DNA from: Bacteroidaceae bacterium | Lineage (GTDB): Bacteria > Bacteroidota > Bacteroidia > Bacteroidales > Bacteroidaceae | NCBI GenBank assembly: GCA_024398475.1 | Contig: JAKSJB010000011.1 | Coordinates: 1 to 64,000, forward strand | Direction: 5' to 3' | Length of the DNA stretch: 64,000 bases | Shown: positions 1 to 64,000 of the stretch, one piece after another | How positions within the stretch are numbered: the first letter of the stretch is position 1 | How the letters are laid out: every line of letters starts with the position of its first letter | Position numbers and translations under genes: made by a program | The notes under the pieces: generated by a model | Told to the model about the DNA's origin: nothing | The model's database searches: none | Seen by the model: only the letters and a program-made list of their open reading frames with translations

Positions 1-32
1 TAATTCAGTATAAACCAGAGCAAAAACTGTAA

Positions 33-371
33 ACTAATTTCAGGAAAAGACATGTTGGTGATCTTAGAATAAAGGATGTTGAATTTGAAAAAATAAAAGA
101 TGCAGACTCTGTTTATGTTCACATAATTGCTAAAAATGCAGATTACCAATGTTTCGACTATGATATAGCGTGTTCTAAATATTTCAAAGAACTAAATTTT
201 TACATAATTCAAATATTTAACCGAAACAAACATGGAACAAAATACGATTATGGATATTATGGCCATTCCGATAATGGAAAGGAGGACAATTATGTGGTAA
301 GTGGTTATTTCTCTGCAAATCCTCATCGAAAGAAGTATTTTAAGTATTTTATCGATTTAATTAACTTTTAG
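33..371 (+). pseudogene. Unrecognised gene remnant with no start codon
   Basis: An open frame of about 112 codons ends with TAG at 369-371 and has no usable ATG near its beginning. An in-frame TAA at 30-32 separates it from a few further codons running off the left edge. The peptide is rich in Lys, Tyr, Phe and Asn and has low GC, unlike the metabolic genes further in. It could be the tail of a gene broken by a nonsense mutation or frameshift. I do not recognise the family. Its position beside an RHS fragment and a toxin-antitoxin pair suggests accessory DNA. Confidence 0.3.
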
Positions 372-503
372 TTGTTTGTCATCGTTTAGAAGTAACTTCA
401 TACATGTTCCCGGACAAGACGAATATTATCGTGTTGTGGTTCTTGTAAGAATGGAGAAGTAATATAACTCTTCATCCACTTTTATTGATTGACAATCATC
501 TAG

Positions 504-638
504 ACAAGCAGAAAGTACACCTTCTATCACTTTGCCGACGGCTACACTGACGGAACCACCAACGGCTACCATTACTACATCCGTGGTCATCAGGGCAATA
601 GCCGTGTAGTGGCAAACGTATGTATGGAACTTACTTAA
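504..638 (+). pseudogene. RHS-repeat protein fragment
   Basis: The frame from 504 to the TAA at 636-638 encodes a stretch containing YHFADGYTDG and then HYYIRGHQGNSRVV. This matches the YYxRDHxGNxRVV signature of the RHS/YD-repeat core seen in Bacteroidota polymorphic-toxin proteins. Only about 44 residues remain, with no start codon and no flanking repeats, so it is a decayed piece of a much larger gene. Its ending a few bases before the toxin-antitoxin pair suggests a rearranged accessory locus. Confidence 0.6.
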
Positions 639-651
639 TGGCAGGGATTGT

Positions 652-963
652 TTACATTATTGAAATTGCCACCTTCTTTCCAAGGCAGTTGAAAAGACGG
701 AATACAGTAGTAAGATTCAGATTCTGTTTGCCAGTTTCCACTCGTGAGATGTATGCTTTCTTTGTACCCATGAGGTCTGCCAACTGTTGCTGAGTCAGTC
801 CTGCACGAATACGTTCTTCCCGCAAAGTCTGTGCGATACAGAATTCATTTGTTTCTGCATCGAAGATATTGCGTTCCTCTGTACCCTTTGGTCCGTATTC
901 GACATTGATAAGTTCGTCAAGGCTTGTACAGTTCCTTATTTCTGTGCTTTTGTCAGTTGTCAT
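652..963 (-). CDS. HigA-type antitoxin, XRE family helix-turn-helix
   Basis: A 103-residue protein whose C-terminal half is a Cro/C1-type helix-turn-helix: the run LREERIRAGLTQQQLADLMG is followed by KKAYISRVETGK, the typical recognition-helix pattern. The N-terminal 45 residues are acidic and probably contact the toxin. It lies 5 bases downstream of the HigB-like gene on the same strand, the toxin-first order usual for higBA. The antitoxin should neutralise the toxin and repress the shared promoter at about 1336. Assignment to HigA rather than another XRE antitoxin rests on the partner gene. Confidence 0.85.
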   Translation of the reverse strand: MTTDKSTEIRNCTSLDELINVEYGPKGTEERNIFDAETNEFCIAQTLREERIRAGLTQQQLADLMGTKKAYISRVETGKQNLNLTTVFRLFNCLGKKVAISIM

Positions 964-968
964 ATTTA

Positions 969-1313
969 TTACTTTTTAGAATCAAAATACTCTTTCATTA
1001 ATTTCTTGGCCTTCTCTATTTCCTCTTGCGGAGTCTTTTGGGTCTTCTTTTGAAATCCGTTAAGCAGAATGACCAATTCACCACTATCGAAACAACAGAA
1101 TATACGATATATATTGCTACTGTATTCGATACGGATTTCAAACAAACCCTTAACTCCAGTGATACTTTTCATCATTGATACAGGTATGATGTCTATGCTC
1201 TGAATCCACGACAGAACCTGAAGGATTTTCTTTCTTGTCTTGGAATCAAGAGCATTATAGAAGTCCTGAAAATATGACTTGTAAAATATCACTTTTCTTT
1301 TTGTCATAATCAA
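969..1313 (-). CDS. HigB-type toxin (RelE/ParE fold, Gp49-like)
   Basis: A basic protein of 114 residues, or 112 if the second ATG at 1307 is used. It contains VKGLFEIRIEYSSNIYRIFCCFD and LVILLNGFQKKTQKTP (given here only in part of their context), matching the HigB/Gp49 mRNA-interferase pattern: an LxExR strand, a YRIFY-like strand and a GFxKKxxKTP basic segment. Family members cut mRNA on the ribosome and are neutralised by the XRE antitoxin encoded next. It is the first gene of the pair, with a TAnnTTTG-type element about 20 bases upstream. No inactivating change is visible, so the system may be functional. Confidence 0.83.
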   Translation of the reverse strand: MIMTKRKVIFYKSYFQDFYNALDSKTRKKILQVLSWIQSIDIIPVSMMKSITGVKGLFEIRIEYSSNIYRIFCCFDSGELVILLNGFQKKTQKTPQEEIEKAKKLMKEYFDSKK

Positions 1314-1332
1314 ATTATAATAAAATCGAATA

Positions 1333-1354
1333 CAAAGTTAACTAAAAAGTTAAC
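1333..1354 (-). promoter_or_regulatory. higBA promoter with GTTAAC repeat operator
   Basis: On the minus strand TAACTTTG (1340-1333) fits the Bacteroidota -7 box TAnnTTTG. Two GTTAAC palindromes (1337-1342 and 1349-1354) lie 12 bases apart and overlap it. The spacing is about one helical turn, which suits an autorepressing antitoxin operator. The operator role is inferred. Confidence 0.55.
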
Positions 1355-1574
1355 AAGTGCCAAACGTTTTTTGTATTATTTACTAAAACACACAAATAAT
1401 CAGTGATCTTCTTGTAATAAACATCACTTTGACCACCATTACATTCGGTGCAACCGGGTACTCAAAGTATTGGCTTCCAACCAAATCAAACATCCGAAAC
1501 TTCAGTTAAAGTGTATTTTGTCATCGAGGCATCAAAAACTTTGCAAAAATCATTTGCAATACAGAAAATTTCAA

Positions 1575-1582
1575 TAACTTTG
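1575..1582 (+). promoter_or_regulatory. -7 promoter element for the ROK kinase gene
   Basis: TAACTTTG matches the Bacteroidota TAnnTTTG box and leaves a leader of about 110 bases before the ATG at 1700. The 386-base stretch 1314-1699 contains no supported gene. The reading frame is open upstream of 1700, but family alignment begins at 1700. Confidence 0.5.
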
Positions 1583-1699
1583 TCCTCAGTAATCATGGCG
1601 AAATTCTTTTGTTTCGTTGTTTTTAAGCAGCTGCAAGGTTTGAAAATCGCTAATAATAAAATTTACAACGACTTAAAATTTATCGAGCATACGTTAGTC

Positions 1700-2647
1700 A
1701 TGGAAAAATATACGATTGGAGTTGATCTTGGTGGAACCAACACGGTCTTCGGCATAGTGTCATCATCAGGGGAAGTAATAGCCGAAGCAAGTATCAAGAC
1801 GCAGGCATATCCGGACGTGAAGGATTTTGTATGTGCGGGTACTGAATGCTTGCAGAAACTGATATGTCAGGTGGGAGGAATCGACAGGATTAAATCAATG
1901 GGTATAGGTGCTCCTAACGCAAACTATTATACTGGATGTATAGAGCAGGCTCCAAATCTTCCATGGCACGGAGTGGTACCTTTGGCACAAATGTTTTCAG
2001 ATGCTTTGGGAATTCCGGTCCGTATGACCAATGATGCGAACGCTGCTGCAATCGGAGAAATGACATACGGTGCTGCGCGTGGAATGCGTGACTTCATTGT
2101 CATTACACTTGGTACGGGAGTCGGTAGCGGAATTGTCGTAAATGGCTCGTTGCTGTATGGTCATGATGGTTTTGCCGGTGAACTCGGACATGTGATAATG
2201 GATCGTTCTGATAATGCCAGACTTTGCGGGTGTGGACGGAAAGGCTGTCTGGAGGCATATTGTTCTGCTACCGGCGTAGCAAGGACTGCCCGGCAGATTT
2301 TGGAAGAGACAGATGAGCCAAGTCTGTTGCGCCAAAAAGAAATCAGTAAAATAGAATCGCTCGATGTAAGTATTGCTGCTGCAAGGGGAGATGCTTTGGC
2401 CTTGCGTATATTTGACTTTACAGGGGATATGCTGGGAAGGGCTTGTGCAGACTTTACTGCGTTTTCATCTCCTGAAGCATTTATCTTCTTCGGCGGTCTG
2501 ACACGTGCAGGTGAACTGATTATGAAACCTATACGTGATTCCTATGAACGTAATGTGATGCCAATATATAGGGGCAAGGCAAAATTTATGATTTCAGAAT
2601 TGATGGACAGAAATGCTGCCGTACTTGGAGCAAGTGCCATTGTGTAG
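1700..2647 (+). CDS. ROK family sugar kinase (glucokinase-like)
   Basis: A 315-residue cytoplasmic kinase that probably phosphorylates glucose or a related hexose or N-acetylhexosamine with ATP. The N-terminal phosphate-binding motif DLGGTN is at residues 9-14. The ROK zinc-binding segment LCGCGRKGCLEAYCS starts near residue 175, and GELGH, which carries the zinc-ligand His, precedes it. Length is normal for the family. The frame is open for 84 codons further upstream, but the ATG at 1700 sits directly before the conserved GVDLGGT start and downstream of a promoter box. It converges with the NigD-like gene, one base apart. Substrate cannot be read from the sequence; RokA-type glucokinase is the best guess. 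Confidence 0.88.
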   Translation: MEKYTIGVDLGGTNTVFGIVSSSGEVIAEASIKTQAYPDVKDFVCAGTECLQKLICQVGGIDRIKSMGIGAPNANYYTGCIEQAPNLPWHGVVPLAQMFSDALGIPVRMTNDANAAAIGEMTYGAARGMRDFIVITLGTGVGSGIVVNGSLLYGHDGFAGELGHVIMDRSDNARLCGCGRKGCLEAYCSATGVARTARQILEETDEPSLLRQKEISKIESLDVSIAAARGDALALRIFDFTGDMLGRACADFTAFSSPEAFIFFGGLTRAGELIMKPIRDSYERNVMPIYRGKAKFMISELMDRNAAVLGASAIV

Positions 2648-2648
2648 A

Positions 2649-3284
2649 TTAGTTGTTGGCATATTTCAGCACTTTGATTCCGTTGAAAGTGTTCAGGGTA
2701 AATATTATGGAATCACAGTCTGTATAATCATGTAGCGGCATACTTATATATTTTGTGTCAAAGTATGACATGAAATCATTTTCCGGTTGTTTGTGCAAAA
2801 GTGAGAAATACCCCTTTTTGATATCGTTATCTGCCGTGATACTGTCGGCCCTGAAACCAAAGGTATGCGTCTCGGAACCGGATGTCATTATGTCAATGGA
2901 CAGATTGAGATAGTTCGCTGATTTCCATGCACAGATAAATCTTACAGGATCTATAACTGATGAATCATATTCCTGTGGCTTTGCGGAAAAAATATGTTCA
3001 ATGGAATAGATTGTAATGTCGTCCTGCTCCAATGTATATATACATCTGCAGCGTAGGGTGGTGTCGCGCTTGCTGGACATAATATTCTGAGAAACCATGT
3101 ATGTCTCTCCTCCGTCAAGTATTATCCTCGAAATCTGTCCGCTGTTGCTGATTTCGGCACATACGAGGTCGGTAATTAACGGAGGGTATATTTCCTCATT
3201 GTCGTCGTCTGAACATGCCTGTATGAACAGCATGGTCAGTAATGTCAATATAATTACAGAAATATATTTATTCATGATGCTCAT
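2649..3284 (-). CDS. NigD-like lipoprotein
   Basis: A 211-residue exported protein with a lipoprotein signal: a hydrophobic stretch ending LFIQAC, with Cys as the predicted lipidated residue, followed by SDDDNEE. The rest is beta-rich and ends in an immunoglobulin-like segment, matching the NigD-like family of Bacteroidota lipoproteins of unknown function. Its ATG overlaps the acyltransferase stop codon by four bases (ATGA), so the two are translationally coupled. A second in-frame ATG lies three codons later. The family call is by resemblance. Confidence 0.65.
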   Translation of the reverse strand: MSIMNKYISVIILTLLTMLFIQACSDDDNEEIYPPLITDLVCAEISNSGQISRIILDGGETYMVSQNIMSSKRDTTLRCRCIYTLEQDDITIYSIEHIFSAKPQEYDSSVIDPVRFICAWKSANYLNLSIDIMTSGSETHTFGFRADSITADNDIKKGYFSLLHKQPENDFMSYFDTKYISMPLHDYTDCDSIIFTLNTFNGIKVLKYANN

Positions 3285-4414
3285 TGAATTGCTTGTCTGT
3301 GGTTTATGGCAGGATTGGCATACATGGTCAGCATGCGTTCTCTAAGATATTCCCTGTCGGCATTCTGGGAAGTGATATACTGTAACTTTTTCTGTATGTA
3401 TGCTTCGAATTGTGCGATTTCCTCCTCGGTAGCGTCGTTTGTTCCGTGTAAAAGTGCCATCGCCGCTCTGTTGCCGGGATAAATACGATAGTGACTGTGT
3501 ATTTCATGGTCAATATGCTCTGCCACCATCTTGAATATTTCCGTCTTTGGCGTTTCTGGGTCGATAGTGTCCAGCCAATCGTTGATACAAGGTGCAGCAT
3601 GGTAATGTATATGCCCCTTGAAACCAAAAATGCCAGTCTTCATGTTGTCGAGGTCGTCTTGCTTGCTCTTCTTGAATCCTTCTATATCGCGCTTGTTCTG
3701 GAACTCCTCTGCCTTTAGGTAATCGCAAGGGTCAAATTCGTAAGAGATAGCCAATGGCACGATATTCATTTCCTTTAGGCTGTCGATGACGGAACCGCTC
3801 TTGCCCATGGCAATCATCTTTAACACGCTGTCCTGTGTGCGGTCATTGCTGTCTTTTGCTCTTCCCTCGCGTTGCGCAATCCATAAGTTGCTGCCTTTTT
3901 CCGCAATGACATAATGCATGTATCGTGACATTTTTGCGGAGGCCAGCAGCATTTGTCGCATTGTGAGTGCCCGTTGAACAATAAATGAACGATTGATGCG
4001 AACCAAATCCTTAATCCATGGATATACAAGTAGATTGTCTCCGATGGCAATCTCTACGGAGTCCAGTCCGTGGTCGAACAAAACCACGTCGAGTAGGGCT
4101 GAATCCAATACTATGTCTCGGTGATTGCTGACGAATGTGTAGCCATTGCCGCTGATATTTGAGAAATCTGCAGTAAGTCCGTGACTTGCTTTTTTAAGAA
4201 TATCCTGCAGGATTGGATAGATAATCCGCTTCTGAAACTCTTGGCTTGTCTTACATGAACGAATCATGGTATAGACTTGTTCCTTTGGAATGTCTTTATA
4301 GATAGATTGAATTACGCCATTGAAACGCCCGTCGTTTAACAAGCGGTTATATGCTTCAGGAAGTTCCTCCGGAATGAATGGCCTTATGTCGTCAAATTCG
4401 TGAATATCTGTCAT
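3281..4414 (-). CDS. Glycerol-3-phosphate acyltransferase-family (PlsC-like) acyltransferase
   Basis: A 377-residue protein with a PlsC-type acyltransferase core: SNHRDIVLDS near residues 108-117 is the His/Asp catalytic block, and IAEKGSNLWIAQREGRAKD carries the conserved EGR-type substrate motif. Such enzymes move acyl groups onto glycerophosphate or related lipid acceptors at the inner membrane. The frame opens 12 codons upstream, but that stretch lies in an ATTAGCC-type repeat, so the ATG at 4414 is preferred, about 70 bases after a -7 box. It is followed by the coupled NigD-like lipoprotein. The acceptor is unknown. Confidence 0.8.
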   Translation of the reverse strand: MTDIHEFDDIRPFIPEELPEAYNRLLNDGRFNGVIQSIYKDIPKEQVYTMIRSCKTSQEFQKRIIYPILQDILKKASHGLTADFSNISGNGYTFVSNHRDIVLDSALLDVVLFDHGLDSVEIAIGDNLLVYPWIKDLVRINRSFIVQRALTMRQMLLASAKMSRYMHYVIAEKGSNLWIAQREGRAKDSNDRTQDSVLKMIAMGKSGSVIDSLKEMNIVPLAISYEFDPCDYLKAEEFQNKRDIEGFKKSKQDDLDNMKTGIFGFKGHIHYHAAPCINDWLDTIDPETPKTEIFKMVAEHIDHEIHSHYRIYPGNRAAMALLHGTNDATEEEIAQFEAYIQKKLQYITSQNADREYLRERMLTMYANPAINHRQAIQ

Positions 4415-4436
4415 GATTACATTTGTTTTAGTCTTA

Positions 4437-4462
4437 CAGCCAATGGCCAATGGCTAATGGCT
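4437..4462. repeat. Short CCATTGGC/CCATTAGC-word array
   Basis: GCCAATGGCCAATGGCTAAT-type words, the reverse complement of ATTAGCCATTGGCC, lie between the acyltransferase start and its promoter. They belong to the same word family as the arrays at 8032, 12735, 13648 and 24590. Confidence 0.6.
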
Positions 4463-4482
4463 TTTATTATTTATCCCGTCTG

Positions 4483-4490
4483 CAAAGTTA
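4483..4490 (-). promoter_or_regulatory. -7 promoter element for the acyltransferase operon
   Basis: Reads TAACTTTG on the minus strand and is followed by C, matching TAnnTTTGC. It is about 70 bases before the ATG at 4414. Confidence 0.55.
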
Positions 4491-4628
4491 CGAAATAATT
4501 CGAAAAAAACTAAAGATGCTATATTCAATGTGTAAATTACTGTTGTCATAATTGCGGATATATGCTAAATGACGTGTATGATGACCATTTTTTTATTGAT
4601 AAAGAAGTATGAATTATGAATTATTTAT

Positions 4629-4636
4629 TACCTTTG
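4629..4636 (+). promoter_or_regulatory. -7 promoter element for the phenylacetate-CoA ligase genes
   Basis: TACCTTTG followed by C fits the Bacteroidota -7 box. It lies inside the upstream extension of the ligase frame, so the true start must be downstream, at 4661, leaving a leader of about 15-20 bases. Confidence 0.65.
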
Positions 4637-4660
4637 CAAGCACAAACAAACACGCATACA

Positions 4661-5962
4661 ATGATTTGGAATCCAAGTAAAGAATGCATGAGCCGTGATG
4701 AAATGATGGCTTTGCAGAGTAAAAGACTGAGAAAAATTGTAAATTATGTCTATCATAATGTGCAGTTCTATCGTAATAAGATGCAGGTAATGGACCTGCG
4801 TCCTGATGATATCCATACGATTGAGGATATTCAGAAATTACCATTTACTACAAAGCAGGATTTGCGCGATAACTATCCATTTGGTCTCCAGGCTGCCCCA
4901 AATAGTGAAATAGTACGTATTCATGCATCAAGCGGTACTACAGGAAAACCAACAATAGTTGGGTATACCCGTAAGGATATCGGCGTATGGAGTGAAGTGT
5001 TCGCGCGTTGCCTTTCTTCATTTGGCGTGACTCGTGATGATATCTTTTCTGTAGCATACGGTTACGGTCTGTTTACAGGGGGACTTGGTGCGCATTATGG
5101 TGTTGAACAGTTGGGTGCAACTGTAGTCCCTACAAGTACCGGAAATACTGAAAAGCATATACGCCTGTTGCAGGATTTAGGTATCACCGGTATTGCATGT
5201 ACACCGTCTTATGCGTTGTATCTGGCAGAGACGATGGAGAAGTTGGGCATTACAAAAGATGATATTCATTTGCGTATCGGTGCTTTTGGCGCAGAACCCT
5301 GGACAGACAAAATGCGTGCGGAAATAGAGGAACGTCTGGGTCTGAAGGCGTATAATATCTATGGCTTGAGCGAGGTTACGGGACCAGGTGTAAGTTATGA
5401 ATGTGAAGTACAGCATGGCAGTCATATAAATGAAGATCATTTCTTCCCAGAATTGATTGATTCAAAGACTTTGCAGCCTGTAGGTGATGGTGAAGTGGGT
5501 GAATTGGTATTTACAACATTGTCAAAAGAGGGTATGCCTCTCCTCCGCTACCGAACAAAGGATTTGACGACATTGACTCATGGTCAGTGTGCATGTGGAC
5601 GTACAAATGTGCGAATGGGACGTATCATGGGCAGAAGTGATGATATGCTCATCATTCGCGGAATCAATGTATTCCCAAGTCAGATAGAAAGTGTGATACT
5701 CAGTCTTGAAGAGTTTGCACCTCAATATATGATAATCGTTGACCGCCAGGGACTGCTTGATACAATAAAGGTTCAAGTGGAACTTCGACCAGAGTTCTTT
5801 GTTGACGATTTCCCTGCAATGGAAAGAAAAAAGAAACTCCTGATAGAAAAACTCCGTAGCGTACTTTCAATTTCCGCTCAGGTTGATTTGTTGCCTCCGG
5901 GTAGTATTGAACGTAGCCAAGGCAAGGGCAATCATGTAATAGATAATAGAAAATTAGTATAA
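4661..5962 (+). CDS. paaK: Phenylacetate-CoA ligase (first copy)
   Basis: A 433-residue AMP-forming acyl-CoA ligase that activates phenylacetate, or a related aryl acid, to its CoA thioester. The P-loop-like motif SSGTTGKPT is at residues 90-98. YGLSEVTGPG is the adenylate-binding A5 motif, and RTKDLT plus GRSDDMLIIRG mark the hinge to the C-terminal subdomain. The start at 4661 follows the promoter box; the longer frame would begin before the transcript. It is followed at 100 bases by a paralogue and then an ACT-domain gene, a pairing common in anaerobes that ferment aromatic amino acids through indolepyruvate oxidoreductase, whose genes are not in this window. Confidence 0.9.
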   Translation: MIWNPSKECMSRDEMMALQSKRLRKIVNYVYHNVQFYRNKMQVMDLRPDDIHTIEDIQKLPFTTKQDLRDNYPFGLQAAPNSEIVRIHASSGTTGKPTIVGYTRKDIGVWSEVFARCLSSFGVTRDDIFSVAYGYGLFTGGLGAHYGVEQLGATVVPTSTGNTEKHIRLLQDLGITGIACTPSYALYLAETMEKLGITKDDIHLRIGAFGAEPWTDKMRAEIEERLGLKAYNIYGLSEVTGPGVSYECEVQHGSHINEDHFFPELIDSKTLQPVGDGEVGELVFTTLSKEGMPLLRYRTKDLTTLTHGQCACGRTNVRMGRIMGRSDDMLIIRGINVFPSQIESVILSLEEFAPQYMIIVDRQGLLDTIKVQVELRPEFFVDDFPAMERKKKLLIEKLRSVLSISAQVDLLPPGSIERSQGKGNHVIDNRKLV

Positions 5963-6062
5963 CCAATCAAATTAATAACCGCAAGGCAAAACTGATGACA
6001 GAAGGCTTATGGCCAATGGCAAAAGCGGAGCCGGGCGAAACTTGTTAAATAATCAGAAAGAA

Positions 6063-7373
6063 ATGGACAAGAGTCAGTATTTACATCCCGATAAGGAACT
6101 GATGAGTCGTGCTGAAATTGAAGCACTGCAATTGGAACGCCTGCAGAAGACTGTCCGCCATTGCATGAACTCTCCGTTTTATAAGAAGCGTTTCGACTCA
6201 ATAGGACTGACACCTGATGATATCAAATCATTGGATGATTTAAAGAAGATACCTTTCACGACAAAACAGGATCTTCGTGATACATATCCTTTTGGAATAG
6301 CATCTGTTCCATTGGAAAAATGTGTGCGTCTTCATTCATCAAGTGGAACTACAGGTAATCCAACTGTGATTCTGCACACTCAGCGAGATCTTGACGAATG
6401 GGCAAATGCTGTGGCTCGTTGCCTGCACATGGTAGGCCTGCGTCCAACAGACGTATTCCAGAATTCTTCCGGTTATGGTATGTTTACCGGTGGATTGGGC
6501 TTCCAGTATGGAGCAGAAAGACTGGGAATGCTTACAGTTCCGGCTGCGGCTGGCAATACTTTGCGCCAGTTGAAGTTTATCAAGGATTTCGGTACTACTG
6601 CGCTTCATGCAATTCCGTCTTATGCGGCACGCCTGTATGAAGTAATGGTGGAACAGGGTATTGATCCGCGCAGGGATACAAAACTCAAGACTCTGGTAAT
6701 CGGTGCAGAACCTCATAGCGAGGAACAGCGTCGCCGTATTGAGGACATGCTTGGAGTAAAGGCATACAATTCATTCGGTATGTCGGAAATGTGCGGACCT
6801 GGTGTTGCCTTTGAATGCAAGGAACAGAATGGTCTCCATATCTGGGAGGACTATTATATCGTTGAAATAGTCAATCCGGATACATTGGAACCTGTACCGG
6901 AGGGCGAGGTCGGTGAATTGGTACTTACAACTATCAATCGTGAGGGTATGCCTCTTCTTCGTTATCGTACCCGTGACCTTACCCGAATACTTCCAGGTGA
7001 ATGTCCGTGTGGCCGTCATCACAAGAGACTGGACCGTATGCAGGGACGTAGCGATGACATGATTATCCTAAAGGGCGTTAATATATTCCCTATTCAGATT
7101 GAAAAGATTCTGCTTCAGTTCAAGGAACTCTCAACGGATTATCTCATTACCTTGGAGACTCTGGAGCATAATGATGCTATGACAGTCGAAGTAGAAATAT
7201 CAAGTCTCTTCACAGACGATTATGCCCGTCTTGAAAAACTGACAAAGGAAATTACGCGTCAGTTGAAGGATGAAATCCTGGTTACTCCAAAGGTGAAACT
7301 TGTAGCAAATGGTTCATTGCCAAAGAGTGAAGGAAAGGCAGTACGTGTAAAGGACCTTAGAAAGACATATTAA
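6063..7373 (+). CDS. paaK: Phenylacetate-CoA ligase (second copy)
   Basis: A 436-residue paralogue of the preceding gene with the same landmarks: SSGTTGNPT, YNSFGMSEMCGPG, RTRDLTR and GRSDDMIILKG. The sequences are clearly diverged, so this is an old duplication and the two enzymes may prefer different aryl acids (phenylacetate, 4-hydroxyphenylacetate or indoleacetate; inference). The ATG at 6063 begins the aligned region MDKSQYLHPDKELMS. The frame opens 18 codons earlier within a TGGCCAATGGC repeat word, which is unlikely to be coding. It is probably cotranscribed with the first copy. Confidence 0.9.
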   Translation: MDKSQYLHPDKELMSRAEIEALQLERLQKTVRHCMNSPFYKKRFDSIGLTPDDIKSLDDLKKIPFTTKQDLRDTYPFGIASVPLEKCVRLHSSSGTTGNPTVILHTQRDLDEWANAVARCLHMVGLRPTDVFQNSSGYGMFTGGLGFQYGAERLGMLTVPAAAGNTLRQLKFIKDFGTTALHAIPSYAARLYEVMVEQGIDPRRDTKLKTLVIGAEPHSEEQRRRIEDMLGVKAYNSFGMSEMCGPGVAFECKEQNGLHIWEDYYIVEIVNPDTLEPVPEGEVGELVLTTINREGMPLLRYRTRDLTRILPGECPCGRHHKRLDRMQGRSDDMIILKGVNIFPIQIEKILLQFKELSTDYLITLETLEHNDAMTVEVEISSLFTDDYARLEKLTKEITRQLKDEILVTPKVKLVANGSLPKSEGKAVRVKDLRKTY

Positions 7374-7377
7374 TATT

Positions 7378-7582
7378 TAGGGGTGTTCTATTAATTCCCC
7401 GCAAAAAATAAACATTAACGAATTATGGGTGTACATTGCTGTTTTGATGCTTTTGATTTTTTCCATGCATCTGGCTGTCTTTCATTCAGTCACAATGCCC
7501 GCATTGCTCCTTCACTCATGGCAGCAATCTGCAAAAGAAAATTCTCAAAATCATCTAAAAGGTAATTTATAGAGCACCCCTT
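7378..7582. mobile_element. Candidate MITE-like element bounded by inverted repeats
   Basis: The left end AGGGGTGTTCTATTAATT (7379-7396) is matched in inverted orientation by AATTTATAGAGCACCCCT (7564-7581), with about two mismatches. The 200-base interior has no supported gene. It sits between the second ligase and the ACT gene, otherwise a likely operon. The arrangement fits a miniature transposable element or the ends of a deleted insertion sequence. No clear target duplication could be confirmed by eye. Confidence 0.45.
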
Positions 7583-7596
7583 TAAAAATTAAGCCT

Positions 7597-8025
7597 ATGA
7601 CAATTCAGCAATTATCAGTATTCGTTGAGAACAAGAGCGGAGCAATGCTAAATATTCTCAACTTGCTTAAGGTGGAAGGTATTCAGCTGTTGGCTGTCAA
7701 TATCGCAGATACAGTAGAGTACGGTATATTCCGTATTATTTGCAGCGAACCTTCTAAAGCATATAAGCTTCTTCAGGAGGCAGGAATCAGTGTAACACTG
7801 ACTGATGTGTTTGCGATAGAACTTGATGACAAGGTCGGCGAACTTGCGCGAGTGCTTGAGATATTCCATAATGAAAGCATAAGTATTACATATCTATATT
7901 CATTCCTCCTGAATGGAAAGGGTATTATGATATTCCGTACGGCTGACAGTGACCGTACCCGTGAAATTGTAATACTCAACAAATTAAAGTTCATTGCAGA
8001 ACGGGATTTGTATTCTTTGGTATAA
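7597..8025 (+). CDS. Tandem ACT-domain amino-acid-binding protein
   Basis: A 142-residue cytoplasmic protein made of two ACT-like halves. The first begins QQLSVFVENKSGAMLNILNLL and the second VFAIELDDKVGELARVLEIF (segments as seen). Each shows the ACT pattern of a beta strand followed by a Gly-containing turn and helix. Stand-alone double ACT proteins of this size are often encoded beside phenylacetate-CoA ligases in anaerobes and are thought to sense aromatic or branched amino acids. It probably belongs to the ligase transcription unit, although the inverted-repeat element lies in between. A hairpin with a T run at 8101 ends the unit. Confidence 0.83.
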   Translation: MTIQQLSVFVENKSGAMLNILNLLKVEGIQLLAVNIADTVEYGIFRIICSEPSKAYKLLQEAGISVTLTDVFAIELDDKVGELARVLEIFHNESISITYLYSFLLNGKGIMIFRTADSDRTREIVILNKLKFIAERDLYSLV

Positions 8026-8031
8026 GAAGAC

Positions 8032-8062
8032 GCCATTGGCCTTTAGCCATTAGCCATTGGCT
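8032..8062. repeat. GCCATTGGCC/TTAGCCATTAGCC array
   Basis: Four imperfect copies of GCCATTrGCC-type words follow the ACT gene. The reverse-complement words reappear in the hairpin at 8101-8139, so the two blocks could also pair with each other. Confidence 0.65.
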
Positions 8063-8100
8063 GTGGTGGTAGGGGCATGTGTGTCAAAAACTAAAAGATA

Positions 8101-8146
8101 TGTCATTGGCAAATGGTTAGTGACCAATAGCCAATGACATTTTTTT
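8101..8146 (+). terminator. Terminator built from the ATTGGC repeat word
   Basis: TGTCATTGGC (8101-8110) pairs perfectly with GCCAATGACA (8130-8139) and is followed by a run of seven T. It ends the ligase/ACT unit. Confidence 0.75.
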
Positions 8147-8243
8147 GTCAAGTCGGAATAGCAAATAATTCGTGTATAACCTATTATTTGTGTATATATG
8201 AAAATAAATGTTGACTGATGGTTGATAGTTGACATTTTATTCA

Positions 8244-8251
8244 TATCTTTG
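8244..8251 (+). promoter_or_regulatory. -7 promoter element for pckA
   Basis: TATCTTTG followed by C matches TAnnTTTGC, with TTGA about 20 bases upstream. The leader to the ATG at 8379 is about 120 bases. Confidence 0.6.
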
Positions 8252-8378
8252 CATGGAATTTAAGGTAAAAGTTACTTTTTAGGCGTTTATGTGTGTAATC
8301 GCATAAATAAGTACAATCAGTTAAAGCATAGTTAAAGCATATTAAAGTATTATTTACATATAATTTTTAGTAATAAGT

Positions 8379-9980
8379 ATGGCAACATTAGATCTTACAA
8401 AGTATGGCATCACTGGTGCTACAGTGCTTGCTCACAATCCTTCTTACGAAGAACTCTTCGCAGAGGAAACTAAGGCTGGTCTTGAAGGTTTCGAGGTTGG
8501 TCAGGAAACAGAACTCGGTGCAGTCAATGTAATGACTGGTATCTTCACAGGTCGTTCACCTAAGGATAAGTACATCGTTGATGATGCTAACTCTCACGAT
8601 AAGGTATGGTGGACAACAGAAGGTTACAAGAACGACAACCACCCAATGTCTGAAGAAGTTTGGGCAAAGGTAAAGGAAATCGCAAAGAAGGAACTTTGCA
8701 ATAAGAATCTTTATGTAGTTGATGCATTCTGCGGTGCAAACAAGGATACTCGTATGGCTGTCCGTTTCATCGTGGAGGTTGCATGGCAGGCTCACTTCGT
8801 AAAGAATATGTTCATTCAGCCAACTGCTGAAGAACTTGCAAACTTCGAACCAAACTTCGTTATTTACAATGCTTCTAAGGCAAAGGTTGAAAACTACAAG
8901 GAACTCGGTCTTAACTCTGAGACTTGTGTTGCATTCAACACTACAAGCCGTGAACAGGTTATCATCAACACTTGGTATGGTGGTGAAATGAAGAAGGGTA
9001 TGTTCTCAATGATGAACTACTATCTTCCACTTCAGGGTATCGCTTCTATGCACTGCTCTGCAAACTGTGACATGGATGGCAAGAATACTGCAATCTTCTT
9101 CGGTCTTTCAGGAACAGGTAAGACTACTCTTTCTACAGACCCTAAGCGTAAGCTCATCGGTGACGACGAACACGGATGGGATGATAACGGCGTATTCAAC
9201 TTCGAAGGTGGTTGCTATGCAAAGGTTATCAACCTCTCTAAGGAAAACGAGCCTGATATCTATGGTGCTATCAAGCGTAACGCTCTCCTTGAAAACGTTA
9301 CAGTTGCTGCTGACGGTAAGATTGACTTCAACGATAAGTCTGTTACAGAGAACACTCGTGTATCTTACCCAATCAACCACATCAACAACATTCAGCCAGG
9401 TTCATCTGCTCCAGCTGCAAAGAACGTAATCTTCCTTTCTGCTGATGCATTCGGAGTTCTTCCTCCAGTATCAATCCTGACACCTGCTCAAACTCAGTAC
9501 TACTTCCTTTCTGGATTTACTGCTAAACTCGCAGGTACAGAGCGCGGTATCACAGAACCAACTCCTACATTCTCTGCTTGCTTCGGTCAGGCATTCCTCG
9601 AACTTCACCCAACAAAGTACGCTGAGGAACTCGTTAAGAAGATGGAGGCTAACGGTGCTAAGGCATATCTCGTTAACACTGGTTGGAACGGTACAGGTAA
9701 GCGTATCTCTATTCCTGATACTCGTGGTATTATCGATGCTATCCTTGATGGTTCTATCCTCAAGGCTGAAACTAAGAAGATCCCTATGTTCGACTTCGAA
9801 GTTCCAACATCTCTTCCAAATGTTAATCCTGCAATCCTCGACCCACGCGATACTTATGCTGACGCTTCAGTCTGGGAAGAGAAGGCTAAGGATCTTGCTG
9901 CTCGTTTCATCAAGAACTTCGGCAAGTACACTACTAACGAAGCTGGTAAGGCTCTCGTTGCTGCAGGTCCACAGCTCTAA
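8379..9980 (+). CDS. pckA: ATP-dependent phosphoenolpyruvate carboxykinase
   Basis: A 533-residue cytoplasmic enzyme interconverting oxaloacetate plus ATP with PEP, CO2 and ADP. In Bacteroidota it often runs toward oxaloacetate, feeding succinate and propionate fermentation. The kinase motif [11 protein letters not shown] is near residues 242-252, and the metal and substrate segment [20 protein letters not shown] follows. The guanidinium and oxaloacetate site GRSPKDKY is near residue 53. Full family length. Codon use is strongly biased toward CTT, AAG and GCT, typical of a highly expressed gene. Monocistronic, with its own promoter and a strong terminator at 10031. Confidence 0.97.
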
Positions 9981-10030
9981 GCAAAAGTTTTCTGATTCCC
10001 GAAAAGGGAAATCGAGAATTATCATATTGA

Positions 10031-10069
10031 ATAACGGCGCATCAAATTTGATGTGCCGTTATTTTTTTA
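10031..10069 (+). terminator. Intrinsic terminator of pckA
   Basis: ATAACGGCGCATCAAA pairs with TTTGATGTGCCGTTAT (one G-U pair), with almost no loop, followed by seven T. Confidence 0.88.
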
Positions 10070-10091
10070 TTGCTGTTCACGCGAATGTTGG

Positions 10092-11258
10092 TTATAGTAT
10101 GGTAGAACCTAATATTATATGACCGGTTTCCGGAGAATAAGTAGCAATGTTGGGATGGTTCTTATGTGCTGGAATGCTGTCCATGCGCTCCAGAATTTCC
10201 TGATAGGAATATTTGCTTGTGTCAAATACGATAAAGTCGGCAAATTCAGGTGACGGGCATTCCGGAGTGGGGAAGAAGCGTTCAAAAGTGAGAGAATTCT
10301 CGTTGCAGAGGTCCTCTATGGCTTTTGCATTTTCTTCAGAAATGTCGAATACAATCCGCAGTCGGGAAAGGCTGACGGAGTCTGGCTCTTGTTTTGTGAA
10401 GACTGCCTTGAATTTACGTCTTGCATATTCAATGGACCCTTTTATGAGTATAGCAGTCTTGATGGGGAGGGATAGGCACCAACTGTAATGGCTGTAATGC
10501 TTTTGAAAAAAGATATACATCGCTTCATAGAAGGTTTTTACATACTTAAATGTATTCTTTTTCGTGCTTTCGCCCTTGTAGTGGAGTATTCTTGTCGGAA
10601 TATAATAATTCCTATGTCCGGACAGTAGAATCCTGTATGATAAATCGATGTCCTCTCCATACATGAAGAATGTCTCATCGAATAGTCCGGTTTCGTTGAG
10701 CACCGAACTGCGGATAAACATGTATGCACCGGAAAGTATCTCGATGGGTGATGGTTCCATCTCATTGAGATACATCATGTGATATTTCCCAATCGTCTTA
10801 TTGCGTGGAAACAGTCTGCTTAATCCTGACATGTGGAAGAATGCCGTTGTCGGTGTCGGAACCCCGCGTCTGGATTCCTTGGCAAAGGTGCCGTTTAGGT
10901 TAAGGATTCTTACGCCGCATGCACCAATCGTTGGGTCGCTGTCCATAAGTCCGATACATTGCCGGAGTGTGTCCTCACCGATAAATGTGTCGGGATTTAA
11001 GAGGAGGACATATTCGGATTCGATTTGCTTGAGCGCAATGTTGTTTGCGCTGGCAAAACCGGAGTTTGTAGGATTTTCAATATAATGTACCTGTGGAAAA
11101 CGTTTCCGTAGGTATTCTACGGAGTCGTCTTGGCTGTTATTGTCAACTACATATACATCTCCTTCAATTTCACGTAAGGCACGAAATACAGAGTTTAGAC
11201 ACTGCTCTAAGTGAAATTTTACATTGTAGCTGATAATAACAACTGATAGCTTCATCAT
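10092..11258 (-). CDS. Family 2 glycosyltransferase (rhamnosyltransferase-like)
   Basis: A 388-residue GT-A enzyme. It opens with MMKLSVVIISYN, followed by VYVVDNNSQDDS for nucleotide-sugar binding, LLLNPDT as the DXD-equivalent region, and MYGEDIDLSYR as the ED acceptor/catalytic motif near residue 200. This pattern is that of WbbL-like enzymes that add rhamnose or similar sugars to cell-surface glycans. After the GT2 core there is a C-terminal region of about 100 residues that I cannot assign. The start is at 11258 or the adjacent ATG at 11255. It lies two bases after the stop of the membrane-protein gene and is cotranscribed with it. Confidence 0.85.
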   Translation of the reverse strand: MMKLSVVIISYNVKFHLEQCLNSVFRALREIEGDVYVVDNNSQDDSVEYLRKRFPQVHYIENPTNSGFASANNIALKQIESEYVLLLNPDTFIGEDTLRQCIGLMDSDPTIGACGVRILNLNGTFAKESRRGVPTPTTAFFHMSGLSRLFPRNKTIGKYHMMYLNEMEPSPIEILSGAYMFIRSSVLNETGLFDETFFMYGEDIDLSYRILLSGHRNYYIPTRILHYKGESTKKNTFKYVKTFYEAMYIFFQKHYSHYSWCLSLPIKTAILIKGSIEYARRKFKAVFTKQEPDSVSLSRLRIVFDISEENAKAIEDLCNENSLTFERFFPTPECPSPEFADFIVFDTSKYSYQEILERMDSIPAHKNHPNIATYSPETGHIILGSTIL

Positions 11259-11260
11259 AA

Positions 11261-11746
11261 TTATTCATCGTCTTTCATATCGACGCCTGTGTTGCTATCA
11301 AGGTTTTCAATGTATTTGTTCAGTTTTTCTTCAGATGGAATGCAGGTAAGCGTAGTCACCATTGCCATGCAGGCGCAAAGAATACCAGTAGTGTTCATCA
11401 TGATGAAATACAGAACGATGCCTAAGAGGGTAGCCAATAGCAACATGCCGAGTCTCACACAACTCCACATGTGGTATGAGTGCAATGCTTCATCGTGATT
11501 CATTCGCTTGAGCCCTTTGCTCGTATTAAGCGTGAAGAGTTGTAATGAGAATACGATGCTTATTGCAGTTAGTACGATACATACGATATTCAGATAGTAT
11601 TCTGTTTGGGAACCCTTCCCGACGTTAATGGAATCGAGAGGCAGCCATGATTGTTCTCCGGCGATAAATGTGAGAATTGCTATTGCCCATGTAGCGACAT
11701 ATTCGCCTATGAGCCATCTTAATACATTCTTTATATAATTTTGCAT
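11261..11746 (-). CDS. Conserved membrane protein of unknown function
   Basis: A 161-residue protein with four likely membrane segments: around residues 15-30, 50-70, 97-115 and 118-135. It ends in a charged tail (DSNTGVDMKDDE). No catalytic motif is visible and I do not recognise the family. It sits between recR and the glycosyltransferase on the same strand, two bases from the latter, which suggests a role in the envelope or surface glycan synthesis; this is guilt by association only. Confidence 0.7.
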   Translation of the reverse strand: MQNYIKNVLRWLIGEYVATWAIAILTFIAGEQSWLPLDSINVGKGSQTEYYLNIVCIVLTAISIVFSLQLFTLNTSKGLKRMNHDEALHSYHMWSCVRLGMLLLATLLGIVLYFIMMNTTGILCACMAMVTTLTCIPSEEKLNKYIENLDSNTGVDMKDDE

Positions 11747-11796
11747 AATGCTGTTATTTTCACTCCTTATTATTAATATATTGCCTTTTGTCTTTT

Positions 11797-11935
11797 AGAG
11801 TCAACAAGTCTACGAGTCAACAAGTCAACAAGTCAACAAGTCTACGAGTCGACAAGTCAACGAGCGGTTTTACGTTTGCGTAGTCCGAAGGACGTTGCTT
11901 TATTCCCCATTTAGGGGCTAGGGGGCTTCCTTTGG
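11797..11935 (-). repeat. Composite intergenic repeat block, copy 1 (inverted)
   Basis: An array of GTCAACAAGTCTACGA-type words (11797-11866), the reverse complement of TCGTAGACTTGTTGAC, is followed by TACGTTTGCGTAGTCCGAAG (11871-11890). The latter is the inverse of the CTACGCAAACG module seen at 13738. The block lies just after the recR stop. Confidence 0.7.
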
Positions 11936-11936
11936 T

Positions 11937-12554
11937 CTATGAATTGAACGGCACTCTGTTGACGATAGAACGTCCAAGCGTTGCCTCGTCTGTGTATTGC
12001 AATTCATCATTTACCGACAGACCCCGTGCAAGAACGGTCAGTTTTATTGCATCAGTGTAGTCCTTGAGTTTCCTTGAAATGTAAAAACTGGTTGTGTCAC
12101 CTTCCATGGTAGAACTCAGTGCAAGAATGACTTCGGAAATACCTCCGCTTGCGACTCTGTCGATGAGACTCTGAATTTGCAGATCACCGGGGCCGACACC
12201 GTCAATAGGACTTATGACACCTCCGAGCACGTGGTAAAGTCCCGAAAACTGCATCGTGGCTTCTATTGCCATCACGTCCTGAATGTTTTCAACGACGCAT
12301 ACAATAGAACTGTCTCGCTTCGTGTCGCTGCAAATACGGCAGACTTCAGTGTCTGAAATATTGTGACATACTTTGCAGTATTTCACATCGTGCCTGAGTC
12401 TTGTGATGGCCTCAGCCATGTTGTCCACTGATGTTGTGTCCATTCTCAGCATGTGCAACACTAACCGCAAGGCAGTCTTGCGGCCAATTCCAGGCAGACG
12501 TGATATCTCGTCCACGGCACGTTCGAATAATTCAGATGAATATCGTTGTTCCAT
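11937..12554 (-). CDS. recR: Recombination mediator RecR
   Basis: A 205-residue RecF-pathway protein that forms a DNA-clamping ring with RecO and loads RecA at gaps. It has the N-terminal helix-hairpin-helix ([12 protein letters not shown]), a four-cysteine zinc finger ([17 protein letters not shown]) and the Toprim domain with [12 protein letters not shown]. The ATG at 12554 matches the family start ([20 protein letters not shown]); the frame is open for 63 codons upstream, but these contain the promoter box at 12588. Length is normal. Confidence 0.95.
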
Positions 12555-12587
12555 TCTGTATTGGATGCTGAGACCGTATTTCTGCGA

Positions 12588-12595
12588 CAAAGTTA
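12588..12595 (-). promoter_or_regulatory. -7 promoter element for recR
   Basis: Reads TAACTTTG on the minus strand, about 35 bases before the recR ATG. This also excludes the longer reading frame as the true protein. Confidence 0.6.
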
Positions 12596-12710
12596 CAAAA
12601 TAAATCATAAAAACGCATGAATAATTGCATTTTTCTATGAAATGTATATAAAACAAATAAAAACTAATAAAAAACTTTACAAATGTTTTGCTTGTTATGA
12701 TAAAAACCAT

Positions 12711-12718
12711 TACCTTTG
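12711..12718 (+). promoter_or_regulatory. -7 promoter element upstream of the SPOR lipoprotein gene
   Basis: TACCTTTG followed by CA fits the consensus. The leader would be about 210 bases and contains the whole composite repeat block 12735-12866. Confidence 0.5.
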
Positions 12719-12734
12719 CACTAGGGCAGTAATT

Positions 12735-12866
12735 ATTAGCCATAGGCTATTAGTTTTATGCCATTGGCCATTAGCCTTTAGCCATTGGCTTGCCATCCGG
12801 ACGGTCACGCGTAGACTCGAATAGGGCAAACGCTAAACTGCTTGTAGACTCGTTGACTCGTAGACT
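12735..12866 (+). repeat. Composite intergenic repeat block, copy 2
   Basis: Order of modules: an ATTAGCC/CCATTGGCC array (12735-12792), then TTGCCATCCGGACGGT (12789-12804), then GCAAACGCTAAACTGCTTGT (12827-12846), then GTAGACTCGTTGACTCGTAG words (to 12866). The same order occurs at 13648-13808. Confidence 0.75.
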
Positions 12867-12932
12867 CATAATCTTTCAAACTCTAATAAACTTCAAGTTA
12901 AATTAATATCAACAAATTAAATAAATAAACAA

Positions 12933-13403
12933 ATGAAAAAGACAATCATCTTAGGTTTGGCAATTGTGTCAGCATTCGCTTTTGTATCTTGTAAGTCAAG
13001 CGAAAGTAGCTATAAGAAGGCTTACGAGAAGGCTCGCGCTCAGGAACAGACACAGCAGGTTACAGAACCAGTTCAAGTGGCTCCAGTCGTAGCACCAGTT
13101 CAGCAGGTTCAGGTACAGGAAGACAATTCAGATCTTCGTTCAGAAAAACTTACTGGAGTTAATGGCGCAGCACTTAAGGCATTCAATGTAGTATGTGGTT
13201 CATTCCAGAGCCTTACAAATGCGAATAATCTTTGCGCTGCACTTCAGAACAAGGGTTACTCAGCAGTTGTTGCTCAGAATCCTGAAACTGGCATGTACCG
13301 TGTAATTGCATCTTCTTCTGATACAAGAGCGGCAGCAGTATCAGCACGTGATCGTCTCCGTGCAACATATCCTGATGCATGGCTCCTCTACAGAGCATAT
13401 TAA
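12933..13403 (+). CDS. SPOR-domain lipoprotein
   Basis: A 156-residue exported protein. A lipoprotein signal ends FAFVSC, with Cys20 as the lipidation site. A Lys/Glu/Gln-rich linker follows, then a Pro/Val/Gln-rich low-complexity stretch (QVAPVVAPVQQVQVQ) at about 48-67, and a C-terminal SPOR fold (about 85-154) with VVCGSFQSLTNANNL and YRVIASSSDTRAAA. SPOR domains bind glycan-stripped peptidoglycan, so the protein probably sits at the division septum, tethered to a membrane. It is flanked on both sides by composite intergenic repeat blocks. Confidence 0.85.
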   Translation: MKKTIILGLAIVSAFAFVSCKSSESSYKKAYEKARAQEQTQQVTEPVQVAPVVAPVQQVQVQEDNSDLRSEKLTGVNGAALKAFNVVCGSFQSLTNANNLCAALQNKGYSAVVAQNPETGMYRVIASSSDTRAAAVSARDRLRATYPDAWLLYRAY

Positions 13404-13404
13404 G

Positions 13405-13467
13405 ATTGCCATTGGCCATTTGCTTTTGGCTCTATAGCGGCTATAAAGATTATAGAAACTATAGGAT
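13405..13467. repeat. ATTGGCC words followed by a TATAG-word array
   Basis: ATTGCCATTGGCCATTTGC (13407-13425) is followed by CTATAGCGGCTATAAAGATT and further TATAG words to about 13467. The TATAG words match, in inverted orientation, the array at 26276-26348. Confidence 0.55.
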
Positions 13468-13580
13468 TACATCGAAAAGAATAGAATAAACATAAAATAT
13501 GTTGTGTTTTCAATCAGCTTAGTTTAAGCACATTTTAATTTCTTTTTGGTAAGTGAGAATAATGTAAGAATTATCTCAAG

Positions 13581-13615
13581 CGGTCATCAACTGTGAAGTT
13601 CATGACCGTTTTTTT
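13581..13615 (+). terminator. Terminator of the SPOR lipoprotein gene
   Basis: CGGTCATCAACT pairs with AGTTCATGACCG with one mismatch and is followed by seven T. Confidence 0.8.
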
Positions 13616-13647
13616 ATGTGTATGGTCTCTCGCTCACCAAAGGGGTG

Positions 13648-13808
13648 GGGCCCTTGGCTCTTAGCAATTAGCCCTTGGCTCGCCATCCGGATGGTTGCCG
13701 GTAGGCTGGAATAAACGCAAACGCAACGCCCTGCGGGCTACGCAAACGCTAAACTGCTTGTAGACTTGTAGACTCGTAGACTTGTAGACTCGTAGACTTG
13801 TAGACTCT
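13648..13808 (+). repeat. Composite intergenic repeat block, copy 3
   Basis: Modules in the same order as copy 2: CCTTGGCTCTTAGCAATTAG words, CGCCATCCGGATGGT, a CCTGCGGGCTACGCAAACG module (13731-13749), CGCAAACGCTAAACTGCTTG, then at least six GTAGACTTGTAGACTCGTAG-type 9-mers ending at 13808. The stretch 13616-13953 holds no gene. Confidence 0.75.
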
Positions 13809-13953
13809 ATAACGCCAATAGCATACAACTAATGGCACTTTTGCCAAATTTGATTACCCTCTTAAAATGACAAAACCACCTAAAAGTGGCTTTGAAAAGT
13901 TTGGAAAACAATAAAATGGGACTTGGGTTTGCGTATTTCAGCATAATTTTTTA

Positions 13954-13961
13954 TATCTTTG
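13954..13961 (+). promoter_or_regulatory. -7 promoter element for the GT5-like/DUF4270 operon
   Basis: TATCTTTG followed by CA, 29 bases before the ATG at 13990. Confidence 0.65.
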
Positions 13962-13989
13962 CATAGAATTAATACATAATTGATATAGA

Positions 13990-14802
13990 ATGAAGGCTAA
14001 AAAGATTCTTTTCATTACAACAGAAATGGTTCCTTTCGTATCGGAGAACTTCTGTTCGCTTAGGGGCAAAAACCTTCCGCAGTCCATTCAGGACCTTGGA
14101 CATGAAATCAGAACGTTCTCCCCCGACTGGGGAATCATCAATGAAAGAAGGAACCAGTTGCATGAAGTAATCCGTCTTTCAGGAATGAATCTGATAATTG
14201 ACGATACGGACCATCCGCTTATCATAAAGGTTGCATCCCTGCAATCTGCCCGTATGCAGATATATTTTATCGACAACGAGGATTTCTTCACTCACAGAGG
14301 TATCAAGGCAGATGAGAACGGCAACGAATATGATGACAACGGTGAACGTGCAATTTTCTATGCCCGTGGAGTCCTTGAAACAGTAAAGAAACTCCGTTGG
14401 ACTCCTGACGTGATACATTGCCATGGCTGGGCATCGGCTATTGCACCTCTGCTGATAAAGAAGGCATATTGTGATGAACCTTCATTTGCAGAAACAAAGG
14501 TCGTGTTCTCCACTGCAGCCGATGAACTCAAGTCCGATATGGGCGAACGATTCGTACGCAGTATCCCGTTCCGTGACATCACTACCGATGATGTTGCCGA
14601 CATCTGTACAGATAAGTGCGACTATACCGGATTGGCAAAAATTGCGGTAAAATTTGCCGACGGTCTTATTCTTGAGGACTCAAAGGTATCAAAGGACATC
14701 ATAGAATATGCTAAGTCATTGGGCAAGCCAGTACTGAAGGCGCAGAAGGAAGAAGACTATGCAAAGGCCTACAGCGAATTCTATGAGACTTTGATGGATT
14801 AG
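13990..14802 (+). CDS. Glycogen/starch synthase N-terminal-like protein (GT5-like)
   Basis: A 270-residue protein that resembles only the N-terminal Rossmann half of glycogen synthase. It starts KKILFITTEMVPFVSE, in place of the usual ADP-glucose-binding KxGGL loop, and keeps DVIHCHGW, the HxHxW-type element of the family. The C-terminal nucleotide-sugar domain is absent (about 480 residues in full synthases), so catalysis by itself is doubtful. Short homologues next to a DUF4270 lipoprotein gene are common in Bacteroidales. A conserved accessory role is likely, with the function unknown. It starts an operon with the next gene. Confidence 0.75.
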   Translation: MKAKKILFITTEMVPFVSENFCSLRGKNLPQSIQDLGHEIRTFSPDWGIINERRNQLHEVIRLSGMNLIIDDTDHPLIIKVASLQSARMQIYFIDNEDFFTHRGIKADENGNEYDDNGERAIFYARGVLETVKKLRWTPDVIHCHGWASAIAPLLIKKAYCDEPSFAETKVVFSTAADELKSDMGERFVRSIPFRDITTDDVADICTDKCDYTGLAKIAVKFADGLILEDSKVSKDIIEYAKSLGKPVLKAQKEEDYAKAYSEFYETLMD

Positions 14803-14817
14803 GAAACACAAACGCCG

Positions 14818-14837
14818 GCGCAGCATAGATGCTGCGC
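14818..14837. repeat. Perfect 20-base palindrome between two genes of an operon
   Basis: GCGCAGCATAGATGCTGCGC can fold into a 9-base-pair stem with a two-base loop. AAACGC words lie on both sides, as in the composite repeat blocks. There is no T run, so it is not a plain terminator. Confidence 0.6.
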
Positions 14838-14870
14838 AAACGCAAATATATTAACCATTAACCGTTAATA

Positions 14871-16247
14871 ATGAATTATCTGAAACAAATATATACATCA
14901 CTACTGGTACTGGTTGTAGGGATAATGTCAGTTGGATGTGATGACGATACTAAGACCTTGGGTAGTGACATAATGCCGTCCACAGACCTTGTGGTAAAGG
15001 AAAGCGTTTCCTACGACGTGCTTACCGAATCTTATTCTGCGGGAGATTCTGTCCTTGCCCGCTCTGCAATGTCATATCTTGGACGTTTCACCGATCCTGA
15101 AACAGGAACAGCCATCAAGTCGGACTTCCTTATGCAATTCAACTGTCCTACAGGAGAACTGTTCCCGGATACAGTCCTCGGCGACAGTATAGTGTCCGTA
15201 GATCTGCATCTCTTCGTGTCAAACTATGTAGGTGACTCACTTGCAACATTCAAAGTCTCAGTCTATCCTTTGGAGAAGGTAATGGATCCTACAAAGGACT
15301 ACTATACAAACATCGATCCTACACAATACTGCAACATAAATGCCGACCCAATAGCAGTCAAGTGGTACACGCTTTCTGATAGAAGTATTTCTGATGAAGA
15401 ACGATGGAGTTCCGGATATTACAACAATATCACAATTTCGCTTCCGCGCGAAGTAGGTCAGGCAATATATGAGCGCTATCGCAAAAATCCAGGGACATTC
15501 TCCAATTCGGAATCATGGATTAACAGCGGTCTCGTAGGTTCGAAAGGTTTCTATTTCAGGCTTGAAAGCGGTGACGGTGCCATGGCCTATATAGATGTGG
15601 CATTGATGCGTCTTCGTTTCCGTTATCACGACGATACATACGTGAAGGATACAGTTGCCGTTACCGACTTTGCTGCTACGGAGGAAGTGATACAGGCTAC
15701 ACGCTTTGAGAACACCAATCTCGACAAGTTGATGGGCGATAAAAATGCTACGTACCTCAAGAGCCCAGCCGGAATCTTTACGATGGCAACACTCCCTGCC
15801 GACCAGTTGAACTATAACGACACAATCAATGCTGCCAGCATAGCGTTTACGCGCTATAACGACAGGGTGGACAGCCGATTCAAACTCGATATTCCCCAGA
15901 CCCTGCTGATGGTACGCCTTGATGACTATCTCAACGGATATTTCGAAAAATACAAGATATGCGACAATGTCACGTCCTATCTGGCATCATACAATAAGGG
16001 TAGGAATACATACGAATTTCAGAATATCTCGCGTCTTCTCCGAGTGATGATGCAGGAAAAGCATAACGGTACGGCAAGCCCTAATTATAATAAGGTGTTG
16101 CTGATACCAGTAACTCCTACCTATGATTCATCCAGTACGCTTGTGAAGATATGTCACGATTTTGGTATGACAAGTACACGCCTTGTGGGTGGTACTGACC
16201 ATCTTCCAATGCAAGTCATCTACTCTAAATTCAAAAACAAACGTTGA
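14871..16247 (+). CDS. DUF4270 domain lipoprotein
   Basis: A 458-residue exported protein with a lipoprotein signal ending MSVGC (Cys23) followed by DDDTKTLGSDIMPS, the characteristic start of the DUF4270 family. The body is beta-rich, with several FTRYNDR and YIDVALMRLRF-type strands. DUF4270 members are widespread Bacteroidota surface or periplasmic lipoproteins without a settled biochemical function. The gene follows the GT5-like gene by about 70 bases, an arrangement conserved in the group. A clear terminator follows. Confidence 0.85.
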   Translation: MNYLKQIYTSLLVLVVGIMSVGCDDDTKTLGSDIMPSTDLVVKESVSYDVLTESYSAGDSVLARSAMSYLGRFTDPETGTAIKSDFLMQFNCPTGELFPDTVLGDSIVSVDLHLFVSNYVGDSLATFKVSVYPLEKVMDPTKDYYTNIDPTQYCNINADPIAVKWYTLSDRSISDEERWSSGYYNNITISLPREVGQAIYERYRKNPGTFSNSESWINSGLVGSKGFYFRLESGDGAMAYIDVALMRLRFRYHDDTYVKDTVAVTDFAATEEVIQATRFENTNLDKLMGDKNATYLKSPAGIFTMATLPADQLNYNDTINAASIAFTRYNDRVDSRFKLDIPQTLLMVRLDDYLNGYFEKYKICDNVTSYLASYNKGRNTYEFQNISRLLRVMMQEKHNGTASPNYNKVLLIPVTPTYDSSSTLVKICHDFGMTSTRLVGGTDHLPMQVIYSKFKNKR

Positions 16248-16280
16248 TGTAAGTTTTCCATCGAACAGAAAATATAGTTA

Positions 16281-16321
16281 GACTGCAGTGAAAAATATCT
16301 TTTGCTGCAGTCTTTTTTTTT
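16281..16321 (+). terminator. Terminator of the DUF4270 operon
   Basis: GACTGCAG (16281-16288) pairs with CTGCAGTC (16305-16312), followed by nine T. Confidence 0.85.
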
Positions 16322-16416
16322 CTTGTTTTTTAGGCTTTGCTGCCAAAGTTATGTGAAAATTTTAACTGGAGTATCATTTTTTTTAATTTTTTTTATGATG
16401 ATTGCCAAAAAAGATT

Positions 16417-16424
16417 TATATTTG
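16417..16424 (+). promoter_or_regulatory. -7 promoter element with a long leader for the multi-CBM gene
   Basis: TATATTTG followed by CAA fits the consensus. The leader to 16782 is about 350 bases, without a supported gene. It ends with three ATTAACCA-type words (16708-16770), a sequence also found before the next esterase gene. The length suggests post-transcriptional control, which I cannot identify. Confidence 0.5.
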
Positions 16425-16781
16425 CAACATCTAAAGGTGGCATAGGTGCATTTTGCCGTCGTGTGTTACATATTCAAAAGTATTTGATACATGTCAAAAC
16501 GCAGAAAAGACGACTTTTGCCTTACTTTGCAACCGAGAAGAAGTCTGAACGGTCAGAGCGCAGGAAAATATGAATGAACGGTGATGACTACACCTTATTA
16601 TATATATAATATAGCGCTTTTGAAACCGCAGAATGGAAATTCTACTATCAGTCCATAGAAAAGACAATACCTAAGGCATATCATTTAAATGACCAAAAGG
16701 AATATAATTAACCAATGAACAATTGACAACAAACAATTTTATTATTAACCATTTTTTATTAACCAATTAATTTCAAAGCTT

Positions 16782-19700
16782 ATGAAGAAATTATTAACGC
16801 TTGCTTTGGCACTTTGCACTGGCGTTTCTGCTTTCGCTCAAGGATGGACTCCATCTGAGGCTGACGAAGGTACAGATGTTACAGAAAAACTCGGTGTCAA
16901 GGCTGCCGATTCTGGTTCTGACCAAGAAGTCAAGTCTGCAACAAACGAAGGTAGCGTTTGGAAGGGATTTGACTACACTCAGTCAGAAAAAAAGAACGAC
17001 AACGACTACCCTAAGTATGAGTATCTGTCTTACGATTGCCACACATGGGGTATCTACGGTGTTGATACTTGGGACGTTTATCAGGATCTTGATAACGTAC
17101 CAGCAGGTATCTACACAATGTCACTCGAGGCATTGTATCGTGGCGGTCAGCTCGGTACAGTAATTGCTAAGTATGATGCTGGTATGCCAGTAAAGAACAC
17201 TAAGATTTATGTTCAGATTGGCGATCAGGTTTTTGAAGAGTATGTAAAGGACATCTGTGTCGGTCGTTTCAAGGGACAGACTGCAGAAGACGGAACTACA
17301 ACAGGACTCTATGTTACATCTGACGGCGCTTGGGGCTCAGACGAAAAGCAAGGTAATTGGTACTATCCAGTATCACACGGCGGTTTCTCTGCTTACCTTG
17401 ATGCCCAATGCGACGGTGTGTCATATGACAACTCAGGTCTGTTCTCAATGTACCACAATGCAATACAATTCATCGTACCTACAGATGGTACAACAGTAAG
17501 AATCGGTATCAAGCACGAAACTCCTATCGCTGAAGATTCATCTGCTTGGGATCACTGGAGAATTTTCTATGACTACGCTTATGACGAAGAAGGACTTGCT
17601 AAGGTTGCTTACGCTAAGTACGAGAAGGTATGGAACGCAATGGATGCTTTCTATCAGGAAACTCTTGAAAATTATCCGGCTCTCGGTGAACTCATTGGAG
17701 ATGATTTGATGGAAATTGAACAAAGCGTTGACGAAGACGATGCTGAAAGTATCTATGCTGCAATCGATGCTCTCAACGCAGTTGAGGCTAAGTACTTGGA
17801 AGCTCTCATTACCATCAAGTCAATGGACTACCTCGTTGCTGTATCTCAGTCACTCATCGACTGTGAAAACCGTTATGAAGAATGTGATAAGGAAGCATTG
17901 AAGACTGCTATCGAAAATGCTGAGACAGCAATCAATGCTACTCTCGGTGAGGCAGGTATTGAATCAATCGATGACTATATTACTGCAGCTAAGGCCCTCT
18001 ACAAGGCACGTGTTGACTATATCTGGTCTGGTGAAGAACATACAGGTGCAGACGGTACAGCATGGCGCGACGTTTCAGGTATCGTAGCATGTTCAGGTCT
18101 CGTAAACGAAAAATATACTCCATATTATGATGCAGAAACCGGAGAATATCGTTATCCACAGGAAATCGAAGATTCTTGGACAATGTATCATCCAAATGAT
18201 GGAGCTAACACAGAAATTGAAACTGGCTATATCAATAACCGTATCAAGGTTGAGGATTATCCTGAACTTGAAGGTAAGATGATGCCGGCACTTGCAAACG
18301 AGGCTAAGTGGTCTTATGACGTAACTGACGTAAACCGTTGGGTTTATGATGGTACTTCATTCAAGGGTGCTGTAACTCCTGCTGCTACTACATATAAGTG
18401 GTATAAGGGTTATTCTGCACACTATGGTGGTTGGACTGCTAGTCCTAACGAAGGTGAACTCAAGTTCTTCCAGACAATTACTGACCTTCCAGAAGGTTAC
18501 TACTCAGTTGAAGGCCGTATGATCAGCAACAAGGGTCAGGGTTCTGCAGACGACATCAAGCAGTATCTCTTCATCCAGGGTGTGAACGAAGACGGAACTG
18601 TTGACGAAGAGTCTAAGTACGAAAAGCAGAATGCAACAAACTGGGGTAGCTATACCCGTCAGGATTGGGAGATCGGTGAAACAGACATGATTCGTCTCAG
18701 TGTAGGTCAGAACCTCGTTATCGGTTACAGCCAGAACTGTGAAGCTGCTGACGGTGGTGTTATCCTCAAGTTCTACGGAACAGACGTAAACTTCCCTCAG
18801 CTTACTGAAGAAGCAAAGCAGAAGGTTGTCTCTCTCCTTGAGCAGAATGAAGAGAACTTCAAGTTGCTTGGCGATAAACCAGCTGTTGAGGCTCTCCTTG
18901 CTCAGGTAACTCCTGCATCTGTAAGTGATGACCCAGGATTCAAGGCTGCTAAGGATATCCTTGCAGAAGCTACAGACTTCATTAAGGCTGCTGCTGCTTA
19001 CAATTTCAATACTCAGGCTGATTATCTTGAACTCCAGGCTCAATATACAAGCCAGAAGGAAGCTTCTATCCTTGCAGTAGCTGCAGCATACGTAGATGCT
19101 CTTGCTGAAAACGCAACTTCTATATATAAGGATGGTCAGGCTGCAGATGCTATGTATAAGGCTTATGCTTCATACATGAAGACATTTGATCAGGCTGAAA
19201 AACTTGCTACTGAAGAAATCAATGGTATTCTTGCAAATCAGGCTGCTAACCTTACAAATTATTGTGATGATGCTTCAGTTCTTGCTCAGTATGAACTTGA
19301 CCTGAAGAACCCTATCTATAAGGCAATCTTCGCAAATCTCCACACAGAGGAAGCTACTGAAGCAAACCCTGTAGAGATTACAGTCGTTCTTGCTAACCCT
19401 TCATTCACAGAAGGTGTTGATGGTTGGGACGGAACTAAACCTTCACAGAATGAGTATGCAAATGGTAATGCAGAAATCTGGAACCAGACTACAGTTGATA
19501 TGTATCAGAAGTTCCAGGGACTCCCTGCAGGTAAGTATAAGGTAACTGCTCAGGCTCTCTATCGTGACGGTGCAGGTTCTGCAGGTCTTGCAACTTGCTA
19601 CAAGAACTGGCAGGCTGCTAATGGCGACAAGGAAGCTTGGAATGCCGTTAACAATTACAATGCAGTTCTATATGCTAAGTCTGGTAGATACGAAGGTAAG

Positions 19701-21842
19701 GATCTTATCAATTCAGTTTGTGATACTAAGGAAACAGGTATTTCATTCGATACATTCTATGTAATCGAAGACAAGGGTTATCCAAATGACGGTAAATTCC
19801 TGCTCTATAATCAGATTACAGAAGAAGACCTTCCTTATGCTGAGGATTATGCAACAAAGTATGTCCTTGAAAACGAAGATGGTACTAAGGGTGATGCATT
19901 CCAGTATCCATTCGACGGTCGTGTAGATCTCGAAGACGGAACTTCTCTCTTCTTCCCTGAATCAATGGCAGGCGCAGCTCTCCGTTTCGCTCAGGATGAA
20001 TATAAGGTTGAAGCATCAGTAAATGTATTGCCAGGTGAAGACCTTCAGTTAGGTATCCGTAAGGATGCTGGTGTTTCTGGCGACTGGATTATCTTCGACA
20101 ACTTCCAGCTCTGGTACCTCGGTCCAATCGACGAATCTACTCCAGAACCAAATCCATCAGCTAACCTCATTGCTGACGAGGAATCATACAACTTCAATAA
20201 GGCAGAGGTTAAGATTGAAGAAGTTTGGGGCAACAAGCAATATCACGTTGGAAACTGGGCTATGACTTGGAATAATAATGGTGGCAAAGCTACCGTTGAT
20301 TTGGTTGAGCCAGGTTACAACAAGAGTGCAAAGGCTTTGAAATTATCTAATCCTGAAGCAGGTGAATTCGTTTATTCTGCACAGTTGGAGAATAGTACTT
20401 TGACATCTCCATTACTTAAGGGTCACAACTATGTAGCTAAGTTCTATGCAAAGGCTGATGCTGAAGGAACAGAATTCCAGTTCAGCGCTGAAGCAGCTTG
20501 GGAAGCAAATGTAAGCAAGTACCAGTTCGGTGAAACAGTATCTTTGACAACAGATTGGAAGGAATATACTATCAATATCTGTGTTCCTGATGGTACTGAA
20601 GACGGTGCTGATGCAAGTCTTGCATACGAAGACCTCACTGCAGTCAAGTTCAACTTCGGTTTCATGACAGGTACAGCTTATGTTGACCGTGTATTGGTAT
20701 ACGATGCTCGTGAAGAAATCAATCCAGAAGGTAACCTTATCTATGATGACGAATCATTCGCATTCAATGGTGGTACTACAGGTAACTGGAAGATGAATGG
20801 TTGGAACAATCAGGGTACAGTTGCTGCTGTAGAACCAGGTTGGAACGGAAGTGCATACGCTCTTGAACTTACTCCTAATGGCAAGGCTGGTCAGAACTAC
20901 GAAGCTCAGGTTCCTAATACTTCAGTTGGAACTATGGAAGTTGGTAAGTCTTACAAACTCTCATTCTATGCTAAGGCTGAAAACGAAGGTGCTGAAATCG
21001 AATTCGGTGCACAACTTTCTCCTTGGGCTGCAGGTAATAAGGAATGGAACGGCAACATGTTCGCTCTTACTACTGAATGGGCTGCATACTCTATCGAAAT
21101 GACTGTTACAGATGATTATCCAGCAGCAGGTCTCAACTGTCTCTACATCAACTTCGGTAAGACTGATGGTAAGGCTTATGTTGACCACATCGTTCTCGAA
21201 GAAGTTATCCCAGCAGAGGTTTACTCAGAAGATAACATGCTCGACGAGGCTTCATTCGGCTTCGAAGACGGTACAGTAGGTCAGTGGCACTACCTCGCTT
21301 GGAACAACGCCGGTACATTCGCTAATGCTGCACCTGGTTATGGTAGTGAAGGTTCTATGGTACTTGCAAGCAACAACTCAGCAGGTGATCCATGGAGTGC
21401 TCAGCTCCTTTGCCCACTCAAGACTCCAGTTATGAGAGGCGGTGAATATCAGATTACATTCTATGCTAAGTGCGATGCTGAAAATGAAGGCGACTTCATC
21501 AACCCTGGTATTGCTAAGGCTTATCCTGAGCCTGAATGGAATACTGCTGAAAATGCAGTTCTTACTAAGGAATGGCAGAAGTTCACTTACACTCTCGTTG
21601 CAGATGAAAGCAATACTGCAGAAGATGGTAACAGCAACTTCTACTTCAACCATGGTAAGTTGACAGGTAATGCTTATGTTGACCGTGTAACAGTTATCTG
21701 TACAAAGAACCCTGAAACTGCAATCAACGGTGTTGAAATCAACAAGGCTTCTTCTGTTCGCTACAACCTCAATGGTCAGGCAGTTGGTTCAGACTATAAG
21801 GGTACTGTAATTGAAGGTGGCAAGAAGTTCATCGTTAAGTAA
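16782..21842 (+). CDS. Giant secreted multi-CBM protein (1686 aa), no visible catalytic domain
   Basis: Signal peptide 1-20 ends FAQ. Residues about 50-265 form a beta-sandwich of galactose-binding type; 275-415 is helical (FIVAR-like); 430-668 is a second beta region; 675-845 is helical; 865-1113 is a third sandwich (NPSFTEGVDGWDG). Then come three tandem CBM4/9-like modules at about 1127-1310, 1317-1475 and 1484-1640, each starting with a Leu/Ile-x-D-E-x-F/Y pattern, carrying a WNN segment and ending in AYVDRV or AYVDHI. The last 40 residues (RYNLNGQAVGSDYKG then GKKFIVK) resemble a type IX secretion sorting tail. No glycosidase or esterase motif was seen. Codon bias suggests high expression. 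It probably anchors xylan at the cell surface; the binding target is inferred from neighbours. Confidence 0.8.
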   Translation: MKKLLTLALALCTGVSAFAQGWTPSEADEGTDVTEKLGVKAADSGSDQEVKSATNEGSVWKGFDYTQSEKKNDNDYPKYEYLSYDCHTWGIYGVDTWDVYQDLDNVPAGIYTMSLEALYRGGQLGTVIAKYDAGMPVKNTKIYVQIGDQVFEEYVKDICVGRFKGQTAEDGTTTGLYVTSDGAWGSDEKQGNWYYPVSHGGFSAYLDAQCDGVSYDNSGLFSMYHNAIQFIVPTDGTTVRIGIKHETPIAEDSSAWDHWRIFYDYAYDEEGLAKVAYAKYEKVWNAMDAFYQETLENYPALGELIGDDLMEIEQSVDEDDAESIYAAIDALNAVEAKYLEALITIKSMDYLVAVSQSLIDCENRYEECDKEALKTAIENAETAINATLGEAGIESIDDYITAAKALYKARVDYIWSGEEHTGADGTAWRDVSGIVACSGLVNEKYTPYYDAETGEYRYPQEIEDSWTMYHPNDGANTEIETGYINNRIKVEDYPELEGKMMPALANEAKWSYDVTDVNRWVYDGTSFKGAVTPAATTYKWYKGYSAHYGGWTASPNEGELKFFQTITDLPEGYYSVEGRMISNKGQGSADDIKQYLFIQGVNEDGTVDEESKYEKQNATNWGSYTRQDWEIGETDMIRLSVGQNLVIGYSQNCEAADGGVILKFYGTDVNFPQLTEEAKQKVVSLLEQNEENFKLLGDKPAVEALLAQVTPASVSDDPGFKAAKDILAEATDFIKAAAAYNFNTQADYLELQAQYTSQKEASILAVAAAYVDALAENATSIYKDGQAADAMYKAYASYMKTFDQAEKLATEEINGILANQAANLTNYCDDASVLAQYELDLKNPIYKAIFANLHTEEATEANPVEITVVLANPSFTEGVDGWDGTKPSQNEYANGNAEIWNQTTVDMYQKFQGLPAGKYKVTAQALYRDGAGSAGLATCYKNWQAANGDKEAWNAVNNYNAVLYAKSGRYEGKDLINSVCDTKETGISFDTFYVIEDKGYPNDGKFLLYNQITEEDLPYAEDYATKYVLENEDGTKGDAFQYPFDGRVDLEDGTSLFFPESMAGAALRFAQDEYKVEASVNVLPGEDLQLGIRKDAGVSGDWIIFDNFQLWYLGPIDESTPEPNPSANLIADEESYNFNKAEVKIEEVWGNKQYHVGNWAMTWNNNGGKATVDLVEPGYNKSAKALKLSNPEAGEFVYSAQLENSTLTSPLLKGHNYVAKFYAKADAEGTEFQFSAEAAWEANVSKYQFGETVSLTTDWKEYTINICVPDGTEDGADASLAYEDLTAVKFNFGFMTGTAYVDRVLVYDAREEINPEGNLIYDDESFAFNGGTTGNWKMNGWNNQGTVAAVEPGWNGSAYALELTPNGKAGQNYEAQVPNTSVGTMEVGKSYKLSFYAKAENEGAEIEFGAQLSPWAAGNKEWNGNMFALTTEWAAYSIEMTVTDDYPAAGLNCLYINFGKTDGKAYVDHIVLEEVIPAEVYSEDNMLDEASFGFEDGTVGQWHYLAWNNAGTFANAAPGYGSEGSMVLASNNSAGDPWSAQLLCPLKTPVMRGGEYQITFYAKCDAENEGDFINPGIAKAYPEPEWNTAENAVLTKEWQKFTYTLVADESNTAEDGNSNFYFNHGKLTGNAYVDRVTVICTKNPETAINGVEINKASSVRYNLNGQAVGSDYKGTVIEGGKKFIVK

Positions 21843-21883
21843 TCAACGATTAGGTTGGTAACAACCAATCAGATAATATTAAG

Positions 21884-21915
21884 GACGCTGCTCAGTTTGG
21901 GCAGCGTCTTTTTTT
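21884..21915 (+). terminator. Terminator of the multi-CBM gene
   Basis: GACGCTGC (21884-21891) pairs with GCAGCGTC (21901-21908), then a T run. Confidence 0.88.
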
Positions 21916-21963
21916 GCTTACAATTTTCTATGTTTATATAGTGCTTTTCTCATTTATTTATCG

Positions 21964-21971
21964 TATCTTTG
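21964..21971 (+). promoter_or_regulatory. -7 promoter element for the first CE1 esterase gene
   Basis: TATCTTTG followed by CA. The leader to 22035 contains ATTAACCAATTATTT, shared with the leader of the multi-CBM gene. Confidence 0.65.
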
Positions 21972-22019
21972 CACAGAGAAATTAAAATAAATATAATTAA
22001 CCAATTATTTACACTTTAA

Positions 22020-23141
<1,122 letters not shown>

Positions 23142-23264
23142 AAAGATATACAAGTTTCGCTGGGCTCAACTTTTTAGTAGAAAAGTAGTCAGGAGACAGT
23201 AGTTAAGTAGGATGGATGTGGCTGAATATGCAAATCAGCAACCAAGAAATGAAGCAACCCATGT

Positions 23265-23312
23265 AATCAAACTACTACTTAACTCCTTAAACTCCAAAAC
23301 TACTTAACTTCT
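23265..23312. repeat. ACTACTTAACTC-word array
   Basis: Imperfect copies of AACTACTTAACTCC occur at 23265-23312. Inverted words (CAGTAGTTAAGTAG) occur about 80 bases upstream, at 23196-23209, so the two blocks can pair. The 218-base interval 23142-23359 has no gene. Confidence 0.55.
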
Positions 23313-23359
23313 GAAACTGAGCATGTCAGAAACTTGCGAAAGTTGAAAAATGATATTAT

Positions 23360-24586
23360 ATGAAAAAAACGATAATCATGGCTATTGTTGCATTGGGTGT
23401 TTCGACTTTGACACTCAATGCAAAGCCACGCAATTATTTTAAGGAGTTGGGATACTCCAAGAAGGAAATCAATGCCAAGATTCAGGCTGCATTCCATGAA
23501 GTGTTTGAAAGCGAACGCAGCGCATACAAGAATGTTGGTGATACTCTTGGATATGTATCCGACGTGAAGAACCATGATGTAAGAACTGAAGGTCAGTCCT
23601 ACGGTATGATGGTTGCTGTTCAGTTGGACAAGCAGGACATCTTTAACCGTATTTGGCGTTGGTCAAAACTCTACATGCAGGTAAAGGACGGACCACGCAA
23701 GGGATTGTTCGACTGGTCAGTCGCTCCTGATGGGGTTTCACGCCGTGCCCGCGGTTCTGCCAGTGATGGTGAACTGTATTTCGTTACAGACCTTCTACTT
23801 GCTTCACGCCGTTGGGGCAATAAGGGCGAAATCAATTATCTGAAGGAGGCTCAGACATTGCTCAACGACCTCTTCTCAAAGGATGGCTCAAATGGTGTTA
23901 CCAACATCATCAACATGGAGCATAAGATGATTAACTTCTGTCCTGACACTCGTTCCAATGAATGGACAGACCCTTCATATCATCTTCCTGCATTCTTTGA
24001 AATCTGGGCTGAGAGTGCACAGGACGGTCGTGAAGACCTTTACCGTGAACTTGCAGATAATGCGCGCAAGTTCCTCCATACATGCTGTGACGAAAAGAGT
24101 GGTATCAACCCTGATCAGTGTGGTTTCGACGGTAAGGTTACATCAACGCGTGGTTTCTTCGGCTACAACATGGGTGCTGAATTCCACTATGATTCCTGGC
24201 GTGTGCCAATGAATATTGCTATGGACTATACTTGGTATGGTAAGGACAAGGAATGGCAGAAGCAGTATGCTGATAAGTTCCAGACTACCATGGCAGGTTA
24301 CGGTATCAAGGAATTCCCTGACCAGTTCGGACTTGATGGTGGTAAGCCAAATGCTATTATGGGTGCAGGTGGTTTCCAGAAACTCCGCCACTCAATTGGT
24401 TTGGTAGGTACAACGGCTGCAGCAAGTCTGATGACTGATAATCAGTACAGTAAGGATTTTGTACGCCATCTTTGGGAAATGAAACTTGAACCATACGAGG
24501 ATGGATACTATGATGTATATTACGACGGATTGGTTTATCTCTTCTCTCTGCTTCATCTCAGCGGTCAGTACAGATGTAATTGGTAG
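23360..24586 (+). CDS. GH8 reducing-end xylose-releasing exo-oligoxylanase
   Basis: A 408-residue enzyme with an N-terminal signal (MKKTIIMAIVALGV, cleaved near LNA). The GH8 general acid is Glu77 in RTEGQSYGMM, ASDGELYF is the substrate-binding segment near residue 134, and FHYDSWRVPMN carries Asp278, equivalent to the base of Rex-type enzymes. Rex enzymes remove xylose from the reducing end of short xylo-oligosaccharides. Endo-xylanase or chitosanase activity, other options in GH8, is less likely given this motif set and the xylan context. It sits between a CE1 esterase and a GH43. Probably periplasmic. Confidence 0.9.
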   Translation: MKKTIIMAIVALGVSTLTLNAKPRNYFKELGYSKKEINAKIQAAFHEVFESERSAYKNVGDTLGYVSDVKNHDVRTEGQSYGMMVAVQLDKQDIFNRIWRWSKLYMQVKDGPRKGLFDWSVAPDGVSRRARGSASDGELYFVTDLLLASRRWGNKGEINYLKEAQTLLNDLFSKDGSNGVTNIINMEHKMINFCPDTRSNEWTDPSYHLPAFFEIWAESAQDGREDLYRELADNARKFLHTCCDEKSGINPDQCGFDGKVTSTRGFFGYNMGAEFHYDSWRVPMNIAMDYTWYGKDKEWQKQYADKFQTTMAGYGIKEFPDQFGLDGGKPNAIMGAGGFQKLRHSIGLVGTTAAASLMTDNQYSKDFVRHLWEMKLEPYEDGYYDVYYDGLVYLFSLLHLSGQYRCNW

Positions 24587-24589
24587 TAA

Positions 24590-24712
24590 TTGCCTTTAGC
24601 CATTAGCCATTAGCCATTAGCTTTTAGCTATTGGCCATTGGCTCTTTCGAGTTTTCGATAAATCGATTTTTCGAGAAATCGTGCCAAGGGCTAAAGGCTA
24701 ATGGCAATATTA
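24590..24712. repeat. TTAGCCATTAGCC array with inverted partner
   Basis: Six or more CCATTAGC/CTATTGGCC words (24590-24645) are followed by a TTCGATAAATCGATTTTTCG segment (about 24653-24672) and then by the inverse words GGGCTAAAGGCTAATGGCAA (24689-24708). The block could fold on itself. The interval 24587-24934 has no supported gene. Confidence 0.65.
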
Positions 24713-24804
24713 AATAATATGCTATTTGATTGTCTATTATGACTTTCAAATAGCATTTTTTTCATATAATACATTTACTTCGGCTCAATAACCGTTTTTT
24801 TTCG

Positions 24805-24812
24805 TATATTTG
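24805..24812 (+). promoter_or_regulatory. -7 promoter element for the GH43-CBM6 gene
   Basis: TATATTTG followed by CAG. The leader to 24935 ends in AACAAACCAATT directly before the ATG. Confidence 0.6.
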
Positions 24813-24934
24813 CAGAGGATTTTAATATCAAAGGCATAAATCCAATCATTGGTACAGCTGAAGTCTTATGACCTATGGCTGAATGCCAAATTAACTCGAA
24901 ACCAATATTAATCAATTACTTAAACAAACCAATT

Positions 24935-26272
24935 ATGAAAAGTAAACTATTATTAACGGCTTTAGCTTGTGGCACTTCGTTGTTATCATTTGCCCAGGAT
25001 CCAATTATCCAGACCAAGTATACTGCTGATCCTGCACCTATGGTACATGATGGTACGGTATATCTCTACACCACTCATGACGAGGACGATGCAGACGGTT
25101 TCAAGATGCTTGACTGGCTCCTCTATTCCTCTACCGATATGGTGAACTGGACTGACCACGGTGCTGTTGCTTCGCTCAAGGACTTCAAATGGATTGACAA
25201 AACCAACGGCGCATGGGCTGAACAGGTTGTTTATCGTAACGGTAAGTACTACATGTATTGCCCTATTCATGGTAATGGTATAGGTGTTCTTGTAAGCGAT
25301 ACTCCTTACGGACCGTTCAAGGATCCTCTCGGTCATGCACTCGTATGGCAGAAGGAACATTGGAACGACATTGACCCAACTGTTTGGATTGACGATGACG
25401 GTCAGGCATATATGTACTGGGGTAATCCTATACTTTATCACATCAAACTCAACGAGGACATGATTTCCACAAGCGGCGAAATCGTTGCCCATCCACATAT
25501 CGAAGACTATCAGGAAGGACCATGGTTCTACAAGCGCAATGGCCACTATTATTTGGCATTTGCTTCTACATGCTGCCCTGAAGGTATTGGCTATGCAATG
25601 AGTGACAGTCCTGAAGGTCCATGGGAATATAAGGGACACATAATGAACCATACTCCACGTACCCGTGGAAACCATCCTGGAATCATTGATTTCGAAGGAA
25701 AGAGTTATGTCTTCGGCCTGAACTATGACCTGCTCCGTATTGAAACTCAGAAGCATCATGAACGCCGAAGTGTTTCATACGCAGAAATGCATTATAATGC
25801 AGATGGAACCATTCAGGAAGTTCCTTATTTCAAGGATAACGTGAACAAGCAACTCCATTGGGTAAATCCGTTCAATAGGGTTGAGGCTGAAACTATGGCA
25901 TGGGGCTATGGACTGAAAACAGGTATTGATGCAAAACTTGCCCAGGGCGCAAAACCTGGTGTATTCGTTACAAATATTGATGATGACGAGACTCTGCTCG
26001 TGAAGGGTGTCGATTTCGGTAAGGGTGCCAAGAAATTCTATGCTTCAATTGCTTCTGTAAAGAAGGCTGAAATTGAGGTGCGAATTGATTCTAAGGACGG
26101 TCCAAAGATTGCTGAACTGAAGATAAAGTCCACAGGTGGCAAGGATGTCTATAAACTCATGCAGGCAAAGGTGAAGAAAGTGGCAGGCGTACACGACCTT
26201 TATTTCTGCTTCGACGATGCCGATCAGGGCGATAAAGACCTCTTCAACTTTGATTTTTGGTACTTCAAATAA
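24935..26272 (+). CDS. GH43-CBM6 arabinoxylan arabinofuranosidase or beta-xylosidase
   Basis: A 445-residue secreted enzyme. The ATG at 24935 is chosen because the signal peptide MKSKLLLTALACGTSLLSFAQ starts there. The five-bladed GH43 propeller has Asp32 (TADPAP), Asp147 (NDIDPTVWIDDDG) and Glu194 (YQEGPWFYKRNG) as base, pKa modulator and acid. Residues about 320-445 form a CBM6-like module (NRVEAETMAWG through LFNFDFWYF). This layout is typical of arabinoxylan arabinofuranohydrolases, but beta-xylosidases share it. It is closely related to the second half of the 736-residue protein at 37430. Confidence 0.88.
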   Translation: MKSKLLLTALACGTSLLSFAQDPIIQTKYTADPAPMVHDGTVYLYTTHDEDDADGFKMLDWLLYSSTDMVNWTDHGAVASLKDFKWIDKTNGAWAEQVVYRNGKYYMYCPIHGNGIGVLVSDTPYGPFKDPLGHALVWQKEHWNDIDPTVWIDDDGQAYMYWGNPILYHIKLNEDMISTSGEIVAHPHIEDYQEGPWFYKRNGHYYLAFASTCCPEGIGYAMSDSPEGPWEYKGHIMNHTPRTRGNHPGIIDFEGKSYVFGLNYDLLRIETQKHHERRSVSYAEMHYNADGTIQEVPYFKDNVNKQLHWVNPFNRVEAETMAWGYGLKTGIDAKLAQGAKPGVFVTNIDDDETLLVKGVDFGKGAKKFYASIASVKKAEIEVRIDSKDGPKIAELKIKSTGGKDVYKLMQAKVKKVAGVHDLYFCFDDADQGDKDLFNFDFWYFK

Positions 26273-26275
26273 AAA

Positions 26276-26348
26276 TCGATAGTTGTTATAGTCGTTATAG
26301 TTTCTATAGCTTCTATAACCGCTATAATATCTATAAATGCTATAGTTT
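26276..26348. repeat. 9-base TATAG-word tandem array
   Basis: Eight imperfect 9-base units of the type TATAGTCGT, TATAGTTTC, TATAGCTTC, TATAACCGC run between the GH43 stop and the GH31 start. A related array lies at 13433-13467. Confidence 0.65.
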
Positions 26349-26368
26349 GAAAACAAAAAATAATGATT

Positions 26369-28546
26369 ATGAAGAAAATCAGTTTTATATTTCTTTGCCT
26401 TGTCTGCTTGGGACAGGTTGCAATGGCTCAGAAACCAACAGTTACTATACTGTCGGAATCCGCAGTTAATGTAAAGTACGATGGTAAGGCACCTGCCGAT
26501 CAGCCAAAGAAATGGAAGACTTCCAGAATGCAAGTGGAATACAAGTCAAAAACAGGACAGATTATTGTTAAGAACAGTAAGGGAAAGGTGGTGATGCAGA
26601 CTAAGGGCGCACCGCAGGCATCTTCTTACGGCAAGGCACTCACACTCATCAGTCCTGTCGATGAATACCTCTACGGTACAGGACAGTTTCAGGACGGCAA
26701 CCTCAATGTACGCGGACTGACACGCCGACTTACTCAGGTAAACACACAGATTTCCATACCATTCATCCTTTCAAGCAAGGGATACGGTCTGCTTTGGAAC
26801 AATACCGGCATGACCGACTTCAATCCTGCCGACAACGTGATTGTCCTGAAGGAAGACAATGGCGAAGCAGGACAAGGTGAACTGGTCAATGTGACCAGTA
26901 CCACCGGTAACCGTCAGGAACGCCGTATGTATCAGTCTTTCACAGGTACGCTCAATGTTCCGCAGGATGGGGACTATGCGCTTCTACTCGATGTGGGGCA
27001 GTCAATGGCCCGCAAGCATTATCTGGCAATAGATGGCAAACCAGTTGTCGATATCAACAACACATGGCTTCCGCCTACGGTAGCACAAAAGGTCAGTCTC
27101 AAAGCCGGCTCTCACAACGTCGAGGTGCGTGGCGTACGTGGTGACAAGCCGTCAGTTTACTGGCGTCTGTCCGACAATACCACAACCTTCCGCTCTCCAC
27201 TTGGTGATGTCGATTTCACCGTTTTCGTCGGTTCAGCCGATGAAGTGATTGCCGAATACCGTCACCAGACTGGTGAAGTACCTATGCTGCCAGAGTGGGC
27301 ACTCGGTTATATCCATTGCCGCGAGCGTTTCCATTCACAGGATGAGATACTTGAGACCGTACGTGAGTTCAAGCGCCGCAACATTCCTATCAGCATGATA
27401 GTACAGGACTGGCAGTATTGGGGCAAGTACGGCTGGAATGCAATGCGTTTCGACGAAGACCACTATCCAGACCCTAAAAAGATGATTGACGAACTCCACA
27501 AGATGGGTGTGCGCTTCATGCTTTCGGTTTGGGCAAAGGTCGATGTCAATTCCGAACTCGGAAAGGAATTTACATCAAAGGGCTATTACATCAAGAATAC
27601 TGACTGGATTGACATGTTCAACCAGGAGGCTGCCGATGCATATTGCAAGGCACAGCGTGAGCGTCTCGCCACTCTCGGTATCGATGGTTGGTGGCAGGAT
27701 GCGACTGAACCTGAGAACGATGACCTCAAAGGCCGTATGGTCAATAACGGCAAACTCTCCGGTGATGTAGTCCGCAATATGTTTGCTTACAAAGTTAACG
27801 AGAATGTCTTCAAGTCGCTTAAGGAATATAATCTGTCACAGGGTATTCAGGACAATCCGTTCATCCTCACCCGCAGCGCATCGCAGGGTATCCAGAAGTT
27901 TGGCGTTGCCGTTTGGTCGGGTGATGTCGGCAACGATTGGGAAACCCTTCGCCGTCAGATTGTCGGCGGACTCGGACTTGTATCTACCGGTCTGCCTTGG
28001 TGGACGTACGATGCAGGTGGTTTCTTCCGTCCAGGCAATCAATATACCGATGCTGCATATCAGGAACGCATGATTCGCTGGATTCAGGCAAGTGTATTCC
28101 TTCCATTGATGCGTGTACATGGTTATCAGTCTGATACTGAACCTTGGCGTTACGGCAAGGAAACAGAAGAACTCTTTGCTGATGCCATACGTCTGCGTTA
28201 CAAACTGATGCCTTATATCAAGGAAACAGCGAAGAGGGTATCGACAGAAAACTACACTATGCTCCGTCCGTTGGTATTTGACTTTGCTGGTGACAGCGAG
28301 GCATTGAAACAGGATGGCGAATATATGTTCGGACCATCTTTGCTGGTACACCCTATAGTCGATGAAATGAGTGTGTCTTCAACGGTAAAAGTATATCTGC
28401 CTAAGTCAGACGGGGGTTGGAATGACTTCTGGACAAACCAACACTATGACGGCGGTCAGACTATAACTCTGCCGGTTACGATGGAGCATATTCCGGTATT
28501 CGTACGCGTATGTGAGGCTTCGCATATTGATGACATCAGTCGTTAG
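26369..28546 (+). CDS. GH31 alpha-xylosidase with PA14 insert
   Basis: A 725-residue secreted enzyme (signal ending VAMAQ). After the N-terminal beta-sandwich, residues about 170-275 form a PA14-like insert (QSFTGTLNVPQDGDYALLLD through VYWRLS). The GH31 barrel follows with the nucleophile Asp444 in DGWWQDATEPE and the acid/base Asp519 in VWSGDVGNDWE. The same PA14-inserted layout occurs in alpha-xylosidases that remove xylose from xyloglucan oligosaccharides, for example Cellvibrio Xyl31A. In this cluster it may act on xylose- or glucose-containing side chains. An ATG six bases upstream is an alternative start. It follows the GH43 closely. Confidence 0.87.
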   Translation: MKKISFIFLCLVCLGQVAMAQKPTVTILSESAVNVKYDGKAPADQPKKWKTSRMQVEYKSKTGQIIVKNSKGKVVMQTKGAPQASSYGKALTLISPVDEYLYGTGQFQDGNLNVRGLTRRLTQVNTQISIPFILSSKGYGLLWNNTGMTDFNPADNVIVLKEDNGEAGQGELVNVTSTTGNRQERRMYQSFTGTLNVPQDGDYALLLDVGQSMARKHYLAIDGKPVVDINNTWLPPTVAQKVSLKAGSHNVEVRGVRGDKPSVYWRLSDNTTTFRSPLGDVDFTVFVGSADEVIAEYRHQTGEVPMLPEWALGYIHCRERFHSQDEILETVREFKRRNIPISMIVQDWQYWGKYGWNAMRFDEDHYPDPKKMIDELHKMGVRFMLSVWAKVDVNSELGKEFTSKGYYIKNTDWIDMFNQEAADAYCKAQRERLATLGIDGWWQDATEPENDDLKGRMVNNGKLSGDVVRNMFAYKVNENVFKSLKEYNLSQGIQDNPFILTRSASQGIQKFGVAVWSGDVGNDWETLRRQIVGGLGLVSTGLPWWTYDAGGFFRPGNQYTDAAYQERMIRWIQASVFLPLMRVHGYQSDTEPWRYGKETEELFADAIRLRYKLMPYIKETAKRVSTENYTMLRPLVFDFAGDSEALKQDGEYMFGPSLLVHPIVDEMSVSSTVKVYLPKSDGGWNDFWTNQHYDGGQTITLPVTMEHIPVFVRVCEASHIDDISR

Positions 28547-28625
28547 TTTTTTCGAGTGAACAAGCCGACAGGCAACGTTCATGACTAATGGCTGAAAACA
28601 AATAAAACCTTAACTTAACTTGACA

Positions 28626-30632
28626 ATGAAACAATTCAAATTATTATTAATCTTGTCTGCATTGACATTGTGCGCCAATGTCAATGCTTACAAGAAAACG
28701 AGTGTAGATATCAACGTAAACGGTCAGTCGCGCAACATGGTTGTATTTACTCCTAACGCACTTTCCGAGGGGTTGCCACTAATGCTTGTCACACATGGTA
28801 TGAATCAGGATCCTGAATATCAGTACGGTGCTGACAAGATGTATGAACTTATTGATACAGCCAAGTTTGTCATAGCCTATCTCAGGGGGATTGACAAAAG
28901 CTGGGACATGAGTGACGGCGGCAAGGACAAGAATTTCGTGTTGAAGGCCATAGACGAGATGGCCAGCCGTTACGGGGTAGATACCAACCGTGTGTATTGG
29001 TCGGGATTCTCAATGGGTTCCATGTTTATGTATGCTGTGATGGGTTCCATGACAGACAAAATTGCTGCCTTTGCACCTTGCAGCGGTATGATGGGGGATC
29101 CTTCCGGTAGTATCAAGAAGAAGATAAACCTTATCCACTGCCATGCCTACGGAGACGATGTTGTGGTGTATAATCAGTTTAACATCAGAAATAATGTTAC
29201 AAAGATTGCAAACAACCTGAAATATACGCATTACACAAAACGTGCGAACTACAAGACAAAGAACGGTACATCGTGGTTCTCAGGTGACAGGGAAATGTGG
29301 ACAAATGACGAGGGTAATGAAATAGTACTCTATTCCTTCAACGTGGATTTCCACAATCCAATGGGTGAGAACAGTTATGAAATATGGAACTTCTGCAAAC
29401 GCTTCTCTCTTGATCCTAATATACCAAAAGTAAGTATTGTGTCTCCAAATACGGATGACAAATATACAAGGGTTGATACCATTAATGTTGAGATTGAAGC
29501 GTCTGATCCAGATGGCTATGTCGCAAGTATTGCGCTAATGATTGACGGCGCTAAAAAATGTACCGAGACATTTACTGAAGCATCTTCCGATGGCAAGTAT
29601 GCCTTGAACTATGTATGGATACGTCCTTCACAGGGAAATCATACCCTGAAGGTAGTGGCAACCGATAACGATGGGAAAACAAGGGATGTATCACGTTCTG
29701 TGACAATTGCAGATGCCGATCCTTTGACTATTGTCTCTTCTGATCCTGAGAATAATTCATTTGACTTACCTTTGGATTTCCGTACGTTTAATTTTACTTT
29801 TTCATATCCTATTGATTGCAGTAAGGTAAAGGCATCAATGTCGTTAGGTGGAAAGAACAGGTATTTTGATGTAGTGCAGACGGGTTTTTGTAAGGATGTT
29901 ACCTTCGTACTGCCTGATACGATTGAACTGGAAACAGGAAAACGTTCTTTGCGGCTGACAGGATTGAATGATAATCGTGGCGTTACTCTTACCACGCAGA
30001 CTTACCGATTTACTTTTGGCTACGCTGACGTGAATGATAAAGATGCCCCTTCCGATGTAAGGAAAATCAAAAAAGCCTTTTATGATGCGTATTCAACAGC
30101 AAGTGCAATATATGATTCCACTGCTGCAGAACGCTATCAATCGGCTGAATATCTTCGTGAACCAATAAAAGAACTTATTGATTTATATGCGGATTTTGCT
30201 TCAACATCTCCTTCAAGATGGAATGAGGCAACCGATACGTTGGCGTCTATAATTATTCCGCTTCAGACACGAAAGGAAAACCTGGACTTGTATTATGATA
30301 CTTACGAATATGCGTTGTCATTGATAAACCAATATGCAAATGATTCAACTGTCAATTCAAATAGTAGGTACACAAGACTGCAGAATGCTGTCAACTCTAC
30401 GATGTACAAACTGAAACCGGCTAATCTGATAAAGGATGACAAACTGATAACTGCTGCAAGCGGTTTGCAAAGATATATTGATCAGTTGCTCTCTCTGGTT
30501 ACATCTATCGGTAATGTTACGGTTGAAAGTCAATCGAATTTGCAGGAATACGATATACTTGGCCGTCCGGTAAAAGACAATTATAAGGGTATCGTCATAA
30601 TTAATGGCAAAAAAGTGGTGAAAGTGCATTGA
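28626..30632 (+). CDS. Multidomain secreted esterase (PHB depolymerase/CE1-like) with sorting tail
   Basis: A 668-residue protein. Signal 1-21; an alpha/beta-hydrolase of the LpqC/feruloyl esterase type at about 25-260 with Ser129 in GFSMGS, VTHGMNQDP for the oxyanion region and the late His in NVDFHNPMG. Then Ig-like domains at about 268-365 (DPDGYVASIALMIDG) and 366-465, a helical segment at 475-625, and a tail of about 35 residues (EYDILGRPVKDNYKG then INGKK) resembling that of the giant CBM protein. Likely an acetyl xylan or feruloyl esterase carried to the surface by type IX secretion (inference). A TTG six bases upstream is not preferred over this ATG. Confidence 0.78.
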   Translation: MKQFKLLLILSALTLCANVNAYKKTSVDINVNGQSRNMVVFTPNALSEGLPLMLVTHGMNQDPEYQYGADKMYELIDTAKFVIAYLRGIDKSWDMSDGGKDKNFVLKAIDEMASRYGVDTNRVYWSGFSMGSMFMYAVMGSMTDKIAAFAPCSGMMGDPSGSIKKKINLIHCHAYGDDVVVYNQFNIRNNVTKIANNLKYTHYTKRANYKTKNGTSWFSGDREMWTNDEGNEIVLYSFNVDFHNPMGENSYEIWNFCKRFSLDPNIPKVSIVSPNTDDKYTRVDTINVEIEASDPDGYVASIALMIDGAKKCTETFTEASSDGKYALNYVWIRPSQGNHTLKVVATDNDGKTRDVSRSVTIADADPLTIVSSDPENNSFDLPLDFRTFNFTFSYPIDCSKVKASMSLGGKNRYFDVVQTGFCKDVTFVLPDTIELETGKRSLRLTGLNDNRGVTLTTQTYRFTFGYADVNDKDAPSDVRKIKKAFYDAYSTASAIYDSTAAERYQSAEYLREPIKELIDLYADFASTSPSRWNEATDTLASIIIPLQTRKENLDLYYDTYEYALSLINQYANDSTVNSNSRYTRLQNAVNSTMYKLKPANLIKDDKLITAASGLQRYIDQLLSLVTSIGNVTVESQSNLQEYDILGRPVKDNYKGIVIINGKKVVKVH

Positions 30633-30708
30633 TGGATTAAACTTATAGCATAGATGTAAGTCTAAAGGACATCCAATTCAATATAATACTAATTAATTTA
30701 GAACAATT

Positions 30709-31656
30709 ATGAAGAAATTATTATTTACAGCACTTTGCGCGATGAACTGCGCATTTGGTTTTGCTCAGTTTGGTTTCGGTGGTTTTCAGATGCCGGAAGT
30801 GAAGCTGGAATGTGGTGAAAAGTTTACAGACATCAACTATGCGGGTGATGATCAGGCTTATCATACACTCGACATCTATCTCCCAAAAACTGAAGCTAAG
30901 ACTTATCCTGTAGTCATTCACATCTATGGTAGTGCATGGTTCAGTAACAGTTCAAAGGGAATGGCTGACCTCGGTACAATTGTAAACGCATTGCTCAAGG
31001 CTGGATATGCAGTAGTTTGTCCTAACCACCGTTCAAGCGGTGATGCCAAGTTCCCTGCACAGATCAATGATATTAAGGCTGTGGTACGTTTTGTACGCGG
31101 TGAAGCTGATAAGTATCATTTCGACAAGTCATTTATTGCTACATCTGGTTTCTCTTCTGGTGGTCATCTCTCAACTCTTACTGCTACTTCCGGAAATGTC
31201 AAGAGCCCGGTTAAAGTCGGCAATCTCGACGTCGATCTTGAAGGTAACATCGGTAAGTACCTCAATGAAAGCAGTGCTGTAAATGCTTGCTGTGATTGGT
31301 CTGGTCCAATTGATATGTTCAAGATGAACTGCGATGAACCTCGTAAGTGGGGTAACACTCCTGAAGAGGCTCTTGTAGGTCACAACTATGAAGATCAGTA
31401 TGCCGACAACTTCAAGTCAATCAGTGCAATTACATATATTGACAAGAATGACCCTCCAACTGTTATCTTCCATGGAACTGATGACAATGTTGTTCCTTGC
31501 TGTCAGGGCCAGGAACTCTATGATGAACTCACAAAGGCAGGGGTTAAATCTGAAGTTACAATTGTTCCAGGTGGTGGCCACGGCGTAAATATGTATGCTG
31601 AGGAAAACCTCACCAAGATGGTAAACTTCCTTAATTCAGTACGTAAGGGAAAGTAA
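30709..31656 (+). CDS. Secreted alpha/beta-hydrolase, acetylxylan/feruloyl esterase-like
   Basis: A 315-residue enzyme with signal 1-19 (CAFGFAQ). It belongs to the esterase/lipase type of alpha/beta-hydrolases: VVIHIYGSAWF is the oxyanion strand (a variant of HGGG), Ser150 lies in TSGFSSGGH, Asp in FHGTDDNVVP and His in GGGHGVNMY. The layout resembles the bifunctional acetylxylan/feruloyl esterase (BD-FAE) type described from rumen and gut Bacteroidota. It probably removes acetyl groups from xylo-oligosaccharides in the periplasm. Short Gly/Phe-rich segment after the signal (FGFGGF). Followed by a strong terminator. Confidence 0.85.
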   Translation: MKKLLFTALCAMNCAFGFAQFGFGGFQMPEVKLECGEKFTDINYAGDDQAYHTLDIYLPKTEAKTYPVVIHIYGSAWFSNSSKGMADLGTIVNALLKAGYAVVCPNHRSSGDAKFPAQINDIKAVVRFVRGEADKYHFDKSFIATSGFSSGGHLSTLTATSGNVKSPVKVGNLDVDLEGNIGKYLNESSAVNACCDWSGPIDMFKMNCDEPRKWGNTPEEALVGHNYEDQYADNFKSISAITYIDKNDPPTVIFHGTDDNVVPCCQGQELYDELTKAGVKSEVTIVPGGGHGVNMYAEENLTKMVNFLNSVRKGK

Positions 31657-31697
31657 TTTCAGCAAATTAAGTAAAAAACTCTTTTTCATAAATTATT

Positions 31698-31733
31698 AGA
31701 GTGGGGAACGTTATTATGTTCTCCACTCTTTGT
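31698..31733 (+). terminator. Terminator after the BD-FAE-like esterase
   Basis: AGAGTGGGGAAC pairs with GTTCTCCACTCT (one G-U), loop of eight bases. It may also stop adenine deaminase transcription from the other side. Confidence 0.75.
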
Positions 31734-31789
31734 GTATAATCCAAATCCGTCATTATAACACTACTGACCGATTTGGGTAATAAATACCT

Positions 31790-33457
31790 CTATTCTACTC
31801 CGACTGGTACGAATCCAAAGGATGTACCATCGAAAAGCCCCATATCGGTAAGCTTCAGTTTAGGAATCACAGGTAATGCCATGAAACTCATAGTCATGAA
31901 CGGTGATTCAAACTGGCAACCTATACGGAAGGATATGGCGAGGAGTTTGTCGAATCTGTAAGATACTTCTTCCGGACTCAATGGTGATATCAGTCCTGCT
32001 ACAGGGAGTGGAAGGTCGAAGATGGATTTGCCGTCATATACAGCAATACCGCCTTTGAGACCGATAATGTGGTTGATGAGTTTTACGATGGAAGCATCAT
32101 CGACTCCTACTGCAACAATGTTGTGGCTGTCGTGGGCAACTGTAGAACAGAGTGCTCCGACTTCCAGTCCGAAACCCTTGATGTAGGCTACCTGTGGTTT
32201 GGCAGGAGTATAGCGGTTATAGACTACGAGTTTCAGAATATCGTTATCCTTTCCGATTTCATCCTTGCTGATAATCAGTTCATCGGTAAGGAGAGTCCCT
32301 CCTTTTGCAACAATAACTCTAACCTTGTCAGTTGCGATGTCCAGTTTTATATCATCTTCGGTAATAGGCTGGGCATTAAACTTATTGATGTACGCTTTAT
32401 CGTCAGTATTCTGTGACACCTTGATGTTGCCGCCATAATAGGCTTTCAGTTCGATACTGTCCTTGCTGCTGAGATATTCTTCTCCACGTATCACAGTCTT
32501 GAGTATGTTCAAATCGGAGAGATTGTCTGCGAGGATAAAGTCTGCATTGTCGCCTTCCTGAAGCTGTCCGCAATCCAAATGGTAGTGTTCTACAGGTGTG
32601 ACACATGCTGCACGAAGTACATTCCAAAATGGATATCCCTTCTTAAGTGCTTTCTTTACGATGAGGTTTATATGCCCGTCCAAAAGTTCGTCTGGGTGTT
32701 TGTCATCGGAACAGAACATCAACATGTCCTTGCTTTCGGCAAGGAGTGGTGACAATGCTTCGAAATCCTGAGCTGCACTTCCGTTGCGGATGAGAATTTT
32801 CATGCCTAACTTCAGACGTTCACGACCTTCTTCTATAGTCGTGCATTCGTGGTCGGTAGAAACTCCGGCTTCAATATATTTCTTTAAGTCTTCACCTGTG
32901 AATTCCGGTGAATGTCCGTCGATAGGCTTACCATTATCTTTTGCTGCCTGAAGTTTTGCCATTACGTCGGGCAATCCCATAACGACTCCTGCTGCAAACA
33001 TGAATTCTGAAAGGTAACCGATGTCTTTGTCTTCCAGTAAGGCCCTTACTTCATCTGGTCCGAGAGTGGCTCCGGCTGTTTCAAATGTGGTTGATGGAAC
33101 GCAAGACGGTGCACCGAAACAGAAGTAGAAATTGGACTTCTTACCATTCTCTATCATGAATCGTACTCCATCCAGACCAAGTACATTGGCTATTTCGTGT
33201 GGGTCGGTAACGATACCTATTGTACCATGCCGCACGGCTGCCTTTGCAAAATTCTCTGGTAAAAGCATGCTGCTCTCAATATGAACGTGTGCATCAATAA
33301 ATCCTGGTAGTATATATGGCAGGGAATCATTGCAACCATTATCGGCATAGAAAGAGGTTGGTTCGATACTTACAATCTTGTTTTCTTCAATGGTGATTAT
33401 TCCATCAAAGATTTTTTCGTTCTTTATGTCAACAATGTGACCGGAGTATTTTTTCAT
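31790..33457 (-). CDS. ade: Adenine deaminase
   Basis: A 555-residue amidohydrolase-superfamily enzyme converting adenine to hypoxanthine and ammonia for purine salvage. The metal-binding HVHIESS is at residues 57-63 (the AdeC-type pattern), IGIVTDPHEIANVLG follows, and CSDDKHPDEL lies further on. Length is normal. The start at 33457 is chosen because the aligned region begins MKKYSGHIVD and the promoter box lies at 33486, inside the longer frame. It is the only minus-strand gene within the xylan cluster and has no evident link to polysaccharide use, so the cluster may have grown by joining two blocks around it. Confidence 0.95.
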   Translation of the reverse strand: MKKYSGHIVDIKNEKIFDGIITIEENKIVSIEPTSFYADNGCNDSLPYILPGFIDAHVHIESSMLLPENFAKAAVRHGTIGIVTDPHEIANVLGLDGVRFMIENGKKSNFYFCFGAPSCVPSTTFETAGATLGPDEVRALLEDKDIGYLSEFMFAAGVVMGLPDVMAKLQAAKDNGKPIDGHSPEFTGEDLKKYIEAGVSTDHECTTIEEGRERLKLGMKILIRNGSAAQDFEALSPLLAESKDMLMFCSDDKHPDELLDGHINLIVKKALKKGYPFWNVLRAACVTPVEHYHLDCGQLQEGDNADFILADNLSDLNILKTVIRGEEYLSSKDSIELKAYYGGNIKVSQNTDDKAYINKFNAQPITEDDIKLDIATDKVRVIVAKGGTLLTDELIISKDEIGKDNDILKLVVYNRYTPAKPQVAYIKGFGLEVGALCSTVAHDSHNIVAVGVDDASIVKLINHIIGLKGGIAVYDGKSIFDLPLPVAGLISPLSPEEVSYRFDKLLAISFRIGCQFESPFMTMSFMALPVIPKLKLTDMGLFDGTSFGFVPVGVE

Positions 33458-33485
33458 AATATGTTTTGGGATTTGATTGTGAATG

Positions 33486-33493
33486 CAAATGTA
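33486..33493 (-). promoter_or_regulatory. -7 promoter element for ade
   Basis: TACATTTG followed by C on the minus strand, 29 bases before the ATG. Confidence 0.55.
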
Positions 33494-33566
33494 AAGATTT
33501 ATTTTGTTTTCGTGCGTATTTCCTTTAACTTTTTCTGTTTTAGTTTCTTTTTTCATGATTTATTCA

Positions 33567-33574
33567 TAACTTTG
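33567..33574 (+). promoter_or_regulatory. -7 promoter element for the second CE1 esterase gene
   Basis: TAACTTTG followed by CA. Leader of about 60 bases to the ATG at 33642, ending in AATTAATCATAAATTT. Confidence 0.6.
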
Positions 33575-33641
33575 CAATGAAATATATCATGCAGACATAG
33601 GTCAACAAGAACAATTGTCAAATCAAATTAATCATAAATTT

Positions 33642-34718
33642 ATGAAAGCTAATAAGTTTTTAGTCCTCGGCTGTATGCTGATGGCTATGTTCGCAGAGAA
33701 CGATGTGATGGCTCAAAAGCCAAAAGTATTGCCTGACCATAGTGTGCAGTTCAGTATCAGGGCTCCACAGGCAAACCGAGTACAGATTGACTTGGGTAAG
33801 CAGTATGATCTTACAAAAGGCGAGAACGGAGTGTGGACTTGTACTACAGAACCACAGTCTGAAGGTTTCCACTATTATTTCCTTATTGTTGATGGTGTGA
33901 AGACTCCGGATCCTGCAAGTGAACCATTCTATGGATGCAGTTCAATGGCAAGTGGTATAGAAATCCCTTACCCAGAAGGCGATAACCGTTTCTATCAGCA
34001 GAATGTGGCTCGTGGCACTGTAGCCCAGAAACGCTATTTCTCAACAACAGAAAACGGATGGCGCCGTATGTTCGTATATCTCCCTCCACAGTATTTCACA
34101 AGCAATGAGTCATATCCTGTACTCTATCTTATGCACGGTGGTGGTGAGGATGAAACCGGATGGGTAAATCAGGGACGTACAGACATCATCCTTGACAATC
34201 TCATTGCTCAGGGAAAGGCAAAGCCCATGATTATAGCAATGCTTGACGGTAATACACGGGATTTCCAGTCTGAACTCCTAAAGGATTGTATTCCATTCGT
34301 GGAAAAGAATTTCCGAGTTAAGGCAAATGCAGAAAACCGTGGCTTGGCAGGACTGTCAATGGGTGGCATCCAGACTCTCAATACAATAGTTCCAAATCCT
34401 GAACTGTTCGGCTATGTAGGTATATTCAGTTCTGGTTGGTTTGCTTCTGCAAATCCAATGGGCGCAAGTATGGGTGGCGACACTGAAAAGATGTATAAGA
34501 TGCTTGCTGACAGAAAGGACTTCTATAACAAGCAGTTCAAGGAACTCTTCCTCACAATGGGCGGAGAAACTGACATAGCATACAACAACTGCAAGGTAAT
34601 GCGAGGCCGTTTCGACCAAATAGGAATAAAGTACAGTTATTTTGAAACTCCTGGCGGACATACATGGCCAGTATGGCGTGAGAGTCTATACCAGTTCGCG
34701 CAGAAATTGTTCAAGTAA
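33642..34718 (+). CDS. CE1 family esterase with N-terminal E-set domain (second copy)
   Basis: A 358-residue secreted paralogue of the esterase at 22035 with the same order: signal (to about 25), E-set/CBM48-like domain (QFSIRAPQANRVQIDLG), hydrolase with LYLMHGGGEDETGW, Ser in GLAGLSMGGIQ, and His in GGHTWPVWRESLYQF. The acceptor-site region differs clearly (a WFASANPMGASMGG segment), so the two may prefer different acyl groups or oligosaccharide lengths. The nine codons before 33642 are excluded because the signal peptide starts at MKANKFL. It has its own promoter and terminator. Confidence 0.87.
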   Translation: MKANKFLVLGCMLMAMFAENDVMAQKPKVLPDHSVQFSIRAPQANRVQIDLGKQYDLTKGENGVWTCTTEPQSEGFHYYFLIVDGVKTPDPASEPFYGCSSMASGIEIPYPEGDNRFYQQNVARGTVAQKRYFSTTENGWRRMFVYLPPQYFTSNESYPVLYLMHGGGEDETGWVNQGRTDIILDNLIAQGKAKPMIIAMLDGNTRDFQSELLKDCIPFVEKNFRVKANAENRGLAGLSMGGIQTLNTIVPNPELFGYVGIFSSGWFASANPMGASMGGDTEKMYKMLADRKDFYNKQFKELFLTMGGETDIAYNNCKVMRGRFDQIGIKYSYFETPGGHTWPVWRESLYQFAQKLFK

Positions 34719-34748
34719 AACTAATTTGCAGATTAATATTAGGATCAT

Positions 34749-34790
34749 GTTCCTCTATCGAAATAATAGTCGATAGGGGAACTTGTTCTT
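34749..34790 (+). terminator. Terminator of the second CE1 esterase gene
   Basis: GTTCCTCTATCG (34749-34760) pairs with CGATAGGGGAAC (34771-34782) with one G-U pair, then a T-rich stretch. Confidence 0.82.
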
Positions 34791-34896
34791 TTATGAAATG
34801 ATGTGTAAAACTGCAATTCGATACAGATATTATCACTTTCGTTACATAAATAAATAAAAGTATAGCAGTATATTTTGGTAATATAGGAATATTTGT

Positions 34897-34904
34897 TACT
34901 TTTG
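34897..34904 (+). promoter_or_regulatory. -7 promoter element for the 252-residue protein and GH43 operon
   Basis: TACTTTTG followed by CAG. The leader to 35084 is about 170 bases with no gene seen. The interval 34719-35083 otherwise holds only the terminator above. Confidence 0.55.
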
Positions 34905-35083
34905 CAGTGAAATGTGCGGCTTAAAGCTGATTTTGATAACAGGATTTCTTATGCCGTATAGAATGAATAACCATGAGATACGCAGGGTGGAGAATGCCTA
35001 TAGCAAGTTAGTAGGTATATTTACAATAGAAGAAAACGAACAAGTAACTAATAGTTTTATTTATTAATCTATCAAATTCAATC

Positions 35084-35842
35084 ATGAAAAAAACATTGTT
35101 TTCAGTGGCTGTCGCATTCTGTCTTTCGACATTAAGCGCATTCGCTCAGCCACCGTTGGAGAATTATTTCGCTCCAGCAACAAAGGAAGCTGCAACTCCG
35201 GATGGTGAAGGCTTTATCCGTAGATGGACACTTCTTGAACCAATCAGTAAACCAAACAGAGGTAACACTGTATTTACGGATTCTTATCTGCGTGAAAATT
35301 TCGCACGTGAGTATTTCAAGAACCAATTTACTATCGTTCCAAAGGATGGTCAGAAGGTAAAGGCTAATGTTCAGGTCGAAGTACGTGAACAGAATGCTGC
35401 AGCACCAGGTGGTCCTATGGGTTTCCGTGGAATGGCTGCACCAAAACTTAAGGACGAAGTACAGACTCTTGTATGGCACAAGTATGACAGCAAACTTTAC
35501 AACACTAAGCTCTTCCGTTTTGCCAGTGGTCTTGGAAAGCAGGTTTACGGTGTCATTTTCTGGGCTGTAACAGTAATAGAATGTGACGAAGACATCAATA
35601 ATGTACGTCTTGCTGTAGGTTCTAACTCTGCATCTATGTGGTGGCTCAACGGTGAAGAGGCTTTATTGCTTTCAGGTGACCGTCGTATGGTTGCTGACGA
35701 CTGCATGTCAAACCGTCTCACTTTGAAGAAGGGCAAGAACGTTCTTCGTGGTGTTATTATCAATGGTCCTGGTATGAGCGACTTCTGTGCTCGTTTCCTT
35801 GACGAGGAAGGTCAGCCAGTAAAGGGTATCAGAATCCTCTAA
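35084..35842 (+). CDS. Secreted protein of unknown function in the xylan cluster
   Basis: A 252-residue protein with signal 1-21 (LSAFAQ). The body looks like a single beta-sandwich: RRWTLLEPISKPN near the start, VYGVIFWAVTVIECDED in the middle and SNSASMWWLNGEEALLLSGDRRM toward the end, which resembles the sugar-binding jelly-roll attached to some glycosidases. It carries a Gly/Met/Pro insert (AAPGGPMGFRGMAAP) at about 108-122. No catalytic Ser, Asp or Glu signature is recognisable. It heads a unit with the two GH43 genes, 34 bases ahead of the first, so a stand-alone carbohydrate-binding role is plausible. Confidence 0.75.
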   Translation: MKKTLFSVAVAFCLSTLSAFAQPPLENYFAPATKEAATPDGEGFIRRWTLLEPISKPNRGNTVFTDSYLRENFAREYFKNQFTIVPKDGQKVKANVQVEVREQNAAAPGGPMGFRGMAAPKLKDEVQTLVWHKYDSKLYNTKLFRFASGLGKQVYGVIFWAVTVIECDEDINNVRLAVGSNSASMWWLNGEEALLLSGDRRMVADDCMSNRLTLKKGKNVLRGVIINGPGMSDFCARFLDEEGQPVKGIRIL

Positions 35843-35876
35843 GTTTAATGTTTAACGTTTAAAAGTAGCAAGAAAA

Positions 35877-37328
35877 ATGAAAAAGATATTATTAGCATCA
35901 TTATGCGTTATGAATTGTGCATTAAGCTTTGGACAGACTGGAGCCCCATACATTCATGACCCTTCGACTATCGTAGAATGCGATGGTAAATACTATACAT
36001 TTGGAACAGGTGGCGGTGGACTTATCTCTGACGATGGTTGGAGTTGGCATTCCGGAGCAGAACGTCCTGGAGGCGGTGCTGCACCAGATGCAATCAAGAT
36101 CGGCGACCGTTACCTTATTATATATGGCGCAACAGGTGGTGGTCTCGGTGGCGGTCACGCAGGTAAGATCTACACTATGTGGAACAAGACTCTTGACCCT
36201 AAGTCTCCAGACTTCAAGTTCTCTACACCAATCGAAGTGACTGGTTCTGAAGTAGATGAAGACTGCGACGCTATCGACCCAGGTGTTCTTCTTGATCCTA
36301 CAACCGGTCGTATGTGGCTTTCTTATGGTACTTACTTCGGCTTTATCCGTATCGTGGAACTTGACCCTAAGACTGGTGCCCGCGTAGAAGGAAATGAAGC
36401 AAAGAACATTGCTATCGACTGTGAGGCTACTGACCTCATCTATCATAACGGTTGGTATTATTTGCTCGGTACTCACGGTACTTGCTGTGACGGTGTTAAC
36501 TCTACTTACAATATCGTAGTAGGTCGTTCACGTAACGTAACAGGTCCTTATCTCGACAATATGGGTCGTGACATGCTCAAGGGTGGCGGTAAGATGCTCG
36601 TCGGTGCATGGGGCCGTCGTACAGGTGCCGGTCACTTTGGCCGTATCGTTGTTGAAGAAGGTGTTGAGAAGTTCTCTTGCCACTACGAGGCAGATTACGA
36701 TATGGGTGGTCGAAGCGTACTTGCTGTTCAGCCACTTATGTGGAAGAATGATTGGCCAGTAGCAGGTGAAAACCTTAAGAACGGTACTTATGCAATCTTC
36801 TCTGAACGTCGTGGCTATTCACTCGAAATGTCAGTTGACTTTGTCCGTCAGCAGGCTGGTGGCGGCATGATGGGTATGTTTGGACGTAACAACGCAGAAC
36901 CTGCTAAACCTCTCAGCTTCCAGAACCTCGATGAGGTTAAGAGTACTTGGCCAGAAGGAAAGTCACGTGTACGTATTGGTGACTATATGTTCCGCCCTCA
37001 CCAGAAGTGGCAGATTATTGCAGTTCCTGAGGCTGGTGGTTATCTTGACAATCCTTATTTCAAGATTGTAATCGAAGGTACAAACCGCGCTCTTGCTGCA
37101 AATAGTGACTGTGAAGTTGAGACTGTTCCTGAATTTACAGGTGCAGACGAACAACTCTGGCGTATAGATCAACTTACTGACGGTACTTATCGCATCATGC
37201 CTAAGGCTATCCCTGGAACTGATAAGAAACTTGCTCTTATCTCAGCCGGTGACAGTACTCCTTCTCTCGGTAAGTTCGACTTCAACAGTGACAACTCCAA
37301 GTGGAATCTTAAGTTAGTTAATGACTAA
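35877..37328 (+). CDS. GH43 arabinanase-like enzyme with ricin-type C-terminal domain
   Basis: A 483-residue secreted enzyme (signal to about residue 20). The GH43 triad is visible as Asp28 (YIHDPS), Asp134 (DAIDPGVL) and Glu183 (IDCEATDLIYHNGWYY). The fold signature with HDPS at the very N-terminus and LLGTHGTCCDG is that of arabinan- and galactan-acting GH43 subfamilies. Residues about 385-483 (QKWQIIAVPEAGG, EQLWRIDQLTDGTYRI) look like a beta-trefoil ricin/CBM13-type domain with QxW repeats. A Gly/Met-rich insert (QQAGGGMMGMFGRNN) lies near 320-335. Substrate probably arabinose-containing side chains. Confidence 0.82.
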   Translation: MKKILLASLCVMNCALSFGQTGAPYIHDPSTIVECDGKYYTFGTGGGGLISDDGWSWHSGAERPGGGAAPDAIKIGDRYLIIYGATGGGLGGGHAGKIYTMWNKTLDPKSPDFKFSTPIEVTGSEVDEDCDAIDPGVLLDPTTGRMWLSYGTYFGFIRIVELDPKTGARVEGNEAKNIAIDCEATDLIYHNGWYYLLGTHGTCCDGVNSTYNIVVGRSRNVTGPYLDNMGRDMLKGGGKMLVGAWGRRTGAGHFGRIVVEEGVEKFSCHYEADYDMGGRSVLAVQPLMWKNDWPVAGENLKNGTYAIFSERRGYSLEMSVDFVRQQAGGGMMGMFGRNNAEPAKPLSFQNLDEVKSTWPEGKSRVRIGDYMFRPHQKWQIIAVPEAGGYLDNPYFKIVIEGTNRALAANSDCEVETVPEFTGADEQLWRIDQLTDGTYRIMPKAIPGTDKKLALISAGDSTPSLGKFDFNSDNSKWNLKLVND

Positions 37329-37340
37329 TTAGTTATTCGG

Positions 37341-37411
37341 AAACGAAAACGAAAGGACCGATTGCCTACGTAATAATGGGCTGGTGAAAATGGTTTCTTT
37401 CGTTTTCGTTT
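37341..37411 (+). repeat. 15-base perfect inverted repeat between two GH43 genes
   Basis: AAACGAAAACGAAAG (37341-37355) and CTTTCGTTTTCGTTT (37397-37411) are exact inverse copies, 41 bases apart. In RNA they form a 15-pair stem ending 19 bases before the next ATG. It may act as an attenuator, protect the 3' end of the upstream message, or be a weak terminator. Confidence 0.7.
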
Positions 37412-37429
37412 TCTTTATCACAATATATC

Positions 37430-39640
37430 ATGAAAAAAATATTATTATCAGCATTGTGTGTATTGGGTAGTGCCTTCTGTATGGCTCAGAACCCAATCAT
37501 CTCTGGGCAGTATTCTGCCGACCCAACGGCAAAGGTGTTTGGAGGTAAACTCTATGTTTATCCTTCACATGATGTGAAGACTGCCAACGAAAACGATTCC
37601 AACGGTTGGTTCCGTATGGAAGACTATCACGTATATCTCGGAAATGACGACCTCAGTGAGTTCAGTGATATGGGACAGATCCTTTCACAAACTGAAGTGG
37701 AGTGGGTAAACAGTAAGTCAAACTCAATGTGGGCTCCTGACTGTATAGAAAAGAATGGTCAGTATTATTTCTTCTTCCCTGCACAGGGCAACCGACGTGG
37801 ATTCTCGGTAGGTGTTGCTGAGAACAAGCGACCTTATGGTAAGTTTACTCCTCGCAAGGAACCTATTACAGGTCTTATGGGTATTGACCCATGCGTGTTG
37901 CAGGATGATGATGGAAAAATGTATGTATATTGGGGAATGAACGGTATTTTCGCTGCAGAACTCAATGATTCCATGACTGCTATCGTGGGTAAGTCTGTAA
38001 AACTGGACGGTGAACTCCCTCGTAAAGGTTTGAAGGAAGGACCTTTCGCTTTCAAGCGCAATGGCAAGTATTACCTCACTTTCCCTTGGGCTCGCGATGT
38101 CCGTGAAGCATTGGTTTACTGTATGAGTGACAATCCGCTCGGTCCGTTTGAATACAAAGGTGTAATCATGAAGGAAACGGAATGTTGGACAAACCACCAT
38201 TCAATTGTAGAGTATAATGGTCAATGGTACTTGTTCTATCACCGCAACCTTTATTCTCCTAAGTTCGATAAGAACCGTTCTGTATGCTGTGATTCCCTTT
38301 TCTTCAATCCTGACGGAACAATTAAGGAAGTTGAACCTACTCTCCGCGGTGTTGGTCTTACTAACGCACATCGCCAGATTCAACTTGACCGTTACAGTAA
38401 TATCAGCGAAGCAGGTGCTGAAATTGATTATCTCGACCGTTCTAACTATTTCCTTGGCTGGAAGACTATCTTCTCTGCTAAGGGTGCATGGGTTCGTTAC
38501 AACCGCGTTGATTTCGGTTCTGAACCATTAAAGGCACTCCGTCTTCTGGTGAAGGCAGACAAATCTGCTAAGCTGGTATTGAAACAGGGTGGTGTAAACG
38601 GTAAGGTAGTGGCTACTGCAAAGGTGCCTGCAAGTGCAGAATGGATTGAAGTAATTGCTACTGTCAAGAATCCTCTTATGGCTGTGAATGACCTGACACT
38701 TGAGAGTCAGTCTGCTTCTAAGGTAGAGGTTGACTGGATTACATTCACTCCGGACAGCAAACCTTCACGTGCTCTTGTTAAGTCAACATTCACAGCGGAT
38801 CCTGCTCCACTGGTTCATGACGGAACTCTCTATCTCTATACTGGTCATGACGTGGCTTCACAACAGGCTACTAATTATGTCATGGCGGATTGGCAGGTGT
38901 TTTCTACAAAGGATATGAAGAATTGGACAAACCACGGAATATGCCTCTCTCCGCAGACTTTTGCTCCTTGGGGTGGTGGCGATGCTTATGCTGCACAGTG
39001 TGTTGAACGTAACGGAAAGTTCTATTGGTATGTTTCAATGGGACACGTTGCTGATGAAAACAGTAAAGGTGGCATGTGTATAGGTGTTGCTGTAAGTGAT
39101 TCTCCTACAGGTCCATTCCGTGATGCTATCGGAAAGGCACTTATCACAAATGAAATGACTACGGACAAACCTCATAGTTGGGACGATATTGATCCAACTG
39201 TATTTGTTGATGATGACGGTCAGGCTTATCTTATCTGGGGTAACGGTAGTTGCAAGATGGTTAAGTTGAAGGATAATATGATTGAACTTGCCAGCGATAT
39301 CAAGGTTTTGGATATCCCTCATTTCATTGAAGGTCCATGGATTTACAAGCGCAACGGACTCTATTATTTGGTATATGCAGGAACTGGTGATAAGCCTGAA
39401 ATGATTGAATACTGTACTACTACTGACATAAATAGTGGTAAGTGGGAATATCGTGGAATCATTGACGGCAATGCCAACAACTGTTTCACTACTCACCCTG
39501 GTATCGCAGATTTCAAGGGTAAGAGTTGGTTCTTCACTCATGAGGGAACTCTCCCAACTGGTGGTAGTTATCGTCGTAGTGTCATTGCAGATGAGATGCA
39601 CTATAACGCAGACGGTACTATTCAGAGAATTAAGAGATAG
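37430..39640 (+). CDS. GH43-CBM6-GH43 bifunctional hemicellulase
   Basis: A 736-residue secreted protein with two complete GH43 propellers. Signal 1-19; domain 1 (about 22-310) with Asp31 (SADPT), Asp153 (GIDPCVL) and Glu203 (KEGPFAFK); a CBM6-like module (about 325-440, RYSNISEAGAEIDY through VDWITF); domain 2 (about 452-736) with Asp457 (TADPAP), Asp588 (DDIDPTVFVDDDG) and Glu634 (IEGPWIYK). Both triads are intact. The second domain resembles the GH43 encoded at 24935, while the first is of another subfamily, so two linkages, for example xylose and arabinose, could be cut by one polypeptide. The last gene of the cluster; it has no C-terminal sorting tail. Confidence 0.88.
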   Translation: MKKILLSALCVLGSAFCMAQNPIISGQYSADPTAKVFGGKLYVYPSHDVKTANENDSNGWFRMEDYHVYLGNDDLSEFSDMGQILSQTEVEWVNSKSNSMWAPDCIEKNGQYYFFFPAQGNRRGFSVGVAENKRPYGKFTPRKEPITGLMGIDPCVLQDDDGKMYVYWGMNGIFAAELNDSMTAIVGKSVKLDGELPRKGLKEGPFAFKRNGKYYLTFPWARDVREALVYCMSDNPLGPFEYKGVIMKETECWTNHHSIVEYNGQWYLFYHRNLYSPKFDKNRSVCCDSLFFNPDGTIKEVEPTLRGVGLTNAHRQIQLDRYSNISEAGAEIDYLDRSNYFLGWKTIFSAKGAWVRYNRVDFGSEPLKALRLLVKADKSAKLVLKQGGVNGKVVATAKVPASAEWIEVIATVKNPLMAVNDLTLESQSASKVEVDWITFTPDSKPSRALVKSTFTADPAPLVHDGTLYLYTGHDVASQQATNYVMADWQVFSTKDMKNWTNHGICLSPQTFAPWGGGDAYAAQCVERNGKFYWYVSMGHVADENSKGGMCIGVAVSDSPTGPFRDAIGKALITNEMTTDKPHSWDDIDPTVFVDDDGQAYLIWGNGSCKMVKLKDNMIELASDIKVLDIPHFIEGPWIYKRNGLYYLVYAGTGDKPEMIEYCTTTDINSGKWEYRGIIDGNANNCFTTHPGIADFKGKSWFFTHEGTLPTGGSYRRSVIADEMHYNADGTIQRIKR

Positions 39641-39680
39641 TAGGACCTTTGGACATTATCTTATGACCTTGACAGATTAA

Positions 39681-39780
39681 GTATATGGTTTAGTTGGCAT
39701 AAGTATATGGTTTATGAGACCTAAACCATAGGTTTATGAAGTCCAAACCATAGGTTTACGAGGCCTAAAGATATAGTATA
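39681..39780. repeat. 22-base imperfect tandem repeats (AACCATAGGTTTATGA)
   Basis: Four to five units of the form ACCATAGGTTTATGAAGTCC, about 22 bases long, fill the gap between two converging transcription units. The first units read GTATATGGTTTA, the later ones CCATAGGTTTA. Confidence 0.65.
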
Positions 39781-39804
39781 TAATTTGTATTCTTAATAGA
39801 AAAA

Positions 39805-39840
39805 CAAATCCCTGTGCAATTAATACTGCACAGGGATTTG
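39805..39840 (-). terminator. Terminator of the FKBP gene group
   Basis: CAAATCCCTGTGCA and TGCACAGGGATTTG are exact inverse copies with an eight-base loop. On the minus strand the stem is followed by TTTTTCTATT. It lies just beyond the stop of the last FKBP gene. Confidence 0.85.
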
Positions 39841-39863
39841 TGTATTGTGGTAAAAAGGAATGA

Positions 39864-40868
39864 CTACTCGATGCCGAGAAGTTCAACTGTAAAAATCAAT
39901 GCAGAATAAGGTTCAATCTTACCGTTTCCTCTTTCTCCGTAACCGAGTTGGTAAGGTACATAAATCTCCCATTTTGAACCTACAGGCATAATGGTGAGTG
40001 CTTCAGACCATCCTTTGATAACTTGGTTTACGCGGAATGTTGAGGCTTCCTTGCGCTTGTATGAACTGTCGAATTCCGTGCCGTCAAGGAGATGACCTTC
40101 GTAGTTCACCTTAACCTTGTCTGTTGCTTTAGGAATAGGACCGTTGCCTTCTTTCAATATCTTATACTGAAGTCCGTCTGCTAAAGTGACAACTCCAGGT
40201 TTTCCGTGATTGTCAATTAGGAATTGGTCGCCTTTCTTCCTGTTTCCTCCATAAAGACGTTCTGTGTTTTCCTTTACACGTTTGTTCATTATTTTGTTGA
40301 ACTCTTTCTGTCCGTCTTCTGGCTTTATTGGGTTCTTTCCGTTCAAGGCAGCCAGAACAGACTTGGCTATGATGTATGTGCTGAGGCTGTTGCCAGGATC
40401 TGCAGCGTAATAATCACGACTGATTTCATGTGCCATGCTTTCCATCTGACCTCCAATAGTAGTTCCGGCATTGTATGCCTGAGTTTCCGGAGTACTGTTG
40501 TCGATATTTGCCCGATCAAGTACTCCACGATAGAAATCATTGATATAAGTCGTGTCAAGTCCCATCTGGCGTACTATATAGTCTTTCAGACCTTTTGCAT
40601 TGTATGAGCCATAGAAGAATGCAGCGCTGTCGGCTTCATTTGTGAGTTTTGGCATAGTAAAGATGCTCTCGTCAGTAGTCTTGCCGGTAGCCGAATTTTT
40701 CTGCTTTTCGATGAATGCTGCAAGGTCGGCTTTCTGCTTTGCTTTGAATTCTGCAAGTTCTGCCTTTTGCTTTGCTTTCAGTTCTTTAGGAGACGGTGTC
40801 TGTTCTAAAGACTGCGCACTCATAGCAGTGGTTGCCATGAGTGCACATATTAAAAGAATATTTTTCAT
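39864..40868 (-). CDS. Exported FKBP-type peptidyl-prolyl isomerase with Lys-rich N-terminus
   Basis: A 334-residue exported protein (signal ending TAMSAQ). Residues about 25-60 are a charged, repeated helix (KELKAKQKAELAEFKAKQKA). Then an FKBP-N dimerisation domain (about 75-210) and a C-terminal FKBP domain (about 225-334) with VKVNYEGHLLDGTEFDSSYKR and VIKGWSEAL. Such enzymes catalyse prolyl cis-trans isomerisation and act as folding helpers in the periplasm. Third of three tandem FKBP genes, six bases after the lipoprotein copy. The charged repeat is unlike the other two copies. Confidence 0.88.
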   Translation of the reverse strand: MKNILLICALMATTAMSAQSLEQTPSPKELKAKQKAELAEFKAKQKADLAAFIEKQKNSATGKTTDESIFTMPKLTNEADSAAFFYGSYNAKGLKDYIVRQMGLDTTYINDFYRGVLDRANIDNSTPETQAYNAGTTIGGQMESMAHEISRDYYAADPGNSLSTYIIAKSVLAALNGKNPIKPEDGQKEFNKIMNKRVKENTERLYGGNRKKGDQFLIDNHGKPGVVTLADGLQYKILKEGNGPIPKATDKVKVNYEGHLLDGTEFDSSYKRKEASTFRVNQVIKGWSEALTIMPVGSKWEIYVPYQLGYGERGNGKIEPYSALIFTVELLGIE

Positions 40869-40874
40869 TTCTGA

Positions 40875-41732
40875 TTATTTCAAAGTCTCAATAGTGAAGA
40901 TAAGGGTAGAGAATGGCTTAATCTGTCCCATATCCTGTGTGCCGTAAGCGAGGTCGTAAGGAATATATACTTCCCACTTAGAACCTGCAGGCATAAGTTT
41001 GAGGGCTTCAACCCATCCTGGAATAACGCGTGGCATAGCCATGTTTACTTCAAATGGTTCGTTGCGCTCGTAAGAACTGTCGAATACTGTACCATCGATA
41101 AGTTTGCCTTCGTATTGGCACTTAACAGTTGTTGAGTCTGTTGGAAGTGCTCCTGTACCTTCTGTAATAACTTTGTACTGAAGACCTGAAGGAAGTGTTA
41201 CAACGCCTTCCTTATTCTTGTTGTCGGCAAGGAATTTCTGGTTCTGTGCCTTATATTCACCATACTTTTTCTCGATGTTTGCTTCCTGAATTGGCTTGAG
41301 AAGTTCCTGGAACTGGTTGTATGCGCTGTCAGAATTCATAGGAGCATTTCCCTTGAGGCCAGCGATGATACCAGCGAGGAGGTTCTTTACGTTTACTGTC
41401 TTGGTAGAATCGTCTCCGTAAACTTCCTTACCAAGGTTGTTAGCCATGTCCTTGATTTGCTTTCCTACTTCAAGACCCTTCATGTAGTTTTCTTCCTTGG
41501 CACCACGTTCTGCTGTCGCACCTTCAATCATACCCTTGATGAATTCGTCCATGTAAGTTGAATCTACCTGGAGCTGTGATGTCATGTACTGCTTCAAACC
41601 GTCAGTCTGACCGAGACCGAGATAATAAGTAAGTGAATCGACGTTGTCGTTCAGGTCTGCCTTGACATCATTCTGGCATGATGTAAGTGCAATTGCTGCA
41701 AATGCTGCAGCTGCAAACATAAGTTTTTTCAT
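40875..41732 (-). CDS. FKBP-type peptidyl-prolyl isomerase, lipoprotein
   Basis: A 285-residue protein with a lipoprotein signal ending IALTSC (Cys19). The FKBP-N helical dimerisation region is at about 30-165 and the FKBP domain at about 178-285, with VKCQYEGKLIDGTVFDSSYER and VIPGWVEALKLMPAGSKWEVYIP (parts of the binding pocket). The predicted location is a membrane-anchored periplasmic chaperone. It lies 66 bases after the cytoplasmic copy and six bases before the third copy, so all three are probably one transcription unit. Confidence 0.9.
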   Translation of the reverse strand: MKKLMFAAAAFAAIALTSCQNDVKADLNDNVDSLTYYLGLGQTDGLKQYMTSQLQVDSTYMDEFIKGMIEGATAERGAKEENYMKGLEVGKQIKDMANNLGKEVYGDDSTKTVNVKNLLAGIIAGLKGNAPMNSDSAYNQFQELLKPIQEANIEKKYGEYKAQNQKFLADNKNKEGVVTLPSGLQYKVITEGTGALPTDSTTVKCQYEGKLIDGTVFDSSYERNEPFEVNMAMPRVIPGWVEALKLMPAGSKWEVYIPYDLAYGTQDMGQIKPFSTLIFTIETLK

Positions 41733-41798
41733 TTCCTTAATTGTGTTATTTATTGGTTAAATATTTATTTAATTGCAAAAATCCATATAAAGGTAGGC

Positions 41799-42407
41799 TT
41801 ACAGTACTTCGAGTAATTCTACATCGAAGATAAGTGTAGCGAATGGTGGAATCATCTGACCTGCTCCGTTTTCACCATATCCAAGAAGATAAGGAATGAA
41901 GAAACGGAATTTTGCACCTTCACCCATGAGTTGAAGTCCTTCTGTCCAACCTGCAATTACTTGGTTGAGACCGAATACTGCAGGCTCGTTGCGCTTGTAT
42001 GAACTATCAAATATGGTGTCATCAATCAGACGGCCTTCGTAGTGGCAGCGTACCTTGTCTGTTGCCTTAGGGTGTTTGCCGGAACCTTCCTGAAGAACAA
42101 TATACTGAAGTCCGCTGTTTGTTGTGATTACACCAGGACACTTTGCGTTGTTCTCAAGGAAAGCCTTACCTTTTTCCAATTCGGCTTTTCCTTTTTCAAG
42201 ACGTTCTGCATTCATCTTCTTTTCCTGCTCCTCAAAGAATGACTGAACGATAACCTGTGCTTCTGTATTGTTAACTTTCAGTTCGTTGCCTTCAAGAACG
42301 TCCGTAATAGACTGAGCAAAATCTTCGATCTTCAATGTTCCATTGAGACCCATCTGTTTCAATTGCTGACCTATACCAAGGCCAAGCGCATAACTTAATT
42401 TATCCAT
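41799..42407 (-). CDS. Cytoplasmic FKBP-type peptidyl-prolyl isomerase (FklB-like)
   Basis: A 202-residue protein with no signal peptide. The start MDKLSYALGLGIGQQLKQMG is typical of the FKBP-N domain in FklB, and the C-terminal FKBP domain has VRCHYEGRLIDDTIFDSSYKR, VIAGWTEGLQLM and FFIPYLLGYGE. First gene of the three-copy FKBP group, with a promoter box 31 bases upstream. The three paralogues together would serve cytoplasm, membrane and periplasm. Confidence 0.9.
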   Translation of the reverse strand: MDKLSYALGLGIGQQLKQMGLNGTLKIEDFAQSITDVLEGNELKVNNTEAQVIVQSFFEEQEKKMNAERLEKGKAELEKGKAFLENNAKCPGVITTNSGLQYIVLQEGSGKHPKATDKVRCHYEGRLIDDTIFDSSYKRNEPAVFGLNQVIAGWTEGLQLMGEGAKFRFFIPYLLGYGENGAGQMIPPFATLIFDVELLEVL

Positions 42408-42437
42408 GATTTAACTTAGTAAGTACATTTTAGATTG

Positions 42438-42445
42438 CAAAGATA
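42438..42445 (-). promoter_or_regulatory. -7 promoter element for the FKBP gene group
   Basis: TATCTTTG followed by CAA on the minus strand, about 31 bases before the FklB-like ATG. It is divergent from the sirtuin promoter, 44 bases away. Confidence 0.62.
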
Positions 42446-42488
42446 GTCGTTTTTTTTTGTTTTCTTTTTTGTTTTATCAAATATTTCC

Positions 42489-42496
42489 TATTTTTG
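42489..42496 (+). promoter_or_regulatory. -7 promoter element for the sirtuin gene
   Basis: TATTTTTG followed by CAA. It falls inside the upstream extension of the reading frame and so fixes the start at 42514 or 42520. Confidence 0.6.
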
Positions 42497-42519
42497 CAAA
42501 AAAAACAAGGTTTATGACT

Positions 42520-43230
42520 ATGAAGAAGATAGTTTTTCTTACTGGAGCAGGTATAAGTGCCGAAAGTGGAATCACTACGTTCCGTGATGCCGGTGGCTTG
42601 TGGGAACAATACCCGGTTGAGGATGTCGCATCTATTGAGGGGTATTGGAGAAATCCAAAACTGGTTATTCAGTTCTATAATGACCGTCGCCGTCAACTTG
42701 CCGGAGTAAAACCAAATAAGGCTCACGAATTAGTGGCAGAATTGCAGGATAATTATGATGTGACGGTAGTTACACAGAATGTTGATGACTTACATGAAAG
42801 GGCTGGTAGTAATAAAATTATTCATCTGCATGGAGAACTTATGAAAGCAACATCTTCGGATGAGCCAAACGATAACCGTTGCGTGGTGAAACTGCCTAAT
42901 TATGAAAGTGATATAAATTTTGGAGATAAGGCGAAAGATGGAAGCCAATTGAGACCGTTTATCGTGTGGTTCGGTGAACCTGTTCCAATGATTGAGCTTG
43001 CTGCTGAACGTGTATCGGAGGCTGATATAGTGGTAATTGTCGGAACTTCACTTAATGTATATCCTGCTGCTGGGTTGGTGAGATATGCCCGTCGTGATGC
43101 TACTATTTATTTGGTGGATCCTTCTCCTCAGAATGTACCTAACGACATGGATATTCATGTAATATCAAAGAAGGCAAGTGAGGGTATGATAGATGTGGTA
43201 AATGCAATCCGTAATTCATCTTTGTTGTAA
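42520..43230 (+). CDS. NAD-dependent protein deacylase, sirtuin family
   Basis: A 236-residue cytoplasmic enzyme removing acyl groups from lysine with NAD. GAGISAESGI is at residues 9-18, TQNVDDLHERAG at 85-96 and the catalytic His104 lies in HLHGE. Tyr53 and Arg56 (FYNDRR) match the YxxR pair of class III desuccinylase/demalonylase sirtuins. The zinc-binding CxxC pairs present in most sirtuins are missing between residues 105 and 150; only one Cys is seen. The ATG at 42520 has AAGG nine bases upstream; 42514 is an alternative. A small lipoprotein gene follows. Confidence 0.9.
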   Translation: MKKIVFLTGAGISAESGITTFRDAGGLWEQYPVEDVASIEGYWRNPKLVIQFYNDRRRQLAGVKPNKAHELVAELQDNYDVTVVTQNVDDLHERAGSNKIIHLHGELMKATSSDEPNDNRCVVKLPNYESDINFGDKAKDGSQLRPFIVWFGEPVPMIELAAERVSEADIVVIVGTSLNVYPAAGLVRYARRDATIYLVDPSPQNVPNDMDIHVISKKASEGMIDVVNAIRNSSLL

Positions 43231-43248
43231 TATTATAACTTGGAATAA

Positions 43249-43812
43249 ATGAAAAAATTATTGTTAATGTTGTTTGTGCTTCCATTTATGGTTGCGTGTG
43301 TGACAGACGGAAAGACCGGCGGAAATACTGTCACTGATTCTGACACTATAGTTGTTGATACGATTAATAATGCATCTAAGGTTGTTGTCGGCACAGTCGG
43401 TGAAGGTACAACAATGCATATGCTTGAACTTGTTACCGATGATGATAGCCTATATTATTTTGACTATGAGAATAATGTAATCGGTGGATTGGTTGCTGGG
43501 GATGTTGTTAATGTCTTATACGAAGAGATGGATGGCGTAACTTCTGCTTTTGTCATTACAAATCTTTCTGCTCTTTCACACTTATGGGCATTGGCTGATA
43601 CAGATGGTAAACAACATCTGGAACTGAATGATGGCGGCAACGCAACTGTGTTTGGTATGGACATTGATTATGATCACTGGGATGTCTATGCCGGTAAGTT
43701 GGTCCTGAAACATATGACAGAAGCCGATACATTGAATATTACATTGCTGACTGAGGACAGTCTGATAGTTGAAGGAAAGTCTGAGACTATAAAAATGTTC
43801 CGTGAGAATTAG
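43249..43812 (+). CDS. Lipoprotein of unknown function
   Basis: A 187-residue exported protein with a lipoprotein signal (FMVAC, Cys17) followed by an Asp/Thr-rich linker. The body is beta-rich with several TVGEGTTMHMLELV and GMDIDYDHWDVYAGKLVLKH-type strands, like the small lipocalin-type lipoproteins of Bacteroidota. No catalytic motif. It starts 18 bases after the sirtuin stop and is probably cotranscribed; no functional link is apparent. Confidence 0.7.
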   Translation: MKKLLLMLFVLPFMVACVTDGKTGGNTVTDSDTIVVDTINNASKVVVGTVGEGTTMHMLELVTDDDSLYYFDYENNVIGGLVAGDVVNVLYEEMDGVTSAFVITNLSALSHLWALADTDGKQHLELNDGGNATVFGMDIDYDHWDVYAGKLVLKHMTEADTLNITLLTEDSLIVEGKSETIKMFREN

Positions 43813-43836
43813 TCTTGTCTAATCTGTAGATAATTG

Positions 43837-44796
43837 TTATTGTCTCCAATACGTTTTTTTTGCAAGATAATAGAATATACAAGCCGTAATGAAGCCTGCT
43901 ATCGAATCAATAAGATAGTGGGCTTTGATATATACTGTGGCGCAGCATAGTAGAATATATACAGGAAGCAGAATATATACCAAGCGCTTGTTGCCACTGT
44001 GTATGGCCAATAGCATGCTTACCGTACTCATGCCAACGTGGCTGCTGGGAAACGCGGCAGTAGGTCGTTCTCCGATTTCCTGTGCCCCAATGACCAATTG
44101 TCCGAATATTCCTTTAATTTCAGGCACAATCATATCGGTATGTGACTTAAAATAGTGACCAAGGTCGGGAAGAATGCTTCCGTCGTCAGCATATCCCAAG
44201 TTGCTGAGTGCCTTGAAATAGAACTGTGGTCCGGCTACGGGCAGAAATTCGTAGATGAGGTAAAAAAGGAAGAATGAAGCCATGAAGATGTATACTGCCT
44301 TGTCAAATTCCTTGTAGCGACAGATTAGATAGAATACAATGACTGATGCCATCAGATAGTAATAGGCATAATAGCCAAAATTGAAGGCTTCGCTCCAGAA
44401 TGTGCCAGAGAGGATGGTATCGAATGTAAGTGCTGGTTGACAACCGAACAGCGTTTGGTCAATTCCGGCAAAGATATGGTCCTTATAGGGCAGTATACTG
44501 CAGAATTCATATGTTTCAGGATACCACCAGATAAGCAATACCATGTAGGGAAACGTACGGAGTGCTGTTCCGATTCGTCCTTCCCAGATTGAGTCCTTGT
44601 CGTTGAGCCTGCAAGCACGAGCAATGACATTGGTCACAATCATTATACCGATTGTAATACCTCTCAACTCTACCATCTCCCATGGATTGTTCAGTTTGTT
44701 CCAGTAGATAAATGTCATTATCAGAGTGATTGCCGAATAAATCAGCACCACTATTTCCATTGATGTCAGTCGCTTCATGTCCGTGTCTTGTTTCAT
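43837..44796 (-). CDS. PAP2-superfamily membrane phosphatase/phosphotransferase
   Basis: A 319-residue integral membrane protein with about seven hydrophobic segments. The PAP2 signature is present late in the chain: PTAAFPSSHVGMSTV holds the central His and HYLIDSIAG the catalytic His-Asp motif. The first motif (KxxxxxxRP) is weak, as in inositol phosphorylceramide synthase-like PAP2_3 members, so it may transfer a phospho-head group to a lipid rather than only hydrolyse phosphate. The last gene of a six-gene minus-strand operon; the upstream epimerase stop is three bases away. An alternative start is the ATG at 44778. Confidence 0.8.
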   Translation of the reverse strand: MKQDTDMKRLTSMEIVVLIYSAITLIMTFIYWNKLNNPWEMVELRGITIGIMIVTNVIARACRLNDKDSIWEGRIGTALRTFPYMVLLIWWYPETYEFCSILPYKDHIFAGIDQTLFGCQPALTFDTILSGTFWSEAFNFGYYAYYYLMASVIVFYLICRYKEFDKAVYIFMASFFLFYLIYEFLPVAGPQFYFKALSNLGYADDGSILPDLGHYFKSHTDMIVPEIKGIFGQLVIGAQEIGERPTAAFPSSHVGMSTVSMLLAIHSGNKRLVYILLPVYILLCCATVYIKAHYLIDSIAGFITACIFYYLAKKTYWRQ

Positions 44797-44799
44797 TGA

Positions 44800-45750
44800 T
44801 TAAATCCATCCTTCGTTTTTGTACCATTCAATAGTTTCCTTCACACCCCGTTCCAGTTGCCATTGAGGTTCATAGTTCAGAATCTGTCGAAGTGGGGTAA
44901 TGTCGCATGTCCAGTCACGTTGTGCCATAATCTTATATTTGTCACGGTTGAGTGTTGAAGGCTTACCTGTGATTTTGGATATGTCTTCGGCAATACAAGA
45001 AACTATCTTCAGTATCCATAACGGAGCCTTGATATGAATTACATGCTTTACAGCCAACTCTTTCTGAATCAGATCACTGAAAGTGCGGCTTTCATACTCC
45101 TGACCGTCGGTTACATTGAATATCTGACCGTCTGTGATATTTTTATCTATTGCTGCAAAGATTGCGCCGGTAAGGTCCCTTACATATACGAACGTGAGAA
45201 TTTGTTCATTCATGCCAACAGCAAAGTCAATATGCTGCTTGATGGATTTTGCCATCATAAAATAGTCTTTTTCGCGAGGACCATAAACTCCTGTAGGACG
45301 GAATATTACTAATGGTAACTGTTGCTCTTTAAGCCAGGCTTCTGATTTCAGTTTACTATTGCCGTATGTGGATCCATAGACAGCACTCAGGCTGCTTAGG
45401 TAAACAAATTGTTTAGGAAAGCAGCCGAGTTCTCTCAGAACTTCAACAAAATTCTTTGTACATTGAAAATTGTGAAAATCAAATTCCTCTTGATTTAGAC
45501 ATTTAGTAGCCCCACCGGCATGAATGATAATATCAAAGTTTGTATCCTTGAGTTGTTCGCGCAATACTGATTTTTCTGTAAGATCAAGTGTGATGAATTG
45601 AAGTCTTGAGTCCTGCAACCATTTCCTACTGGAATGTGTACGCATTGCTGCCCATGTTTCAAATCCATGATTTAAAGCCTCTTCACATAGAAAACTTCCG
45701 ATAAAACCACTCGCTCCGGTAATCAATATACGTTGCTTTTGTCCGCTCAT
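44800..45750 (-). CDS. NAD-dependent epimerase/dehydratase (extended SDR)
   Basis: A 316-residue Rossmann-fold enzyme: ITGASGFIGSFLCEEAL is the dinucleotide-binding start, SSLSAVYGSTYGNSKLKSE contains the catalytic Ser and YxxxK, and FRPTGVYGPRE is the extended-SDR substrate loop. It probably modifies a nucleotide sugar or another carbonyl substrate. Its tight coupling to the PAP2 gene (three bases) is suggestive of lipid head-group or glycolipid synthesis, but the substrate cannot be read. Confidence 0.85.
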   Translation of the reverse strand: MSGQKQRILITGASGFIGSFLCEEALNHGFETWAAMRTHSSRKWLQDSRLQFITLDLTEKSVLREQLKDTNFDIIIHAGGATKCLNQEEFDFHNFQCTKNFVEVLRELGCFPKQFVYLSSLSAVYGSTYGNSKLKSEAWLKEQQLPLVIFRPTGVYGPREKDYFMMAKSIKQHIDFAVGMNEQILTFVYVRDLTGAIFAAIDKNITDGQIFNVTDGQEYESRTFSDLIQKELAVKHVIHIKAPLWILKIVSCIAEDISKITGKPSTLNRDKYKIMAQRDWTCDITPLRQILNYEPQWQLERGVKETIEWYKNEGWI

Positions 45751-45808
45751 ATCTGTCGTGCCGTATGAATATTTGTTGAAATTATCGTATCAATTCAAGA
45801 TAGATTTC

Positions 45809-46756
45809 TTATTTCAATTGCTGAAGCCATTTCTCTACTTCGGAAGTCCATTGTGGCTTGTATGGGAAGAAATCCATGTTGCCGTAACCATGACCACCTA
45901 CTGGATAAATATGAAGAGATGCGCTGACACCAGCCTGACGGAGTGCATAGTAATACTCAATGCTATTGCGTGGGTTTACAGTGTTGTCATCTGCAGAAAG
46001 AATCATGATTGCAGGTGGAGTAGAACTGTTGACTTGCTTTTCGTTTGAGAATTTGTTTACGAGTTCGTCTGATGGATTTTCTCCAAGGAGGTTGTCACGT
46101 GATCCCATATGGGTATACTCCTTGTCCATAGTGATAACAGGATACATGAGAATCTGGAAATCTGGACGTGTTTCTGCGGAAGAATAATGTGTGGCAAGTG
46201 TTGACGCCAAATGTCCTCCTGCAGAACATCCCATAATGCCGATTTTCTTTACGCCCCATGTTTCTGCGTTTTCATGAATAATCTGCATTGCTCTTTCTGC
46301 ATCGTGGAGCGGTACTTCGTTGAAACCGAAAGGCATACGGTATTCAAGTACACAGTAGGTAATTCCGAGTGAGTTGAACCATTCAGCCATATTACGTCCT
46401 TCGTGTGAGTCCGACAGCATGGTATAACCGCCACCTGGACATTCAAGTATGCAGATTCCATTAGGATTGCTTGCTTTGTAAACTTCCAGTTTTGGTTCCA
46501 TGTAACCTTCTGGTAACATTCTCTTCTGAAAATCACTTGGACGTGCTACATAGTCCTTTTCTGGATTACCGTTTTGCCAAAGTTTAATAATAGTTCCTTC
46601 TGGTACCTTGGGCTGAGCAAACTGTGGTGCACCTCCTTGGCGTGGTGGAAACTGAGGACCGCCTTGACGTGGTGGAATTTGTGCTCCCTGTGGCTGTGCC
46701 AATACGCTTGATACCATTACGGCAAATAAGGCGACAATTGTGGTTAGTCTTTTCAT
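45809..46756 (-). CDS. Secreted alpha/beta-hydrolase (acetyl esterase-like) with Arg-Gln-Gly-Gly repeat
   Basis: A 315-residue exported enzyme (signal ending SSVLAQ). The mature N-terminus carries the tandem motif PPRQGG twice (residues about 28-42) before a short linker. The hydrolase has LECPGGGYTMLSDSHEG as oxyanion strand, Ser in MGCSAGGH, Asp in SADDNTVNP and His in VGGHGYGN. This is the pattern of acetyl-xylooligosaccharide esterases in Bacteroidota and is related to the enzyme at 30709, but it lies 6 kb beyond the xylan cluster in an envelope/sugar operon. Substrate uncertain. Confidence 0.83.
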   Translation of the reverse strand: MKRLTTIVALFAVMVSSVLAQPQGAQIPPRQGGPQFPPRQGGAPQFAQPKVPEGTIIKLWQNGNPEKDYVARPSDFQKRMLPEGYMEPKLEVYKASNPNGICILECPGGGYTMLSDSHEGRNMAEWFNSLGITYCVLEYRMPFGFNEVPLHDAERAMQIIHENAETWGVKKIGIMGCSAGGHLASTLATHYSSAETRPDFQILMYPVITMDKEYTHMGSRDNLLGENPSDELVNKFSNEKQVNSSTPPAIMILSADDNTVNPRNSIEYYYALRQAGVSASLHIYPVGGHGYGNMDFFPYKPQWTSEVEKWLQQLK

Positions 46757-46794
46757 GATGATAGAATTGTTTTGACGTTAATAAAAATATTTGA

Positions 46795-47670
46795 TTATTG
46801 GTTTGACTTTTGCTGGTAAAGTAGTTCGATGCACGCCTTCAGGCTTTCTTCCCAATATGGTACTTCTATCCCGAAAGTCCGCTTGATTTTTGTCTTATCG
46901 AGTACGGAATAGGCTGGTCGTGGAGCCTTTGCGGGATATTCGGCAGTATGCAATGGACTGACCTTGCATGTGTTGATTCCTGCAATGCGGTGTATTGCCT
47001 TCGTGAAATCATACCACGATATGATACCTTCGTTTGAGAAATGATATGTTCCAGGTATAATTCCGTTGTCTATTATGGTCATAATCCCTACTGCCAGATC
47101 GCGGGCATAGGTCGGCGTACCTATTTGGTCGAATACTACTCCCAGACTTTCACGTTCCTTTCCCAATCGTATCATAGTCTTTACGAAGTTGTTGCCGAAA
47201 GTGGAGTACAACCATGCAGTTCTGATGATTACAGTATTTCGACATTCTTTCAGTGCGTTCGCTTCTCCTGCCAATTTTGTTCTGCCGTATACAGAATTGG
47301 GACATGGTGTGCATTCTTCCGTGTATGGAGTATGTGCCGTACCGTCGAAAACGTAATCTGTGGAAATCTGAATGAATGCACCACCGCGCCGGTCTATGGC
47401 ACGCGCAAGATAACCAGGTGCGATACTGTTCAGCAGCTTGCACAGTTCTTCATTGTCTTCAGCCTTGTCAACGGCAGTATATGCAGCGCAGTTTACTATT
47501 ATATCTATGGCATTGTTGCTTACGAATTCATTAACGGCATGTTCGTCCGTAATGTCGAGTTCGTCAACGTCCGTGAAGAAATAGTTATACCCATCATGTA
47601 ATTTAGCCTGTAGTTGCATCTCGTTGCCCAACTGCCCGTTGCAACCAGTTATCAAGATATTCTTTCCCAT
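46795..47670 (-). CDS. rfbD: dTDP-4-dehydrorhamnose reductase
   Basis: A 291-residue SDR catalysing the last step of dTDP-L-rhamnose synthesis. It starts NILITGCNGQLGNEM; STDYVFDGTAHTPYTEE and YGRTKLAGE carry the substrate loop and catalytic YxxxK. Normal length. The other rml genes are not in the window, although the glycosyltransferase at 10092 could use dTDP-rhamnose. The gene lies three bases after lysE on the same strand. Confidence 0.93.
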   Translation of the reverse strand: MGKNILITGCNGQLGNEMQLQAKLHDGYNYFFTDVDELDITDEHAVNEFVSNNAIDIIVNCAAYTAVDKAEDNEELCKLLNSIAPGYLARAIDRRGGAFIQISTDYVFDGTAHTPYTEECTPCPNSVYGRTKLAGEANALKECRNTVIIRTAWLYSTFGNNFVKTMIRLGKERESLGVVFDQIGTPTYARDLAVGIMTIIDNGIIPGTYHFSNEGIISWYDFTKAIHRIAGINTCKVSPLHTAEYPAKAPRPAYSVLDKTKIKRTFGIEVPYWEESLKACIELLYQQKSNQ

Positions 47671-47673
47671 AGT

Positions 47674-48432
47674 CTAGTTGATGGATAATGGAATTTGGAA
47701 TTCACTCAGGTCAATTGCATGACCGGTGAGTGTATATATAATAGTAATGATTGCACCTGTCATGACTGCAACACCGATGGCTCTGTTAAGTACCCATATA
47801 ATTCTTACGTTGTATTTATTGCGTACTTTGTCCACGAACCATGTAAGCAGGAACCACCAAAGCAGGGCTCCGACCACAATGAAAAGATATCCGGTAATCT
47901 GTGCGATAATGTTATTGGTGATAATAAACGTAAATGTACCGAATGTGAATACGAATACAGGGATAATCAACGGATTTGAGAATGTTACGGCAAAGCCAGT
48001 AAGGAAATTCTGCAGGATAGTGCCTTTGCTCCTTTTTACGGGATTGATCTTGCTTACAGGTTTTGAAAAGAAAATATATATTCCGAAGAGAAGCAGAATA
48101 ATACCTCCGATAATTTTCATCCACCATGCAATGAGTGGGTCCTCGATAATTCCAACCACCAGATGCATGGCATAACCGGTGATGATAGCATATATAATGT
48201 CGGAAAGTGCGGCACCTACACCTGTTGCAAATCCTTCCCATCGGCCTTTGTTCAGCGTGCGTTGAATACAGAGGATGCCTACCGGACCCATCGGCGCCGA
48301 TGCAATGATACCTATGGCAAGACCCTTGAGCATCATTTCAAAATAACTTGTGTCCTGCAGCCACTCCTGGAAGTTGGCATACTGAGGAAGTTGTGGTATT
48401 TGATTTACTGCCTGTAAAAATTGATATATCAT
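47674..48432 (-). CDS. LysE family transporter
   Basis: A 252-residue inner-membrane protein with six or so membrane segments. Near its N-terminus, IGIIASAPMGPVGILCIQRTLNKG matches the LysE/RhtB signature (PGP-type motif with GP). Members export amino acids or related metabolites by proton exchange. The ATG overlaps the preceding lipoprotein stop (ATGA, 48429-48432), and rfbD follows by three bases, so it is a middle gene of the operon. The exported compound is unknown. Confidence 0.85.
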   Translation of the reverse strand: MIYQFLQAVNQIPQLPQYANFQEWLQDTSYFEMMLKGLAIGIIASAPMGPVGILCIQRTLNKGRWEGFATGVGAALSDIIYAIITGYAMHLVVGIIEDPLIAWWMKIIGGIILLLFGIYIFFSKPVSKINPVKRSKGTILQNFLTGFAVTFSNPLIIPVFVFTFGTFTFIITNNIIAQITGYLFIVVGALLWWFLLTWFVDKVRNKYNVRIIWVLNRAIGVAVMTGAIITIIYTLTGHAIDLSEFQIPLSIN

Positions 48433-48815
48433 TCCTTTATCAGTGTTGTAGTTTCTGTTATTTGTCCGAAGTCGGAATCAACTATGATACGTTGGATTAG
48501 TGAATCATTGTCACATCTCATGACTTTGTAACTTGAGGTTATACTGTCCATGCGTATTATTAGCGAACTGTCGTTGTCCAATGCCCATGTCCCTGTGTCA
48601 ATCTCATCCTCGGCGGCAATAGTACAAGTGGAGTCATCATTGAATGTCCATACGGTTTCCTCCGTGATGATTTCCGGTTCTCCGTCCCCAATTTGGCTTT
48701 TTATTGCCGTCTGTTTCCATTGACCTACAATCTTTTTGGATTTCAGTTCTGGCTGACATCCACAGAATGTAATAAACGCGGAGATTGTGAATAACAGAAA
48801 TACTACTCGTTTCAT
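48429..48815 (-). CDS. Small lipocalin-like lipoprotein
   Basis: A 128-residue exported protein with a lipoprotein signal (FITFCGC; Cys17 or Cys19). The body has a lipocalin-like repeat of beta strands starting KIVGQWKQTAI and ending in a Thr-rich strand (GQITETTTLI). Proteins with this GxW start are frequent in Bacteroidota and usually lack known function. First gene of the six-gene operon, translationally coupled to lysE. Confidence 0.7.
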   Translation of the reverse strand: MKRVVFLLFTISAFITFCGCQPELKSKKIVGQWKQTAIKSQIGDGEPEIITEETVWTFNDDSTCTIAAEDEIDTGTWALDNDSSLIIRMDSITSSYKVMRCDNDSLIQRIIVDSDFGQITETTTLIKE

Positions 48816-48899
48816 TATTGGTTCAAGTTCGTATTATTATTCTTTTTGCCAATACAAGATTGGCTCACTTTCCTTATTCTTCTGGAAAGAATAGGGATG

Positions 48900-49718
48900 C
48901 TATACTCCGGAGAAACTGCTGAAACCTCCGTCAACAGGTATGATAGTACCCGTGACGAAAGAAGCCTCTTCGCTCGCAAGGAAACGAACGATTCCGTTTA
49001 GTTCGCTTATGTCACCGAAACGTCCCATAGGAGTCTTGTTGAGAACCTTGTGACTGCGCTCGGTAAGACTTCCGTCGTCATTGAGCAAAGCCTTGCGGTT
49101 CTGTTCTCCGATGAAGAAACCTGGAGCGATGGCATTGACGCGAATCTTGTCACCGTATTTGCGTGCGAAATCCTGTGCCAACCATTTCGTAAGAGCGTTT
49201 ACTCCTTCCTTGGCGATGCTGTAACCCATCACACGGCTGAGAGCATCATATGCAGCCATTGAACTTACGTTGATGATTGAACCGCTTTTCTGTTCAGCCA
49301 TAATCTTTCCGAAAGATAGACAAGGGTAAACTGTACCCCAAAGATTGAGGTCAACAACTTTCTTCAGTGCATCCATATCGCACTCATATACGTTCATATC
49401 GTCCATTATGTTTGCACCGCCTACATTTCCACCGGCAGCGTTTACAAGTATATCAACACGTCCGAACTGTTCCTTAACCTTTTGTGTAAGTTCAGTTATC
49501 TCATCGTGGTTGAGTACGTTGCATACGAAACCCGTTACGGTTGTACCATTGGCAGAAGCCACTGGAGAAAGTTTTGTCAAAGCCTTGTCTACAGTTTCCT
49601 GACGGCTTCCCACTACGATTACAGTTGCCTGAGCCTGAAGAAGACCTTCACTTACATTGCTGCCGAGCACACCGGTGCCACCAGTCACAACGGCGATCTT
49701 ATCCTTTAAGTTTGTCAT
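48900..49718 (-). CDS. SDR family D-mannonate oxidoreductase (fructuronate reductase)
   Basis: A 272-residue classical SDR. VVTGGTGVLGSNV at about 10-22 binds NAD(P), NAAGG at about 93-97 is the NAG-type strand, Ser and YSIAK give the catalytic set, and GTIIPVDGGFSSFSGV is the C-terminus typical of SDR D-mannonate oxidoreductases. It interconverts D-fructuronate and D-mannonate, replacing the unrelated E. coli UxuB. It follows uxuA by about 100 bases, and together they form two steps of the glucuronate pathway, consistent with growth on glucuronoxylan. Confidence 0.9.
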   Translation of the reverse strand: MTNLKDKIAVVTGGTGVLGSNVSEGLLQAQATVIVVGSRQETVDKALTKLSPVASANGTTVTGFVCNVLNHDEITELTQKVKEQFGRVDILVNAAGGNVGGANIMDDMNVYECDMDALKKVVDLNLWGTVYPCLSFGKIMAEQKSGSIINVSSMAAYDALSRVMGYSIAKEGVNALTKWLAQDFARKYGDKIRVNAIAPGFFIGEQNRKALLNDDGSLTERSHKVLNKTPMGRFGDISELNGIVRFLASEEASFVTGTIIPVDGGFSSFSGV

Positions 49719-49822
49719 GATTCTATTATTTATGCCGTTGGTAATTCGCCATCAGTTATAGGCTTTGCCATACGGCTGGTTGTTTTTTATTGATTTCTTG
49801 CTTTGCAGCCAATTGCTGAGAA

Positions 49823-50995
49823 CTAATGGTTGTTTAGGTACTTTACCGTAGTCATTACTCCGTCCATTTGAGCAAGTCCCAGCATGCGCCCATGGAATGA
49901 ATAGCCGGCATTGTAGCCCTTGTCTTCGTCTCCTAGCATCGTGCGTCCGTGATCCACACGCATAGGAAGATTCGGATTCTGCTCTTCAAATATGCGGCAA
50001 ACTTCGATTAGGTTTGCCCTTCCCTTGAGGTGATCGGCTTCAATGAAGTCTCCGTTCGGCATCACATCAGTAGAACGTAGGTGCACGAAATGGGTACGCT
50101 TTGCATATTTGAGTGCAAGTTCAGGTACGTTGTTCTGTGCTCCAGCCGAAAGACTTCCGCAGCAGAAGGTGAGTCCGTTGTGCGGATTGTTTACGGCAGA
50201 GAGGAACCATTCGATGTCTGCATCGTTTTTTACCACGCGGGGAAGTCCGAGCAGTGGCATAGGAGGATCGTCGGGATGAACGCACATGTTCATGTTCCAT
50301 TCGTCGCATACAGGCATAATCTGTTCAAGGAAGTACTTCCAGTTCTCACGGAGTTTTTCTTCTGTGATTCCGTCATAGAGGGCAAGCAAATCCTTGAAGA
50401 GTTTTACTGGATTCTTGTCATCCTCACTGATATTTCCGTTTACGAATCCCTGAGTCTTTACGATAATAGTGTCCACGAGCGCGTCACGGTCGGCATCCGT
50501 CATATGAAGATGCATCTCGGCGGCAGCCTTCAGTTCTTCTTCGTTGTAATCCTTGTCGCAGCCTTCGCGCTGAAGAATGTACTTGTCAAAATACACGAAC
50601 TTCACCTTGTTGAAGTAGAGTGAAGTAGAACCGTCAGCCCAAGGATGATCGAGTTCTGTTCGTGCCCAGTCGAGTACCGGCATGAAGTTGTAGCAAATTG
50701 TATGAATACCGCATTTGCCGAGGTTGGCAAGGCTTACCTTGTAGTTTTCAATGAGTCGGTCACGGTCGGCTCCACCGTATTTGATGGCTTCGCATACAGG
50801 CAGGCTTTCTACTACTGACCAACGAAGTCCGAAACTCTCGATGTAGTTCTTGAGGTCGGTAATTGCTTCCACAGTCCATACGTCACCGTTCTTCACCTCA
50901 TGTAAGGCTGTAACGATACCTTCCACTCCAATCTGTCGGAGCATCTGAAGTGTGATTTTGTCGTTCTTACCGAACCATCTCCATGTTTTTTCCAT
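49823..50995 (-). CDS. uxuA: D-mannonate dehydratase
   Basis: A 390-residue enzyme removing water from D-mannonate to give 2-keto-3-deoxy-gluconate. The start MEKTWRWFGKNDKITLQMLRQ at 50995 matches the family; 22 further codons upstream contain the promoter box and are excluded. NMCVHPDDPP and FCCGSLSAG carry metal-binding Cys and His residues, and HFVHLRS and MRVDHGRTM lie near the end. It is transcribed with the mannonate oxidoreductase. Uronate isomerase and KDG kinase are not in the window. Confidence 0.95.
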   Translation of the reverse strand: MEKTWRWFGKNDKITLQMLRQIGVEGIVTALHEVKNGDVWTVEAITDLKNYIESFGLRWSVVESLPVCEAIKYGGADRDRLIENYKVSLANLGKCGIHTICYNFMPVLDWARTELDHPWADGSTSLYFNKVKFVYFDKYILQREGCDKDYNEEELKAAAEMHLHMTDADRDALVDTIIVKTQGFVNGNISEDDKNPVKLFKDLLALYDGITEEKLRENWKYFLEQIMPVCDEWNMNMCVHPDDPPMPLLGLPRVVKNDADIEWFLSAVNNPHNGLTFCCGSLSAGAQNNVPELALKYAKRTHFVHLRSTDVMPNGDFIEADHLKGRANLIEVCRIFEEQNPNLPMRVDHGRTMLGDEDKGYNAGYSFHGRMLGLAQMDGVMTTVKYLNNH

Positions 50996-51074
50996 AATTA
51001 AGTATATTTTAGTAATTTCGTTTCTTGTCTTAATCTTTATTTTGCTTTTGCTGACAGTCAATTGCTTTCAAGTG

Positions 51075-51082
51075 CAAAGTTA
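51075..51082 (-). promoter_or_regulatory. -7 promoter element for the uxuA operon
   Basis: TAACTTTG followed by C on the minus strand, about 80 bases before the uxuA ATG. Confidence 0.58.
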
Positions 51083-51134
51083 CGATATTTATTTATATAT
51101 ACCACGTTTTTCGTGTAATAAATTGTCTTTTTGG

Positions 51135-51178
51135 AGTCAACAGACGGGTGAGTCAACAAGTCAGCGAGTAGAAAAGAC
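51135..51178. repeat. GAGTCAACAAGTCAGCGAGT repeat words
   Basis: GAGTCAACAGACGGGTGAGT and a second, adjacent copy of GAGTCAACAAGTCAGCGAG repeat the 9-11-base word of the block at 11797, here as a short array. Confidence 0.55.
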
Positions 51179-51180
51179 AA

Positions 51181-51216
51181 CACAGGAGTAATGCCGCATT
51201 TGGCATGACTCCTGTG
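51181..51216 (-). terminator. Terminator downstream of fbp
   Basis: CACAGGAGT, A, ATGCC pairs with GGCAT, G, ACTCCTGTG: 14 pairs with one mismatch and a short loop. On the minus strand it is followed by GTTGTCTTTT. Confidence 0.78.
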
Positions 51217-51260
51217 CTTTATAGATTTCTCCCTTTGTGTTATGGCAGTTTTTTACGTTT

Positions 51261-53252
51261 CTACTTCTGCTTTATGATTCCCATACGATATGCTACGAGT
51301 AGTTTCCTTAGGTCTTCAGCCTTGGTGCGGAGAATGACACCTTTGTCGGTGTCTTTCACGTACATGCGGTTCTGACTGAGTTCCACAATCTGGGTCTTGC
51401 TGCGTATGTCTATTCCCTTGCGGATGGCTTCGTCGGCTGTGGTGAAGGGGTAGTGCTGCACGAGTTCGAGCCCACGGCTGTGGAAGGTAAGTGTATAGCC
51501 TGCTATACCTGTTTTTGGCTGATATGCCAATGAGAATCCTCCGTCGATGACGAGGTGCCTGCCTTGTGCCTTGATGGGTGTCTCACCCTTTATGGTTCGC
51601 ACAGGTACGTGTCCATTGATGATGTGACGGTGTTCGCCTGTGACACCGAAGTCATCGAGAATCATGTCCATGACTTCAGTACTGTCGCCGTATCGGTAGT
51701 AATAGCCCTTACGCTCGGTATATGCCGAAGTGTCGTCAATGAAATAGCGTTCGAATGTGGTCATGCGGTCCTTGTCGAAGAGTGGACTCTCCTTTCCGCA
51801 CCATAAATACCATAGGTAGTCAATGGCATTCTGACGTTCTTCGGCTTTTGTGTCGGCTGAGAATGCGGAACGTACAACTCTTCCGACTTTCTTCATGAGT
51901 TCCATGCCCTTGTATGTCTTGCCGAAGATTTCGACTTCCTTGAGTGAACCGTCCTTGTTGAGTGGAACGGATGCGTGGAACATGAGGTTGGAGTTGGACA
52001 CCTGAAACATGCTGCCATGAGAGAGAAGAAGTGCGATGTGTCGGTGGAGTCGGTCACTGGTGAGGAAGGAATGTCCAATGCGCTGCATGACGCTTTCTTC
52101 TTCCGGTGTCAGTAGAGATGGATTATCGGCTGAGGCGGTAGGGAAGTTGGTGTCGCGCAAGGCATAGGTATGTCCGTCAATGTCTATGGTTCCGTCGGTG
52201 AGGTTTATGCGGTTGATGAGTCGTCGCCCGTCCATACGGTATTCGGGATGCTGACTGATTAGTCGTGCCTCTTCCTTGAACTGTATGACGGTGATAGCCT
52301 TGTGCATCATCGAGGCGAGGCGCTCGGACTTTTCGTCCTGATGGTCGGTAGGACGGAGATGTTCTGTCCGGAACTGTGTGCATGGGTCACTGCCGTATGT
52401 TTCAAGTGCAAAGGTGGCAAGTGGCAGAAGATTGATACCGTAGCCGTCTTCGAGTGTTGCCTGATTGCCATAGCGCAGCGACATACGCAGTACGTTGCAG
52501 ATGCAGGCGCGGTTGCCGGCTGCTGCTCCCATCCAATCGATGTCGTGATTACCCCACACCATGTCGAAATGGTGATAGTCCATGAGCGTGTCCATAATTA
52601 GATGTGCTCCTGGACCTCGGTCGTAGATGTCACCGAGGATGTGAAGGCGATCTACGGCAAGACGCTGTATGAGTTTGGACAGTTCTGTGATGAAGGCATC
52701 GGCACGTCGTGTCTCTATGATGGTAAGTATTATCTGGTTATAATAGAGGTGTTTCTTATCGCCGAGACTTCCTGCTGATTCGTTGAGTAATTCCTCTATC
52801 ACGTATTCAAATTCCTTCGGCAGTGCCTTGCGTACCTTTGAACGTGTGTATTTTGATGATACTTCACGACAGAGGGTGATGAGGCGGTTGAGAGTTTTGA
52901 CATAGAAGCCATGTAGGTTGTGGCGCTTCTTGGTATGAATGAGTTCCAGTACCTGTTCAGGATAGTATATAAGCATGCAAAGATCCTGTTTCTCACGTTT
53001 CGTCATAGTGTCGGCAAAGAGTTCCTCCACCTTACTTCGTATATATCCCGATGCATTTCGCAGTACATGATTGAAGGCATCACTCTCACCGTGTGGGTCG
53101 GATATGAAATGTTCCGTCGGTTTCGGCAGATTGAGTATTGCCTCAAGGTTTATGATTTCCGTACTGGCATCGGCAATAGTGGGGTAGGACTGCGAAAGCA
53201 ACTGCAGGTAGCGCAGGTCATTGCGAATGTCTTCTTCTGTTATTGTGTTCAT
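51261..53252 (-). CDS. fbp: Fructose-1,6-bisphosphatase class III
   Basis: A 663-residue metallophosphatase of the class III type, found in Firmicutes and Bacteroidota, which makes fructose 6-phosphate in gluconeogenesis. The calcineurin-like motifs are present: GDIYDRGPGAH near residue 211, GNHDIDWMGAA near 233 and the later NGHVPVRTI. Length is normal for the class. It probably forms a unit with the GH13 gene 95 bases upstream. Together with PEP carboxykinase it supports gluconeogenic flow when the cell grows on pentoses and amino acids. Confidence 0.95.
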   Translation of the reverse strand: MNTITEEDIRNDLRYLQLLSQSYPTIADASTEIINLEAILNLPKPTEHFISDPHGESDAFNHVLRNASGYIRSKVEELFADTMTKREKQDLCMLIYYPEQVLELIHTKKRHNLHGFYVKTLNRLITLCREVSSKYTRSKVRKALPKEFEYVIEELLNESAGSLGDKKHLYYNQIILTIIETRRADAFITELSKLIQRLAVDRLHILGDIYDRGPGAHLIMDTLMDYHHFDMVWGNHDIDWMGAAAGNRACICNVLRMSLRYGNQATLEDGYGINLLPLATFALETYGSDPCTQFRTEHLRPTDHQDEKSERLASMMHKAITVIQFKEEARLISQHPEYRMDGRRLINRINLTDGTIDIDGHTYALRDTNFPTASADNPSLLTPEEESVMQRIGHSFLTSDRLHRHIALLLSHGSMFQVSNSNLMFHASVPLNKDGSLKEVEIFGKTYKGMELMKKVGRVVRSAFSADTKAEERQNAIDYLWYLWCGKESPLFDKDRMTTFERYFIDDTSAYTERKGYYYRYGDSTEVMDMILDDFGVTGEHRHIINGHVPVRTIKGETPIKAQGRHLVIDGGFSLAYQPKTGIAGYTLTFHSRGLELVQHYPFTTADEAIRKGIDIRSKTQIVELSQNRMYVKDTDKGVILRTKAEDLRKLLVAYRMGIIKQK

Positions 53253-53347
53253 TTGTATAATGAGTCAGCGGGTTTAATGGATTCCGATTATTCGGATAAT
53301 CATGGGGCTGGAAAAAATTCTCCAAATGGCAAAGCCGATGGTTATGG

Positions 53348-55024
53348 CTAATGGTTAATAGCAACCTTAATGACTAAGCCGCTGAGTGGCGGCAGGATGA
53401 GATTTATGAGTCCGTCGGGTTCCAGATGTGTTCTCCCTTTTTCGCCGGTAAGCATTTCCACGGAGTCGTAAATACCGGGTGCAATGCTGAGATAATCGAA
53501 GGCATGGTGCGGAATGTTGAGCCCCATATCCACGGACTTGTCCTCGAAGTTGGCTATGACAATTATGAGTTGTCCGTCGGTGTGGCGTAGGAATGCATAC
53601 TCGTGGTTGGTGTCCATAAGTGGATTCTGGTAGTTGGCATACATGAGATCGAAGAATTTGCCTTCGCGTATTGCTGGTTCATCGTTGCAAAGCGAAAGAA
53701 CCTTATTGTAGAATTCCCTGAGCGACTTTTCCGAATCTGACAATTGATTGTTGCGGTACCGCTTAATCTTGTCGATTGTCCAGTAGTCGAATATTGTAGT
53801 TCGTCCATCGCGTCCGCTGAATCCCTCTTCATTCATACCTTCCTCTCCGAGTTCCTGACCGAAATATATCATGAAAGGATTGTTGCGCATGAGTGCCGAC
53901 ACGAGTAGGGCGGGGCATCCTTTTTGTGCCGAACCTGCAAAGAATTCTGATGCGATGCGCTGTTCGTCGTGGTTTTCGAGGAAGTTAAGCATGTGTTCCT
54001 GTATGTCGTCAACCGACTGCCAGCACTGTGTGATACGACTTGCACTATCACCTCCTACAACGGCACGGAGAGTATCGTAAAGCCCAACCTTGTCGTAGAG
54101 ATAGTCGAACTTGCCATTGAAAATATAGTTACGGTATTCCCATGGATTATATACTTCGGCAATGAATATGATGTCCTTGTGCTCGGACTTGATTTTCGGA
54201 ATGACCCATCCCCAGAACTCACAAGGTACCATTTCCGCCATGTCACAGCGGAAACCGTCAACGCCCCTTGAACTCCAGTAGCGGAGAATGTCGAGCATCT
54301 TGTTCCATGTGTCGGGCACATCAACAGCATTGAAGTAGGTATGACGGTCGTGCTCGTAATCCACACCATAGTTGAGTTTTACTGTCTCGTACCAGTCGTT
54401 GCGGCTCGGATATGCTGAAAAACAATCGTTTCCGGTAACCTTTGCTGGATTTTCCCGATATGAAACAGAATCTTGATTATCGATGATATTCTGTAGAGAG
54501 AGTTGTTCACCGACAAGATAATAGAAATTATTGTGTGGGTCAAACCGTGTGGTATTGTTGTCATCTTCGCCCAAATCATTTATTCCGATAGGTTTTGCAT
54601 CTGAGTGATACTGTCGTGCCACATGATTGGGTACAAAATCTATAATCATCCTGAGACCTGCTTCGTGCGTACGTCTTACCAGCGCATCAAACTCATGCAG
54701 ACGTTCCGGCACATCTTCGGCAAGGTCGGGGTCGATGTCATAGTAGTCCTTTATGGCATAGGGACTTCCAGCCCTACCTTTCACTACTTCTGGATTGTCG
54801 GGAGTTATTCCATACTTTGAATAATCAGTTTTCTGGGCATGTTCAATAAGCCCGGTGTACCAAATATAATTACATCCCAGTTCCTTTATGGCGCTGAGGT
54901 CTTCTGATGTGAAGTCATTCATCTTTCCACATCCATTCTGTTTCTTTGTACCGTCGGATTTATTGTGTTTCCCGTTTGCTCCGTAAAGACGTGTAAATAC
55001 TTGATAGATAATAGGTCGGATCAT
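53348..55024 (-). CDS. GH13 alpha-amylase family enzyme, cytoplasmic
   Basis: A 558-residue enzyme without a signal peptide. The four GH13 regions are present: DFVPNH (region I), GFRCDMAEM with the nucleophile Asp near residue 257, FIAEVYNP with the acid Glu near 290, and FLENHDEQR (region IV) near 353. A short C-terminal beta domain follows. It may degrade internal maltodextrin or glycogen, or transfer glucosyl units; the subfamily cannot be assigned by eye. Upstream of fbp on the same strand, with 95 bases between them containing an ATTAGCC-like word. Confidence 0.87.
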   Translation of the reverse strand: MIRPIIYQVFTRLYGANGKHNKSDGTKKQNGCGKMNDFTSEDLSAIKELGCNYIWYTGLIEHAQKTDYSKYGITPDNPEVVKGRAGSPYAIKDYYDIDPDLAEDVPERLHEFDALVRRTHEAGLRMIIDFVPNHVARQYHSDAKPIGINDLGEDDNNTTRFDPHNNFYYLVGEQLSLQNIIDNQDSVSYRENPAKVTGNDCFSAYPSRNDWYETVKLNYGVDYEHDRHTYFNAVDVPDTWNKMLDILRYWSSRGVDGFRCDMAEMVPCEFWGWVIPKIKSEHKDIIFIAEVYNPWEYRNYIFNGKFDYLYDKVGLYDTLRAVVGGDSASRITQCWQSVDDIQEHMLNFLENHDEQRIASEFFAGSAQKGCPALLVSALMRNNPFMIYFGQELGEEGMNEEGFSGRDGRTTIFDYWTIDKIKRYRNNQLSDSEKSLREFYNKVLSLCNDEPAIREGKFFDLMYANYQNPLMDTNHEYAFLRHTDGQLIIVIANFEDKSVDMGLNIPHHAFDYLSIAPGIYDSVEMLTGEKGRTHLEPDGLINLILPPLSGLVIKVAINH

Positions 55025-55110
55025 ATTGTAATTTCGGTTTTGAATTAGGATGGTTTATTGTTGATGCCAAAAATAGATGGCATTATGATTCATGAAATCA
55101 GAATCGTATA

Positions 55111-55141
55111 ATAAAGGTAGTGAAAGAGAACTTCCACTACC
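55111..55141 (-). terminator. Terminator of fabD
   Basis: GGTAGTG (55116-55122) pairs with CACTACC (55135-55141). On the minus strand the stem is followed by TTTATTAT. It lies 13 bases beyond the fabD stop. Confidence 0.65.
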
Positions 55142-55153
55142 TATGCTGTGTTG

Positions 55154-56017
55154 TTATCGCATGATTTTTGCAATCAATCCCTGCAGCACCTTGCCTGGCC
55201 CACATTCCGTAAATTCAGTGGCTCCAGCCGCAATCATGTTCTGTACTTCTTTTGTCCAGCGTACAGGAGACGTGAGTTGCTTCAGGAGATTTGCCTTGAT
55301 CTCATCAGGGTTGGTGTGACCTTCAGCATCTACGTTCTGATATACCGGACAGTTAGGTGTCTTGAATTCTGTAGCTTCAATTGCTGCCGCCAATTCATCC
55401 TGTGCCGGCATCATCAGCGGTGAATGGAATGCTCCGCCGACTTTCAGAGGTAAGGCGCGTCGTGCTCCTGCTTCCTTCAACTTTTCACATGCAGCATTGA
55501 TAGCATCGATATTGCCTGAAATAACTACCTGTCCGGGACAGTTGTAGTTTGCAGCAACAACAATGTTTCCTTCAGTAGATATCTCTGCACAGATTTTTTC
55601 GATAACTTCATCGTCAAGGCCGATAATTGCAGCCATTGTGGATGGTGTCATTTCACATGCCTTCTGCATTGCCATGGCACGTTTGTAAACGAGTTTAAGC
55701 CCGTCTTCAAAACTGAGACATCCTGATGCAACAAGTGCGGAGAACTCTCCAAGTGAATGTCCGCCCACCATGTCTGGCTTGAACTCATCACCCATGCATA
55801 GTGCAGAAATCACGGAATGGAGAAATACTGCAGGTTGAGTAACCTTTGTCTGGCGCAGTTCCTCATCAGTACCTTCAAACATGATATCTGTAATTCTGTA
55901 ACCAAGAATGTCGTTTGCCTTGTCGAACAAATCCTTTGCTAAAGATTGTGACTCGTATAAGTCCTTGCCCATACCGGAGAACTGTGCTCCCTGACCTGGA
56001 AATACAAATGCTTTCAT
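55154..56017 (-). CDS. fabD: Malonyl-CoA:ACP transacylase
   Basis: A 287-residue enzyme moving malonyl from CoA to acyl carrier protein for fatty-acid synthesis. FPGQGAQFSGMG is the start motif, Ser88 in GGHSLGE the nucleophile, and GGAFHSPLM near residue 197 carries the His of the pair; the tail GPGKVLQGL is conserved. Normal length. It has its own promoter at 56060 and terminator. Confidence 0.96.
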   Translation of the reverse strand: MKAFVFPGQGAQFSGMGKDLYESQSLAKDLFDKANDILGYRITDIMFEGTDEELRQTKVTQPAVFLHSVISALCMGDEFKPDMVGGHSLGEFSALVASGCLSFEDGLKLVYKRAMAMQKACEMTPSTMAAIIGLDDEVIEKICAEISTEGNIVVAANYNCPGQVVISGNIDAINAACEKLKEAGARRALPLKVGGAFHSPLMMPAQDELAAAIEATEFKTPNCPVYQNVDAEGHTNPDEIKANLLKQLTSPVRWTKEVQNMIAAGATEFTECGPGKVLQGLIAKIMR

Positions 56018-56059
56018 CGTTTATATATATTTAGAATGTCGTTTTATATTAACTCGCTG

Positions 56060-56067
56060 CAAAGATA
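56060..56067 (-). promoter_or_regulatory. -7 promoter element for fabD
   Basis: TATCTTTG followed by C on the minus strand, 43 bases before the ATG. Confidence 0.62.
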
Positions 56068-56068
56068 A

Positions 56069-56761
56069 TCAATTATTTTCTAATAAACAAATATCTGTTC
56101 CCTTGCATACTAAACGTTTTGCATCACTTATGTTCTGCTCTATGGTTTGTCTGTCTGCAAATATCACGTTAAAGGCGCTTGAACAAGGATAACGGTTGAA
56201 GAAAGGATTGTCTGAAACATAAAGGTCGATGGATTCAATTTCTCTGGAACTTCCAACATTTCTGTAGTAGTTGGCAATTCGTTCCTTGATCCGTGGCAAT
56301 ACCTTAATGCCTGTCCGTCCGTCGTGGAAGTGAACTATTGCAATCACGTGCCACTTCCTCCGTGTGTCCATCAACAGTTCTTTCTGTTCCTTCGTGCTTT
56401 TATGCGAGATGGTTATGTTTCGGTTGTACCTTTTGTTGATGTCGTTCATCATGCAGCGGAACACCTGTCCATGTGCCGATGTGTCTTTCAGCCGATGATA
56501 TGCGATGAAATAGTGAATCATCTCATGAATTATCGTGTCTTCAATTTCGCATTCCGGTAAGTCGATGCGCGAGTTTATGCGAAGTTTGAAATCAGAGTAT
56601 TCTACATTCCCGAACAGTGTTCTCCGTTTCCTGAATGTACACATTCCGATGAATGTCCTTGCATTGGAGAGGAGTACAGGGATTTTTGGCAGTTTGCCGC
56701 CAAACATCTTTCTGTTGAATTCCTCAAATTTCTGTTCTATGTATGGAATAGTAGGTTTCAT
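56069..56761 (-). CDS. SprT-like zinc metalloprotease-fold protein
   Basis: A 230-residue protein with the SprT domain: the zinc motif HEMIHYFIAYH (His79, Glu80, His83) and downstream GQVFRCMMNDIN. In eukaryotes the related Spartan removes DNA-protein crosslinks; bacterial SprT-like proteins are poorly known. The ATG at 56761 (MKPTIPYIEQKFEEFNRKMFGG) aligns with the family. The frame continues upstream for 17 codons through the hairpin at 56787, which makes the longer form unlikely. It follows the ribosomal protein operon. Confidence 0.8.
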   Translation of the reverse strand: MKPTIPYIEQKFEEFNRKMFGGKLPKIPVLLSNARTFIGMCTFRKRRTLFGNVEYSDFKLRINSRIDLPECEIEDTIIHEMIHYFIAYHRLKDTSAHGQVFRCMMNDINKRYNRNITISHKSTKEQKELLMDTRRKWHVIAIVHFHDGRTGIKVLPRIKERIANYYRNVGSSREIESIDLYVSDNPFFNRYPCSSAFNVIFADRQTIEQNISDAKRLVCKGTDICLLENN

Positions 56762-56786
56762 GAGTCTTGACCATATAGTGTACAAC

Positions 56787-56816
56787 AAAGGTGTACTCCT
56801 TTTGGAATACACCTTT
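56787..56816 (-). terminator. Hairpin after rplT
   Basis: AAAGGTGTA and TACACCTTT are exact inverse copies, and a small inner stem (TCC/GGA) closes the loop. AT-rich on both sides; probably the terminator of infC-rpmI-rplT. Confidence 0.65.
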
Positions 56817-56849
56817 ATGTATATAAGAGTTGTGACTGCTTATATTTTT

Positions 56850-57194
56850 TTACTTTACCTTTTCAACAACAGCCTTGAATGCTTCAGGATTGTTGAGGGC
56901 AAGGTTTGCAAGAGTCTTGCGGTTGATTTCGATTCCAGCCTTGTGGAGAGCACCCATAAGTTGTGAATAACTCATACCTTCGAGACGTGCTGCAGCGTTG
57001 ATACGCTGAATCCAGAGAGCACGGAATTCGCGCTTCTTGCGGCGACGGCTTACGAATGCATAAGTGAGACCCTTTTCATAGGCGTTCTTGGCAACGGTCC
57101 AAACGTTCTTGCGTGCACCGAACTGACCCTTAACTCGCTTTAAAATCTTCTTTCTACGAGCACGTGATGCTACGTGGTTTACTGATCTTGGCAT
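56850..57194 (-). CDS. rplT: 50S ribosomal protein L20
   Basis: A 114-residue basic protein: [21 protein letters not shown] at the start, then [20 protein letters not shown] and [19 protein letters not shown], the invariant 23S rRNA-binding core of L20. Normal length. Last gene of infC-rpmI-rplT. L20 often represses its own operon by binding the leader; no obvious mimic was confirmed here. Confidence 0.97.
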
Positions 57195-57350
57195 AATTTT
57201 TTTCTTTTTCGAATGTTAGCGGTGATGTGTTCCTTTTTCACTCTTTCGGGGCTAAACATTCAGTTAAACATTTGTTGATTGTTTTCTTTCTGACCCTTTA
57301 CTGTCGTCAGCCGACTGTCACCAGTGTGGCTTATTTGACGATTGAAAAGA

Positions 57351-57548
57351 TTAACGGAGACAGAGGAGGTCACGAACCTGCTTTACGTTAGCAGAAACTA
57401 CGATAGCAGAGTGGTCGAGGTTTCTCTTCTGCTTCTTTGTCTTCTTAGTCAGAATGTGGCTGTGATAAGCGTGCTGACGCTTGATCTTGCCTGTGCCTGT
57501 AAGCTTGAAACGCTTCTTGGCAGCTGAGTTTGTTTTAACTTTTGGCAT
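57351..57548 (-). CDS. rpmI: 50S ribosomal protein L35
   Basis: A 65-residue basic protein with the L35 start [24 protein letters not shown] and the [16 protein letters not shown] stretch. Standard size. It lies between infC and rplT, the usual bacterial order, with 156 bases before rplT. Confidence 0.97.
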
Positions 57549-57627
57549 TTTTTGTTTTGTTTAATATGTTGTTAATATTCGGCGGCAACGTATATACCAA
57601 GACGTTACGCACCTATTTTCCTGAATG

Positions 57628-58239
57628 CTATTCTTCTCCGGCTGTTTCTTCCTCAACTTCGCCTGACGTGGTTTCCGGCTTGGCTGCAGTTTCAGCCTTT
57701 GGCTTCTTGGCCTGACCGGGTTTCTTAGGTGAAAGCATGATAATCATCTTCTTTCCTTCCATGTTAGGCATGGATTCCACCTTTGCAATTTCTTCGAGGT
57801 CGTTGGCAAAACGGAGCAACAATACTTCGCCCTGTTCCTTGAACACGATTGAACGTCCCTTGAAGAAGACGTAAGCCTTTACCTTGTTGCCATCCTTTAT
57901 GAATTCCTGAGCATGCTTCAGTTTGAAAGCATAGTCGGCTTCCGCTGTCTGAGGTCCGAATCTGATTTCCTTGACTTCAATCTTTACTTGCTTTGCCTTC
58001 ATCTCCTTTGCTTTCTTCTTCTGCTGATAGAGGAACTTGCTATAGTCGATGAGACGGCATACAGGTGGTTGTGCGTTAGGTGAAATTTCTACAAGGTCAA
58101 CTTCCATTTGATCTGCCATTTGCAGGGCTTCGCGTGTTGAAACTACTCGTGATTCAATTCCGTCACCTACTATTCGGACTTCGCGTACACGAATCTGTTC
58201 GTTGATTCGGTACTGCTGTTTTTTGTTGTCACCTTTCAT
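57628..58239 (-). CDS. infC: Translation initiation factor IF-3
   Basis: A 203-residue factor that checks start-codon pairing on the 30S subunit. [18 protein letters not shown] is the N-domain start, [24 protein letters not shown] is the IF-3 signature, and the C-domain [21 protein letters not shown] is intact. The last 35 residues are a Lys/Pro/Glu-rich tail ([18 protein letters not shown] then acidic) common in Bacteroidota. The ATG at 58239 is used, unlike the AUU start in E. coli. First gene of the ribosomal operon here. Confidence 0.96.
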
Positions 58240-58305
58240 TAATGTGATGGCTACTGGTTTGTTTTGTCTTCGTTGTTAATTATTAATTTTGCGAATTTCA
58301 GCGGG

Positions 58306-58313
58306 CAAAGTTA
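58306..58313 (-). promoter_or_regulatory. -7 promoter element for infC-rpmI-rplT
   Basis: TAACTTTG followed by CCC on the minus strand, about 70 bases before infC. thrS, the common upstream neighbour, is absent. Confidence 0.55.
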
Positions 58314-58427
58314 CAAAATAAAAAAGAACTGACAATTGATTCTGTACATTATTTTTGCTGAAATACTTATTTTTTTGCAGTTTGAGTGTTGATTATGTGT
58401 TATTTTACCATGTGTAAAGTCAAAGAA

Positions 58428-61400
58428 TTAATGTCCGATGTCATTAAGTATGTCGAGTGCCTGCCTGATACTTCTGACATCCTTTATGAGAAGTGAGCGT
58501 TTTTCACCTTCGCGCAGTTTTGTCTGTCGGGGGTGGAAAGACACATAGTCGATAATCCTGAAAAATGTCTTGCTCTGATAGTATTTACTGGTGAAGTCAC
58601 TTGGAAAATACAATATCATGTTATGCGCCTTCAGCATGACCTTTTCAATGCCGAGGCGGGTTGCTGCCCATTTCAGAGGCATGACATTCAGTAATTCGTC
58701 AGCCACTTCAGGGAGTTCTCCAAATCTGTCGATAAGTCGCGTGCGGTATTGTGCAAGTGCTTCTTCAGAAGTAAGAGAATCCAGTTCGCGGTAGAGGCTC
58801 ATGCGTTCGCTGCTGCTCGGTACGAATTCTTCGGGGAAGTATGCAGCAAGGTCGGATTCAATGTCAGATGATACCTCTCCGATAAAGTTACTGTAGTTGT
58901 CAACCGAAGAATAATCCCCGTCCTCGTTATCCTTTCCGTCATTTTCATTTGTCATGTCACCGGATGCTTTCAGTTCAGCCATTGCTTCTCCAAGCACTTT
59001 CTGGTATGTCTCATAACCGAGGTCGGCAATGAATCCGCTCTGTTCGGCACCGAGTAGGTTTCCTGCGCCACGGATGTCAAGATCCTGCATGGCAATCTGA
59101 ATGCCACTTCCGAGTTCCGAGAAATTCTCCAGAGCCTGCAATCTTCTTCTTGAAGGATCAGGCAAAGCCGCCAAGGGAGGTGCTATGAGATAGCAGAAGG
59201 CCTTTCTGTTGCTTCTGCCTACACGTCCACGCATCTGGTGAAGGTCGCTCAATCCATACATGTGTGCAGAATTTATGATGATGGTGTTGGCGTTAGGAAT
59301 ATCCACTCCGTTTTCCACGATAGTAGTAGAAAGCAGGACATCATAGTCATGGTTCATGAAGTCATACACAATCTGCTCCAGTTCCTGAGGATCCATACGA
59401 CCGTGACCGACAGCGACACGTGCGTCAGGTACATACTTCAGAATGAGAGCCTTCAGTTCATCGAGATTGCCTATCTTGTTGTTCACGAAGAATACCTGTC
59501 CGTTGCGGCTCATTTCGAAGTTTATGGCTTCTGCAATGATTTCAGGTGAGAAAGTATGAATTTCCGTCTGAATAGGATAACGGTTTGAAGGAGGTGTCTG
59601 GATAATACTCATATCCCTTGCACCCATGAGTGAGAACTGTAACGTTCTAGGTATAGGAGTCGCGGTCATGGTGAGTGTATCCACGTTTACCTTCATCTGA
59701 CGTAGTTTTTCCTTTACGCTCACTCCGAATTTCTGCTCTTCGTCAATTATGAGCAACCCTAAATCCTTGAAGCGCACACTCCTGCCGATGAGTTTGTGCG
59801 TACCTATGATGATGTCCACCTTCCCGTCAGCAAGGTCTGCCAGTACGTCCTTCGTCTGTTTGGCAGTACGGGCCCTTGATAGGTAATCCACCCTTACAGG
59901 AAAGTCGTGCAGACGTTCGGAGAAAGTCTTGTAGTGTTGATAAGCCAATACGGTCGTAGGCACGAGTACAGCCACCTGCTTTCCGTCGCATGCAGCCTTG
60001 AATGCAGCACGGACAGCCACTTCCGTCTTACCGAATCCCACGTCTCCGCACACCAATCTGTCCATAGGTTGCCGGCGTTCCATGTCGGCCTTCACGTCCT
60101 GAGTGGCTTTGAGTTGGTCGGGAGTATCCTCATAGACGAAACTTGCCTCCAGCTCCTGTTGCATGTATCCATCTTGACTGTATGCAAACCCTTGTTCCTG
60201 CATACGCTGTGAGTAAAGTCGGATGAGGTCGCGTGCAATATCCTTCACTTTCGATTTTACACGTTCCTTCAGCCGTTCCCATGCACCGGTTCCGAGTCGG
60301 CTCAGCCGTGGAGCCTCACCATCCCTGCCCTTGTATTTTGAAACCTTGTTGAGGGCATGTATTGACACATAGACAATATCGTTGTTCTGGTAGATAATCT
60401 TTATCATCTCCTGATATACCGTCCTGCCGTCAGGGTCGGTGGTAGGTACACGGAGCAATCCGCCGAACTTACCCACGCCGTGGTCGATGTGAACGACATA
60501 GTCACCTATGGCAAACTGCTGAATTTCCTTCAGCGTGAGGGCCACCTTTCCACGTCGTGCCTTGTCGCTCCTGAGATTGTATTTATGGTATCTGTCAAAT
60601 ATCTGATGGTCGGTAAAGTAGCATTGCCTTGCATTATGGTCGATGAATCCTTCGTGAATAGCCTTGTTTACGGCATTGAACGTAATCATCATCTCCCCCT
60701 TCCTGTTCGCATCAAAGATATCCTCCAGGCGTCGTATCTGATGCTCGCTGTCGGCAAAGATTGTGATGTGGTAACCTTCGCTCAGCAATCTTTCAAACTC
60801 AGAAGTGACAAGTTCAAAGTTCTTGTGGAAGAGAGGTTGTATGGCAGTTTCAAAATCCACCGTAAGCAGATTCCCGTCATTACTGTCAGTATTGTATGTG
60901 CCGATATGGATTTTCCTGAACGGTCTGATGCCGTTGCAGAACTCATCCCTTGTAGAAATAAAACTGCTGTTGAGTATTCCTTCGCTGTTTTCTGTCATTG
61001 CCTGCCTGCTGAATCCTTCCTGATGGCTTAAGTCGATTCTGTCGGCAATAAAATTGAAATCTCCCGATGCAACAATTGTGTCATCGGGAAGAAAACTGAC
61101 AAACGGAATATAATTCACTTCGGCACCATGCAGTTCCGGAACGATAGTAATCTCGTTAATCTTTCTGTCGGAAAGTTGGCTTTGAATGTCGAAAGTACGT
61201 ATTGAATCCACCTCATCGCCGAAGAAGTCAATGCGGTATGGCTCGTCATTGCTGAACGAGAAAATGTCCACGATACTTCCGCGTATGGCAAACTGTCCCG
61301 GTTCATAGACATAGTCGGTACGGTTGAAACCCAAGTCGAAGAGAAAGGTCTCGAGGTCGGTAACATCATACGATTCTCCCGTCTTCAGGGTAATGGTGTT

Positions 61401-61826
61401 GTCCGACAGATCCTGACGCGAAACCACCTTCTCGGCAAGGGCTTCAGGGTAAGTAACGATGATACCCCTTCCGTGGTGGGCAAGGACATTTGTCCTGAGA
61501 ATTTCGTTTGCAGAGTCTTTCTGGTTATACTTTATAGCCCTTCTGTAAGAAGAAGGAAAGAACATCACCTCCTCGTCACCCATCATCTGAGTCAGGTCAT
61601 GGTAGAAATATCCTGCTTCTTCCTCATCGTTGAGGATAAAGAGAAAACTGTCTCCGTTTCCGTCAGGTTCAATGGCTTTTTTGATGACGGATGCGAACAC
61701 CAAAGGAGTGGCAGAACCACAAAGTCCTGTCACTTTAATGTCGCTTTTCCGGTTTCTTAAAACCTCACGCAATCTCCTGACATCATCCGATGATGCCAAT
61801 TGTCTGAGTAACTGTGATGTTTCCAA
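58428..61826 (-). CDS. mfd: Transcription-repair coupling factor Mfd
   Basis: A 1132-residue DNA translocase that removes stalled RNA polymerase and recruits UvrA. UvrB-like N-terminal modules; the RNA polymerase-binding domain around 440-500 (IGDYVVHIDHGVGKFGGL); helicase motifs with GDVGFGKTEVA near 590, DEEQKFGV near 694, TATPIPRTLQ, and the TRG/motif VI area (QMRGRVGRS); and a C-terminal TRCF domain. The start is TTG at 61826: an in-frame TAG lies four codons upstream and no ATG precedes conserved sequence. A small ORF ending at that TAG lies in the same frame directly upstream. Confidence 0.95.
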   Translation of the reverse strand: METSQLLRQLASSDDVRRLREVLRNRKSDIKVTGLCGSATPLVFASVIKKAIEPDGNGDSFLFILNDEEEAGYFYHDLTQMMGDEEVMFFPSSYRRAIKYNQKDSANEILRTNVLAHHGRGIIVTYPEALAEKVVSRQDLSDNTITLKTGESYDVTDLETFLFDLGFNRTDYVYEPGQFAIRGSIVDIFSFSNDEPYRIDFFGDEVDSIRTFDIQSQLSDRKINEITIVPELHGAEVNYIPFVSFLPDDTIVASGDFNFIADRIDLSHQEGFSRQAMTENSEGILNSSFISTRDEFCNGIRPFRKIHIGTYNTDSNDGNLLTVDFETAIQPLFHKNFELVTSEFERLLSEGYHITIFADSEHQIRRLEDIFDANRKGEMMITFNAVNKAIHEGFIDHNARQCYFTDHQIFDRYHKYNLRSDKARRGKVALTLKEIQQFAIGDYVVHIDHGVGKFGGLLRVPTTDPDGRTVYQEMIKIIYQNNDIVYVSIHALNKVSKYKGRDGEAPRLSRLGTGAWERLKERVKSKVKDIARDLIRLYSQRMQEQGFAYSQDGYMQQELEASFVYEDTPDQLKATQDVKADMERRQPMDRLVCGDVGFGKTEVAVRAAFKAACDGKQVAVLVPTTVLAYQHYKTFSERLHDFPVRVDYLSRARTAKQTKDVLADLADGKVDIIIGTHKLIGRSVRFKDLGLLIIDEEQKFGVSVKEKLRQMKVNVDTLTMTATPIPRTLQFSLMGARDMSIIQTPPSNRYPIQTEIHTFSPEIIAEAINFEMSRNGQVFFVNNKIGNLDELKALILKYVPDARVAVGHGRMDPQELEQIVYDFMNHDYDVLLSTTIVENGVDIPNANTIIINSAHMYGLSDLHQMRGRVGRSNRKAFCYLIAPPLAALPDPSRRRLQALENFSELGSGIQIAMQDLDIRGAGNLLGAEQSGFIADLGYETYQKVLGEAMAELKASGDMTNENDGKDNEDGDYSSVDNYSNFIGEVSSDIESDLAAYFPEEFVPSSSERMSLYRELDSLTSEEALAQYRTRLIDRFGELPEVADELLNVMPLKWAATRLGIEKVMLKAHNMILYFPSDFTSKYYQSKTFFRIIDYVSFHPRQTKLREGEKRSLLIKDVRSIRQALDILNDIGH

Positions 61827-61835
61827 CGTCCGATT

Positions 61836-61982
61836 CTATTGTAGTCTTAGCGTTGGCTTGAAACTGCGTGCAAACAGTCGTAGGAAGTTCAGAGTTTCAA
61901 TGCTGGCGTGTTTTTCAACCATGCCGCCTAAGTCTTTCAGGAAAATGTCGGAGTCGTTGATGGAGTGTGTATAATCAATCAT
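61836..61982 (-). CDS. Small ORF (48 aa) directly upstream of mfd
   Basis: ATG at 61982 opens a frame of 48 codons closing with TAG at 61836-61838; three codons later comes the TTG start of mfd in the same frame. The peptide (MIDYTHSINDSDIFLKDLGG onward, then NFLRLFARSFKP) has normal amphipathic composition and does not look random, with a probable helix at the C-terminal end. I do not recognise it. It could be a coupled leader peptide, an independent small protein, or an N-terminal part of Mfd cut off by the stop codon. Confidence 0.4.
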   Translation of the reverse strand: MIDYTHSINDSDIFLKDLGGMVEKHASIETLNFLRLFARSFKPTLRLQ

Positions 61983-62773
61983 AGGCAAACTAATAAAATC
62001 CTTTATCATAATAACGCACTCAGATACTATTTATTGTCTATTGCGTAAAAAAATCTATGACGTTTCATGTCGGTTCCTTAATAATATGCCTTTCCTCTGC
62101 ATTCAATCAATGTCCTGGCAGGTTCAGCATCGTCTTGCTGCCGCTTTTTGAAAGAATGTATTCGAGGTTGGGACAATTTTGTATATTGTTTTATATCTGC
62201 GTTTTATGCATTAAAAGGTAGAAAAGTGATGATGGGAGTTTTTCAGAATTCTGGAAAAATTGAAGATTTAACATTTTTAACTATATCTTAACAACGAAAT
62301 GATAGGCAAAAGTGGCATTTTGGAGGATGTGATGGTGGTTTAGTGTCGAGCCATGCAAGGGAAGTCAAAATGAGCGGCAATGCTATTACACCTATTTATT
62401 ATATACAGAGACTTATTAGGCGTTTGGTGTGGTGGTTGAAATCTGCGTATTACCTCAAGTCGCATAGTATGTTAAGGGGAAGGTGGCTACATTTGGCGGT
62501 CATTCCATTGCTTTTACTACATCTGACTATTGTCTGCTCACTAAATCAGCCTCTGACTGCATTTTGGAGGATAATTGCGGATTTTAGACTATAAAGGAAG
62601 AGTAGAAAGTCTTGGTTAATTCTGGCGCTTAAAAATAGGAGTATAATTTCAAATTAGCAAAGAAAAATGCAATAAAAAACTATTTCGAGAGTGATTTTAA
62701 GCGTTTTTTTAATAAAAAAAGACAATTCGACCGAAAAAAATGATTTTTTCTTGATTTTTTGAAAATAAATGTA
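61983..62773. other. Gene-poor, AT-rich 790-base interval
   Basis: No convincing gene on either strand. It contains a 14-base exact direct repeat GCATTTTGGAGGAT at 62315-62328 and 62559-62572, 244 bases apart, and A/T homopolymer runs toward the right end (62655-62770). It separates housekeeping genes from the peptide locus and may mark the edge of acquired DNA. Confidence 0.5.
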
Positions 62774-62781
62774 TACCTTTG
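62774..62781 (+). promoter_or_regulatory. -7 promoter element of the putative RiPP locus
   Basis: TACCTTTG matches TAnnTTTG. The leader to the first ATG is about 125 bases and carries the structured segment at 62789-62836. Confidence 0.6.
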
Positions 62782-62788
62782 TGAAGTC

Positions 62789-62836
62789 GTGTCTATGTTG
62801 TGTCATCCGAAAAGGATGCACAGATGGGCGAGACAC
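62789..62836 (+). promoter_or_regulatory. Structured 5' leader of the putative RiPP locus
   Basis: GTGTCT (62789-62794) can pair with AGACAC (62831-62836), enclosing a second stem TGTG-T-CATCC / GGATG-CACA with a GAAAA loop. The pairing is visible by eye. Whether it is a regulatory RNA is inference; no known riboswitch was recognised. Confidence 0.45.
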
Positions 62837-62912
62837 TACATAATGCAAAAGCGTCATCGATGCTTTGTCTATTGGTTAATTGAAACCTGAGAAATTTCAA
62901 AAAGAGAAATCA

Positions 62913-63185
62913 ATGACAATGTCAGAAGTGAATGCTACGGGTATGGATTCGCTGTATCCCGGGGTGTGTATTGAGGATTTGATCCTCATGCACACTTTCC
63001 CTGGAGGTACGTGTAAATACCGGGCGTGGGCAGACACTCTACTCGTCAATTTCTCAGGCAATCTCAGGGCCTCAATTAACGGACGAGAAGAAGTGGAAGC
63101 CCACGCCGATTGTATTATTGTAGGCAACAATTTGTCAAACTTAATTGCCTTATTGGGTTTCTATAGGCTATTTAATAGAGAATGA
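62913..63185 (+). CDS. Small protein of unknown function, first gene of the peptide locus
   Basis: A 90-residue protein (88 if the second ATG at 62919 is used) with no signal peptide and three cysteines (PGVCIEDL, GGTCKYRAW, HADCIIVGN). The C-terminus, CIIVGNNLSNLIALLGFYRLF, is hydrophobic. I do not recognise the family. Its stop overlaps the next ATG (ATGA, 63182-63185), so the two small proteins are made together, and both precede the putative peptide precursor. It could be a regulator, immunity protein or maturation helper; the sequence does not decide. Confidence 0.6.
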   Translation: MTMSEVNATGMDSLYPGVCIEDLILMHTFPGGTCKYRAWADTLLVNFSGNLRASINGREEVEAHADCIIVGNNLSNLIALLGFYRLFNRE

Positions 63186-63430
63186 AACATTATAATATAG
63201 TTGCCATAGAAATTACAAACGAAGGAAAGGTACCTGAGTTAAAACACCTAACTGTAAGTGGATTGGATATAGTTCACCAATCTCAAAACGAGATTGCCGA
63301 AATGGCACTTGCTGCAGTTAATAATGTTTCTGGAACAAAGGAAGTTAAGTTTGTGGCAGAGCTTTCCGAGGAAGACTTCAACAGATATTTCCACAATCAG
63401 TTAAAGGACTACATCAATTCAACGAATTGA
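63182..63430 (+). CDS. Small protein of unknown function, second gene of the peptide locus
   Basis: An 82-residue acidic protein, cysteine-free, predicted alpha/beta: a strand MKHYNIVAIEIT, a helix around NEIAEMALAAVNNV, a strand VKFVAELS and a helix EDFNRYFHNQLKDYI. No known motif. Its ATG overlaps the stop of the 90-residue gene by four bases. It lies 99 bases before the putative precursor gene on the same strand. A protein-protein interaction role is possible. Confidence 0.6.
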   Translation: MKHYNIVAIEITNEGKVPELKHLTVSGLDIVHQSQNEIAEMALAAVNNVSGTKEVKFVAELSEEDFNRYFHNQLKDYINSTN

Positions 63431-63440
63431 CTATACACAG

Positions 63441-63503
63441 AGAATGCAGATTCGCTGCAAAGGATGTATGCAAAGAGAAAGTCGATTCGCTTGATAGGAT
63501 GTA
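63441..63503 (+). repeat. Two 28-base imperfect direct repeats before the precursor gene
   Basis: Copy 1 at 63441-63468 and copy 2 at 63476-63503 agree at 22 of 28 positions; the shared cores are GATTCGCT and AGGATGTA. The spacing of 35 bases is compatible with paired protein-binding sites or a local duplication. Confidence 0.5.
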
Positions 63504-63529
63504 GACATAACCCTCTAATACTAATCATT

Positions 63530-63667
63530 ATGAAGAAGTATCAGAAAGCAAAGATGGTTGCTAAGAACCTTGCATCTGGCTCTTATGCTGCAGGTTGTCC
63601 AGCTGAGGAACGTGGCTGGGAAAACACCGGCAAATATAGCTGCATCAATTGCGAGCGTACCAAGTAA
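63530..63667 (+). CDS. Putative RiPP precursor peptide (45 aa, three Cys)
   Basis: The start ATG at 63530 gives a peptide beginning MKKYQKAKMVAKN, a Lys-rich helical leader, then ASGSYAAGCPAEERGWENTG and KYSCINCERTK. Cysteines are at 23, 38 and 41. The basic leader followed by a Gly/Ser-rich hinge and a short Cys-containing C-terminus is what a ribosomally made, post-translationally modified peptide precursor looks like. The next gene begins with a PqqD-like recognition domain, which binds such leaders. A longer frame from 63464 runs through the direct repeats and is not preferred. The modification is unknown; thioether or other Cys-centred crosslinks are plausible. Confidence 0.65.
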   Translation: MKKYQKAKMVAKNLASGSYAAGCPAEERGWENTGKYSCINCERTK

Positions 63668-63683
63668 ACTGTCAAAAAATCAT

Positions 63684-63723
63684 GGGGGGTGGAAAGGAAC
63701 TGTACTTTTCTTTCCCCCCCCCC
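63684..63723 (+). terminator. Strong hairpin with a ten-C tract after the precursor gene
   Basis: GGGGGGTGGAAAGGAA (63684-63699) can pair with TTTTCTTTCCCCCCCCCC (63706-63723), with a few G-U pairs and bulges. No T run follows, so it is more likely a partial terminator or RNA-stabilising hairpin that would keep precursor mRNA above that of the downstream enzyme. Confidence 0.6.
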
Positions 63724-63740
63724 TCTATTTCAAATAGACC

Positions 63741-64000
63741 ATGTTAGTAAAACAAAGTAAGAATACTTTTATCAGAACAACCGATCATTATGGCTATGTT
63801 ACTAATCAACTTACTCGTCATGATAGAACTTATGACGAGTCGGGAGCAGATTGGTTGAAAGAAATAAACAGAGAACCTCAAGAAATTGATGATATTGTGG
63901 CTCGCCTTGTCACTCTCTACGAGGATGCAGATCCTGAGATAATTAAATGTGACTTTATAGAATTTATTGAGAGTCTTGCTAAAGACAAATTCATTGTTAC
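63741..64000 (+). CDS. Partial protein with N-terminal PqqD-like RiPP recognition element
   Basis: The ATG at 63741 opens a frame that runs off the right edge after 86 codons. The start MLVKQSKNTFIRTTDHYGYV, then DESGADWLKEINREPQEIDD, DIVARLVTLYEDADPEI and the closing CDFIEFIESLAKDKFIV reproduce the PqqD pattern: a strand pair, an ESGADWLK-type helix, EIxxxL, a DxxxxxxD helix and a final FxxxLxxxxFI helix. In Bacteroidota this domain is commonly the N-terminus of radical SAM/SPASM peptide maturases, or stands alone. The rest of the gene lies outside the window, so the enzyme type is inferred. Confidence 0.7.
   Translation, partial: MLVKQSKNTFIRTTDHYGYVTNQLTRHDRTYDESGADWLKEINREPQEIDDIVARLVTLYEDADPEIIKCDFIEFIESLAKDKFIV

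Follow-up and report, generated by a model that had tools for sequence, protein, structure and literature searches.

An enzyme-free, multi-module secreted protein beside a Bacteroidaceae xylan-debranching cluster: a candidate surface-held hemicellulose-binding protein

Introduction

How rumen and hindgut Bacteroidota hold plant fibre is commonly attributed to SusC/SusD loci, in which the glycan-binding proteins are lipoproteins. A 64-kb stretch of DNA from a herbivore-gut Bacteroidaceae bacterium, analysed here as a whole and referred to as the window, raises the question of what is done by a 1686-residue protein that is encoded beside xylan-debranching genes and contains no recognizable enzyme. 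An initial annotation of this DNA had proposed a polysaccharide trap or scaffold that takes the place of SusD-type proteins. We followed up that proposal with profile comparisons, also against solved structures, and with analyses of codon usage and gene neighbourhoods.

Results

An open reading frame scan of the window identified the gene at 16782-21842 (forward strand) as a single ATG-initiated frame of 1686 amino acids, exactly where the initial annotation had placed it, and Pfam and NCBIfam searches describe the product as a secreted, enzyme-free, multi-module protein. The N-terminus reads MKKLLTLALALCTGVSAFA, followed by predicted cleavage before Q, and corresponds to a type I (signal-peptidase-I) leader that ends in SAFA and has no lipobox (16782-16838). 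With module borders set by alignment with relatives, the protein is made up of module A (residues 28-270; 16863-17591), linker H1 (residues 271-420; 17592-18041), module B (residues 421-670; 18042-18791), linker H2 (residues 671-866; 18792-19379), module C (residues 867-1116; 19380-20129), modules D1 (residues 1125-1311; 20154-20714), D2 (residues 1314-1478; 20721-21215) and D3 (residues 1481-1645; 21222-21716), and a C-terminal tail (residues 1647-1686; 21720-21839), all on the forward strand. Both linkers are predicted from their composition to be rich in alpha-helix, and the H1 region gave weak four-helix-bundle matches when the family profile was compared with the PDB. A search for DNA tandem repeats inside the gene found none.

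The three C-terminal modules are the best defined. PF02018 (CBM_4_9) matches the protein in three stretches with a total E of 1.2e-17 (Pfam, E up to 10), and a genome search places these matches at 20247-20597, 20763-21119 and 21258-21647, all three above the cut-off, as the proposal of three tandem CBM4/9 modules had it. Against the PDB, the D1-D3 profile matched CBM4 modules, with the laminarinase 1gui best (2.4e-7), then the xylanase entries 3jxs, 4bj0, 1k42 and 2y6j (2e-5 to 1e-4) and the GH10-associated entries 4qpw and 4mgs (0.002). The assignment of D1-D3 to CBM4/9 is secure from sequence, and beta-sandwich binding modules are predicted with confidence.

Modules A and C are homologous to one another (hhalign P 99.8%, E 7e-28), and B has only the core Q..LP.GYYS in common with C (hhalign P 84%); profile comparison revealed no sequence relation of A, B or C to the CBM4/9 modules D1-D3. 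The sole PDB matches of the A/C profile were the endo-galactanase entries 9fli (4e-4) and 2xom (8e-4), with partial coverage and with colinear W, Q..LPAG.Y and GDW.F.DDF.L motifs. We take both entries to be GH53 galactanases that bear CBM61, a module not known to bind xylan. No Pfam match above the cut-off was found in A or C. Comparison of the module B profile with the PDB yielded no credible solved relative; below threshold, Y_Y_Y matches module B in 14 of 32 family members, and DUF5013 likewise matches 22 of the 32. Positions at which all A and C copies agree carry W, Q, P, G, Y, Y, R, P, G, G and Y, and no acidic pair occurs among these residues or among those invariant in B. These comparisons suggest that A and C are likely, and B plausibly, beta-sandwich binding modules, and they make all three candidates for new carbohydrate-binding families.

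With regard to enzymatic activity, no catalytic family was detected in the protein, the E limits being 10 for Pfam and 0.1 for NCBIfam. Besides CBM_4_9, the permissive Pfam search shows two sub-threshold matches (Ig_J and Y_Y_Y), and no NCBIfam match lies above the cut-off. The absence of an enzyme motif, as initially annotated, therefore holds at permissive cut-offs, and the regions in which a catalytic site would have spoken against that annotation (residues 50-265, 430-668 and 865-1113) are negative by sequence. The description of the protein as composed of CBMs only is borne out for D1-D3 and for the lack of an enzyme family, and A and C are distantly CBM61-like; of the further beta-sandwich modules that had been proposed, at least three in number, A and C are fairly well supported by the CBM61-like profile and B is less so.

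The C-terminal tail (consensus IYNLAGQ.V...YKGIVI.NGKK.L.K in the tail alignment) matches 22 places in the genome at E up to 0.01; 20 of these were read, and in each a stop codon lies no more than three residues from the end of the match. One bearer is the esterase-Big_7 protein of the xylan cluster (28620-30632). Neither the open reading frame nor the tail matches TIGR04183 or PF18962, and the tail has no NCBIfam model match. In the comparison of the family profile with the PDB, 7jvi was matched over the tail region only; going by its label, this entry is presumably the CBM89-GH10 xylanase of PMC8810776. SprA is present at full length in the genome. A strict A-x-A-Q signal pattern occurs in 30 of 36 family members, and a lipobox in none (0/36). 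For one type A signal, the last 22 residues, comprising motifs D and E, are enough to have a reporter exported, and the conserved lysines of motif E matter (PMC10202324). We infer tail-dependent type IX export of the 1686-residue protein. What had been called a type IX-like tail is real, shared by at least 20 C-termini of the genome and accompanied by SprA, but it lies outside the TIGR04183 and NCBIfam models, which would make it a secretion signal, open to test, that escapes the standard type A model. Another open reading frame at a contig end of the window's genome (locus L041, 7688-9169; G000:C35), cut at its 5' end, is enzyme-free and combines the same tail with an LPVGLY-type module and a helical part; its CAI of 0.842 ranks third in the set of 98 genes described below.

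In order to gauge expression, we ranked 98 genes of at least 200 amino acids from eight regions of the genome by codon adaptation, taking the genes around its ribosomal-protein genes as reference. The gene at 16782-21842 ranked fourth (CAI 0.832, ENC 35.8; medians of the 98 genes 0.579 and 48.3), behind a GAPDH-like gene, PEPCK and one other tailed protein; several reference genes sit in the ranked set, so that any bias is in their favour. The very biased codons remarked on initially are thus confirmed. In other genomes, family genes have a median ENC of 40.2 (n=39) against 48.6 for other genes (n=297), with a p of 3e-14 that serves only as a guide, given the greater length of family genes and the kinship of the species. 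Codon bias, a mere proxy for abundance, suggests that the protein is among the most abundant of the cell. Within the neighbouring cluster, a secreted-looking protein of 252 amino acids (window 35084-35842) has a CAI of 0.759 and no Pfam match.

Terminator prediction found a hairpin of 14 pairs that belongs to the upstream gene (16280-16313, forward strand) and a second directly 3' of the gene (21881-21911, forward strand). Because these strong terminator-like sites bracket it, we regard the gene as a predicted transcription unit of its own and not as the first gene of a xylan operon. Across the family, a terminator-like site lies no more than 150 nt downstream of 18 of 31 family genes and 23 of 231 others (Fisher 4e-9, again a guide only, given gene length and species kinship). 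A candidate promoter, a Bacteroidota -7-like box TATATTTG found by consensus match only, lies at 16417-16424 (forward strand), 365 nt 5' of the start codon, and suggests a leader of ~350 nt. The esterase gene downstream has a box TATCTTTG of its own; given this box and the terminators, the place of the gene at the head of the xylan cluster, correct by position, is positional only. Membership of a xylan operon is not supported, as the gene has a terminator-like site of its own and the relative in genome G002 is followed by a pyrH-like gene. No Rfam element was found around the gene at the gathering score. The upstream regions of family genes showed no clear common operator; they do show an A/T-rich translation leader (TTATTAACCAATT), and adding the relative L044 to the motif search gives a promoter-like CTTTGCAACCG stretch. 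The leader, with TTATTAACCAATT right before the start, recurs at 16732-16765 of the window and upstream of other family genes, and a similar one precedes the esterase at 22035.

The xylan-debranching cluster (22035-39640) encodes a CE1 feruloyl esterase, GH8, GH43-CBM6, GH31, the esterase-Big_7 protein, BD-FAE, CE1, GH43-ricinB and GH43-CBM6-GH43, with an adenine deaminase on the other strand at 31790-33556 (Pfam/NCBIfam). The feruloyl esterase at 22035-23141 is 75% identical to the C-terminal esterase part of GH10-CE1 proteins in loci L043 and L063 and is without GH10, and a scan of cluster proteins revealed no GH10 either. Two further observations concern the window: a trio of related genes, FKBP-type by the Pfam match of one, near the cluster at 39864-42407 also occurs directly upstream of the family gene of genome G014 (L058, 5198-7757), and a 270-amino-acid protein at 13990-14802 resembles glycogen synthase over the N-terminal half of that enzyme only.

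The cluster does not have the make-up of a Sus-like PUL, as SusD_RagB is absent from the contig and HTCS are absent among the window proteins scanned; a SusC-type transporter was likewise not found among these proteins. Above the Pfam cut-off, the 1686-residue protein itself matches CBM_4_9 only. A genome-wide search, however, gave about ten SusD_RagB matches, none of them on this contig, and a family member of another species (L064) is the divergent neighbour of a SusC/SusD pair. SusD-type proteins and SGBPs are lipoproteins. As the genome retains SusD genes, a relative adjoins SusC/SusD and the family has no lipobox, the idea that the protein replaces SusD is not supported, and we rejected it. 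The scaffold role proposed alongside fares no better, since Pfam detects no cohesin or dockerin in the protein, although one relative in the same genus (L044, 2-3568; G001:C54) has a dockerin-I match after the core and, beyond it, another domain that the contig end truncates.

To place the protein in a wider context, we searched for related loci with a six-member alignment, which gave 33 loci; a single-protein query gave no match. Relatives occur in 15 of the 17 genomes of the genus, its own included, and the only other full-length relative with the CBM4/9 trio among them is that of G002 (55-58% identical). The remaining relatives in the genus match residues 1-1115 and are mostly proteins of 1100-1200 residues, some cut by contig ends; those with a known end close with the same tail. 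The genome also carries a family paralogue at C2:29392-32742. Of 399 genomes from the bacterial family, 113 have a match to a 16-row core profile at 1e-15, and full-length copies occur in genera g1, g15, g18, g20 and g23; weaker matches in other genera are partial and may stem from different proteins that have similar modules. The core (residues 1-1116) is covered by no Pfam or NCBIfam model, and we found no published description in the mainly open-access literature, which is weak evidence. On these comparisons, residues 1-1116 constitute a family, apparently undescribed, that has full-length members in five or more genera and the CBM4/9 trio as a rare extension. Extensions of the core vary, being the trio in the window gene and G002, dockerin-I in G001:C54, and at least one CBM4/9-like stretch before the contig end in a member at G001:C38. 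The named loci of the family are from MAGs of rumen, sheep, buffalo, deer and horse origin, including 'Candidatus Colivivens caballi' and 'Candidatus Minthosoma'. One contig (L090) is classified as Butyrivibrio but bears a family gene of Bacteroidales type and is probably misbinned.

Family genes have varied neighbours. Hemicellulose or xylan enzymes adjoin the window gene and the genes of L063 (HTCS and GH10-CE1), L092 (GH10-CE1), and L088 and L089 (GH5, SASA esterase, HTCS, GH97 and a GH31 homologue); the gene of L069 adjoins a BD-FAE homologue, and the paralogue in the same genome adjoins GH98. The gene downstream of the G002 relative is pyrH-like (by eye) and not a xylan gene, and for many members the surroundings consist of housekeeping genes. 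An HTCS divergently adjoins the family gene in 12 loci, which amount to ~6 independent contexts, several loci being syntenic. Pfam confirmed one of the 12 (L063: Y_Y_Y, HisKA, HATPase, receiver and HTH) and the others were assigned by similarity. The 11 of 12 that were compared form one subfamily, with a sensor identity of 31-85% against 20-23% to an unrelated HTCS. A single counterpart in the window's genome stands alone at C2:54146-58141 (L137, 14107-18144, corresponding to C2:54107-58144) and is 46% identical over its length; that it controls the window gene in trans is a guess.

Discussion

We consider it probable, on sequence evidence, that the 1686-residue protein is a non-catalytic, secreted and probably surface-held hemicellulose-binding protein that acts as a fibre trap next to debranching enzymes. 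The initially proposed polysaccharide trap remains the best available reading of the three CBM4/9 modules, the lack of an enzyme family, the signal peptide, the tail and the codon bias, while its ligand and surface location stay putative. Its short tail, which resembles the D and E motifs of type A signals, would take the protein across the outer membrane via the type IX system, after which it would be held at the cell surface. There, D1-D3 would bind xylan-type hemicellulose, and A, B and C, borne on helical spacers, may bind further cell-wall glycans; for A and C these might be chains of the galactan or arabinogalactan kind. Produced abundantly from a promoter of its own, the protein would coat the cell with fibre-binding sites, and this coat would keep the cell near the substrate of the next-door debranching enzymes and of SusC/SusD importers whose genes lie elsewhere. 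Control of the family gene in many relatives, and perhaps in trans here, would fall to a dedicated hybrid two-component sensor. Counting against the trap are the place of the G002 relative away from xylan genes, the housekeeping contexts, the negative TIGR04183 and NCBIfam results for the tail, the weak CBM61 similarity and the lack of a solved relative of B.

A broader proposal is that the family constitutes a new fibre-capture class, in which a non-lipoprotein, T9SS-exported and HTCS-controlled protein forms the dominant glycan-binding coat of herbivore-gut Bacteroidales beside SusC/SusD loci, its core carrying CBM4/9 or dockerin-like extensions. We put this forward tentatively, as a possibility that we would not yet bet on. 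If true, it would fill a gap in the picture of fibre holding by rumen and hindgut Bacteroidota with a widespread, strongly codon-biased family that lacks enzymes, has a sensor subfamily to itself and uses a different export signal.

The independent transcription unit, the pyrH-like gene after the G002 relative and the many members among housekeeping genes would also suit a general fibre adhesin or surface coat, serving attachment to plant particles or as a structural layer, not tied to any single polysaccharide pathway, with xylan genes as neighbours by chance; extreme codon bias befits a coat protein as well. We nevertheless think this unlikely, as the HTCS subfamily and hemicellulose enzymes recur nearby in several unrelated contexts and the CBM4/9 modules are nearest to glycan-binding modules borne by enzymes. 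Greater doubt attaches to an enzyme of an unknown family, in which B, or A and C, would have catalytic activity, such as that of a lyase or esterase, and would be targeted by the CBM4/9 modules. One could cite for it that B has no solved relative, that the core has no family model and that GH and CE genes lie nearby. Yet A and C match binding modules, neither their invariant residues nor those of B contain an acidic pair, and two near-copies with a shortened cousin resemble repeated binding modules; with no catalytic family in Pfam or NCBIfam, even at permissive cut-offs, we dropped this very improbable hypothesis. About as improbable is a scaffold that organizes the cluster enzymes on the surface in the manner of a cellulosome. 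Many similar modules on spacers, the dockerin-I match in L044 and the tail shared with a cluster enzyme would fit such a role, but the protein itself has neither a cohesin nor a dockerin match, and its modules resemble glycan-binding rather than protein-binding domains.

The putative fibre trap can be set beside several known systems. Its ligands, as we infer them, are xylan-type hemicellulose for D1-D3 and another cell-wall glycan for A-C. The W, Q..LPAG.Y and GDW.F.DDF.L motifs of A and C are also those of CBM61, the galactan-binding module of GH53 enzymes (2xom, 9fli); however, A and C are ~100 residues longer, with an insertion, have no enzyme attached and match with a profile E of merely ~4e-4 to 8e-4. 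GH10 xylanases with inserted tandem CBM4 modules (Xyn10C and Pm25; PMC7848910) likewise come from xylan loci of Bacteroidota and carry tandem CBM4 modules of the xylan-binding type, but there CBM4 interrupts the GH10 domain, whereas our protein has three consecutive CBM4/9 modules near its C-terminus and no catalytic domain. The T9SS multimodular enzymes of 'Candidatus Paraporphyromonas polyenzymogenes' (PMC5831590) are also large, secreted, modular plant-wall proteins of the rumen with a C-terminal sorting domain. They have catalytic domains and TIGR04183 tails in a genome without PULs, in contrast to the 1686-residue protein, which has no enzyme and no TIGR04183 match and whose genome has SusD genes elsewhere. 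With the Sus-like surface glycan-binding proteins (SusE/F, XusE/UNK and SGBP-B; CHU_1279, PMC12016534) it shares a non-catalytic nature, CBM-like modules and a role, putative here, in holding polysaccharide at the outer surface. One of them, UNK, is encoded in a xylan locus, the termite xus locus, and binds arabinoxylan (PMC7848910), but UNK is a predicted lipoprotein encoded with SusC/SusD, while the protein described here starts with a type I signal peptide, ends in a C-terminal tail, contains far more modules and is encoded in a transcription unit of its own. The most fitting description is that of a so far undescribed variant among enzyme-free surface glycan-binding proteins.

Follow-up and report, generated by a model that had tools for sequence, protein, structure and literature searches.

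The window analyzed here is the whole 64,000-nt stretch from position 1 to 64000 of contig C3 (genome G000), which ends at base 65264. Its right-hand end carries a promoter, a structured leader, a small gene (gene2), a short repeated element, a gene for a 45-aa peptide, and the start of a larger gene (Table 1); the sequence and the list of open reading frames place all features named in the initial annotation on the plus strand. That annotation had taken the region for the left end of a RiPP biosynthetic locus. The proposed peptide, with three Cys and the C-terminal end CINCERTK, is encoded there, and the suspected PqqD-like protein start matched Pfam PF05402 with 30.2 bits (full protein, 26.7 bits; cut-off, 23.4). 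The sequence to the right of the window (to base 65264) is just enough to complete this last gene, and it supplied the radical SAM and SPASM domains that were to be looked for in that direction. The 86-residue PqqD-like start forms the N-terminus of the complete maturase, which contains PqqD, Radical_SAM, and SPASM domains, all above Pfam cut-offs, and in which the CxxxCxxC and SPASM cysteines are invariant. The contig ends 60 bases after the maturase stop codon.

Table 1. Features at the right-hand end of the window and, in the last row, an additional enzyme of sister loci
Feature	Position	Strand	Basis or remark
Promoter -7 box TATACCTTTG	62772..62781	+	Sequence; Bacteroidetes TAnnTTTG type; transcript start expected at ~62785
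Structured leader RNA, ~340 nt, pseudoknotted	62785..63125	+	70-79% identical copies; covariation on 34 copies; partner permutations
RNA core used in covariance models R2 and R3	62832..62963	+	142.4 bits with R2
Helix A 5' arm (TTAATTGA-aa-CCTGAGA)	62876..62892	+	Partner 63062-63079; z 12.4, 39 copies
Helix A 3' arm (TCTCAGG-gcc-TCAATTAA)	63062..63079	+	Partner 62876-62892; z 12.4, 39 copies
Helix B 5' arm GAGAAAT	62904..62910	+	Partner 63049-63055 (ATTTCTC); z 13.9, 37 copies
Terminator-like hairpin H7/H8 (GGCGTGGGC...GCCCACGCC)	63023..63107	+	H7 z 7.0; two-sided changes
Start-codon-proximal hairpin with GGGTTTC (63155-63161)	63147..63168	+	z 7.2, 37 copies
gene2, 82 aa, first coding gene of the operon	63182..63430	+	ORF
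Short intercistronic element GATTCGCTnnnnAGGATGTA..., two copies, ahead of precursor	63446..63509	+	Similar elements in most sister loci
RiPP precursor, 45 aa, GSYAAGC and C-terminal CxxCE	63530..63667	+	17-sequence alignment; 17 other loci
PqqD/RRE-radical SAM-SPASM maturase, 487 aa	63741..64000, onward to contig base 65204	+	Pfam domains; cut by window end
Second radical SAM enzyme (four sister RiPP loci)	L030:8159-9466; L034:5239-6303; L036:8675-9988; L067:9923-11254

Precursor and maturase searches found a peptide of 40 to 55 aa adjoining the orthologous maturase in 17 of 17 other Bacteroidales loci, as anticipated for conserved peptides of the SYAAGCP type. In an alignment of 17 precursors, the motif GSYAAGC is invariant, with a Lys-rich N-terminal half before it and a variable linker after it, and C-x-x-C-[ED] is usual near the C-terminal end. 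One locus (L065) encodes two precursors, both 3' of its maturase. With a maturase present and the peptide frame conserved in relatives, the reading of the region as a RiPP locus largely stands. The system is patchily distributed: within the family, 10 of the 399 genomes sampled have it, and sampling of 393 genomes at the order level added 1; members were set apart from noise by a clear gap in E values (~1e-15 or better versus ~2e-3). The precursor reached the cut-off of no NCBIfam model and constitutes a family new to NCBIfam, while the 25 best NCBIfam families for the maturase were all far under their cut-offs (top score of 140 bits versus a 500-bit cut-off). Neither protein matches a curated family, in agreement with the earlier failure to name one for the peptide, and the string SYAAGC was not found in a literature search.

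The usual gene order in sister loci is variable small genes, precursor, maturase, and amidohydrolase. In the host genome, contig C11 encodes a 248-aa amidohydrolase from base 138 that is 63% identical to the amidohydrolase of the sister operon L034, and C11 is therefore probably the continuation of the operon on C3 across the contig break. An amidohydrolase is present in 14 of the 16 loci with enough sequence, the exceptions being two divergent loci (L068 and L070), and its metal-site pattern (HxH-K-H-H-D) is complete. Four loci encode a second radical SAM enzyme, 30 to 36% identical, which perhaps adds another modification. An exporter had been expected nearby. No dedicated exporter or leader peptidase was recognized within ±5 kb of the sister loci inspected, and the recurring extra gene is instead the amidohydrolase. 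Neither an exporter nor a leader peptidase is required in every RiPP system.

RRE-guided radical modification is the default expectation for radical SAM RiPP maturases. The PqqD/RRE domain of the maturase would bind the 45-aa precursor at its conserved N-terminal half, and the radical SAM/SPASM domain would then modify the GSYAAGC...CxxC region, most likely by Cys-based crosslinking of the thioether type. The three conserved Cys make thioether crosslinks of the sactipeptide or ranthipeptide type possible. The metal-dependent amidohydrolase may trim or hydrolyze the product. Because this enzyme is the partner and no exporter is found, a small-molecule product is also possible. On that alternative, the peptide would be a scaffold that the amidohydrolase cuts to release a small molecule or cofactor, as in PQQ or mycofactocin synthesis, and would not be a crosslinked peptide. 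The active-site-complete amidohydrolase is the most constant partner, GSYAAGC is invariant in otherwise variable peptides, and the nearest solved relatives of the maturase include PqqE, all of which speak for a scaffold together with the lack of an exporter. Against it, conservation of CxxC[ED] at the C-terminal end, past a variable linker, suggests that the whole peptide matters, and L068 and L070 do without the amidohydrolase. We regard the scaffold as a serious but doubtful alternative to the crosslinked peptide.

The maturase shares its N-terminal PqqD/RRE domain, its radical SAM and SPASM domains, and the usual cysteines with maturases of the SkfB, PqqE, AlbA, and PapB types. SkfB (6efn) and PqqE (6c8v), both distant, are its nearest solved structures by sequence and the only ones matched at E values up to 1e-10. 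Unlike those types, it has no NCBIfam equivalog at cut-off, its precursor family is new, and its partner is an amidohydrolase. Mycofactocin and PQQ systems likewise have a PqqD-type domain, a radical SAM/SPASM enzyme, and a small precursor, and the mycofactocin system has a hydrolase partner, but the window maturase is far under their family cut-offs and the precursor is unrelated. Radical SAM RiPP clusters of the Bacteroidales have been mined with BAGEL4, and radical SAM enzymes are the commonest RiPP enzymes there (PMC10352776). Those clusters combine GG-motif precursors with peptidase-containing ABC transporters, whereas no such transporter was found at window-type loci, which belong to the same order; amidohydrolase and TatD are absent from the main text of that paper. 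As a RiPP system, the locus belongs to a known kind but represents a new family, unusual in having an amidohydrolase as partner.

A short intercistronic element lies just ahead of the precursor in most sister RiPP loci, with the sequence GCCGAATCGCTTGAAAGGAAGTAGGC or GCCGAAAATCCT..AGAGTAGGC. In addition to the window, it occurs in L004 (9959-10048, minus strand), L007, L030, L032, L033, and L034, and in a variant form in L031, L036, L037, and L038. The element may serve as a signal for translation or processing. A pattern search in four genomes gave no match to it, the pattern being too strict for a conclusion. Three tandem elements were also seen within another operon of the host genome headed by the leader RNA, on contig C34.

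Two overlapping small genes had been annotated between the leader and the precursor. The second is the 82-aa frame of gene2, but the first (gene 1, 62919-63185) is not a protein gene. Compared with any one of 16 related copies, its frame carries 14 to 21 indels of a length not divisible by three. Substitutions show no preference for any codon position, and 12 of the 16 copies have in-frame stops. When genes 1 and 2 were joined in a translated search, the matches to gene 1 elsewhere contained many stops and shifted from frame to frame. DNA similarity of 70 to 79% covers the annotated structured leader and gene 1 as a single piece. Gene 1 is the 3' part of the structured leader RNA and is noncoding. 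The claim of a structured leader itself was borne out by a stability beyond that of its shuffles (z of -3.7), except that the RNA extends through the first small gene. A conserved RNA can evidently be annotated as small genes, and gene 1 serves as a warning.

Gene2 matched no NCBIfam model, and none of its Pfam matches exceeded the cut-off; a search of 379 family genomes gave no relative, and gene2 had no match of its own beyond the host genome. An apparent 42% match to a protein of L035 was an artefact of a mixed alignment, and a single-sequence structure model (pLDDT of 59) was too poor for use. Similarity to the Pfam Piwi profile was below threshold (E of 0.003, 17.3 bits versus a 28.9-bit cut-off) and is probably due to chance. 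Both small frames lie on the right strand for partners in RiPP maturation, but gene 1 is RNA, no relative of either occurs in other RiPP loci, and the genes at those positions vary by locus. We therefore consider a role for two small proteins in maturation extremely improbable.

One common fold emerged from alignments that included 14 to 39 leader RNA copies. The 5' side of this fold comprises a hairpin, a closing helix P1 (CTACATAA/TTATGTAG), hairpin H2, helix C, and a GGG/CCC helix; 3' of these follow a GUGUGC/GCACAC hairpin and then the long-range helix A, as in GCTATCTGA-aa-TAACCACA pairing with TGTGGTTAgccTCAGATAGC, with helix B inside it. The loop of the outer hairpin H7/H8 contains the 3' arms of helices A and B, which makes the fold a pseudoknot. 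In a MAFFT alignment of 34 copies that had been fitted to no structure, 46 of 80 pairs showed two-sided changes (H7, 7 of 10 pairs; H8, 6 of 10 pairs). The covariation score of these copies was 0.311, versus 0.185 ± 0.006 when shuffled (0 of 500) and at most 0.197 in slid controls, and permutation of partners between copies gave z values of 12.4 (A), 13.9 (B), 7.0 (H7), and 4.1 (P1), with the limit that shuffle and permutation controls ignore shared ancestry. One helix alone exists in the compensatory versions CCTGAGAAA, CGTAGGAAA, CTTCCACA, TTACCACAG, and CTTCGCA, each with its complement, a variety that would be hard to explain otherwise than by conserved pairing. On this covariation, the leader and gene 1 region is read as one structured noncoding RNA. 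An earlier reading of the TGAAA/TTTCA stem as a kissing loop was replaced by the longer helix A, and model R1, an RNAalifold fold of the core, was set aside since the obvious hairpin H2 was absent from it.

Two further pairings are mutually exclusive with H7. Its 3' arm can pair with a GGGTNTC element just ahead of the start codon (z of 7.2; in the window GGGTTTC, which is complementary to this arm), and its 5' arm can pair with a strand of the 5' hairpin (z of 5.1). By analogy, this four-segment layout resembles that of classical attenuators.

The promoter claimed in the initial annotation is a Bacteroidetes-type -7 box, and it recurs with the RNA: a TAnnTTTG box lies 37 to 101 nt ahead of the core in 48 of 58 RNA copies, versus a background of ~10%. 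The distance to the downstream same-strand start codon peaks at 213 to 232 nt after the core. The RNA is thus arranged as a cis-regulatory leader, with a promoter upstream and a same-strand gene downstream at a constrained distance. Phase variation by promoter inversion was considered and rejected, as there are no flanking inverted repeats except two short promoter-like matches. After H7, most copies have a U-run. T-runs of at least four occur in the post-H7 interval of 54 of 58 copies, yet also in 38% of random stretches, and the window copy has none; at 63107-63115, the U-run found in most relatives has been lost (GCCCACGCCGATTG). Since it lacks this run, the window copy may be unable to terminate after H7, and termination there is doubtful.

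The promoter of its own, the terminator-like hairpin, and the T-run in many copies would also suit an independent small RNA that acts in trans, ends at the U-run following H7, and has the next gene only as a neighbor. Such an RNA would not account for a same-strand start codon at near-constant distance, for the covarying element and the P1 3' arm that both lie beyond the U-run, or for several copies per genome that each precede a different operon, and we consider it quite improbable. Instead, the RNA is tied to the downstream message by its position and orientation, by the constrained spacing, and by covarying elements that flank the U-run on either side.

We consider it likely that the locus has two layers, a RiPP operon placed behind a cis-acting, attenuator-like leader RNA. 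The first layer is seen in gene content, conservation, and intact active-site motifs, and the second in a fold established by covariation and in promoter motif, orientation, spacing, and distribution. The operon would be transcribed from the promoter at ~62772 through the pseudoknotted leader of ~340 nt. The arms of H7 would exchange partners, the 5' arm with the 5' hairpin strand and the 3' arm with the start-codon-proximal element, to form a switch over read-through or translation, of which the switching itself, its direction, and its signal are inferred. Because transcription reaches the U-run before the start-proximal element, that element is unable on its own to block termination. The most economical mechanism is an attenuator-like exchange between H7 and the alternative partners of its arms, with processive antitermination and a translation switch as close rivals. 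The RNA resembles riboswitches and attenuators in its compact helix-closed domain, its terminator-like hairpin with alternative partners, and its conserved distance to the start codon; it differs in a U-run that is not universal and in a very mixed regulon that points to no ligand in particular.

EAR and JUMPstart act in polysaccharide operons, and the window-type RNA is several times larger than EAR. Both are listed as structured leader RNAs (PMC2864571). Like EAR (epsC, RF01735) and JUMPstart (RF01707), the window-type RNA is a structured RNA in the leaders of surface-polysaccharide and other accessory operons; it differs in being pseudoknotted, in occurring only in Bacteroidales, and in also preceding restriction systems and RiPPs. 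It might similarly be a processive-antitermination leader that renders RNA polymerase resistant to the later terminators of long accessory operons, without local attenuation. The operons headed by it include capsule, surface-protein, and restriction operons, and some are long, as would suit such a role. Some downstream units are short, however, the alternative pairings of H7 would not be needed, and neither RF01735 nor RF01707 gave a sequence-structure match to the leader RNA. We consider processive antitermination unlikely and retain attenuator-like switching as the preferred mechanism.

With model R2, the RNA was found in 99 of 201 genomes of the family, in up to 9 copies each, a count that extends to E values of 0.01 and includes weak matches that need care. 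With model R3, it was found in 10 of 129 genomes at the order level, the host genome included, and in 0 of 74 genomes outside the order; in both R2 and R3, the inner three pairs of H4 are wrong. The host genome has three copies, of which those at C7:22043-22172 and C34:33675-33802 (both minus strand) head other operons. Two sister loci of the window's RiPP operon (L034 and L035) are headed by the RNA as well; no copy was found in the remaining RiPP loci searched, in some of which the available upstream sequence is short. Among the 127 proteins whose genes come directly after the RNA, Pfam recognized 9 cytosine-C5 methyltransferases, 3 matches to restriction enzymes (two LlaJI-type and one HpaII-type), 6 BspA-type LRR proteins, and also CsgG/LpoB-like proteins, acyltransferases, and capsule-type enzymes; defence models agreed with Pfam. 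Because the same leader heads many unrelated accessory operons, we conclude that it is a shared regulatory module and not a part of the RiPP system.

The same leader ahead of unrelated gene sets and its patchy occurrence could also mean that the conserved block serves chiefly for recombination, as a cassette of promoter plus leader through which accessory operons are exchanged, with the RNA fold secondary. Extensive compensatory change in many helices indicates selection on the folded RNA, though, and neither flanking repeats nor an association with recombinases was seen, which makes a cassette element highly improbable. A viral or plasmid origin was considered and rejected: no match at the blastn level was found in phage or plasmid collections, and of the IMG/VR contigs that share a 21-mer with the RNA, only one fits the RNA model, cut at its edge.

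No Rfam 15 family matched the leader RNA at the gathering threshold, and even permissive settings gave only sub-threshold, chance-type matches. Four candidate structured RNAs of the Bacteroidetes, Bacteroidales-1, Bacteroid-trp, Bacteroides-1, and 6S-flavo, are all in Rfam (PMC2864571), and none of their models matches it. Searches of openly licensed papers found no description of it. Rfam thus lacks a large RNA, well supported by compensatory changes, that roughly half of the sampled genomes in a major gut and rumen family carry. We give roughly even weight to the proposal that it is a new Bacteroidales-specific class of large pseudoknotted leader RNA that gives accessory operons a common switch, either on/off or for timing, set by some signal or trans factor. 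If so, one kind of RNA control would extend over restriction-modification systems, genes for capsules and surface proteins, and a new family of RiPPs. How these bacteria deal with phages, hosts, and rivals depends on the genes behind the leader, whose control is poorly understood.

Two other kinds of RNA-headed operon were observed. At L174:1739-4900, the RNA precedes a different RiPP-like operon, which encodes two Cys-rich repeat peptides (CSGxCSGx type) together with two radical-SAM-like enzymes. Similar proteins (MNAADVISWEM... or MNVIRCDEPEYLVWKW...) are encoded in the RNA-headed operons L140, L147, and L158 of three genomes, the host included; their genes lie ~2 kb behind the RNA, and in L158 the gene is the first of the operon.

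Follow-up and report, generated by a model that had tools for sequence, protein, structure and literature searches.

A conserved three-cysteine peptide encoded beside a radical SAM/SPASM enzyme is probably the precursor of a new RiPP family

The window analysed here, the whole 64,000-nucleotide stretch (bases 1-64000 of a 65264-base contig), ends in a run of small forward-strand genes followed by a predicted radical SAM (rSAM)/SPASM maturase. The gene under study encodes 45 amino acids (MKKYQKAKMVAKNLASGSYAAGCPAEERGWENTGKYSCINCERTK), with its ATG at 63530 and its stop codon ending at 63667. From the ORF translation and an alignment of homologues, the peptide was divided into a leader (residues 1-16), the block GSYAAGCP (17-24), a hypervariable spacer (25-37) and a C-terminal CINCERTK (38-45). 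A longer in-frame ORF could begin at 63464, but the homologues and the position of the leader RNA described below support 63530 as the start. The gene is single-copy in its own genome and the 45-aa peptide has no family match in Pfam, NCBIfam or PADLOC. Cys23, Cys38, Cys41, Trp30 and Tyr36 are at the positions named in the preliminary description, and the translation contains no GG motif.

Just upstream of the precursor gene lies an 82-aa ORF (63182..63430, + strand), itself overlapped by a 90-aa ORF (62913..63185, + strand). The sequence TACCTTTG at 62774-62781, which we take to be a Bacteroidetes-type -7 box, suggests one transcript that runs through the two small ORFs, the precursor and the rSAM gene. 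The 82-aa ORF is probably on the same transcript as the precursor. Its three weak matches (E 0.018-0.33) all lie in other loci with this gene cassette, and it is therefore possibly a variable accessory protein, although its membership is uncertain. Membership is also uncertain for the 90-aa ORF, which has no relative in the other loci. Two tandem RNA pseudoknots occupy the interval before the precursor, at 63438..63471 (stem 1 CAG/CUG, stem 2 GCA/UGC) and 63473..63506 (stem 1 AAG/CUU, stem 2 GUC/GAC), both on the + strand, the second ending 23 nt before the ATG.

The rSAM gene starts 73 bp downstream of the precursor, crosses the window end and stops at contig position 65204, encoding a protein of 487 aa. 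The part inside the window (63741..64000, + strand) covers the first 86 codons, a PqqD-like/RRE domain. Pfam identified PqqD (PF05402, 7e-6, residues 32-85), Radical_SAM (PF04055, 4.7e-26) and SPASM (PF13186, 4.6e-14) in the full-length protein. The structure was represented by an AlphaFold model of the L020 enzyme, which is 83% identical to the window enzyme (mean pLDDT 86.6) and displays RRE-type strands and helices at its N-terminus. The best structural matches of this model were CteB (5wgg, E 5e-16), SuiB (5v1t), SkfB (6efn) and PqqE (6c8v), with moderate TM-scores of 0.5-0.6 against solved maturases, while a profile search of the PDB ranked SkfB and PqqE first. The CxxxCxxC motif and the SPASM cysteines were invariant in 42 sequences. 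In NCBIfam the enzyme resembled many peptide-modifying families but scored under the cut-off of all those listed: PapB (NF047865; 68 bits against 340), AlbA (92/850), SkfB (82/300), StsB (84/625), PqqE (107/381) and MftC (96/265). The PADLOC matches of the rSAM were generic viperin-like ones and were not counted as evidence for a defence role. One family member (L061, 8001-10055) carries a C-terminal extension of ~190 residues that by eye is uracil-DNA-glycosylase-like (VGLNPAMDR motif); this locus has a DUF805b-type RNA upstream of the extended gene and no recognisable precursor.

Relatives were collected through the rSAM, and a scan of 84,980 species genomes returned 77 loci. A recognisable precursor was found within 5 kb of the enzyme in 64 of the 72 loci that could be scored. 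Within the organism's own family, 10 of 399 genomes, belonging to 8 of 30 genera, had precursor homologues, and the trait is therefore accessory. The rSAM profile at E 1e-100 was recovered from 2 of 395 genomes of the phylum. Most rSAM loci came from Bacteroidales in rumen, horse, deer, sheep and other gut samples and from cultured Phocaeicola massiliensis. Further loci were assigned, by the binning of their contigs, to Spirochaetes (Treponema among them), to Clostridia including Lachnospiraceae, to Elusimicrobiota and to Alphaproteobacteria. Some of these assignments, made on short metagenome contigs, may be binning errors; for example, a locus labelled Lachnospiraceae (L070) has its entire cassette in common with one from Spirochaetaceae (L069). 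No relative was found in viral contigs, and phage records gave weak generic rSAM matches only. Because the ORF at 63530-63667 has homologues in the 10 family genomes and ~70 distinct relatives adjoining the same enzyme, on sequence evidence it is a real gene, far beyond chance.

Conservation was counted over 70 distinct precursors. The block GSYAAGCP is nearly fixed (Gly 70, Ser 68, Tyr 69, Ala 65, Ala 70, Gly 68, Cys 70, Pro 65), with Phe replacing Tyr19 once. Counted from the Gly of this block, the leader has Tyr at -13 (66/69), Lys at -11 (63/69), Ala at -6 (70/70) and Asn at -4 (67/70), giving a consensus of approximately K-x-Y-x-K-x5-A-K-N or near variants. The C-terminal motif is C-x2-3-C-[E/D]: the Cys pair is present in 70/70, is usually spaced by two residues (three in 5 precursors) and is followed by Glu or Asp in most, while a third Cys after the pair, as CxxCECxx, occurs in three. 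The second Cys of the pair is exactly 4 residues from the stop in all 70. A C-X3-[D/E] motif is found at the C-terminal pair in 61 of the 70, once in each; of the nine that lack its strict form, four have C-X4-E. Between AGCP and the last eight residues the spacer varies from 6 to 29 residues and is rich in Gly (15.8%), Asn (9.8%) and Ser (9.4%), with 2.7% Trp. Mean pairwise identity was 0.95 for GSYAAGCP, 0.52 for the leader and 0.44 for the C-terminal eight residues, compared to 0.22 for the spacer, where shuffled spacers gave 0.21. In the N-terminal block, which is conserved, synonymous changes are frequently as numerous as non-synonymous ones or more so (for example, 9 identical, 12 synonymous and 3 non-synonymous codons between the window and locus L019); it is thus the protein rather than the DNA that is conserved, under codon-level purifying selection.

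These counts bear on the preliminary description, which had proposed a cysteine-modified peptide precursor and an alignment of homologues as the check. That alignment was made, and both Cys23 and the C-terminal pair proved invariant (70/70); together with the adjoining RRE-rSAM/SPASM enzyme in 64 of 72 loci, the sequence data strongly support the idea. Its view that the peptide is not of the double-glycine type also stands, given the missing GG leader and the absence of a recurring PCAT-type transporter from the fetched flanks. Trp30 and Tyr36, which it had also listed, both belong to the hypervariable spacer and lack conservation, Tyr19 being the aromatic residue that is kept. At locus L040 a divergent second precursor-like ORF (MKTYKKATVITGKIITKTYAASNGPLFELPCYSGPHK, from 3558) with its own pseudoknot leader sits beside a standard precursor.

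The common gene order is precursor, rSAM and then amidohydrolase. Some loci have an unrelated small ORF ahead of the rSAM, some a second rSAM after it, and in some the precursor is downstream of the rSAM. The amidohydrolase was found within 3 kb in 55 of the 62 loci that have more than 1.5 kb downstream; Phocaeicola massiliensis (L059) has none close by, and the window contig stops short of where it could be seen. Its metal ligands (HxH, Lys, His, His, Asp) are invariant in 34 sequences, and the enzyme should therefore be active, whatever its substrate. A structure model (pLDDT 97.2) matched the CAC3332 amidohydrolase, 2-pyrone-4,6-dicarboxylate hydrolase, ACMSD-type decarboxylases and TatD-like proteins. 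The fold is thus nearest to lactone hydrolases and decarboxylases and not to peptidases, which leaves leader removal without an assigned enzyme. No recurring transporter or protease family was found in the fetched flanks of the cassette loci.

Other neighbours are more variable. In about half of the loci the gap between precursor and rSAM holds non-homologous small ORFs (as in L038/L007, L069, L033/L035/L052 and L080), including a PD-(D/E)XK nuclease (L080) and membrane proteins. These gap ORFs may be partner or immunity proteins. A Ser/Thr kinase and a small partner protein of a family not recognised lie near the cassette in ~28 of 73 loci (for example, L007 4776-6477). Five precursor-bearing genomes were checked for the closest copy of the kinase partner: it adjoins the cassette in three (G059, G287 and G303) and lies elsewhere in the other two (G000 and G046), and the partner is therefore accessory at most.

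Conjugative plasmids from E. coli, Salmonella and Photobacterium carry the most distant form seen, a two-gene one in which the rSAM is 38% identical over 99% of its length. A 38-aa ORF (MSYSKPTVLAKSSTYMAQCRPNSKPSGRPCNPPGPSGR) adjoins it; the plasmid gene table, itself incomplete, does not list this ORF, which was identified in two E. coli records and a Photobacterium record. The precursor-rSAM pairs lie at 4809-6437 (L114), 4807-6428 (L115) and 3809-5437 (L116) in E. coli and Photobacterium damselae, with an identical 38-aa precursor in the three, and each adjoins a recombinase-family gene. The plasmid precursor has a leader of the same kind (MSYSKPTVLAK), a Tyr-x-Ala-x-Cys motif and one later Cys, so that Tyr19, Ala21, Cys23 and one downstream Cys are common to it and the window family. 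No amidohydrolase is annotated near the plasmid form, and a near-identity search of complete E. coli genomes with it returned no match.

In most Bacteroidales loci a short element resembling AGGA..GCCGAAAAUCCU..AAAGAGUAGGC precedes the precursor, usually 20-27 nt from the ATG, and strict patterns locate it before 37 precursors. The two crossing stems of the type-A relatives make up an H-type pseudoknot and covary (95.2% of cells paired, 25 with double changes, 0 of 500 shuffles as high). The Rfam DUF805b RNA (RF02914, clan CL00115) scored above its gathering threshold in L036 (four copies: 6421-6455, 12893-12927, 14960-14995 and 15381-15415) and in L019 (5680-5715), and such leader RNAs sit ~21 nt before the start codon. 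The window copies differ in falling below Rfam detection (no match at E up to 1, and none in the window at gathering score), though both of their stems are paired. They represent a second sequence variant (GAWUCGCU..AGGANGUA), also present in about a dozen relatives. Three tandem copies of this variant occur elsewhere in the same genome (L111, G000:C34:30957-31063, minus strand), where they are followed by a short ORF for a hydrophobic peptide that ends in FCGCDDPCDDIGG. Genes for lipoproteins, a TM2-like protein and small membrane peptides likewise have the element in front of them. Its presence before other ORFs and the triple tandem mark it as a general control element that stands outside the peptide chemistry. 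An alternative view of the element as a gene-cassette recombination site was dropped, given its nearly fixed distance of 20-27 nt from start codons and the pseudoknot covariation. No description of a ligand or role for DUF805b RNA was found in the open literature searched.

The locus has the generic features of an rSAM RiPP system: a short precursor with a leader and a conserved core adjoins an rSAM/SPASM maturase, and an RRE is present. We therefore think it likely that the ORF encodes the precursor of a new rSAM RiPP family, probably carrying one or more Cys thioethers and finished by the amidohydrolase. The RRE domain would bind the precursor leader which, by analogy with RREs of known structure, is more likely to dock as a strand than as the helix suggested in the preliminary description. 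The rSAM, through its auxiliary clusters, would then join at least one of the three Cys to carbons of nearby conserved residues. One favoured link would be a local thioether from Cys38 to Glu42 in the window peptide, because C-X3-[D/E] occurs in 61 of the 70 precursors, as in PapB substrates; PapB makes Cys-Asp/Glu thioethers on C-X3-[D/E] and tolerates n = 0-6 (PMC9413430). Since Tyr19, Ala21, Cys23 and a later Cys are shared by all forms, the other leading candidate is a bond between SYAAG (at Tyr19 or Ala21) and either Cys23 or one of the C-terminal Cys; the spacer would then loop out for display between ends that are held fixed. Trimming or some other finishing of the product would fall to the amidohydrolase.

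The same genes can be read in other ways. Tyr19 might instead be where the rSAM acts, making a carbon-carbon or aromatic crosslink by cyclophane-like or SuiB-like chemistry, while the cysteines form a disulfide or bind metal. Tyr19 is kept in 69 of 70 precursors, SuiB is among the best structural matches, and the C...CxxC pattern would suit a metal or a disulfide. However, all three cysteines are as well conserved as Tyr19, one of them inside GSYAAGCP, and the top structural and profile matches are the thioether enzyme CteB and SkfB, respectively, so that a Tyr19 crosslink is unlikely. We give still less credence to a PQQ- or mycofactocin-like route, in which the conserved residues would be excised as a small cofactor or metabolite, the rest would be waste, and the amidohydrolase would tailor the small molecule. 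A full-length product agrees better with two conserved blocks at opposite ends and a C-terminus fixed 4 residues past the Cys pair, and a recurring dedicated oxidoreductase partner is absent, even though PqqE is a close relative, the amidohydrolase most resembles hydrolases and decarboxylases of small molecules, no recurring exporter lies in the flanks and the spacer looks unconstrained. It would be very surprising if the peptide were an unmodified small structural or metal-binding (CxxC) protein placed beside the rSAM gene by chance. Its three cysteines with a CxxC pair and its short, soluble sequence would suit such a protein, but precursor and rSAM occur together in 64 of 72 loci across several phyla, sometimes in reversed order, and a spacer about as conserved as shuffled sequence would hardly be allowed in a folded one.

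The proposed thioether RiPP resembles several known systems in part. Like the ranthipeptides (PapB/freyrasin and CteB), it pairs an RRE-bearing rSAM/SPASM enzyme, with CteB as its best fold match, with a Cys-containing core, and it shares the C-X3-[D/E] motif of PapA (PMC9413430). In contrast to the six motifs of the PapB type there is one here, the rSAM falls below the NCBIfam PapB cut-off, and the conserved GSYAAGCP, the hypervariable spacer and the amidohydrolase partner are features of this family. The sactipeptide systems (SkfB, AlbA and RumMC) also use an rSAM/SPASM enzyme with an N-terminal recognition domain, and SkfB is the best PDB profile match. However, the enzyme is far under the SkfB and AlbA cut-offs, a recurrent transporter or protease is absent here, and the variable region has one Cys on its N-terminal side and two on its C-terminal side, unlike a donor-hairpin-acceptor layout. 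The Bacteroidales GG-leader rSAM clusters with PCAT transporters (PMC10352776) come from the same bacterial order and also combine a small precursor with an rSAM/SPASM gene but differ in precursor and neighbours, the GG motif and a recurrent peptidase-transporter being absent here. PQQ and mycofactocin systems likewise act on a short peptide with a PqqD-like domain and an rSAM/SPASM enzyme and have a hydrolase nearby; here the RRE is fused to the rSAM, the core has three Cys, the accessory genes are others, and the enzyme scores far below the PqqE and MftC cut-offs. The precursor family was not found in the protein libraries searched or in the open-access literature covered.

As to role, a peptide for signalling or microbe-microbe conflict seems likeliest, a view we hold weakly and on circumstantial grounds: the sporadic distribution, plasmid carriage, hypervariable core, gap ORFs and nearby kinase. 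With no dedicated exporter recurring in the fetched flanks, the product may be intracellular or generically exported. More speculatively, the system could be a natural display device, in which one enzyme recognises two fixed ends, each with Cys, and crosslinks them around a segment of ~6-30 residues that is free to diversify, to give a different macrocycle in each strain, the amidohydrolase performs a finishing reaction new to RiPPs, and the tandem pseudoknot RNAs gate expression; we put this forward tentatively, as a possibility with the odds against it.

If this reading is right, the peptide belongs to a widespread and apparently unnamed RiPP family whose hosts are gut and rumen bacteria, chiefly Bacteroidales. 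The maturase must then tolerate a core of any sequence and would be useful for macrocyclic peptide libraries, and the amidohydrolase partner would point to new chemistry. The type strain Phocaeicola massiliensis DSM 17679 and the E. coli plasmids offer culturable entry points. The regulatory RNA class DUF805b would gain a small-peptide target, and beyond Bacteroidales the family would take in the copies attributed to Spirochaetes, Clostridia, Elusimicrobia and gammaproteobacterial plasmids.
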